A stretch of 35,028 nucleotides of DNA from Alistipes senegalensis (GTDB lineage: Bacteria > Bacteroidota > Bacteroidia > Bacteroidales > Rikenellaceae), in assembly GCA_023665825.1 (NCBI GenBank), contig JAMPDE010000001.1, forward strand, positions 922,598 through 957,625, read 5' to 3'. Shown here in pieces: positions 1-35,028 of the stretch (positions are counted from its first letter, which is position 1; each line of letters starts with the position of its first letter). A program made the translations under genes and the position numbers. Under the pieces are notes generated by a model. It ran no database searches. It was not told the DNA's origin and saw nothing but the letters and a program-made list of their open reading frames with translations.

Positions 1-3241
<3,241 letters not shown>

Positions 3242-3245
<4 letters not shown>

Positions 3246-4207
3246 ACGTCACCGAACTGCTGCACGCGACACTGGAACGAGGCGCGACCCGCTTCGCGTT
3301 CGAGCTGCTGCCGCCGCTCAAAGGCGACGGCATGGAGGGAATTCGCGCCTCGATCGACCGGCTGGCAGAGTTCGACCCGGCCTATATCAACGTCACGTTC
3401 CATCGCGAGAGCATCAAGCAGACACTACGGGCGGACGGCACGCCGGAACGACACGTCGTGCGGCGGCGTCCGGGCACGGTGGGCATCTCGGCCGCTATCC
3501 GCCAACGCTACGGCATCGAAACGGTGCCCCACCTGATCTGCGGCGGGCTGTCGCGCTACGACATCGAGGACGCACTCATCGACATGGATTTTCTCGGACT
3601 GCACAACGTGCTGGCCCTGCGGGGCGACAAGTTGCAGGACGAGCGGGCATTCGTTCCCCACCCGCAAGGCCATGCGCATGCGGTCGACCTCGTGCGGCAA
3701 ATCGCGGCCATGAATCGCGGACAGTTCGTCGACGGCGAGGTGGAGGTATGCCACCACTCGAAGTTCTCGATCGGCGTGGCGGGCTATCCCGAAAAACACG
3801 CCGATGCGCCCGACGCGGAGAGCGACATCCGTCGACTGAAAGAGAAAATCGACGTCGGAGCTGAGTACATCGTTACCCAGCTGTTCTACGACAACGCCCG
3901 TTTTTTCGACTTCGTGCGCCGTTGCCGCGAAGCCGACATCACCGTGCCCATTATTCCGGGCATCAAGCCGATTTCGACCCTGCGGCACCTGACGCTGCTG
4001 CCCGCGACCTTCGGATGCTCGATTCCGGCCGACCTCGAACGCGAAATCCTCGCCCACCGCGACGACCCGGCGGCAATCCGCCGCATCGGTACCGAATGGG
4101 CCATCGCCCAAAGCCGCGAACTGAAAGCGGCGGGCGTACCGGTGCTGCACTACTACCCGATGGGCAAGGCGGAAAACATCGTCGAAATCGCCAAAACCGT
4201 ATTTTAG
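3242..4207 (+). CDS. metF: 5,10-methylenetetrahydrofolate reductase MetF
   Basis: Reduces methylenetetrahydrofolate to 5-methyltetrahydrofolate, the methyl donor of MetH encoded directly upstream. It is 321 residues, slightly longer than the ~296-residue E. coli enzyme. It is a single FAD-binding TIM-barrel domain, with FAFELLPPL at the N-terminus, the barrel segments VPHLICGG and [14 protein letters not shown], and the late segment IIPGIKPIS. The C-terminus is [18 protein letters not shown]. The ATG at 3242 overlaps the metH stop, and only 2 bp separate the TAG from the next ATG at 4210, so it is co-transcribed with both neighbours. A longer in-frame reading upstream of 3242 is just metH in another frame and was not used. 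Confidence 0.96.
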
Positions 4208-4209
4208 CC

Positions 4210-5325
4210 ATGACCCCAGTCGAATTCCGCCGCCACCTGCACGCCCACCCCGAGCTTTCGTTCCGCGAGGAGGCGACCGCCGCATTCATCACCGAACAAC
4301 TCACAGCGGCAGGCATCGAATGCCGTCCCATTGCGCGCACGGGCGTACTGGCCCGCATCGAGGGACGCAATCTCGTATCGGCCGGACGGCCCGCCGTCGT
4401 CCTGCGGGCCGACATCGACGCCCTGCCCATTGCAGAGCGGACGGGGCTGGCCTGCTGCTCGCAAAACGAGGGGGTCATGCACGCCTGCGGACACGACATC
4501 CACGCGGCCGTACTTTTCGGGGTGTTGCAGCATCTGGCCGCCGCACCCGATTTCGCAGGGACGGTCTTCGGGCTATTCCAGCCGGGCGAGGAGTGCAATC
4601 CGGGCGGCGCATCGCTCGTACTGGCCGAAAATCCGTTCGAGGGCTACGACGTCCGCGCTGTCGTCGGCGAGCACGTTGAACCGCAGCTGGAAGTGGGCAC
4701 GCTCGGCTTCCGGGCCGGAAAATACATGGCGGCGAACGACGAACTGCGCTTTCGGGTGCACGGCGCAGGCGGGCACGGAGCCCTGCGCACGCAGTTGAAA
4801 GACCCCGTAGCGGCAGCCGCCGAACTGATTTCAGCGCTTTTGGGTCTGAACGACACCGAATCGGTGCTCTCCATCGGCCGGGTCGAAGCCGCCGGAGCGA
4901 CGAACGTTGTCCCCGACGAAGTCTGCATGGAGGGTACGCTGCGCACGTTCGACGAAGCACACCGCGACGAACTGCACCGCCGAATCACCGACACGGTGAG
5001 CGGCATCGACCGACGGCACGGTACCCACACCGACATGGACATCGATCGCGGCTATCCCTGCGTGGTGAACGACACCGCGCTGGTCGAACTCTCCACCACC
5101 CTTGCCAAGCAAAGCGGCCTCTTAATAAAAATGCTCCCGCTGCGGCCGACGGCCGAAGACTTCGGGTACTATTGTCGGCGTTATCCCTCGCTGTTCTACC
5201 GGTTAGGAGTGGGTGCCGCCGCAGACCGCACGCATACGGCGACTTTCGCCCCCGACGAACGGGCCATCGACGTCGGAATCGGTTTCATGCACCGACTGGC
5301 CCTGCTAATTCTCAAACAATCATGA
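4210..5325 (+). CDS. M20-family metallopeptidase / amidohydrolase (M20D type)
   Basis: Predicted di-metal hydrolase of N-acyl amino acids or related amides, 371 residues, with no signal peptide and therefore cytoplasmic. The N-terminus has the family motif RRHLHAHPELSF. The metal-binding segment is MHACGHDIHAA (C93, H95, D96). The catalytic acid pair is E127-E128 in PGEECNPGG, followed by a lid/dimerisation domain around HGAGGHGALR. The order of motifs fits the M20D group (hippurate hydrolase, IAA-amino-acid hydrolase, N-acetyldiaminopimelate deacetylase relatives). Substrate cannot be told from sequence. It sits 2 bp after metF and overlaps rnr by 4 bp. An AT-rich stretch, TTAATAAAAATG (5122-5133), lies in frame near the C-terminus and is unlike the surrounding codon usage. 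Confidence 0.9.
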   Translation: MTPVEFRRHLHAHPELSFREEATAAFITEQLTAAGIECRPIARTGVLARIEGRNLVSAGRPAVVLRADIDALPIAERTGLACCSQNEGVMHACGHDIHAAVLFGVLQHLAAAPDFAGTVFGLFQPGEECNPGGASLVLAENPFEGYDVRAVVGEHVEPQLEVGTLGFRAGKYMAANDELRFRVHGAGGHGALRTQLKDPVAAAAELISALLGLNDTESVLSIGRVEAAGATNVVPDEVCMEGTLRTFDEAHRDELHRRITDTVSGIDRRHGTHTDMDIDRGYPCVVNDTALVELSTTLAKQSGLLIKMLPLRPTAEDFGYYCRRYPSLFYRLGVGAAADRTHTATFAPDERAIDVGIGFMHRLALLILKQS

Positions 5326-7562
5326 AGAAAACGAAACAACCACGCAAAATACGTGAACCCAAAGACCGCGCGAGCATCATTCTGAACCTGCTCCGCGAAA
5401 TGCCCGACAACAAATTCTCGCTCAAGCACCTCGCTTCGGCATCGGGCGGAGCGACGAAAGAGGGGCGCCGCGAAACGCTCGAAATCATCGGCCGGCTCTT
5501 CGACGAGGGAATCGTCGAGGAGTGCGCCCGTCAGAAATACCGCCTCACCCGCAAACACCTGCCCCGCTACGAAGGCACAGCCTCGATGAACTCGACCGGC
5601 ACCGTGTTCGTGCGGGTCGACGGAATGGAGCAGGATATCTACATCCACCCCCGCAACACGGCCAATGCACTGGACGGCGACCGCGTGGAAGCGGTCATCC
5701 TCAACGGCAAACGCAAGAACAAACAACCCGAAGGCGAGATCGTCCGCATCGTGGAACGCAGCCGCAAGAGCTACGTCGGCATCGCCGAAGTGGGTTCGCA
5801 TCAGATTTTCGTGCGGCCCGATTCGCGCAACATCGCATCGGACATCTACCTCTCGAAACGCACCTATCCCGATGTGCAGGACGGCGACAAGGTGGTCGTG
5901 CGCATCGTCGACTGGGCCGAAGGGAGCAAATGCCCCGTCGGCGAGCTGGTCGACATTCTGGGCCCCGCAGGGGAGAACGACACCGAAATGCACGCCATAC
6001 TGGCCGAATACGACCTCCCCTACCGCTTCGAACCCGAAGTGGAGACGGCCGCCCGAGCCATCGACGGACGCATCACCGAAGCCGAAATCGCCGCCCGCCG
6101 CGACTTCCGCGACGTAACGACCTTCACGGTCGACCCGGCCGACGCGAAGGATTTCGACGACGCACTGTCGGTGCGCCGCATCCGCGACGGCGTGTGGGAA
6201 GTGGGCGTGCACATCGCCGACGTGACCCACTACGTGCGTCCGCACTCTACGATCGACGACGAAGCCGTCGCGCGCGGCACGTCGGTCTACTTGGTCGACC
6301 GCACGGTGCCGATGCTCCCCGAACGGCTCTCGAACGAGCTCTGCTCGCTGCGGCCCGACGAGGACAGCCTCTGCTTTTCGGCCGTCTTCACGCTCAACGA
6401 AAACCTCGACCTGCTCGACGAATGGTTCGGCCGCACGGTCATCCACTCCGACCGCCGGTTCACCTACGCCGAAGCGCAGCAGGTCATCGAAACCGGACGG
6501 GGCGACTATGCCGACGAGGTGCTGACCCTGCACCGGCTGGCGCAGGGACTGCGCGCGCAGCGTTTCAAGAACGGCGCAATCGCGTTCGCCCGCGAGGAGA
6601 TGAAATTCCGGCTCGACGAACACGGCAAACCCATAGGCGTCTACTTCAAGGAACAACAAGAGGCCAACCAGATGATCGAGGAGTTCATGCTGCTGGCCAA
6701 CCGGCGCGTAGCGGAGTTCTGCGGTCACCGCACGAACGACAAAGGCCGCCGCACGCCCCGCACGATGGTCTACCGCGTGCACGACACGCCCAACGAGGAG
6801 AAACTCGACCGCTTCCGGCAGTTCATCCTGCGCTTCGGGCGGGTGTTCCACGCCTCGAAAGGGCGTGCCGTAGCGAAAGAGATGAACAAACTTTTCGGCC
6901 AGCTCAAAGGCACGCCCGAAGAGAACGCCGTGACGATCATGGCCGTGCGGTCGATGGCCAAAGCGTGCTACACGACCGACAACATCGGCCACTACGGGCT
7001 GGCGTTCCCCTACTACACGCACTTCACGTCACCAATCCGGCGCTATCCCGACATGATGGTGCACCGGCTGCTGGCGCGTTACTTGGACGGCAGCAAGTCG
7101 GCAGACCGGGAGACGCTCGAAAGCCTCTGCGTACACGCATCGGAACGCGAAGTAGTGGCGGCCGAAGCCGAACGCGCCTCGATCAAGTACAAGATGGTGG
7201 AGTTCATGAAAGAGCACTTGGGCGAGGAGTTCTCGGGACGCGTTTCGGGGCTGACCGACTGGGGCGTCTACGTCGAACTCGACGAAACGCACATCGAGGG
7301 GCTGGCCCACATGCGTGACATCGAGGGGGATTTCTTCCTCTTCGACGAAACCGACTACGAGGTCATCGGCCAATCGACCGGCCGCCGGCTGACGCTGGGC
7401 GACGCCGTGCGCATCCGCGTGAAGCAGGCCGACCTGCGCAAACGGCAGCTCGACTTCGAGCTACTGGCACCCCAGTCCGGCTCCGACCGAAGCCGTTCGC
7501 GGCATGCCAAGCCGGACACGGCACCCGCCGTTCGCCGCAGCTCGCGGAGGAAAGGGAGATAA
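5322..7562 (+). CDS. rnr: Ribonuclease R
   Basis: Processive 3'-to-5' exoribonuclease that degrades structured RNA. It is 746 residues, close to bacterial RNase R proteins. There is an N-terminal winged-helix region (SIILNLLREMPDNKFSLKHL), then cold-shock-type OB domains from about residue 80, then the RNB catalytic domain. The four metal-binding aspartates lie in VDPADAKDFDDALS at D271, D277, D279 and D280. The second RNB motif is YYTHFTSPIRRYPDMM. An S1 domain follows from about residue 640 (FSGRVSGLTDWGVYVEL), and the tail is basic (RRSSRRKGR). The chosen ATG overlaps the M20 gene stop by 4 bp. An open reading upstream of it in the same frame lies inside the M20 gene and is not used. It is the last gene of the operon and is followed at once by a terminator. 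Confidence 0.96.
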   Translation: MKKTKQPRKIREPKDRASIILNLLREMPDNKFSLKHLASASGGATKEGRRETLEIIGRLFDEGIVEECARQKYRLTRKHLPRYEGTASMNSTGTVFVRVDGMEQDIYIHPRNTANALDGDRVEAVILNGKRKNKQPEGEIVRIVERSRKSYVGIAEVGSHQIFVRPDSRNIASDIYLSKRTYPDVQDGDKVVVRIVDWAEGSKCPVGELVDILGPAGENDTEMHAILAEYDLPYRFEPEVETAARAIDGRITEAEIAARRDFRDVTTFTVDPADAKDFDDALSVRRIRDGVWEVGVHIADVTHYVRPHSTIDDEAVARGTSVYLVDRTVPMLPERLSNELCSLRPDEDSLCFSAVFTLNENLDLLDEWFGRTVIHSDRRFTYAEAQQVIETGRGDYADEVLTLHRLAQGLRAQRFKNGAIAFAREEMKFRLDEHGKPIGVYFKEQQEANQMIEEFMLLANRRVAEFCGHRTNDKGRRTPRTMVYRVHDTPNEEKLDRFRQFILRFGRVFHASKGRAVAKEMNKLFGQLKGTPEENAVTIMAVRSMAKACYTTDNIGHYGLAFPYYTHFTSPIRRYPDMMVHRLLARYLDGSKSADRETLESLCVHASEREVVAAEAERASIKYKMVEFMKEHLGEEFSGRVSGLTDWGVYVELDETHIEGLAHMRDIEGDFFLFDETDYEVIGQSTGRRLTLGDAVRIRVKQADLRKRQLDFELLAPQSGSDRSRSRHAKPDTAPAVRRSSRRKGR

Positions 7563-7604
7563 AAAAGAGGAGTGCCGCTCGTTAGAGCGGCACTCCTCTT
7601 TTTT
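7561..7604. terminator. Strong bidirectional intrinsic terminator
   Basis: A perfect 14-bp stem (7567-7580 with 7585-7598) has a GTTA loop and is flanked by A6 on the left and T6 on the right, so the pairing can extend to 20 bp and both strands see a U-tract. It separates the convergent rnr (plus) and M3 peptidase (minus) and serves both. Confidence 0.95.
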
Positions 7605-7611
7605 ATATAAT

Positions 7612-9732
7612 TCATTTCTCCAACTGCATCTTGTCGATGAGGGCTTGGGTCTCGGGCTTATGGCCGCGAAACCGGACGTAAAGCGTCATCGGATGCTCCG
7701 ACCCGCCTTTCGACAGGATGTTTTCGCGGAACGAATCCGAAACCTCGCGATTGAAGATGCCTTTCTCCTTGAAAAGCGAGAATGCGTCGGCTTCGAGTAC
7801 TTCGGCCCATTTGTACCCGTAATATCCGGCCGCATAACCGCCCGCGAAGATGTGTGTGAACGCGGGCGACATGGCCGTACCCTCGACGACGGGCAGTACC
7901 TGCGTGGGAGCCATCGCCGCCTGCTCGAATGCCGCGACATCGCCCGTGAACGACTCCGTCAGCGTGTGCCAAGCCATGTCGGTCATGCCGAACGACAACT
8001 GGCGCACGTTGGCGTAGGCCGCCAGATAGTTCTGCGCCGCCACGATGCGGTCGACGATCTCGGCCGGAATCGGCTCGCCCGTCTTGTAGTGCACGGCCCA
8101 CAGGTCGAGGAACTCCTTTTCGGTCGCCCAGTTCTCCATGATTTGCGACGGAAGTTCCACGAAGTCGCGGTAGACGCTCGTACCGGTCAGCGATTCGTAC
8201 GAACCCTCGCCCAGCATGCCGTGCAGGGCATGGCCGAACTCGTGGAGGAAGGTCTCCAACTCGTCGAACGTCAGCAGCGACGGTTCGGTTTCGGTCGGCT
8301 TGGTGAAATTCATCACCAGCGACACCAACGGACGCACCTCCTTGCCGTCGACCGTTTTGGCGCCGCGAAACTCGGTCATCCAAGCACCGGCGCGTTTCGT
8401 GGCACGCGGGAAGAAGTCGAGGTAGAGCACCGCGCGGAAACGGCCTTCGGAATCGGTCACGTCGTAAGCTGTGACGTCGGGATGATAGACCTCGATGTCG
8501 GGATTGGGCGTGAACGTGAGCCCGTAGAGCTTATTGGCCAACAGGAAGACGCCCTTCTTGACGTTTTCGAGCGACAAGTAAGGTTTTATCAATTCGTCGT
8601 TGAGCGAATAGTGGGCGTCCTTGTATTTCTGGCTGTAATAGGCCCAATCCCAAGGCATCAACGCACCTTTGAAACCGAGCGAAGCGGCGTAATCGTTCAC
8701 CTTGCGGTAATCGGTGTCGGCATAGGATTTCGTCGCCGTCAGCAACTCCTGCAAGAAATTCTGCACGGTCGGCGTATTCTCGGCCATGCGGTTTTCCAGC
8801 ACGTAGTCCGCATAGTTCTTATAGCCCAGCAGGTTGGCGATTTTCAGCCGCGTATCGACGATTTTGCGGATCACCTCCGTGTTGTCGAACTCCCCGCCCA
8901 AAGCACGCGAGTTGGACGCCCGCCAAAGTTTCTCTTTGAGCGCACGATTCGACGAATAGGTCAGGAACGGCACGTAGCTCGGAGCCTGCAACGTCACAGT
9001 CCAACCCTTCTGGCCGCGCGCTTTGGCATCGGCCGCCAGCGTCGCTTTGACGAACGCGGGCAGCTCGGCCACCTGCGCGGGGTCGGTGATGTTGAGCGTA
9101 AAGGCGTTGGTCGCCGCGAGCGAATTCTGGCCGAACTGCAACGTCAAGGCCGACAACTCGGTAGTGTACTGCCGGTACAACTCCTTGTCCTCGTCGGAGA
9201 GAGCCGCGCCGTTGCGGGCGAAACTCTTGTAAGTATTTTCGAGCAGTTTTTTGTCCTCCGTCGAAAGGCCCCAGCCCGGATGTTCGTAGACCTCCTTGAC
9301 GCGTGCGAACAAGGCGGGGTCGAGCGAAATGTCGTTCGCCAGCTGCGTCAGTTTCGGCTGGACGCGCTGGGCGATCGCCTGCATTTCGTCGGTCGCATCG
9401 GCTTCCAGCAGATTGAAGAAAATCCCCTCGATGCGGCCGAGCAGTTCGCCCTGCCGCTCCAACGCGACGATGGTATTGCCGAACGTGGACTTCTTGGGAT
9501 TGTTGACAATGGCGTCGATTTCAGCCCGCGCGCAGGCGATGGCGGCATCGAACGCCGGCTCGTAGTTCGCCAGCTCGATAGCCGAGAACGGAGCCGTCTC
9601 GTGGGGCGTCGACCACTCGGCCAACAGCGGATTGGAGCTATCCAGTTCGGGCAGCTGCGCCTTCGGCATCGAACGGTCGGCACAACCCGCCGCCAAAGCG
9701 GAAAAAGTCATAAGCAAAAGTGTTTTTTTCAT
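7612..9732 (-). CDS. M3-family zinc peptidase (Dcp/oligopeptidase-like), predicted lipoprotein
   Basis: Thermolysin-fold metallopeptidase of the M3 family, 706 residues, similar in size to E. coli Dcp (~680). The zinc motif HEFGH is at residues 497-501. The downstream segment FVELPSQIMENWA carries the glutamate typical of the family. The start at 9732 (MKKTLLLMTFSALAAGC) gives an ideal lipoprotein signal with lipobox LAAGC and the acylated cysteine at residue 17. Upstream in-frame methionines would bury this signal, so they were rejected. A lipid anchor implies periplasmic or surface action on short peptides; the dipeptidase versus oligopeptidase specificity is not visible. It lies 43 bp downstream of a paralogous gene and is probably co-transcribed with it. 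Confidence 0.93.
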   Translation of the reverse strand: MKKTLLLMTFSALAAGCADRSMPKAQLPELDSSNPLLAEWSTPHETAPFSAIELANYEPAFDAAIACARAEIDAIVNNPKKSTFGNTIVALERQGELLGRIEGIFFNLLEADATDEMQAIAQRVQPKLTQLANDISLDPALFARVKEVYEHPGWGLSTEDKKLLENTYKSFARNGAALSDEDKELYRQYTTELSALTLQFGQNSLAATNAFTLNITDPAQVAELPAFVKATLAADAKARGQKGWTVTLQAPSYVPFLTYSSNRALKEKLWRASNSRALGGEFDNTEVIRKIVDTRLKIANLLGYKNYADYVLENRMAENTPTVQNFLQELLTATKSYADTDYRKVNDYAASLGFKGALMPWDWAYYSQKYKDAHYSLNDELIKPYLSLENVKKGVFLLANKLYGLTFTPNPDIEVYHPDVTAYDVTDSEGRFRAVLYLDFFPRATKRAGAWMTEFRGAKTVDGKEVRPLVSLVMNFTKPTETEPSLLTFDELETFLHEFGHALHGMLGEGSYESLTGTSVYRDFVELPSQIMENWATEKEFLDLWAVHYKTGEPIPAEIVDRIVAAQNYLAAYANVRQLSFGMTDMAWHTLTESFTGDVAAFEQAAMAPTQVLPVVEGTAMSPAFTHIFAGGYAAGYYGYKWAEVLEADAFSLFKEKGIFNREVSDSFRENILSKGGSEHPMTLYVRFRGHKPETQALIDKMQLEK

Positions 9733-9775
9733 CTTATTTCGGAATATGGGTTTCTTCATTTTTCGGGCCACGACA

Positions 9776-11944
9776 TCATTCGGCGACGGCCGTGTCCGGT
9801 TCATTCGCTACTTCGGGGGTCGGTTCGGGTTCCGGTTCGATCAGGCCGCGACCGAGCAGCATCGCCCGTTTGTCGGGGTCTTGGCCGCGAAAAGCGCGGT
9901 ACATCGTCATGCCGTCCTCCGACCCGCCGCGCGCCAGAATCTCGCGGCGGAATTTCTCGGCGATTTTCTTGTTGAAAAGGTCGCCGCTCTCGCGGAATGC
10001 CGCGAAAGCATCCTTGTCCAACACTTCGGCCCATGTATAGAAATAGTACCCGGCCGAATAACCGCCGTTGAAGATGTGCGCGAAGTAAGGGTAATGGTAA
10101 CGCGGTTCGATTTGGGGAATCAGCCCGCGCCGCTCGTTCAGCGCGTTGCGCTCGAACGCTACGGGGTCAAACGGCTCGTACTCCGTAATGGAATGGATGT
10201 CCATGTCGGAAAGCGACGCGGCGATTAGCTCCGTCGTCGCGAAACCCTGATTGAACAGCTCGCTGCGGCGCAGTTTCTCGACCAGATGCTGCGGAATCAC
10301 CTCGCCCGTGCGGTAGTGCACGGCGTAGTGTTTCAGCACGTCGGGCTCGAACGCCCAGTTCTCCATGACCTGCGACGGAAGTTCGACGAAATCGCCCTCG
10401 ACCTCCGTGAGCCCGCGATATTTCACGTCGTGGAACAGGAAGTGCAGCGCGTGGCCGAACTCGTGGAACAACGTTTCGGTCTCGTCGAGCGTCAGCAGGG
10501 CCGGCGTGCCGGCGGTCGGACGGGTGAAGTTGGCCACGATCGAGACGACGGGAGCGACCCGCTCGCCGTTCTCGTAGATCTGCTCGACGTAATTGCCGCA
10601 CCATGCGCCCTGACTCTTGCCGTCGCGCGGGAAGAAGTCGAAATACAGCACGCCCAGATGCGATTCGTCGGCATCGAGCACCTCGTAGGCTACGGCTTCG
10701 GGGTGGTAGAGCGGCACGGCGACCGGCCGGAACGTGATGCCGTACAAGCGATTAGCCAAGAAGAAAATGCCGCTCTGCACGTTCTCCAACGAGAAATAAG
10801 GCCGCAGCATCTCTTCGTTCAGGTCGTAATTCTGCTTGCGCAGTTTCTCGGCATAGTACCACCAGTCCCACGCCTCGAACGTCCCGTCGGGATAGTCCTT
10901 GCGGAAAAGTTCGGTCATTTCGGCCAGCTCGCTTTCGGCCCGTTCGAGCGCGGGCGTCCAGATTTCGTCGAGCAGCGCGTAGACCGCTTTCGGCGTTCCG
11001 GCCATCTGGTCGGCCGTGACGTAGGCGGCATAGGAGGGATACCCCAGCAGGTGGGCTTTCTCCGTCCGCAGCTTAATGAAATCGTTGATGAGCTGTTTGT
11101 TGTCGTGGGCATCGCCGTTGTTGCCGCGCGAGAGGTAGGCCTTGTAGATGCGCTCGCGCAGGTCACGCTGCGTCGAGTAGGTCACGAACGGAATCCAGCT
11201 CGGTTTGTGCAGCGTGAAGACGTACCTGTTTTTGAGCCCCAGCGCTTCGGCCTTTTCGCGCGCTTGGTCGCGCACGCCCGACGGAAGGCCGTCCAACTGA
11301 TCCGAAGCGAGCTCCATGACGAACGCGTTGTTTTCGGCCAGCAGGTTGTTGCCGAAGCGCACCGACGCGAGCGAAAGCTCCTCGTTGATGGCTTTCAGCC
11401 GCTCTTTTTGCTCCTTGTCGAGCAGGGCGCCGGCCCGCACGAAACCGTCGTAGGTCTTTTGCAACAGCCGGGTCTGTTCGGCATCGAGGCCCAGCTGCGC
11501 CCGGCGGTCGTACACCGACTTTATTTTGGAAAAAAGTTTTTCGTCGAGCCGGATGCGGTCGGCGTGGGCCGTCAGCAGCGGCATGGCCTGCTCCTGCAAG
11601 GCCTGCATCTCGGGGCTGTTGTCGGCCTCGCACAACATGCCGAATACCAGCGCGGCCTGCGCCAGCATTTTTCCCGAGTTGTCGTAAGCGAGGATGACGT
11701 TCTCGAACGTGGGTTCGTCGTTGTCGGACGTAATGGCGTCGATTTCGGCCGCCTGCAACGACATGCCGCGCTCGAAAGCGGGCAGGAAGTGTTCGGGGCG
11801 GATGCGGTCGAACGGCGGCACGCCGTAGGGCGTATCCCACGCGCCGAAAAAGGGATTCTCCGCCTTGTCTGCGGCGGAATTGCACGACACGACGGTCATA
11901 AGCGAAAGAAGCGATAAAGTGAATAAACCTGCGATGCGTTTCAT
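9776..11944 (-). CDS. Second M3-family zinc peptidase, predicted lipoprotein
   Basis: Paralogue of the next gene on the minus strand, 722 residues. The start MKRIAGLFTLSLLSLMTVVSC has a lipoprotein signal with the lipobox cysteine at residue 21. The zinc motif HEFGH is at residues 494-498, followed by FVELPSQVMENWAFEP. The C-terminus has an extra acidic, proline-rich tail (EPEPEPTPEVANEPD) that the paralogue lacks. The two proteins share length, motifs and flanking segments (LYFDFFPR, MENWA, GGYxAGYYxYxWAEVL), which indicates an old tandem duplication. Function is likely the hydrolysis of short peptides in the periplasm; a division of labour between the two copies is a guess. It is divergent from rsmE across a 60-bp gap. 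Confidence 0.92.
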   Translation of the reverse strand: MKRIAGLFTLSLLSLMTVVSCNSAADKAENPFFGAWDTPYGVPPFDRIRPEHFLPAFERGMSLQAAEIDAITSDNDEPTFENVILAYDNSGKMLAQAALVFGMLCEADNSPEMQALQEQAMPLLTAHADRIRLDEKLFSKIKSVYDRRAQLGLDAEQTRLLQKTYDGFVRAGALLDKEQKERLKAINEELSLASVRFGNNLLAENNAFVMELASDQLDGLPSGVRDQAREKAEALGLKNRYVFTLHKPSWIPFVTYSTQRDLRERIYKAYLSRGNNGDAHDNKQLINDFIKLRTEKAHLLGYPSYAAYVTADQMAGTPKAVYALLDEIWTPALERAESELAEMTELFRKDYPDGTFEAWDWWYYAEKLRKQNYDLNEEMLRPYFSLENVQSGIFFLANRLYGITFRPVAVPLYHPEAVAYEVLDADESHLGVLYFDFFPRDGKSQGAWCGNYVEQIYENGERVAPVVSIVANFTRPTAGTPALLTLDETETLFHEFGHALHFLFHDVKYRGLTEVEGDFVELPSQVMENWAFEPDVLKHYAVHYRTGEVIPQHLVEKLRRSELFNQGFATTELIAASLSDMDIHSITEYEPFDPVAFERNALNERRGLIPQIEPRYHYPYFAHIFNGGYSAGYYFYTWAEVLDKDAFAAFRESGDLFNKKIAEKFRREILARGGSEDGMTMYRAFRGQDPDKRAMLLGRGLIEPEPEPTPEVANEPDTAVAE

Positions 11945-11964
11945 CGGATTTCGTGATTATTGTT

Positions 11965-11972
11965 TAACTTTG
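11965..11972 (+). promoter_or_regulatory. Bacteroidetes -7 promoter element for the rsmE operon
   Basis: TAACTTTG matches the Bacteroidetes -7 consensus TAnnTTTG and lies 32 bp before the rsmE ATG, within the 60-bp gap between divergent genes. A clear -33 TTTG is not present. On the opposite strand TATCTTTA (11980-11987) is a weaker candidate for the M3 peptidase pair. Confidence 0.6.
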
Positions 11973-12004
11973 CGGGCTATAAAGATAAAGAATTTAATCC
12001 GGCC

Positions 12005-12778
12005 ATGCAACTCTTTTACGCGCCCGGCTTGGTGCCGCCCGAACACACGCTCGACGAAGAAGAATCGAAGCACTGCGTGCGGGTACTGCGTCTGGACGCC
12101 GGCGACACGGTGAACGTGACCGACGGTCGGGGCAATCTGTACCGGTGCGAGCTGGTCGAGGCCCATCCGAAGCGCTGCCGCCTGCGGGTGGTCAACTGCC
12201 GGCCGGAGTACGAAAAACCCGCCTACCGGCTGACAATGGCCGTCGCGCCGACCAAGAACGCCGACCGCTTCGAGTGGTTTCTCGAAAAGGCGACCGAAGT
12301 GGGCGTCAGTGCAATCGTGCCGCTCGAAACCGAGCACAGCGAACGGCGCAATTTCAAGGCCGAACGGGGCGAACGGGTCATCACGGCCGCGATGAAACAG
12401 TCGCTCAAAGCCTATCGGCCCGAACTGCATCCGCTGACCGCGTTTCGCGAGGCGGTGGAACGGCCGTTCGACGGCCGCCGGTTCATCGCCCACTGCGACG
12501 TAGCCCGCACGGCAGCGGGGAAAGCCTATTTGGCGCAGACGCTGCACGCGGGCGAAGATGCGGAGGTCTTCATCGGGCCCGAAGGGGATTTTTCGCCGGA
12601 GGAGATCGACTTCGCGCTGGCGCACGGATTCGAGGAAATCACGCTGGGCCCGCAACGGCTGCGCACCGAAACGGCGGCGGTCGCAGCGACGGTCATGGCG
12701 GCCGTCGTCAATGAAACGAATTGCCAAACGGAGGCTGACCGCAAGGTACGGAGCTCCGCCAAATCAGAAAAATCATGA
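12005..12778 (+). CDS. rsmE: 16S rRNA m3U1498 methyltransferase RsmE
   Basis: SPOUT-class methyltransferase that methylates U1498 of 16S rRNA. It is 257 residues from the ATG at 12005 (MQLFYAPGL), near the usual ~245. The N-terminal PUA-like part contains EEESKHCVRVLRLDAGD. The conserved middle is LEKATEVGVSAIVPLETEHSE. The SAM-binding knot includes VFIGPEGDFSPEEIDFA and ITLGPQRLRTETAAVAAT. A slightly earlier in-frame ATG at 11960 precedes the promoter -7 element and is rejected. The C-terminus carries a polar extension after VMAAVVN. The stop overlaps the ATG of the next gene by 4 bp, tying an rRNA modification gene to the membrane complex operon. Confidence 0.94.
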   Translation: MQLFYAPGLVPPEHTLDEEESKHCVRVLRLDAGDTVNVTDGRGNLYRCELVEAHPKRCRLRVVNCRPEYEKPAYRLTMAVAPTKNADRFEWFLEKATEVGVSAIVPLETEHSERRNFKAERGERVITAAMKQSLKAYRPELHPLTAFREAVERPFDGRRFIAHCDVARTAAGKAYLAQTLHAGEDAEVFIGPEGDFSPEEIDFALAHGFEEITLGPQRLRTETAAVAATVMAAVVNETNCQTEADRKVRSSAKSEKS

Positions 12779-14757
12779 ATCATGAATTGTTAGTTCCGGC
12801 CTGCTTCGCGGCGGTGATCGCACTGATTTTCGCCGTGCCGCTGCGGGCCAAAGCGTGGGTGTCGCTCGCGCTGACCGGCATCGGAGTCGTCTGTGCTTCG
12901 GCGAAAGCAGTCGGCGTGCTCGCGACGGGACGCACCGCCCGACTGTGGAGCTTCGACAGCCCGCTGTTCGGACACGACACCGGCTCGATGGACGGGCTAT
13001 CGGCGTTGCTCGTGCTGGTCATCGCCGTCGGCTCGGTCGCCGCGACGCTCTATTCGCGCGGCTACTTGGCCCACCACCTCGCGACCAAATCGCCCGTCCA
13101 CACGGCGCTGCACTACGCCTCGCTGACGCTGATGTCGCTGGCCATGCTGGCGGTGGTCTGCTCCGACGGCGGATTCTCGTTCCTCTTTTTCTGGGAGTTG
13201 ATGACCGTCGCGTCGTTCCTCTTGATTCTGTTCGACGCCGAACGTCCCGAAGTGCGCCGCGCGGCACTCTCCTACCTTATCATGATGCACGTGGGATTCG
13301 TGCTGCTCATCGTCGGGTTCGCACGGTTGCACGCCGTCTGCGGTTCGGCCTCGTTCGCCGGCCTGCCCGCCTACTTCGCCGCGCAGCCTGCACTGCCGCT
13401 TTTCTTGGTCTTTTTGGTCGGGTTCGGCATGAAAGCGGGTCTGTTCCCGCTCCACGTCTGGCTGCCCGAAGCACACCCCGCCGCCCCGTCGCACGTGTCG
13501 GCGCTGATGTCGGGCGTGATGATCAAAACGGGCGTCTACGGCATCCTGCGCATCACGGCGGCCGTTCCCGAACCGCAGCTCCGAACCGTCGGGTACATCC
13601 TGCTGGGGCTCGGCATCGTGACCGGTCTGTGGGGCGTCGTGCTGGCCGCGTCGCAGAACGACGTGAAACGCCTGCTGGCCTATTCGTCGATCGAGAACAT
13701 CGGCATCATCCTGCTCGGCACGGGCATCGCCGCGCTGGGCAAGGCCGCCGCGAATCCGGCCGTCGCGCTGTGCGGCATCGCCGGAGCCCTGCTCCACACG
13801 GTCAACCACTCGTTCTTCAAGTCGCTGCTTTTCTTCGGCGCGGGGAACATCCTTTCGCAGACGCACACCACCTCGCTCAACGCGCTGGGCGGACTGGGGC
13901 GCCACCTGCCCGTCACGGGACTGCTCTTTTTGGTCGGTACGGTCGCTATCTGCGCCCTGCCACCGCTCAACGGGTTCGTTTCGGAGCTCCTGATTTATTC
14001 CGGCATGCTCAACGGCATCGCCGGCGACCGCCACGTGCTCGCGATGGCCGGAGCCCTCGCGGCGCTGGCCCTCATCGGCGGCATCGCGGTGCTGGCATTC
14101 ACCAAACTCTACGGCACGGTCTTTCTCGGTTCGCCGCGCACGCACGTCGTCGCCGAAGCCGAAGAGGTCGACGGCCTCCGCATCGGCGCGATGGCCCTGC
14201 CGCTGACGGGCATTTTAGCAGTGGGATTGTTCCCGCAATACGCCGTGCAGGTCATCGTCCGCGCAGCGGCCTTTTTCGGGGCAGGTTCCGACGCTCTTGC
14301 GGCCTTGCCGTCCGTATGTACCGCCCTGTGCCGCACGGTGTGGATTCTGACGGCCGTTATCGGCGGCCTCGTCTGGCTGCGCAGCCGGTTGTTGCGCCGC
14401 CACACCGTCGTGCAGGGGCCGACGTGGGGCTGCGGATTCACCTCGCCCAACGTGCGGATGCAATACACGGGCGAATCGTTCGCCGAAGGGCTGCAATCGA
14501 TCGCCCGGCCGCTGACGCACGACCGCTGCGACGGAGCGCCGGTCGGCGCGGGCGAAATTATCCCGAAAGCCCACAACTACGACGTCCGCCACCGCGACCG
14601 CATCGGGACGCTCTTCGCCGCATGGTGGGTCGAAGCCCTGCGCATGCTCAACGGCCGCGTGATGCGTCTGCGTACGGGCAAGATCAACCACTACGTGCTC
14701 TTCGCGCTGGCCTTTCTGGCAGCGGTATTCGTACTGTCGGTTCTCGATTTGCTTTAA
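12775..14757 (+). CDS. hyfB: HyfB/HycC-like antiporter subunit of an Ehr-type complex
   Basis: Large membrane subunit (660 residues, about 16 helices) of the Mrp/NuoL-type antiporter family. It resembles hydrogenase-4 subunit B, including the long soluble C-terminal loop (TWGCGFTSPNVRMQYTGESF). The residues thought to form the proton path in relatives are kept: E141 in FFWELMT, K220 in GFGMKAGLFPLHVWLPEAHP, and K349 in NHSFFKSLLFF. This subunit would translocate protons or sodium ions; which ion is not visible. The ATG overlaps rsmE by 4 bp, and hyfC starts 5 bp after its stop. It belongs to a six-gene set whose soluble subunits lack hydrogenase metal ligands, so the name reflects homology and not hydrogen metabolism. 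Confidence 0.88.
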   Translation: MNHELLVPACFAAVIALIFAVPLRAKAWVSLALTGIGVVCASAKAVGVLATGRTARLWSFDSPLFGHDTGSMDGLSALLVLVIAVGSVAATLYSRGYLAHHLATKSPVHTALHYASLTLMSLAMLAVVCSDGGFSFLFFWELMTVASFLLILFDAERPEVRRAALSYLIMMHVGFVLLIVGFARLHAVCGSASFAGLPAYFAAQPALPLFLVFLVGFGMKAGLFPLHVWLPEAHPAAPSHVSALMSGVMIKTGVYGILRITAAVPEPQLRTVGYILLGLGIVTGLWGVVLAASQNDVKRLLAYSSIENIGIILLGTGIAALGKAAANPAVALCGIAGALLHTVNHSFFKSLLFFGAGNILSQTHTTSLNALGGLGRHLPVTGLLFLVGTVAICALPPLNGFVSELLIYSGMLNGIAGDRHVLAMAGALAALALIGGIAVLAFTKLYGTVFLGSPRTHVVAEAEEVDGLRIGAMALPLTGILAVGLFPQYAVQVIVRAAAFFGAGSDALAALPSVCTALCRTVWILTAVIGGLVWLRSRLLRRHTVVQGPTWGCGFTSPNVRMQYTGESFAEGLQSIARPLTHDRCDGAPVGAGEIIPKAHNYDVRHRDRIGTLFAAWWVEALRMLNGRVMRLRTGKINHYVLFALAFLAAVFVLSVLDLL

Positions 14758-14762
14758 CTGCT

Positions 14763-15671
14763 ATGAAAATACTCGATATTTCACTCCTGCTGGCCGTTGC
14801 AGTCGCCGTTCCGGGTGTCATCAACCGCACCCGCGCGCTGCTCGCCGGACGCAAAGGCACCCGCTTCCTGCAACACCTCTACGACGTACGGCTGCTGCTG
14901 CGCAAGGGCGCGGTCTATTCCACGACCGTCTCGACGCTGTTCCGCGTCACGCCGTCGGTCTATCTCGGCGCGGCGTTCGTCGCCCTGCTGTTCGTGCCGG
15001 TGGGCGACCTGCCGCCCGTGCTGGCGTTCGACGGCGACCTCGTGGCGTTCGCCTACACGCTGGCACTGGGACGTTTCGCCCTGATTCTGGCCGCGATGGA
15101 TACCGGCAGCCCGTTCGAGGGCATGGGCGCGAGCCGCGAAGCCCTCTACGGTGCACTGGTCGAACCCGCGCTGATGCTCGTCATGGGGACGCTCGCCCTG
15201 CTGACGGGCTGCACCTCGTTCGCCGAGCTGTTCGCTGCCGAAAGCACGAGCGGCTATCCGATCGTCCTGCTGCTGCTCGCCTACGTCCTCGTAAAAATAG
15301 GCTTCACCGAGAGCGGGCGCGTGCCGGTCGACGACCCCCGCACCCACTTGGAACTGACGATGATCCACGAGGTGATGTGCCTCGACTACTGCGGCGTCGA
15401 CATGGCGTTCATCAAGGCGGGCGGCTGGTGCAAGACCGCCGCGTTCGCCGTGCTCGCCGCCGATGCCGTCGCCGCCGTGTGCTGCCCGCACTGGTGGTTC
15501 GCCGCACCGCTCGCCGTCGTGCTGACGGGATGCTCGGTCGGCGTGGTCGAATCGACGCAGGCCCGCAACAAACTCGTCCGCAACACCACCTTCATACTCA
15601 CCATCGCAGCGCTGGCCGCGCTCGTATTCTTCACGGCCTACCTGCTGCAACTCCACATCGTATTAGGATGA
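14763..15671 (+). CDS. hyfC: HyfC/NuoH-like membrane subunit of an Ehr-type complex
   Basis: 302-residue membrane protein of the NuoH/HycD family, which connects the soluble redox arm to the membrane arm. The family segment MDTGSPFEGMGASREA is intact, with E119 within it. The downstream charged segment GFTESGRVPVDDPRTHLELTMIHE also matches relatives closely; it is the loop that contacts the small and large soluble subunits. About eight transmembrane helices are apparent. The stop overlaps the start of the next gene by 4 bp. Conservation of this interface loop argues that the complex is assembled and under selection, even though the metal sites in the soluble subunits are gone. Confidence 0.88.
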   Translation: MKILDISLLLAVAVAVPGVINRTRALLAGRKGTRFLQHLYDVRLLLRKGAVYSTTVSTLFRVTPSVYLGAAFVALLFVPVGDLPPVLAFDGDLVAFAYTLALGRFALILAAMDTGSPFEGMGASREALYGALVEPALMLVMGTLALLTGCTSFAELFAAESTSGYPIVLLLLAYVLVKIGFTESGRVPVDDPRTHLELTMIHEVMCLDYCGVDMAFIKAGGWCKTAAFAVLAADAVAAVCCPHWWFAAPLAVVLTGCSVGVVESTQARNKLVRNTTFILTIAALAALVFFTAYLLQLHIVLG

Positions 15672-16297
15672 TACTCGCACCGATTCTACTCTACGTCGTG
15701 ACGCTGGTCTACCTCGCCATCACCGAGCGGTACCGCAACTTCGCCGCCATCATGCGCGCGCAGGGGTTCCTGCTTTTCGCCATCGCCCTGCTGCAACTGC
15801 ACGCCATTCACCCTACCGAACTGGCGTTCATCGCGCTGGAAACGCTGGTCTTCAAGGCACTGCTCATTCCCGCCATTCTGTTCGCCATTATCCGGCGCAC
15901 GAAAATCAACCGCGTGCGCACATCGGGCTCGTCGCAGTTCGGCGCGCTCGTGCTGTCGCTCACGGCACTGGTCGTCAGCGCGTCGCTCACCTACTACATC
16001 GCCGACCGCACCGTCGACTTGGTCTTCTTCGGCGTCGCACTGTACGCGTTGTTGAGCGGACTGACGCTGATCGTGCTCCGCTCGCGGCTGTTCTCGCATC
16101 TGGTCGGATTTCTCGTCATCGAGAACGGCGTGTTCCTCTTTTCGATGGCGATCGGCGTCGAGATGCCATGGGTCATCAACATCGCCATCCTGCTCGATAT
16201 TCTGATGTCCGTACTGATGATGAGCATCTTTTTCCGCCGCATCGACGACCGCATCCATGCCGACGATGCCGACGCCCTGACGCACGTAAAAGACTGA
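15668..16297 (+). CDS. hyfE: HyfE-like membrane subunit of an Ehr-type complex
   Basis: 209-residue, highly hydrophobic protein with about six or seven helices, matching hydrogenase-4 subunit E (a NuoK-like core with extra N-terminal helices). The recognisable segments are TELAFIALETLVFKALLIPAIL and HLVGFLVIENGVFLFSMAIG; the buried glutamate in VIENG corresponds to the NuoK-type proton-path acid. The C-terminus is short and acidic (RIHADDADAL). The ATG overlaps hyfC by 4 bp, and the next gene starts 4 bp after its stop. Assignment rests on these segments and on gene order. Confidence 0.82.
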   Translation: MILAPILLYVVTLVYLAITERYRNFAAIMRAQGFLLFAIALLQLHAIHPTELAFIALETLVFKALLIPAILFAIIRRTKINRVRTSGSSQFGALVLSLTALVVSASLTYYIADRTVDLVFFGVALYALLSGLTLIVLRSRLFSHLVGFLVIENGVFLFSMAIGVEMPWVINIAILLDILMSVLMMSIFFRRIDDRIHADDADALTHVKD

Positions 16298-16301
16298 CGC
16301 C

Positions 16302-17702
16302 ATGACACTCTACTTCCTTTTCAGCATACTCGTCGCCGCAGGCGCGTTTCTGGCGCGCAACGACCGGCACCTGTTCTTCGCCGGGCTCGCGTTCTACGCC
16401 GTGCAAATCGGATTCGCCGTGCAGCTGCTCGCGGGCGGGCTCTACGGCACGACTTCGCGCGCCTTTTTCACGTTCGACGCCGCCGGCTCGCTTTTTTACC
16501 TGTTGCTGACCCTCGTGTCAGCTTTCGCCTACTTCCACTCGGAAGCCTACCTCAAAGGCAGCGACATCCGCCAGACGCGCACCTACTCGGCACTGGTGAT
16601 GCTGCTCACCGCCGCTATCGCAGGGGTCTACTTCTCGAACAACCTCGCCGTGACGTGGATTCTGCTCGAAGCGACCAGCCTTTGCACGGCGGGCATCGTC
16701 TACCACCGCCGCACCAAACAGACGCTCGAAGCGGCATGGAAATACCTGTTCGTCTGCTCGACGGGCATCGCCGTCGCCTATTTGGGCATTCTGCTGCTGT
16801 GCGCCGCGACCCGTTGCGAGTCGCTCTCGCACGAAGCCGTTGCCGCGACGGTCGCGACGGCCAATCCGCTCTATCTGAAAATCGCATTCTTACTGATACT
16901 TTGCGGGTACAGCTGCAAAGCCGAGATTTTTCCGCTTTACACCGTCGGCGTCGACGCCAATTTCGCCGCGCCGTCGCCCGGTTCGGCGCTGATTTCGACG
17001 GGGCTGGTCAACGCCGGATTCTTGGCCCTGTTCCGCATCTACAAGCTGCTGGCCGCGTCGGAGGTCTTCGGGTGGGTGCAGCACGTGCTGCTGCTCACGG
17101 GCGTGCTGTCGCTCGTCATCGGAGCGTTGTTCCTGCGCCGCACGAACAACTACAAACGTTTCCTCTCCTACTCGACGGTCGAAAACATGGGCATCGCCGC
17201 CATCGGGCTGGGTATCGGCGGCATCGGCGTGTGGGCGGCACTGTTCCACGTCGTCTTCCACACCTTGATTAAAAGCAGTTTGTTCCTGCAAATGGCCGTC
17301 GTGCGGCAGGTCTACAACGGCTACCGTATCAACCGCATCGGCGACTACATCCGCATCAACCGCATCGGAGCCGTCGGGCTGCTGGCGGGCATGGTGGTGC
17401 TCATCGCATTCCCGCCCTCGCCGTTGTTCGTGTCGGAGCTGTTGATACTGCGCGAAGCGGCCGCCGACGGTGCATGGTGGCTCGTCGCGGCGATGGTGCT
17501 GCTGGTCTGCATCGTCATCTACTCGTTCTGCTCGCGCATGATCCGCCTCTGCTACCAACCCAACCAAGACGAACTGCATCCCTCAAAAGCCGACCGCGCC
17601 CTTTCGTGGTCGGCACTCGTGCTGCTCGTGCTCGCCATGATCGCGGGTCTGTGGCAGCCCGAACCGCTCGTCGAACTTTTGCACGAAATAGCCGAACTAT
17701 GA
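16302..17702 (+). CDS. hyfF: HyfF-like second antiporter subunit of an Ehr-type complex
   Basis: 466-residue membrane protein of the NuoL/M/N antiporter family, corresponding to HyfF. Putative proton-path residues remain: E123 in WILLEATSLC and K206 in GYSCKAEIFPLYTVGVDANF; the segment VFHTLIKSSLFLQ provides a further lysine. The loop after K206 ends APSPGSALIS, as in HyfF-type subunits. Having two antiporter-like subunits implies more than one ion channel per complex. The stop overlaps the ATG of the large soluble subunit by 4 bp. No HyfD homologue is present between neighbours, so the membrane arm is smaller than that of E. coli hydrogenase-4. Confidence 0.86.
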   Translation: MTLYFLFSILVAAGAFLARNDRHLFFAGLAFYAVQIGFAVQLLAGGLYGTTSRAFFTFDAAGSLFYLLLTLVSAFAYFHSEAYLKGSDIRQTRTYSALVMLLTAAIAGVYFSNNLAVTWILLEATSLCTAGIVYHRRTKQTLEAAWKYLFVCSTGIAVAYLGILLLCAATRCESLSHEAVAATVATANPLYLKIAFLLILCGYSCKAEIFPLYTVGVDANFAAPSPGSALISTGLVNAGFLALFRIYKLLAASEVFGWVQHVLLLTGVLSLVIGALFLRRTNNYKRFLSYSTVENMGIAAIGLGIGGIGVWAALFHVVFHTLIKSSLFLQMAVVRQVYNGYRINRIGDYIRINRIGAVGLLAGMVVLIAFPPSPLFVSELLILREAAADGAWWLVAAMVLLVCIVIYSFCSRMIRLCYQPNQDELHPSKADRALSWSALVLLVLAMIAGLWQPEPLVELLHEIAEL

Positions 17703-19231
17703 TACGCTATTACATTACCGACAACACGGCGGCGGCCGTTCCGCTCGGCGACATCCCCGAAGTGGCCTATGCGGAGTTCTACGACGACCTCTGCGCGAAA
17801 CTCGCCGAGCCGCGCTATCACTTGGCGCACTACTTCGCCCTGCCCGAAGAGGGACGCATGCGCTTCTACGCGCTGCTGCTGGACGACGAGGCCTCGCAGG
17901 TGCTCGTCACCTCGTTCGCGACCGGCTACTACGACGACACGGCGCTGCCCTCGCTCACGGCGCGCCACCCGCAGGTGCATCCGTTCGAGCGCGACATCGC
18001 CGAACGCTACGGCATCCGCTTCGACGGGATGCCTTGGCCCAAGCCGCTGCGATTCCCGTTCGACCGCTACGACCGCGCGAGCTCGATGGACAACTACCCG
18101 TTCTACACGATGGAGGGCGGCTCGCTCCACGAAGTCAACGTCGGGCCTATCCATGCGGGCATCATCGAGCCCGGAGCGTTCCGCTTCATTTGCAACGGCG
18201 AGCAGGTGCTGCACCTCGAAATCGCGCTGGGCTACCAGCATCGGGGTGTCGAACACGCCTTCGAGACGATCGCCAACCGCCTGCGCCAATGCTGTCTGGC
18301 CGAAACGGTCGCCGGCGACAGTGCGGTAGCCCATGCGACGGCGTTCGCCGAAGCCGTCGAGAAACTCACCGGCCACGAACGCCCCGCCCAGCTCGACCGC
18401 GAACGCGCCGTAGCACTGGAACTCGAACGCATGGCGATGCACATCGCCGACACGGGCGCCTTGTGCGGCGACGTGAGCTACCAGCTGGGGCAGGTGGCCT
18501 GCGAAGCCCTGCGCACGATGACGATCAACACCACGCAGGCATGGTGCGGCAACCGCTTCGGCAAGGGACTGATCCGTCCGCACGGCACCAACCACCCGTT
18601 GGACGCGGCGACGGCGGAAATGATTCGGCATAACGTGAAAGAAATCGCCCGCCGCTACAACGAAGTGCGGCAGGACATCAAATCGTCGCCGACGCTGCTG
18701 GCGCGGTTCGAGCAATGCGGCATCGTGACGCGCGAACAGATGGCCGCTATCGGCGGCGTGGGGCAGGCGGCTCGTGCGAGCGGACTGGCCCGCGACCTGC
18801 GCGCGACGCATGCGTGGGGAGCCTATGCCAAGCACATTCGGCACGAACCGTTCGTCAAGACGCAGGGCGACGTCATGGCGCGCCTGATGATGCGCTGCCG
18901 CGAGGTGCTGCAATCGGCCGAATACATCGACCGGCTGCTGGAAATCTACGAACGGAAATACGCCGATGCACCCAATCCCTGCACCGCCCCCGACTACACG
19001 GCACCGCTGGCACCGTCGTCGCTCGCGTTCGGGCTGGTCGAGGGGTGGCGCGGCGAAACGTGCCACGTGCTTGTAACCGATGTGGCGGGCCGGCTCGCCG
19101 CCTGCCGCGTCAAAGACCCGAGCCTCCACAACTGGACGGCGCTGGCACTGGCCCTGCGCGGCGAGGGAATCTCCGACTTCCCGATCTGCAACAAAAGTTT
19201 CAATCTCTCCTACTGCGGACACGACCTATGA
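17699..19231 (+). CDS. hyfG: HyfG/HycE-like large subunit lacking NiFe ligands
   Basis: 510-residue soluble protein: an N-terminal NuoC-like domain (about 1-120) fused to a NuoD/hydrogenase large-subunit domain, the usual HycE/HyfG layout. The body aligns well (AGIIEPGAFRFICNGEQVLH, LEIALGYQHRGVEHAFE). The first NiFe motif, CGxC followed by AH in hydrogenases, reads V204-AGDS-AVAH, so both cysteines are replaced (A205, S208). The second motif (DPCxxC) reads SFNLSYCGHDL at the extreme C-terminus; both ligands are replaced (S504, G507), although a cysteine sits one place off (C506). No tail remains to be cleaved by a maturation protease. It cannot hold a classical NiFe site. A CC pair (C198-C199) lies just before the old first motif. 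Its reaction is unknown. Confidence 0.9.
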   Translation: MIRYYITDNTAAAVPLGDIPEVAYAEFYDDLCAKLAEPRYHLAHYFALPEEGRMRFYALLLDDEASQVLVTSFATGYYDDTALPSLTARHPQVHPFERDIAERYGIRFDGMPWPKPLRFPFDRYDRASSMDNYPFYTMEGGSLHEVNVGPIHAGIIEPGAFRFICNGEQVLHLEIALGYQHRGVEHAFETIANRLRQCCLAETVAGDSAVAHATAFAEAVEKLTGHERPAQLDRERAVALELERMAMHIADTGALCGDVSYQLGQVACEALRTMTINTTQAWCGNRFGKGLIRPHGTNHPLDAATAEMIRHNVKEIARRYNEVRQDIKSSPTLLARFEQCGIVTREQMAAIGGVGQAARASGLARDLRATHAWGAYAKHIRHEPFVKTQGDVMARLMMRCREVLQSAEYIDRLLEIYERKYADAPNPCTAPDYTAPLAPSSLAFGLVEGWRGETCHVLVTDVAGRLAACRVKDPSLHNWTALALALRGEGISDFPICNKSFNLSYCGHDL

Positions 19232-19992
19232 TACTTCCCAAAATAAAAGTCCTGCACAGTCACGGCCGGCAGGCGATTCCCGACCTCGATGCCGTGACGC
19301 TGACCGAGCGGTTTCGGGGCCGCCCCGAACTGACCGAAACGTCCGACACGGCCGACCTCGAAGCGGCCGCCGCGCTCTGTCCGACGGGTGCGCTCGCGGC
19401 AAAACCCTTCGCACTCGATCTCGGACGCTGCCTTTTCTGCGGCGAATGCGCCCTGCGCGCACCCCGCAACATCCGCTTCACCAACGACTACCGCATCGGT
19501 TCGCCGACGCGCGAGGGGCTCGTCCTACGACCCGGCATGACCGCCGTGCCGTTCGGCCGCACGGCCGTGCGGCCGGAACTGGCCCGCTGCTTCGGCCAGT
19601 CACTCCATCTGCGCGAAGTCTCGGCGGGCGGCGACGCGTCGGTCGAAATGGAGCTGGGCGCGACGGGCAACGTCAATTTCGACTTCGGACGGTTCGGTGT
19701 CGGATTCACCGCCTCACCGCGCCATGCCGACGGCGTGGTCGTATCGGGCCCCGTGACGGCCAACATGGCCGAAGCCCTGCGCATCTGCTACGATGCCGTA
19801 GCAGAACCCAAACTGCTGGTGGCCTGCGGCACGGAAGCCTGCTCGGGCGGACTGTTCGCCGAAAGCAAGGCCGTCGACCGCACGTTTTTTGCAACGCACC
19901 GGGTCGACCTCTGGCTGCCGGGCGCGCCGACCCACCCGATGGTCTTCATCGACGGCATCCGCACGCTGCTGGGGAAAAAGAATCGAATCTGA
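19228..19992 (+). CDS. Ferredoxin-HyfI/NuoB fusion lacking proximal cluster ligands
   Basis: 254 residues joining what are normally two proteins. Residues 1-85 are a reduced HyfH/HycF-like ferredoxin: C51 (CPTGA) plus C68, C71 and C74 (CLFCGEC) form exactly one [4Fe-4S] site; the other cluster is gone. Residues 105-250 are a NuoB/HycG-like small subunit (FGVGFTASPRHADGVVVSGPVT is diagnostic). Aligned with HycG-type proteins, the four proximal-cluster cysteines are D136, V139, E203 and A233 (SAGGDASVE, ACGTEACSGG, LPGAPTHP). C200 and C205 flank the third position. The electron wire from ferredoxin domain to large subunit is therefore broken as judged by known geometry. The start overlaps hyfG by 4 bp; the chromate transporter gene follows after 8 bp. 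Confidence 0.88.
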   Translation: MILPKIKVLHSHGRQAIPDLDAVTLTERFRGRPELTETSDTADLEAAAALCPTGALAAKPFALDLGRCLFCGECALRAPRNIRFTNDYRIGSPTREGLVLRPGMTAVPFGRTAVRPELARCFGQSLHLREVSAGGDASVEMELGATGNVNFDFGRFGVGFTASPRHADGVVVSGPVTANMAEALRICYDAVAEPKLLVACGTEACSGGLFAESKAVDRTFFATHRVDLWLPGAPTHPMVFIDGIRTLLGKKNRI

Positions 19993-20000
19993 AACGACGC

Positions 20001-20546
20001 ATGCGACAACTGCTCACACTCTTTTGGAGTTTTTTTAAGATCGGGCTGTTCACTTTCGGCGGTGGGTACGCGATGATTCCGCTGATCCGGCGCGAAGTCA
20101 TAGACCGGCGCGGCTGGATCGCCGAACCGGAGTTCCTCGACCTGCTGACGCTGGCGCAATCGGCACCCGGCCCCATTTCGCTCAACACGTCGGTCTTCGT
20201 GGGCTACAAGATGCGCGGGTATGCCGGTGCCGTAGCCGCGATTCTGGGCGTCGTCGTGCCGTCGTTCGTCATCATCCTGCTGATAGCCCTGCTGTTCGCC
20301 GACATCCGCACCAATCCGGTGGTCGACGCCGCATTCAAGGGGATGCGGCCGGCCGTCGTGGCACTCATCATCGTGCCGGTCATCTCGCTGGCCAAAGGGA
20401 TGCACCCCGCGATGTATGCCGTCATCGCGCTGACAGCCGTCGCAGTCTGGCATTTGGGCTGGTCGCCCGTATGGATACTGGCCGGAGCGGCCGCCGCAGG
20501 GATTCTGCACGCGCTGTACCGATTGAGAAAGGAGGGCCGCCGATGA
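20001..20546 (+). CDS. Chromate transporter family protein, half-size, first of pair
   Basis: 181-residue membrane protein that is a single CHR domain. The family signature is at the N-terminus (FFKIGLFTFGGGYAMIPLIR), followed by LAQSAPGPISLNTSVFVGY. Long ChrA proteins carry two such domains; here they are split into two genes, a recognised short-chain arrangement in which the two partners act together. The family exports chromate by antiport in a few tested cases; in gut anaerobes the true substrate is unknown. It starts 8 bp after the complex's last gene and overlaps its partner by 4 bp, so it belongs to the same operon. Confidence 0.9.
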   Translation: MRQLLTLFWSFFKIGLFTFGGGYAMIPLIRREVIDRRGWIAEPEFLDLLTLAQSAPGPISLNTSVFVGYKMRGYAGAVAAILGVVVPSFVIILLIALLFADIRTNPVVDAAFKGMRPAVVALIIVPVISLAKGMHPAMYAVIALTAVAVWHLGWSPVWILAGAAAAGILHALYRLRKEGRR

Positions 20547-21115
20547 TACTGCTGCAACTATTCTTCAGCTACCTGAAAATCGGATTTTTCGGATTCGGCG
20601 GCGGCTATGCGATGCTGTCGCTTATCCAGAACGAGGTGGTCATGCAGCACGGCTGGATGACCAATGCCGAATTCGCCGACATCGTGGCCGTATCGCAAAT
20701 CACGCCGGGCCCCATCGCCATCAATTCGGCGACCTACGTGGGCTATACGGTGGGGATGCACGCCGGCGGCACGTGGATGGGCATTCTCGGCGCGCTCACG
20801 GCGACTTTCGCCGTCTGTCTGCCTGCGCTGACGCTGATGCTGTTGATTACGCGCTTCTTCCTGAAATTAAGGAACAACCCTATCGTCGAAGGGGCGATGC
20901 AAGGCATGCGGCCGGTAGTCATCGGCATGATTGCGTCGGCAGCACTGCTGCTGATGTTCCCGCACGGCAGCGACCCGAGCGAACGGAACTTCATCGACAC
21001 ATGGAGCTGGGTGCTATTCGGCGGCGTGTTCGTCGGTTCGTGGCGCAAGGTCAACCCCATTGCGCTTATCGTGCTCTCCGCCGCAGCGGGAATCGCGATT
21101 TACTATATCTTCTAA
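20543..21115 (+). CDS. Chromate transporter family protein, half-size, second of pair
   Basis: 190-residue partner of the preceding protein, with the same signature (YLKIGFFGFGGGYAMLSLI) and the PGP motif in SQITPGPIAINSATYVGY. About six helices are visible. The ATG overlaps the stop of the first half by 4 bp. It closes the plus-strand operon that starts at rsmE; its stop overlaps by a few bases the end of a convergent minus-strand gene, and no intrinsic terminator is visible between them. Confidence 0.9.
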   Translation: MILLQLFFSYLKIGFFGFGGGYAMLSLIQNEVVMQHGWMTNAEFADIVAVSQITPGPIAINSATYVGYTVGMHAGGTWMGILGALTATFAVCLPALTLMLLITRFFLKLRNNPIVEGAMQGMRPVVIGMIASAALLLMFPHGSDPSERNFIDTWSWVLFGGVFVGSWRKVNPIALIVLSAAAGIAIYYIF

Positions 21116-21393
21116 ACTGCGGCGAGTGCCGCCACAATCGCCGCTATCAGGAAAATCGCCAGAAAGAGAAATCCCAGCACGGCGAACAACATGCCGAAAC
21201 ACCCCCACCGCCGATCGGCCGAAGGCAGCGGGTCGCTCAACAAAACGACGATCAATCCGACCAGCGGAGTGAAAATCAAGCTGATGACGAAAGGCCATCC
21301 GAAACCGATCCGGCGACGGCTTCCGATGATACCCACCAGCACCGACAGGAAGCAACCGCTCAACAGTCCGAAAATCAAAACAAGAAGTGCCAT
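21112..21393 (-). CDS. Small hydrophobic membrane protein of unknown function
   Basis: 93 residues, with two pairs of hydrophobic segments separated by a charged loop (SDPLPSADRRWGCFG). The first hydrophobic segment ends in a basic stretch (GSRRRIGFGW). No family recognised. It starts 18 bp after the stop of the methyltransferase gene in the same direction, so it could be the second gene of a two-gene unit. The long hydrophobic reading with proper start and charge distribution supports a real gene, but its shortness and the GC-rich context leave some doubt. Confidence 0.65.
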   Translation of the reverse strand: MALLVLIFGLLSGCFLSVLVGIIGSRRRIGFGWPFVISLIFTPLVGLIVVLLSDPLPSADRRWGCFGMLFAVLGFLFLAIFLIAAIVAALAAV

Positions 21394-21401
21394 ATATCCA
21401 C

Positions 21402-21417
21402 AGATAATCGATTATCT
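21402..21417. other. 16-bp perfect palindrome across a stop codon
   Basis: AGATAATCGATTATCT is its own reverse complement and spans the methyltransferase stop codon, in front of the small membrane protein start. It is AT-rich inside GC-rich surroundings. It could be an operator for the small gene or chance; no second copy was noticed. Confidence 0.4.
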
Positions 21418-22311
21418 CGCAAACCGGTAGTAGGTTCCCAGCGGCAGCTCCTTGCCGCCGAGATCGGTGAAGCAAAGCTCGCCCCACTGCTCCTCGCGCG
21501 GGACACCGAACGCCTGCCGCACGGCCGTACGGGCCAGCGTCGACGACAACCCCATCGAATAGAGGTTCAGCACGAGAAAGGCTCCCGCAGGTTCGAGCAA
21601 CTGCGCGCAACAGTCGAGCATCTCGCCGATGTTCTCCTCCAAAATCCACTTTTCGCCGTTCGCGCCGCGCCCGTAGGCAGGCGGGTCGAGGATGATGCCC
21701 GCATAGCGGTTGCCGCGTCGCACCTCGCGCCGCACAAACTTCAACGCATCCTCGACCATCCAGCGCACGCCGTCCAAGCCGCTCGCCTCCATGTTCTCGC
21801 GCGCCCACGTAACGACCTGCTTCACCGAATCGACATGCGTCACTTCGGCACCGGCCGCCCGCGCAGCCAGCGTAGCGCCGCCCGTATAGGCGAAAAGATT
21901 CAGCACTTTCGGCGCGCCGGTCGCGGGCATGCCGTTCTCGCCCGCCCCCAGTCGCAAACAGCAATCATGAATGAAATTCCAGTTGGCCGCCTGCTCGGGG
22001 AAGATGCCCACGTGCTTGAACGACGTCAACGCCAGCCGCATGCGCAGGTGCATGCCGCGATAACGGTATTCGACCGTCCAGCGGTCGGGCATCTGCGGAC
22101 GCAGCCGCCATTCGCCCCGTTCGTCGCTGCGGACGTCGCGCACGAACGACGCATCGGCCCGCTGCCACTCCGCTTCGGAGAGCGTCGGCCGCCAGATAGC
22201 CTGCGGCTCGGGCCGCCGTGTCACGTAGGCACCGAAACGTTCCAGTTTTTCAAAATTACCCGAATCGATCAGCTCGTAATCGTCGAATCGGGGCGTCAGT
22301 TGTTGCTGCAT
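21412..22311 (-). CDS. Class I SAM-dependent methyltransferase (RlmI/RlmK-like)
   Basis: 299 residues. A Rossmann-type SAM domain is clear: motif I VLNLFAYTGGATLAARAAGA, an acidic loop VTHVDSVKQVV, and the catalytic-site motif IILDPPAYGRG. This set matches the COG1092 group of rRNA cytosine/guanine methyltransferases (RlmI, RlmK C-domain). The N-terminal part (about 1-100) lacks an obvious PUA domain, so the exact target RNA is unclear. The start at 22311 (MQQQLTPRF) is preferred over an in-frame ATG at 22344, because the minus-strand -7 element at 22342-22349 overlaps that codon and would start transcription downstream of it. Confidence 0.86.
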   Translation of the reverse strand: MQQQLTPRFDDYELIDSGNFEKLERFGAYVTRRPEPQAIWRPTLSEAEWQRADASFVRDVRSDERGEWRLRPQMPDRWTVEYRYRGMHLRMRLALTSFKHVGIFPEQAANWNFIHDCCLRLGAGENGMPATGAPKVLNLFAYTGGATLAARAAGAEVTHVDSVKQVVTWARENMEASGLDGVRWMVEDALKFVRREVRRGNRYAGIILDPPAYGRGANGEKWILEENIGEMLDCCAQLLEPAGAFLVLNLYSMGLSSTLARTAVRQAFGVPREEQWGELCFTDLGGKELPLGTYYRFAR

Positions 22312-22341
22312 GGCGGAAGAAAGTAGGTTGTTCGGAGGGTT

Positions 22342-22349
22342 CAAAGTTA
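22342..22349 (-). promoter_or_regulatory. Bacteroidetes -7 promoter element for the methyltransferase
   Basis: On the minus strand this reads TAACTTTG, an exact TAnnTTTG match, about 30 bp before the chosen methyltransferase start. It also decides between two candidate start codons. Confidence 0.6.
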
Positions 22350-22414
22350 CGCATTTTTATCCGTCGCCGCGTCATTTTTCCGCCGGAAACCGATGCGATC
22401 CGATTTTATATCGC

Positions 22415-22422
22415 TACCTTTG
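22415..22422 (+). promoter_or_regulatory. Bacteroidetes -7 promoter element for the MATE gene
   Basis: TACCTTTG matches TAnnTTTG exactly. Transcription would start near 22429, leaving an untranslated leader of about 120 nt before the MATE start codon, which is long for this region. Confidence 0.6.
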
Positions 22423-22428
22423 CAGCGC

Positions 22429-22527
22429 GGATACGAAAAAGTTTTGTAATCCTCATCGGAGGGCCTCGTCCTATCGGGCCGGATAAGATGACTGGGTAAA
22501 ACCATGCTCCTTATCCGCCCGATTTTT
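22429..22527 (+). promoter_or_regulatory. Structured leader, candidate riboswitch/attenuator
   Basis: The leader can form a terminator: 22475-22487 (CGGGCCGGATAAG) pairs with 22510-22521 (CTTATCCGCCCG) in 12 bp with one bulged C, followed by ATTTTT at 22522-22527. Its 5' arm lies inside an alternative fold: GTTTTG (22441-22446) can close with TAAAAC (22497-22502), TCATC (22453-22457) with GATGA (22487-22491), or CCTC with GAGG across 22451-22462. Mutually exclusive pairing before a transporter gene is the hallmark of a transcription-controlling riboswitch. It does not match the conserved cores of TPP, FMN, cobalamin, purine, fluoride or SAM classes as I know them. The mepA/guanidine-IV motif is a named class found upstream of MATE genes and deserves comparison. 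Confidence 0.55.
22475..22527 (+). terminator. Intrinsic terminator inside the MATE leader
   Basis: A 12-bp GC-rich stem with one bulge, a 22-nt loop and a run of five T after the stem, located 24 bp before the MATE start codon and on the coding strand. Because it lies between promoter and gene, it is more likely a conditional attenuator than an end of transcription of an upstream gene; the upstream gene is on the other strand. Confidence 0.7.
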
Positions 22528-22550
22528 CATTTCAAAACGTTACGCGTACC

Positions 22551-23936
22551 ATGCAAAGAGATGCAATCGATTTCGGTCGAGCGAAAGTTTCGACCCTCTT
22601 TCGGAAAATGTTCGTCCCCACGCTGCTGGGAATGCTCTCCATTTCGGCCGTCACGGCTGTCGACGGCATCTTCGTCGGTCACGGCGTAGGCAGCGACGGC
22701 ATCGCCGCCATCAACATCTGCGTTCCCGTGCTGATGATCTTCGCGGGATTCGGGCTGATGATGGGCGCCGGATGCTCGGTCGTCGCCTCCGTTCATCTGG
22801 CTCGCGGCAACACCAAAGCGGCCCGGCTCAATGCGACCCAATCGCTGTTGTTCGCCACGTTCGTCACGGCACTCTGTTCGGCCGTCGTTCTGCTGTTTCC
22901 CGAACGCACGGCCCGGCTGCTCGGCTCGTCCGAAACGCTGCTGCCGCTGGTGAAAAGCTATTTCTACGGATTCGTGCCCGGATTGACTTTCGAGATATGG
23001 AGCGCCATCGGACTGTTCGTCATCCGGCTCGACGGGGCACCCCGACTCGCCATGTGGTGCAACGTCGTCGCGGCTCTCGCCAACGTCGGCCTCGACTGGC
23101 TTTTCATCTTTCCGCTCGGCATGGGCGTCGCGGGGGCGGCCATCGCATCGACCCTCAGCATGGCGATCGGAGCCGTCATCGCACTGGTCTACCTCTTCCG
23201 GTACGCCGAGCGGCTCAAACCCTATTGGCCCAAACTATCCCGCAAAAGCCTGCGGCTCTCGCTGCGCAACGTCGGTTACCAATGCCGCATCGGCTCGTCG
23301 GCATTGTTGGGCGAAACGACGATGGCCGTCCTGATGTTCGTCGGCAATCTGGTCTTCATGCCCTATCTGGGCGACTACGGCGTAGGGGCGTTCGGCGTGG
23401 CCTGTTACTACGCCCCGTTCGTCTTCATGGTCGGCAACGCCATCGCCCAATCGGCCCAACCGATCATCAGCTACAATTTCGAGGGTACGCCGCAACGAGC
23501 GCTCACGGCCCAGCGGATCGCGCTTCTGACAGCGCTCGGATGCGGTTCGGCCGTGACCGCCGCTTTTCTGTGGGGAAGCGAGGGGCTGGTGGCGCTCTTT
23601 CTCTCGCCGGCCGATCCGGCTGCCGCCATCGCAGTCGAGGGAATGCCCCGTTTCGCACTCGGATTCATCCCGTTCGTGCTCAATCTGACCGCCATAGGTT
23701 ATTATCAAAGCATCGAACGGGTACGGCATGCCACCGGTTACGCCTTGTTGCGCGGAGCGGTATTTCTCGTACCGAGTTTCCTGCTGCTCCCTCGTTGGGC
23801 GGGAAATGCCGGCATCTGGCTCGCCATGCCGCTCTCCGAAATGCTGACCTTGCTCGTTATCGTCGCGGTTTATCTTTTCCGGCCGCAATCGACCAGCGAC
23901 ATTTCGCACCGCACGCAATCGAAGTCGAGCCGGTAG
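22551..23936 (+). CDS. MATE-family multidrug/metabolite efflux transporter
   Basis: 461-residue integral membrane protein with about twelve helices in two repeated halves. The first half starts STLFRKMFVPTLLGMLSISAVTAVDGIFVGHGVG, the typical MATE opening; the second-half counterpart is RNVGYQCRIGSSALLGETTM. Later AQSAQPIISYNFEG is a strong family segment. Sodium- or proton-driven export of a cationic compound is the family role; substrate unknown. The gene has its own promoter and a structured leader, so the substrate is probably also sensed by the leader. Its 3' end overlaps the convergent U32 gene by 67 bp. Confidence 0.92.
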   Translation: MQRDAIDFGRAKVSTLFRKMFVPTLLGMLSISAVTAVDGIFVGHGVGSDGIAAINICVPVLMIFAGFGLMMGAGCSVVASVHLARGNTKAARLNATQSLLFATFVTALCSAVVLLFPERTARLLGSSETLLPLVKSYFYGFVPGLTFEIWSAIGLFVIRLDGAPRLAMWCNVVAALANVGLDWLFIFPLGMGVAGAAIASTLSMAIGAVIALVYLFRYAERLKPYWPKLSRKSLRLSLRNVGYQCRIGSSALLGETTMAVLMFVGNLVFMPYLGDYGVGAFGVACYYAPFVFMVGNAIAQSAQPIISYNFEGTPQRALTAQRIALLTALGCGSAVTAAFLWGSEGLVALFLSPADPAAAIAVEGMPRFALGFIPFVLNLTAIGYYQSIERVRHATGYALLRGAVFLVPSFLLLPRWAGNAGIWLAMPLSEMLTLLVIVAVYLFRPQSTSDISHRTQSKSSR

Positions 23937-25699
23937 CGGAATGCGCCGTGCTCCAAGTACAGTTCGCCGCGAAGCGTCGGATGCTCTTTCAGACACTGGC
24001 CCAACTCGCGCCGGAGGCAGTAGGCCGACCGCATGACGCAACAGCCCGCCGTCGTCGGAGCGAACTCCAACGGCGCGGCGATTTCGCGCACGCCGTGTTC
24101 GCGGTAGAATGCTTCGGCTAAACGGTTGGTGACGTTTTCATCCGCTCCCATGCGCTCCGACGGATAACGGGCCGCCGGATTCTCAGGCAGGATGCGGTGC
24201 GGCAAAGGCTGCGCGAGACGTGCCTGCAACAGTTTATCGAGTGCTTCGCGGCGCAGTTCGGCGACGGTCGAGGCCGGCACGAACCACTCCGCACCGGTGA
24301 CCGCGACCTCGCGCACGGCGAAAACCGTATCGCCGCTGCGGGCCGCCTGCGTGCGGATGGTCACCGCATTGGCTTCGGCGTTGCGGGCCGGTTCGAGCGG
24401 CATCGTCCGTTCGGCGCAGGCCGCCACTCCCTCGCAATCGGTGCAGGCGAAGCGCAAACCAGCGGGCGAAACCGTTATCTCTGCCGTTGCCGGAATGACC
24501 CGCCGCGTGCGGCTGCGTTCAAGCACTTTATTGAACCTCAAATCGAAATTCCGATAGACCGCTGCCCCGACCGCGATGCCCTCCATGCGGTTTGGCCGGA
24601 CGATGCCGCCCTCGACGGCATTGACATTCGTTCCGAACGTACCGGCATCCGAGACGAAACAGATGCCGTCGCCCGCAGCGAGCGATGCGCCCGTCGGCAA
24701 AACCCCGTCGAGCCGGAATCCGTCGCGCAAGAGCTGCGCCACACGCCCCAACGGCTCGCCTACCGCTTTGGGCGTATCGAACGAAGCGACGCCCGCCCGC
24801 CGACCGTCGATAAACCACGTCGATTCGCCGCGCGTGAAACTTTTGGCGGGGTCGGGCGTGAAGTCGGGCACGCTCTCGCCCACCGACGCCCGCCACAGAT
24901 GCGGCCGCACGGCCAACGCCTCGTCGACCGCACGGCGGTAGTAAGCGACCACGTTCTTGATGTAGCCCGTATCTTTGAGCCGCCCCTCGATTTTGAACGA
25001 GGTAACACCCGCGTCGAGCAGGTCGCCGATGCGGGCCGAAAGGTTCAGGTCGCGCACCGACAGCAGGTGTTTGCCGGCGATGTAGCGGCGGCCGTGCCCG
25101 TCGGTCAAGTCCCACGTCTGACGACAGGGTTGGCTGCATGCGCCGCGATTGCCGCTGCGGGGCGACATCGACCGCGAGAGGAAGCACCGCCCGCTATAAC
25201 CGACGCAGATAGCCCCGTGCACGAAACACTCGACTTCGGCCGCCGTTGCGGCGCAGACGGCCCGTATCTCCTCCAACGACAACGCCCGTTCGAGAATGAC
25301 CCGAGCGAAGCCCGCTTCGACCAGAAAACGCGCCCTTTCGGGCGAGTGGTTGAACATCTGGGTCGAAGCGTGCAGCTCGACCGGCAGATTCATCCGCCGC
25401 AGGGCCATGTCCTGCACGATAAGCGCGTCGACACCGGCCGAAATCAACTCACGGGCCTGCGCTTCGGCATCGGCCAATTCATCGTCGAGCAGCAAGGTGT
25501 TGAGCGTGGCATGTACCCGCACCCCGTAACGGTGGGCGTAGTCGACGACGCGGGCGATTTCGTCGGCCGAATTTCCGGCCGCCTGCCGCGCACCGAAACG
25601 CGCACCGCCGATGTAGACGGCATCGGCCCCGTAATCGACGGCGGCGACAGCGGAAACGTAATCCCGCGCAGGAGCGAGCAATTCGACCGATTTTTTCAT
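23870..25699 (-). CDS. U32-family protein, probable RNA hydroxylase (RlhA/TrhP-like)
   Basis: 609 residues starting at MKKSVELLAPARD, the usual N-terminus of the family; a longer in-frame reading to 25768 adds a segment with no family character. The U32 signature is present (ECFVHGAICVGYSGRCFLS), followed by NRGACSQPCRQTWDL; these four cysteines hold a [4Fe-4S] cluster in characterised relatives. The extra C-terminal region (DUF3656-like) and total length are nearer to E. coli RlhA (YdcP, ~650 residues, 23S rRNA C2501 hydroxylation) than to TrhP (YegQ, ~450, tRNA hydroxylation). The old name collagenase-like peptidase is not well supported for this family. It is divergent from serS. Confidence 0.88.
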   Translation of the reverse strand: MKKSVELLAPARDYVSAVAAVDYGADAVYIGGARFGARQAAGNSADEIARVVDYAHRYGVRVHATLNTLLLDDELADAEAQARELISAGVDALIVQDMALRRMNLPVELHASTQMFNHSPERARFLVEAGFARVILERALSLEEIRAVCAATAAEVECFVHGAICVGYSGRCFLSRSMSPRSGNRGACSQPCRQTWDLTDGHGRRYIAGKHLLSVRDLNLSARIGDLLDAGVTSFKIEGRLKDTGYIKNVVAYYRRAVDEALAVRPHLWRASVGESVPDFTPDPAKSFTRGESTWFIDGRRAGVASFDTPKAVGEPLGRVAQLLRDGFRLDGVLPTGASLAAGDGICFVSDAGTFGTNVNAVEGGIVRPNRMEGIAVGAAVYRNFDLRFNKVLERSRTRRVIPATAEITVSPAGLRFACTDCEGVAACAERTMPLEPARNAEANAVTIRTQAARSGDTVFAVREVAVTGAEWFVPASTVAELRREALDKLLQARLAQPLPHRILPENPAARYPSERMGADENVTNRLAEAFYREHGVREIAAPLEFAPTTAGCCVMRSAYCLRRELGQCLKEHPTLRGELYLEHGAFRYRLDFDCVRCEMSLVDCGRKR

Positions 25700-25765
25700 G
25701 CGAAGTGGGAAAACGAACGGCCGACGCGACGCACGCCGCACGGACACGAACGTTTTTAATTCGGA

Positions 25766-25803
25766 CAAAAATACACAATTTCGGGAATTGTTTTGTACTT
25801 TTG
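25766..25803. promoter_or_regulatory. Divergent promoters flanking an inverted repeat
   Basis: CAAAAATA at 25766-25773 is TATTTTTG on the minus strand (U32 gene), and TACTTTTG at 25796-25803 serves serS. Between them lies ACAATT-TCGGG-AATTGT (25775-25791), a 6-bp inverted repeat with a 5-bp spacer, well placed for a regulator acting on both genes. Confidence 0.55.
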
Positions 25804-25843
25804 TCCCTCGTAATCCGAAAACTCAAAATTCACGAAATAAGCC

Positions 25844-27115
25844 ATGCTGACCATCAAGCAAATCCGCGACGACCGCGAGGCCGCCATTCGCAAACTGGCC
25901 AAGAAAGGGGTCGATGCGGCTCCCGTCATCGACAAGATCCTTGCGTTGGACGACCGCCGCAAGGCCATCCAGACCGAATTGGACAACACGCTGGCCGCCC
26001 AGAACAAGGCCGCCAAAGAGATCGGCGCCCTGATGGGTCAGGGCAAACGCGACGAAGCCGAACAGCGCAAACATTTCGTCGCCGACCTCAAAGAACAATC
26101 CGCCCGGCTGCAAGGCGAATCGAACGCCGTGCAGGAGGAGTTGCAGAGCACGCTGGTGACGCTGCCCAACTTCCCGGCCGACATCGTGCCGGAGGGCAAG
26201 ACGGCCGAAGACAATCTGGTGGTGAAACTCGTGGAAAACTACACGAAGCTCGGCGACGAGGCACTGCCCCACTGGGAGCTGGCACGCAAGTACGACATCA
26301 TCGACTTCGATTTGGGCGTGAAGCTCACCGGCGCAGGATTCCCCGTCTACAAGGGCAAGGGTGCCCGGCTGCAACGCGCGCTCATCAATTACTTTTTGGA
26401 CTACAACACCGCAGCGGGCTATCAGGAGGTCGAACCGCCCGTGATGGTCAACGAAGCGTCCGGTTTCGGCACGGGGCAGCTGCCCGACAAAGAGGGGCAG
26501 ATGTACCACGCGACGGTCGACAATTTCTATCTGGTGCCGACGGCGGAAGTCCCCGTGACGAACATCTTTCGCGACGTGATTCTCGACGAAAAGGATTTTC
26601 CGGTCAAGATGACCGCCTATACCCCCTGCTTCCGGCGCGAGGCGGGCTCCTACGGCAAGGACGTACGCGGACTGAACCGCCTGCACCAATTCGACAAGGT
26701 CGAAATCGTGCAGTTGAGCCTGCCCGACCGTTCGTACGAAGCGCTCGACGGCATGGTGGCCCATGTCGAGGGACTGGTGAAGTCGCTCGGACTGCCCTAC
26801 CGCATCCTGCGGCTGTGCGGCGGCGACATGTCGTTCACGTCGGCACTGACCTACGACTTCGAGGTCTACTCCGAAGCGCAGAAACGCTGGCTGGAAGTTT
26901 CGTCGGTGTCGAACTTCGAGTCGTTCCAAGCCAACCGGCTGAAACTGCGCTACCGCGACGCGGAGAAGAAAACGCAGCTGGCCCACACGCTCAACGGTTC
27001 GTCGCTGGCCCTGCCGCGCATCGTGGCCGCGCTGCTCGAAAACTTCCAGACGCCCGACGGCATCCGCATCCCCGAAGTGTTGGTTCCCTACACGGGATTC
27101 GATATTATCGGATAA
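25844..27115 (+). CDS. serS: Seryl-tRNA synthetase
   Basis: Charges tRNA-Ser with serine. 423 residues, the standard bacterial length. The N-terminal coiled-coil arm is rich in charged heptads (about residues 25-105, including KDLKEQSARL-type pattern). The class II catalytic core follows: TAEVPVTN, motif 2 in CFRREAGSYGKDVRGLNRLH, and motif 3 in LNGSSLALPRIVAALLEN. The start ATG at 25844 is 40 bp after the -7 element TACTTTTG. No T-box leader is seen. It is followed by an independently promoted ferredoxin gene. Confidence 0.97.
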   Translation: MLTIKQIRDDREAAIRKLAKKGVDAAPVIDKILALDDRRKAIQTELDNTLAAQNKAAKEIGALMGQGKRDEAEQRKHFVADLKEQSARLQGESNAVQEELQSTLVTLPNFPADIVPEGKTAEDNLVVKLVENYTKLGDEALPHWELARKYDIIDFDLGVKLTGAGFPVYKGKGARLQRALINYFLDYNTAAGYQEVEPPVMVNEASGFGTGQLPDKEGQMYHATVDNFYLVPTAEVPVTNIFRDVILDEKDFPVKMTAYTPCFRREAGSYGKDVRGLNRLHQFDKVEIVQLSLPDRSYEALDGMVAHVEGLVKSLGLPYRILRLCGGDMSFTSALTYDFEVYSEAQKRWLEVSSVSNFESFQANRLKLRYRDAEKKTQLAHTLNGSSLALPRIVAALLENFQTPDGIRIPEVLVPYTGFDIIG

Positions 27116-27116
27116 A

Positions 27117-27148
27117 TTTGCTTTTGCGCTCGACTTTTCGTATCTTTG
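27117..27148 (+). promoter_or_regulatory. Bacteroidetes promoter for the ferredoxin gene
   Basis: TTTG at 27117-27120 and TATCTTTG at 27141-27148 are separated by 20 bp, an excellent match to the Bacteroidetes housekeeping promoter (TTTG, 19-21 bp, TAnnTTTG). It begins immediately after the serS stop codon, giving the small gene an independent and probably strong promoter. Confidence 0.8.
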
Positions 27149-27191
27149 TATTTACGAACACTACACAAACACTCACTAAACAATTAAGAAA

Positions 27192-27359
27192 ATGGCTTAC
27201 AAAATCACGGATTCGTGCGTCGCTTGCGGCACCTGCATCGGCGAATGCCCGGTAGAGGCTATCTCGGCGGGCGACATCTACGTCATCGACCCCGACAAGT
27301 GCATCGACTGCGGCACCTGCGCAGGCGTCTGCCCGAGCGAAGCGATCGTTTCGGAGTAA
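27192..27359 (+). CDS. 2[4Fe-4S] ferredoxin
   Basis: 55-residue clostridial-type ferredoxin, too short for many gene callers. Two complete motifs: C9-x2-C12-x2-C15-x3-C19-P and C37-x2-C40-x2-C43-x3-C47-P, with the usual pseudo-twofold symmetry (ECPVEAI and VCPSEAI). It is an acidic, soluble low-potential electron carrier for enzymes such as pyruvate:ferredoxin oxidoreductase or Rnf. The ATG is preceded by an A-rich tract (AATTAAGAAA), the normal start context in Bacteroidetes. A strong promoter upstream and a strong terminator downstream make it a monocistronic, probably highly expressed gene. It could in principle serve the Ehr-type complex, but nothing in the sequence shows that. Confidence 0.96.
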   Translation: MAYKITDSCVACGTCIGECPVEAISAGDIYVIDPDKCIDCGTCAGVCPSEAIVSE

Positions 27360-27378
27360 TTCCGACGACGATACACCA

Positions 27379-27423
27379 AAGCAGCCCCTCCGATTCGGAA
27401 TCGGAGGGGCTGCTTCGTTTTTA
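27379..27423. terminator. Intrinsic terminator after the ferredoxin gene
   Basis: Near-perfect hairpin: 27381-27396 pairs with 27398-27413 (in practice a 13-bp stem with a small TCGGA loop), followed by TTCGTTTTTAT. It lies between the ferredoxin and the convergent crcB and may serve both, although the T-tract is better on the plus strand. Confidence 0.9.
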
Positions 27424-27430
27424 TCCTGCG

Positions 27431-27808
27431 CTACACCGCCTTGACGAGCGAGCGGCCGAGCCACACGAGCAACAGGCCGAGCAGGAAACTCAACCCGACG
27501 TACAACCCGAAGTAAAGCCAATGTTTCTGTTGGAGTAGCAGGAACATGTCGTCGGAAAAGGACGAGAAAGTCGTGAAACCGCCGCAGAAACCGGTGATGA
27601 GGAAGACGTTCATCGAGGGCGAAATCAAATGGGTCTTCTCGGCCATGCCGAAGAAAATGCCGATGACGAAGCTGCCGATGACATTCACGGCGAACGTACC
27701 CCACGGAAAGGCCGAATTGCAGACGAAATGGGCGAATTTGCCCGTCAGAAAACGCAGGCAGGTGCCGACGAAGCCGCCCAGCCCTGCAATCAACATAGCT
27801 TTGAACAT
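27431..27808 (-). CDS. crcB: Fluoride channel CrcB/Fluc
   Basis: 125-residue membrane protein with four helices that works as a dual-topology dimer to export fluoride. Diagnostic segments: GGFVGTCLRFLTG at the N-terminus, WGTFAVNVIGSFVIG (with the pore Asn), and TGFCGGFTTFSSFSDDM (phenylalanine and serine/threonine track residues). A single copy is present, as in homodimeric Fluc channels. No fluoride (crcB-motif) riboswitch could be seen upstream; TAAATTTG on the minus strand at 27852-27859 is a plausible -7 element. Confidence 0.95.
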   Translation of the reverse strand: MFKAMLIAGLGGFVGTCLRFLTGKFAHFVCNSAFPWGTFAVNVIGSFVIGIFFGMAEKTHLISPSMNVFLITGFCGGFTTFSSFSDDMFLLLQQKHWLYFGLYVGLSFLLGLLLVWLGRSLVKAV

Positions 27809-27851
27809 ATCGTTTCGAGGTTAAAAATCGGAAGCAACCGCAAGTTCCGTA

Positions 27852-27859
27852 CAAATTTA
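27852..27859 (-). promoter_or_regulatory. Possible -7 promoter element for crcB
   Basis: Reads TAAATTTG on the minus strand, matching TAnnTTTG, about 44 bp before the crcB start. No convincing -33 element accompanies it. Confidence 0.45.
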
Positions 27860-28078
27860 ATAAAAATCCCGCCGCACATCTGCCGCACGCCTTATTAAGA
27901 GCGGAACAACGAGCGCGCTTCCCGCCGGCCGAAACCCGAAGACCGTCCGTAGCCCTTAAAACCCCGTTCTTAACGGGGTGGCATGCTCTTTGCCTTATAC
28001 ATCGCCCGTCGGGCCGCGCAGTGTTTCGCGGAAGATCGAACAGCCATCGCCCGCAAACCGAAAAAAAATTCCATCACC
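27860..28078 (+). promoter_or_regulatory. Urease operon leader region with hairpins
   Basis: The 270-bp gap between divergent crcB and ureA holds no convincing gene. Its most obvious element is a perfect hairpin, ACCCCGTT-CTT-AACGGGGT (27961-27979), followed after about 25 bp by a smaller one, GCCC-GTC-GGGC (28004-28014). No clear TAnnTTTG lies on the plus strand; CTCTTTG near 27986-27992 is only a partial match. No NikR-type palindrome and no known nickel/cobalt riboswitch were recognised. An in-frame ATG at 27983 would lengthen UreA by 32 residues but adds nothing like UreA and is rejected. Confidence 0.4.
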
Positions 28079-28381
28079 ATGCATTTGACACCGAAAGAGA
28101 TCGACAAACTGATGCTGCTTTCGCTCGGCTCGATTGCCGAACGGCGCATGAAAAAGGGGTTGAAGCTCAACTACCCCGAAGCCGTCGCCTACATCACCTC
28201 GACCGCCCTCGAAGGGGCCCGCGAAGGCAAAACCGTCGAAACCGTCATGAAAGAGGCGGCGAGCGTGCTGACCAAAGACGACGTCATGGAGGGCGTCGCC
28301 GACATGATCGGCCTGTTGCAGGTCGAAGCCGTCTTCACCGACGGCACCCGGCTGGTCAGCATCCACCAGCCCATCAAATAA
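28079..28381 (+). CDS. ureA: Urease gamma subunit UreA
   Basis: 100 residues, exactly the size of bacterial Ure[24 protein letters not shown] and [25 protein letters not shown] are the conserved first half; [31 protein letters not shown] closes it. It is a structural subunit of urease (urea to ammonia and CO2), cytoplasmic. It opens the ureABCEFGD operon; ureB begins 24 bp later. The start is fixed by homology and by an A-rich tract shortly upstream. Confidence 0.97.
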
Positions 28382-28405
28382 CCGTCCACCATTCATTTCT
28401 CGACT

Positions 28406-28981
28406 ATGGAAACGACCAATCACAACACTGCGAACGACGCTTCGCAGCCGACAAGCCTTTATCCGAATCGACCCGGGTTCCGACCCGAACAACCCGTCGC
28501 CGTAGGCGGCGTGCTGCTGCTCCCGGACCCCATCGCCTACAACGAAGGGCGCAAGACCGTCAAACTCACCGTGCGCAATACGGGCGACCGGCCCATTCAG
28601 GTCGGGTCGCACTTCCACTTTTTCGAGGTGAACCGCTATCTGGAATTCGACCGCGAAGCCTCGTTCGGCTGCCACCTCAACATTCCGGCGACCACCGCCG
28701 TACGCTTCGAGCCCGGCGACCAGAAAGAGGTCGAAGTCGTCGCCTACGCCGGCAAACGGCGCATCATCGGGTTCAACGGGCTGGTGATGGGCTACACGGG
28801 CGACGAGGACGCCCCCTCGTACTATCCGGCCCGCACGCAGGCGATGCAGAACATGCGGTCGAGCGGTTTCAAGACCACCGGCGGCAAAACCGCCCCGAAA
28901 GAGGGCGCGGCGAACGAACCGAAGCAACAACCGAAAGCGGCTCCGGCAGCGAACAATTCCACGAACACGCATAAACAATAA
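28406..28981 (+). CDS. ureB: Urease beta subunit UreB with long polar tail
   Basis: 191 residues, against roughly 100-125 for most stand-alone UreB. The conserved core spans about residues 24-132 ([67 protein letters not shown]). It is preceded by some 20 extra residues and followed by about 59 residues rich in Ala, Pro, Lys, Gln and Asn ([19 protein letters not shown]), probably disordered and not part of the enzyme core. ureC follows after 5 bp. The tail is in frame and open, so it is an extension and not a sequencing artefact as far as can be seen. Confidence 0.96.
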
Positions 28982-28986
28982 GCACG

Positions 28987-30705
28987 ATGGCAACCGTATC
29001 ACGTCAAGAATACAACAACCTGTTCGGCCCGACGAAGGGCGACAAAATCCGGCTGGGAGACAGCAACCTGTACATCGAAATCGAAAAAGACCTCCGCGAA
29101 TACGGCGACGAGGTGGTATACGGCGGCGGCAAGACGCTGCGCGACGGCATGGGGCTGGCCAACACGATGACCTCGAAAGAGGGTTCGCTCGACTTGGTCA
29201 TCACCAACGTCACGGTGGTCGACCCCGTCGTGGGGGTCGTGAAGGCCGACGTCGGCATCAAGGACGGCAAAATCGCCGGACTGGGCAAATCGGGCAACCC
29301 GAACACCATGCAGGGCGTCGACCCCAATCTGGTGACGAGCGCGGCGACCGATGCCATTTCGGGCGAGCATCTGATTCTGACGGCGGCCGGCATCGACGGC
29401 CATGTCCACCTCATCTCTCCGCAACAGGCCTACGCCAGCTTGAGCAACGGCATCACGACCCTCATCGGCGGCGGCATCGGCCCCACCGACGGCACGAACG
29501 GCACGACCATCACGTCGGGCCGCTGGAACATCGAAAAGATGCTCCAATCCATCGAAGCGCTGCCGGTCAACGTGGGCATGTGCGGCAAGGGCAACTGCTC
29601 GGTCGAACAGCCCATCGAAGAACAAATCGAAGCGGGCGCGTGCGGGCTGAAAGTCCACGAGGACTGGGGCTCCACGCCGGCCGCGATCCGCGCGGCGTTG
29701 AGCGTCGCCGACCGCTACGACATACAGGTCGCCATCCACACCGACACGCTCAACGAGGGCGGATACGTCGAAGACACCATCGCGGCGATGGACGGCCGCA
29801 CGATCCACACCTACCACACCGAAGGCGCGGGCGGCGGACACGCCCCCGACCTGCTGAAAGTAGCTTCGATGCCCTACGTGCTGCCGTCGTCGACCAACCC
29901 GACGCTGCCGTTCGGCATCAACTCGCAGGCCGAGCTGTTCGACATGATCATGGTGTGCCACAACCTCAATCCGAAAATTCCGTCGGACGTCTCGTTCGCC
30001 GAAAGCCGCGTGCGTCCCGAAACGCAGGCCGCCGAGAACGTGCTGCACGACTTGGGCGTGCTGTCGATGGTCTCGTCCGACTCGCAGGCGATGGGCCGCA
30101 TCGGCGAATCGTTCATGCGCACGATTCAAATGGCGTCGTTCATGAAAGACGCGGTCGGAAAACTCGACGGCGATGCCGACGGCAACGACAACTTCCGCGT
30201 ACTGCGTTATCTGGCCAAAATCACGATCAATCCGGCCATCACGTTCGGCATGTCGGACTACATCGGCTCGGTCGAAAAGGGCAAAATGGCCGACTTGGTG
30301 CTGTGGGAGCCGCAATTCTTCGGCGCCAAACCCAAAATGGTCATCAAGGGCGGCCTCATCAGCTGGTCGAACATGGGCGACCCCAACGCCTCGCTGCCGA
30401 CGCCGCAGCCGTGCTACTACCGGCCGATGTTCGGCGCATTCGGCAAGGCCCTGCCGCAAACCTGCATCTCGTTCGTCTCGGAAGCGGCTTGCAGCAGCGG
30501 CATCCGCGAACGGCTGGGGCTCGAACGCCTCGTGAAGCCCGTGCGCCGGACGCGCCAGCTCACCAAGCGCGACATGGTGCGCAACGGCTGCACGCCGCGC
30601 ATCGACGTCGACCCCGAAACGTTCGACGTCATGGTCAACGGCGTGAAAGCCTACGTCAAACCGGCCGAAAAATTCCCGTTGAGCCAATTGTACTGGTTCT
30701 GCTGA
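28987..30705 (+). CDS. ureC: Urease alpha (catalytic) subunit UreC
   Basis: 572 residues, amidohydrolase fold with a dinuclear nickel site. Numbering runs 5 ahead of the Klebsiella enzyme throughout: metal ligands H139 and H141 (GHVHLI), carbamylated K222 (GLKVHEDWGSTP), H251 (IHTDT), H277 (YHTEGAGGGH) and D365 (SSDSQAMGR) are all present. The mobile flap reads MVCHNLNP: C324 and catalytic H325 are kept, but the next residue, usually His, is N326. All functional ligands being intact argues for an active nickel urease; the flap change may affect kinetics or be a lineage trait. It is followed after 68 bp by ureE. Confidence 0.97.
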   Translation: MATVSRQEYNNLFGPTKGDKIRLGDSNLYIEIEKDLREYGDEVVYGGGKTLRDGMGLANTMTSKEGSLDLVITNVTVVDPVVGVVKADVGIKDGKIAGLGKSGNPNTMQGVDPNLVTSAATDAISGEHLILTAAGIDGHVHLISPQQAYASLSNGITTLIGGGIGPTDGTNGTTITSGRWNIEKMLQSIEALPVNVGMCGKGNCSVEQPIEEQIEAGACGLKVHEDWGSTPAAIRAALSVADRYDIQVAIHTDTLNEGGYVEDTIAAMDGRTIHTYHTEGAGGGHAPDLLKVASMPYVLPSSTNPTLPFGINSQAELFDMIMVCHNLNPKIPSDVSFAESRVRPETQAAENVLHDLGVLSMVSSDSQAMGRIGESFMRTIQMASFMKDAVGKLDGDADGNDNFRVLRYLAKITINPAITFGMSDYIGSVEKGKMADLVLWEPQFFGAKPKMVIKGGLISWSNMGDPNASLPTPQPCYYRPMFGAFGKALPQTCISFVSEAACSSGIRERLGLERLVKPVRRTRQLTKRDMVRNGCTPRIDVDPETFDVMVNGVKAYVKPAEKFPLSQLYWFC

Positions 30706-30715
30706 AAATCATCGT

Positions 30716-30749
30716 TGCGGAGGTTCGCTCTGGCGGGCGGGTCTCCGCA
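30716..30749 (+). other. Intercistronic inverted repeat between ureC and ureE
   Basis: TGCGGAG (30716-30722) can pair with CTCCGCA (30743-30749) across a 20-nt G-rich loop in the 68-bp gap between ureC and ureE. There is no T-tract, so it is not a classical terminator; it might be an mRNA stability or processing element that sets enzyme versus chaperone levels. Confidence 0.35.
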
Positions 30750-30773
30750 GCCTCTTACCACCCATTAATAAAA

Positions 30774-31364
30774 ATGCAAATCTACTCGGAAATCATCGGC
30801 AATCTCCACGACCTGCAATGGGCCGGCCGCACGGCCACCGATCGCGTGGAGTATATCGAACTCGACCAATGGACGGCCCAGAAAAGCCGTTTCGTCGTGC
30901 GTAGCGAGACGGGCGACGAATATGCCGTCGCACTCAAACGCCATACACAGCTGATCGACGGCGACATTCTGGCGCACGACCCCCTGAACCGCCGCATCGT
31001 GGCATTCCGCATCCGGCTCAACGACGTGCTCGTGGCAGACCTTTCGGCTTTGGCCGGAGCCCCGACCGACGAACTGCTGCACACGGCCGTCGAACTGGGA
31101 CACGCCATCGGCAACCAGCACTGGCCCGCCGTCGTGAAAGGGACGAAAGTCTACGTGCCGCTGACGGTCGACCGCAAGGTGATGGCCAGCGTCATGCAGA
31201 CCCACCGGTTGGAGGGGGTAACCTGCACGTTCCAGCCCGGAGCGGAGGTCATTCCCTACCTCGCACCACACGAAATCCGCCGGCTGTTCGGCGGCACGGA
31301 TCCGGGATGCGCCGAACATGCGCACCACCATCACCATCACCCCGAACCGGCAGCCGCACGATAA
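30774..31364 (+). CDS. ureE: Urease nickel metallochaperone UreE
   Basis: 196 residues. The N-terminal peptide-binding domain (IIGNLHDL through LDQWTAQKSRF) is followed by the metal-binding domain with GHAIGNQHWPAVVKGTKVYVPL, in which the GHAIGNQH histidine is the conserved nickel ligand. The C-terminus has a histidine-rich tail, HAHHHHHH at 182-189, able to buffer several nickel ions as in the Klebsiella protein. It delivers nickel to the UreFGD-bound apoenzyme. The ATG directly follows TTAATAAAA, an AT-rich start context that recurs before ureG. ureF begins 11 bp after its stop. Confidence 0.95.
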   Translation: MQIYSEIIGNLHDLQWAGRTATDRVEYIELDQWTAQKSRFVVRSETGDEYAVALKRHTQLIDGDILAHDPLNRRIVAFRIRLNDVLVADLSALAGAPTDELLHTAVELGHAIGNQHWPAVVKGTKVYVPLTVDRKVMASVMQTHRLEGVTCTFQPGAEVIPYLAPHEIRRLFGGTDPGCAEHAHHHHHHPEPAAAR

Positions 31365-31375
31365 ACCCCGACCGC

Positions 31376-32083
31376 ATGACAACCCTCGACATGCCCGACC
31401 GCACGACAGCCTTAATAAGGATGTTGCAGTTCGCCGACTCGGCCTTTCCGATCGGAAGTTTCGCTTTCTCCGACGGGTTGGAAGCCGCCGTCGCCGAAGG
31501 GCTCGTCCGCGATGCCGCGACGCTGGCCTGCTACACCGACGAAATCGTCCGCCGCACTGCCCATACCGACGCGGTAGCGGCACTCCATGCCGCAACTGCC
31601 TGCCGGCGAAACGATTATCCGGCGGTCTGCGAAGCGGACGGAGCCCTGTTGCGTACGAAGCTCAACGACGAAGCCCGCACGATGCAACGCCGCACGGGCC
31701 GCAAGCTGACCGAGCTGGCCGTCGCGCTGTTCGACGACCCGCTGCTGCGGCGCTGGCACACCGACGTCAAGGCGGAGCGAACGCCCGGATGCTGTCCGGT
31801 AGCGCAGGGCGTACTGTTCGCCGTGTGCGGACTGTCGGACGAAGCATTGTTCACCACGCTGGTCTACGGCGCAGCGAACCGCGTGCTCAATGCCGCGCTG
31901 CGCTGCGTGCGGGTGTCGCATATCGACACCCAGCGGATTCTGACCGAACTTGCGACCGGCATCGCGACGCTCTACGCCGAAGCACTCGACATGGAACTGG
32001 ACGAGATGCACGCCTTCGCGCCCCAGCTCGACCTGCTGGCCGCCCTGCACGAAAAAGGCACGGGACGGATGTTCATGAATTAG
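31376..32083 (+). CDS. ureF: Urease accessory protein UreF
   Basis: 235 residues, all-helical scaffold that recruits UreG to the apo-urease complex. The family N-terminal pattern is LIRMLQFADSAFPIGSFAFSDGLE; TPGCCPVAQGVLFAV and NAALRCVRVSHIDTQRIL match the middle and C-terminal helices. The ATG at 31376 is preferred, because the conserved helix starts upstream of the internal ATG at 31421; that internal ATG follows TTAATAAGG, so an alternative start there cannot be fully excluded. It lies 11 bp after ureE and 57 bp before ureG. Confidence 0.93.
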   Translation: MTTLDMPDRTTALIRMLQFADSAFPIGSFAFSDGLEAAVAEGLVRDAATLACYTDEIVRRTAHTDAVAALHAATACRRNDYPAVCEADGALLRTKLNDEARTMQRRTGRKLTELAVALFDDPLLRRWHTDVKAERTPGCCPVAQGVLFAVCGLSDEALFTTLVYGAANRVLNAALRCVRVSHIDTQRILTELATGIATLYAEALDMELDEMHAFAPQLDLLAALHEKGTGRMFMN

Positions 32084-32140
32084 GTCGGAAGCGACCACAA
32101 CCGTAAAAAGAGTAACAACTTTCAAGCGCGTTAATAAAAA

Positions 32141-32797
32141 ATGTCACAAACCTGCCGCATCGGAATCGGAGGGCCCGTCGGTTCCGGTAAAACGGCCCTG
32201 ATCGAGGCCGTCACGCCCCGCCTGCTGGAAATGGGCTACAAAGTGCTGGTCATCACCAACGACGTGGTGACGACCGAAGACGCCAAACACGTCCGCAAGA
32301 TGCTGAAAGGCATTCTGGTCGAAGAACGCATCATCGGCGTCGAGACGGGCGCCTGCCCCCACACCGCCGTCCGCGAAGACCCGTCGATGAATCTCGCCGC
32401 CGTCGAGGAGATGGAAGCACGCTTCCCCGACGGCGACATCGTGCTGATCGAATCGGGCGGCGACAACCTGACGCTCACGTTCAGCCCCGCGCTGGTCGAC
32501 TTCTTCATCTACGTCATCGACGTGGCCGCCGGCGACAAAATCCCGCGCAAGGACGGGCCGGGCATCTCGCAGTCGGACATCCTCGTCATCAACAAAACCG
32601 ACTTGGCTCCCTACGTCCACGCCGATTTGGAGGTGATGCGCCGGGATTCGGAACTCATGCGGCCCGGAAAGCCCTTCGTCTTCACCAACTGCATGACGGG
32701 CGAAGGCATCGACGAGCTGGTCGGCCTGATCCGCCGCATGGCCTTGTTCGACCTCGACCGCACGTTGCAAAATGAAACCGCCATCGCCGAACCATGA
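32141..32797 (+). CDS. ureG: Urease accessory GTPase UreG
   Basis: 218 residues, SIMIBI-class GTPase driving nickel insertion. The P-loop is GPVGSGKT (residues 11-18), the nickel-binding CPH motif is at 72-74 in [13 protein letters not shown], and the guanine-specificity motif is [18 protein letters not shown] is the family switch region. The ATG immediately follows TTAATAAAAA, and a 57-bp gap separates it from ureF. It overlaps ureD by 4 bp. Confidence 0.97.
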
Positions 32798-33705
32798 CGC
32801 CGACGACCGCCTGTGCCAAAGAGATGCGCCCCTACGCGGGCCCGCTGCACACCGCCCCCGCCGGCAAACGGGGCTATCTCTACATGGGTTTCGAGCTCGA
32901 CCGCAACGGGAAATCGATCCTGCGCGAGTTGGAACGCCGCACGCCCATCATCGTGCAGCAGGAGCTCTATTTCGACGAAGCGATGCCCGAAATGCCGTGC
33001 GTCTATATCCTCTCGTCGGGCGGGCCCAACGTCGACGGCGACCGCTACGAGCAGCATTTCGTTGTCCGGCGCGACGCGTTCGCCCACGTGTCGACCGGCG
33101 CGGCGACCAAGCTGGCCGAGATGCGCCGCAACTATTCGGGCATGGTACAACGGTTCGAGTTGGAAGCCGGCGCCTACATGGAATACCTGCCCGAACCGGT
33201 CATCCCCTGCCGGCACACCCGCTACCACGTCGATACGGCCATCCGCATCGACCCGACGGCGACGTTGTGCTATGCGGAGATCTATTCGAGCGGCCGTCGC
33301 TACTTCGGCGAAGGCGAACGCTTCCGCTACGATATCCTGTCGGTCGCGACGCATGCCGCCCGCCCCGACGGAACCCCGCTTTTCCGAGAAAAATTCATCG
33401 TCCGTCCCGACCTCGAATCACCCGAACGGCTCGGTGCGATGAACGGCTACGACTTATTCGCGAACGCTGTCGTGCTGACGCCGCCCGACCGTGCCGAGTG
33501 CATCTACGGACGGACGAAGGCCTTCATCGACCGCGAAAGTCGGCTGGCCGCAGGCATCACGCGCCTGCCGAACGGCTGCGGGCTGATTTACAAGGTGCTG
33601 GGCAGCGACACGGGCGCGGTGAAACGGCTCGTGCGCGAGTTTTGCAGCACCGTGCGCCAATGCGTCAAAGGGAAACCGCTGCCGGAAGAATTTCCGTGGA
33701 GATAA
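32794..33705 (+). CDS. ureD: Urease accessory protein UreD (UreH)
   Basis: 303 residues, the scaffold that binds apo-urease and, with UreF and UreG, forms the nickel tunnel. Segments typical of the family: [20 protein letters not shown]-like N-terminus ([15 protein letters not shown]), [36 protein letters not shown], and [20 protein letters not shown]. It ends [14 protein letters not shown]. The ATG overlaps the ureG stop. The order A-B-C-E-F-G-D differs from the D-A-B-C-E-F-G order of enterobacteria. A degenerate copy of its last codons lies just downstream. Confidence 0.95.
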
Positions 33706-33778
33706 TTTTTTATTAACTGACACGGATCACAACGCCCGGAAGGAAACGAAAGGACTGCCGGATGAATTCCCGTGTCGC
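33679..33778 (+). repeat. Imperfect direct repeat of the ureD 3' end
   Basis: The last coding bases of ureD (33679-33702) recur at 33755-33778 with 19 of 24 positions identical, 76 bp apart. In the matching frame the first reads LPEEFPWR and the second LPDEFPCR, preceded by KETKG against CVKGKP; two of the five differences are silent. The second copy stays open to a TAA shortly before the urea transporter gene. It looks like a remnant of a duplicated ureD end; no other part of ureD is seen. Confidence 0.5.
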
Positions 33779-33804
33779 CAACAATTTAATTCAAAATAAA
33801 AACA

Positions 33805-34806
33805 ATGGAACGAATCGCGACGGGGCCGGAAGATGCCCCCCAAAACAACTTCGCATTTCCGAAAACGCTGCTGCGAGGCGCAGGACAGGTCATGTTCCAG
33901 AACAGCGCATGGACAGGGCTCTTTTTTCTGATCGGCATTTTCTGGGGCGGCTACCACGAGGGGCTCGGACTCGTCGGCTGGGGCGCGCTGCTGGGGCTGG
34001 TCGTCTCGACCGTCACGGGCTACGTGCTCGGTCTGCCCGACGACGACGGCACGCAGGGGCTGTGGGGCTTCAACGGCATACTGGTCGGCTGCGCCTTTCC
34101 GACCTTTCTGGGCAACACGCTGTGGATGTGGCTCGCGCTGGTGCTCTGCGCCGCGCTGACGACGTGGGTGCGCACCGGTTTCAACCGCATCATGGCGGCG
34201 TGGAAAGTCAACTCGTTCACCTTCCCGTTCGTTTTCTGCACGTGGATTTTCCTGCTCGCTGCCCGCGCGATGCACGGCATGCCGCCCGCGCACCTTTCGG
34301 AGCCAACGCTTCCGGCGGCATTCGCTACGGCGGCGCATTTCGGATTCGGCGACTGGGCGGTCTGGTGGCTCAAAGGCATCGCACAGGTCTTCCTCGTCGA
34401 TTCGTGGATCACGGGAATCTTTTTCCTCGTCGGGCTGGCCGTCAGCAACTTGTGGGCCGCGCTGTGGGCCGCCGTCGGTTCGGCCGTCGCGCTGTGCGTC
34501 GCGCTGATTTTCGGGGTTTCGGGAGCCGAAGTATCGCACGGGCTCTACGGATTCAGCGCCGTACTGACCGCCATTGCGCTGGCGACGGTATTCTACAAAC
34601 CGCACATCCGTTCGGCCATATGGGCCCTGCTCGGCATCTGCGTGACGCTCTTCGTGCAGGCGGGCATGAACATCCTGCTGGCACCGCTCGGCATCCCCAC
34701 GCTGACGGGCCCGTTCTGCGTGGCCACATGGCTGTTCCTGCTGCCGCTGCTCCGGTTCGATAAGGCCGCAGCGGTCGATCATACCGACTGGCATCACCGA
34801 CACTGA
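33805..34806 (+). CDS. Urea transporter (UT family)
   Basis: 333 residues with about ten helices in two inverted halves, in the SLC14/UT channel family. Each half shows its typical segment: GLWGFNGILVGCAFPTFLG in the first and GLYGFSAVLTAIALATVF in the second, followed by LTGPFCVATWLFLLPL, the family signature. It would admit urea for the adjacent urease. The C-terminus is His-rich (DHTDWHHRH). It follows ureD after about 100 bp, most likely in the same operon; its ATG is preceded by the A-rich tract AAAATAAAAACA. Confidence 0.93.
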   Translation: MERIATGPEDAPQNNFAFPKTLLRGAGQVMFQNSAWTGLFFLIGIFWGGYHEGLGLVGWGALLGLVVSTVTGYVLGLPDDDGTQGLWGFNGILVGCAFPTFLGNTLWMWLALVLCAALTTWVRTGFNRIMAAWKVNSFTFPFVFCTWIFLLAARAMHGMPPAHLSEPTLPAAFATAAHFGFGDWAVWWLKGIAQVFLVDSWITGIFFLVGLAVSNLWAALWAAVGSAVALCVALIFGVSGAEVSHGLYGFSAVLTAIALATVFYKPHIRSAIWALLGICVTLFVQAGMNILLAPLGIPTLTGPFCVATWLFLLPLLRFDKAAAVDHTDWHHRH

Positions 34807-34808
34807 CC

Positions 34809-35028
34809 ATGCACTTGTCCGATGCCTTGATTTCGCCGGAGGTGGCCGCAACGGCAGGAGCCGCGTCGCTCCTGCTGCTCGGCACCGCCGTGCGGAAACT
34901 CCGCCGCCGCACACGCGACGACGAACGGCTCGTCCCGCTGATGGGAGTCACGGGCGCCTTCGTTTTCGCCGCCCAGATGATCAACTTCGCCATTCCGGGC
35001 ACGGGGTCGAGCGGCCACCTCATCGGCG
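34809..35028 (+). CDS. cbiM: Energy-coupling factor nickel/cobalt transporter component CbiM/NikM (3' end outside window)
   Basis: The first 73 residues of a CbiM/NikM membrane protein. The N-terminus MHLSDALISPEV carries the family MHxxD pattern, whose His2 coordinates the metal; FVFAAQMINFAIPGTGSSGHL contains the second conserved part with H70. It starts 2 bp after the urea transporter stop. Its place behind urease genes strongly suggests nickel over cobalt (a NikM role), but the two cannot be separated on this fragment. The remaining ECF genes are expected beyond the window. Confidence 0.92.
   Translation, partial: MHLSDALISPEVAATAGAASLLLLGTAVRKLRRRTRDDERLVPLMGVTGAFVFAAQMINFAIPGTGSSGHLIG

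Follow-up and report, generated by a model that had tools for sequence, protein, structure and literature searches.

Conserved acids in place of the proximal-cluster cysteines in an Ehr-type complex of Bacteroidales

A ferredoxin–HyfI fusion encoded in Alistipes senegalensis has none of the four cysteines that would hold the proximal [4Fe-4S] cluster. Is this small subunit a decaying remnant, or does it belong to a conserved family, and what could its complex do without the cluster? We addressed these questions for the window, the whole 35,028-nucleotide stretch of contig JAMPDE010000001.1 that was analyzed. The fusion ends a six-gene operon on the + strand (order B-C-E-F-G-I, 12775–19992), in which neighboring genes overlap by 4 bases or are separated by gaps of 4–5 bases. 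The features are as follows.

12775..14757, +: HyfB-like antiporter-like membrane subunit, 660 aa (PF00361, 2e-54; hydrogenase 4 subunit B model, 1.1e-150, under the curated cut-off)
14763..15671, +: HyfC/NuoH-like membrane subunit, 302 aa (PF00146, 5e-22 in the same frame; start ATG 14763; conserved charges)
15668..16297, +: HyfE-like membrane subunit, 209 aa (hydrogenase 4 membrane subunit model, 3e-13, under the cut-off; ATG 15668)
16302..17702, +: HyfF-like second antiporter-like subunit, 466 aa (PF00361, 4.6e-39; HyfF models)
17699..19231, +: HyfG-like large subunit, NuoC and NuoD fused, 510 aa, without NiFe ligands
19228..19992, +: ferredoxin–HyfI fusion without the proximal cluster, 254 aa
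19378..19449, +: the four ferredoxin cysteine codons C51, C68, C71, and C74, one [4Fe-4S] site
19633..19644, +: codons 136–139 (D-A-S-V), the first two cluster cysteine sites; D136 and S138 near-invariant, 139 freely variable
19834..19836, +: codon 203 (E), third ligand position; D or E in 169 of 170 distinct cluster-less sequences
19924..19926, +: codon 233 (A), fourth ligand position; N, A, T, or D across the cluster-less family

The operon and its cofactor sites

The gene set resembles that of the Ehr complexes, with group-4-hydrogenase-like subunits B, C, E, F, G, and I, no Ni-Fe ligands, and antiporter-like HyfB and HyfF (PF00361). Ehr complexes are described as being without Ni-Fe ligands and are suspected to couple ion translocation to redox reactions (PMC6349859). 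Most Ehr relatives read in our phylum sample, and all nine read on proteobacterial plasmids, keep the proximal ligands, whereas the clade of the window is without them. Both soluble subunits found their best structural matches in formate hydrogenlyase/hydrogenase 4 (HycG and HycE, 7z0s). The formate hydrogenlyase relay consists of the NiFe site, the proximal cluster G1, and the two-cluster HycF, as given in PMC9474812; the complex of the window, in contrast, has neither NiFe nor G1, and its one ferredoxin cluster site is fused to HyfI. With respiratory complex I (NuoB/NuoI/NuoCD) it shares the small-subunit fold and the NuoH-like and antiporter-like membrane subunits, but it has no N2 ligands, no NADH module in the operon, and only two antiporter-like subunits. 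The antiporter-like subunits of Mrp cation/proton antiporters work without redox cofactors, and Mrp is not known to have large or small hydrogenase-type subunits. The present complex is like Mrp in its antiporter-like subunits, from which antiport is predicted, and unlike Mrp in that the operon keeps HyfG and HyfI, both under purifying selection.

The preliminary description of this locus had reported that all four proximal ligands are changed (D136, V139, E203, and A233) amid intact fold signatures. The sequence check confirmed the substitutions, and the predicted fold of the small subunit is intact. Neither the N2 ligands of NuoB nor the proximal ligands of group 4 hydrogenases are present in this subunit. 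Among 170 distinct cluster-less sequences, position 136 was acidic throughout (D 167, E 3), and position 203 was acidic with one exception (D 121, E 48, A 1). Position 233 was N in 116, A in 44, T in 8, and D in 2. Cysteine remained at position 139 in 90 of the 170, the rest having V, I, A, T, G, N, or S; D-C-D-N was the commonest ligand-site pattern (86/170).

Changes at these sites were counted by parsimony on a FastTree tree of 168 fused cluster-less sequences. Acid/non-acid changes numbered zero at position 136 and one at 203, N/other changes two at 233, and C/other changes 17 at 139. In terms of exact residues, positions 136 and 138 changed twice each, 203 eight times, and 139 32 times, with a median of 19 over 247 columns. 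Constraint thus lies on the carboxylate pair and not on the remaining cysteine, which is evidence against a hidden cluster. Judged from these sequences, the conserved element of the cluster-less small subunits is the acid pair, not a cluster. A metal could be bound in the D-C-D-N forms, C139 remaining in 90 of 170.

The fused ferredoxin part had been described as cut to one cluster, with C51, C68, C71, and C74 kept, and this holds for the family. All four are cysteines in 168/168 distinct cluster-less sequences holding the ferredoxin part, with no change on the parsimony tree. Cysteines of the first motif were found at the three expected positions in none of 185 cluster-less rows (187 rows, of which two were unreadable); a cysteine just after C74, near the fourth first-motif position, is still there in 37 of the 185. 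Two or three first-motif cysteines are present in 16 of the 19 cluster-bearing rows, and the other three have none. Ferredoxin trimming does accompany the loss of the proximal cluster. The three rows with none (L115, L116, and L117) show an intermediate-looking state, in which the proximal ligands are intact and the ferredoxin is already down to one cluster site.

The large subunit aligns to HycE and MbhL with its NiFe cysteines replaced, and the CxxC...CxxC Ni-Fe ligands of group 4 [NiFe] hydrogenases are absent from it. The loss of NiFe and that of the proximal cluster had been taken as coordinated, which was not borne out, as the cluster-bearing relatives are already without NiFe ligands. 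The replacement motifs E-x-x-x-G-D and N-K-S-F-x-L-S-Y hardly differ between the 13 cluster-bearing and the 71 cluster-less operons compared, the window being among the latter. This indicates that the NiFe loss is older than the proximal-cluster loss. As read from these motifs, the loss of the NiFe ligands preceded that of the first ferredoxin cluster and of the proximal cluster.

Distribution and origin of the cluster loss

We read 211 rows, including the window, of which 194 were distinct. They came from four samples: 61 relatives, the best 80 of 574 confirmed matches in named genomes, 395 phylum genomes, and 393 order genomes. The duplicates L002, L027, L112, and L147 were dropped before the counts, as were the loci L001 and L129–L141, whose genes are mostly the same as those of counted rows. 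The distinct sequences comprised 170 cluster-less ones, 19 with all four cysteines (CCCC), and 5 that were NuoB or fragments. The best 80 of the 574 named loci are the nearest to the query and so are biased to its type; the closest named relative among them, from a MAG labelled Alistipes senegalensis, shows 84% identity, and the named relatives put the source genome close to Alistipes (Rikenellaceae).

In the Bacteroidales sample, the better-scoring places were read (E up to about 1e-28, plus G784). The 86 places consisted of 81 cluster-less, four CCCC (L156, L213, L223, and L225), and one NuoB. G000, G041, G054, G058, and G059 were taken from the first 61 relatives, and G298 and weaker places, many in the ordinary NuoB range, are outside this count. 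The preliminary description had wondered whether any described Ehr complex shares the loss; 81 of the 85 Ehr places read in the Bacteroidales sample do. In the phylum sample, 15 of 16 rows read were CCCC, and L113, from outside the order, was D-C-D-N. All nine proteobacterial small subunits read keep CCCC. Among the best 80 of 574 named loci, D-C-D-N also occurred in five labelled Flavobacteriaceae, Flavobacteriales, or Lutibacter (L081, L085, L091, L094, and L100), although such labels on MAGs can be in error. Those of these five and L113 that were put on the tree lie nested among Bacteroidales sequences. They reflect either horizontal transfer or wrong MAG labels. Loss of the proximal cluster is typical of Bacteroidales and not confined to them.

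A careful tree of 53 rows was built with the ligand columns removed, in addition to a quick tree of 84 rows. The 53-row tree needs two changes between cluster-bearing and cluster-less states. On it, the fused cluster-less rows fall together in one clade (99/93), to which L114 (CCCC) is sister (94/82). The quick tree gave the same fused cluster-less clade (SH-aLRT 91); a smaller tree of the NuoB domain only did not resolve the branching between L114 and the cluster-less groups.

The second cluster-less lineage consists of L142, a stand-alone HyfI of 175 aa whose ligand-site pattern is D-C-D-D, C having again become D at both 136 and 203. It groups with seven stand-alone CCCC subunits of proteobacterial plasmids (95/85). 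The NuoB-domain tree held eight proteobacterial small subunits, all CCCC, and the ninth CCCC subunit was read outside it. The contig of L142 (L248, G048:C386:1-8370) carries a complete six-gene operon in the order I-B-C-E-F-G. No ferredoxin gene was found in this operon, its large subunit is without NiFe ligands, and no Fe-S or NiFe motif was seen in it. Every redox cofactor motif is apparently missing from the L248 operon.

On the 53-row tree, the hypothesis that all cluster-less sequences share one origin was rejected (p-AU 0.00037), the grouping of L142 having been noticed beforehand on the 84-row tree. One cluster-less clade was rejected again when the proteobacterial plasmid sequences were added (p-AU 0.00049). 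The trees support two independent losses, one in a clade made up mainly of Bacteroidales and the other in L142/L248, the latter represented by one sequence from one fragmented genome, on a long branch in both the 84-row and the 53-row trees.

Some related operons differ in their makeup. The order B-C-E-F-G-I is also found in nine cluster-bearing relatives (L129–L137). A second HyfB-like gene or piece lies beside the first at the operon head in the cluster-bearing L134 and L135 and in the cluster-less L138, where it may provide a longer membrane arm. Proteobacterial plasmids of Rhizobium, Azospirillum, Methylovirgula, and Paraburkholderia (L239, L240, L243, L244, and L246) carry a B-C-E-F-G-I operon with one isolated proximal cluster site. 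No ferredoxin gene stands in or beside these operons in the listed annotation, which is incomplete; the HyfE gene is also missing from that of L243. The Variovorax plasmid L242 has a fused-type operon with intact proximal cysteines, and a second hyfB-C-E-F-G set starts about 3.4 kb downstream.

Selection, membrane subunits, and genome setting

The preliminary description held that the loss was not random decay and proposed dN/dS as the check. Nei–Gojobori values were taken from pairs with dS of 0.05–1.2, which are not independent of one another. The median for the small subunit was 0.178 (334 of 554 pairs), which indicates purifying selection. The medians were 0.187 for the large subunit (199 of 450 pairs), 0.241 for HyfC (118 of 282 pairs), and 0.233 for HyfB (91 of 165 pairs). 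Decay of the operon was rejected on these values, far below 1 in four genes. The clean reading frames and membrane subunits noted earlier were also found here, with open frames and substitutions shared across the order. These findings show that the cluster-less small subunits are a conserved family in which the change is old and shared.

Conserved charges were compared between 12–13 cluster-bearing and 60–83 cluster-less operons. At least 90% conservation in both groups was found for HyfB E141, K220, H227, K251, H341, H345, K349, and E404, for HyfF E123, K206, D218, K285, and K324, and for HyfC E183, R186, D190, D191, H195, E197, H202, and E203. HyfC carries the conserved loop E-S-G-R-V-P-V-D-D-P-R-T-H-L-E-L-T-M-I-H-E, and HyfE also keeps charged residues in both groups. 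The counterparts of these HyfB, HyfF, and HyfC residues presumably carry protons in complex I. The exceptions, fixed in the cluster-bearing group and kept by fewer than half of the cluster-less operons, are HyfB R366 and Y555, HyfC K24 (to R), HyfE K138, and HyfF H213 (to Y). Residues newly fixed in the cluster-less group include several tyrosines and cysteines, as well as H113 and H240 of HyfB. With such exceptions, both groups conserve most of the charged residues in their membrane subunits.

In the small subunit, the four ligands were the only D/E/K/R/H/C/Y positions fixed in the cluster-bearing and lost in the cluster-less group. Position 138 switches too, from G in the cluster-bearing to S in the cluster-less sequences, and R115 is newly fixed in the latter. 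In the large subunit, H160 is fixed in the cluster-bearing group and kept by fewer than half of the cluster-less operons (to A), while K289, R293, and R365 are fixed in the cluster-less group. These three basic residues could pair with the new acids of the small subunit.

The source genome (88% complete) has one PF01058 protein and two PF00361 proteins, both of the latter in the operon. A separate intact HyfI, which would have weakened the claim of loss, was not found in it, and neither a NiFe large subunit (PF00374) nor HypD gave a match. With no PF00361 protein outside the operon, no Nuo or Mrp was found in this 88% complete genome. It does have a complete rnf gene set (B-C-D-G-E-A, gene names from translations), with a PF01512 match within. 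RnfC_N was found in 36 of 37 genus genomes, with or without the complex, one match being weak (G035) and one partial (G016). Counted by domain and not by operon membership, two PF00361 proteins occur in 19 of the 37 genus genomes (own included), one in a single genome, three or five in 3, and none in 14. The function is therefore dispensable, which makes the complex accessory to energy metabolism in the genus and not essential for it.

For partner genes, the ORFs of window positions 8001–24000 were clustered with L032–L111 loci of at least 9 kb. No conserved electron-input partner was found near the operon: antisense shadow ORFs aside, the six genes alone are shared by most of the deeper loci (from L072 onward). 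RsmE and other neighbors are found mostly in Alistipes-like loci. A chromate-transporter-type gene (PF02417 in ORF 19080–20546) lies 3′ of the operon, and ORF 20471–21115 falls in the same similarity cluster; the two are probably a split two-gene transporter. The 543-aa ORF at 10286–11917 had no Pfam or NCBIfam match at 0.001 and is a member of an ORF similarity cluster common to other loci.

What the cluster-less complex may do

The balance tips slightly toward an Ehr-type complex that would exchange ions as an antiporter, with no electrons reaching the old active site and with the two conserved carboxylates replacing the cluster. Electron delivery to the core would have been given up. From the homology of its subunits, the membrane arm (two antiporter-like, one NuoH-like, and one HyfE-like subunit) would be an Mrp-like cation/proton antiporter, driven by an existing ion gradient such as that of the Rnf complex encoded in the same genome. 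The peripheral arm would serve as a cap gating the membrane arm. With less confidence, the carboxylates at 136 and 203 may substitute for the negative charge of the lost cluster atop the coupling region, this charge being fixed or set by protonation and not by electrons. The retained ferredoxin cluster, with no known redox partner within the complex, may be structural or a redox or oxygen sensor. It counts against electron-free antiport that complex-I-type membrane arms are usually driven by redox chemistry. Moreover, the strict retention of the ferredoxin cluster in the fused clade suggests that some redox or sensing event still takes place. Loss of N2 from Yarrowia complex I is reported to leave the rest of the complex intact but to abolish its quinone reductase activity (PMC8042128). 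The architecture thus tolerates an empty site, whereas quinone chemistry does not.

More tentatively, a machine of the complex-I superfamily may have become redox-free at least twice. The two carboxylates at the former N2/proximal ligand positions would then be a protonatable or fixed-charge cluster surrogate, and the membrane arm would be worked without electrons; in L248, no Fe-S or NiFe motif would be left.

Another metal or cofactor may instead have replaced the cluster, with D136, D/E203, C139, or N233 binding iron, zinc, or magnesium, so that electrons from the ferredoxin cluster still reach the core of a ferredoxin-driven pump. We regard this as unlikely. The replacements are not random, D-C-D-N being the commonest, a very similar D-C-D-D arose independently, and the ferredoxin cysteines are invariant; however, the tree counts 17 switches to or from cysteine at position 139, and A or T occupies position 233 in 52 of the 170, so that just two carboxylates are left in the window. 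The second lineage (L248) has an operon without a ferredoxin gene. Given the geometry of complex I, electrons would also probably be unable to cross the distance between the distal cluster and the core once N2 is gone.

Equally doubtful is a redox-gated antiporter, in which the single ferredoxin cluster would be a sensor: its reduction or oxidation would switch the ion machine open or shut, and electrons would go no further. That one full cluster site is kept in 168/168 while the other cluster sites are lost, with membrane subunits otherwise conserved, would fit such a sensor. The plasmid relatives L239, L240, L243, L244, and L246, as far as their incomplete annotation goes, and L248 are, however, without a ferredoxin gene at the operon, which indicates that the machine in general does not need the ferredoxin part.

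Energy-coupled non-redox catalysis, in which ion flow would drive the processing of another substrate in the former NiFe/quinone cavity, has models in DabA/DabB and the cyanobacterial CO2-uptake NDH-1. In favor of such a role, the large subunit shows high conservation, many invariant residues, and a fixed replacement motif, but the compared loci showed no conserved partner gene beyond the six of the operon, and we consider this improbable. A functionless small subunit on its way to being lost is most improbable: genus genomes without any PF00361 protein (14/37) and an in-frame stop in row L013 stand against dN/dS far below 1 in four genes, open frames, substitutions common to members across the order, and a conserved acid pair.

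Our literature search, at the level of titles and opening lines of abstracts, found no description of proximal-cluster loss in Ehr complexes, although an earlier notice in print is possible. The available part of PMC6349859 makes no mention of it.

Operons of the Ehr type in gut Bacteroidales should not be annotated as hydrogenase 4 or NADH dehydrogenase. How complex I couples N2/quinone chemistry to distant ion channels is a long-standing question. The operon of the window belongs to a natural family in which the coupling and pumping subunits are kept and the cluster is swapped for two carboxylates, and its cluster-bearing relatives, with the same six-gene operon, provide a ready-made comparison. 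This comparison can show which parts of the machine need electrons and which need only charge or conformation.
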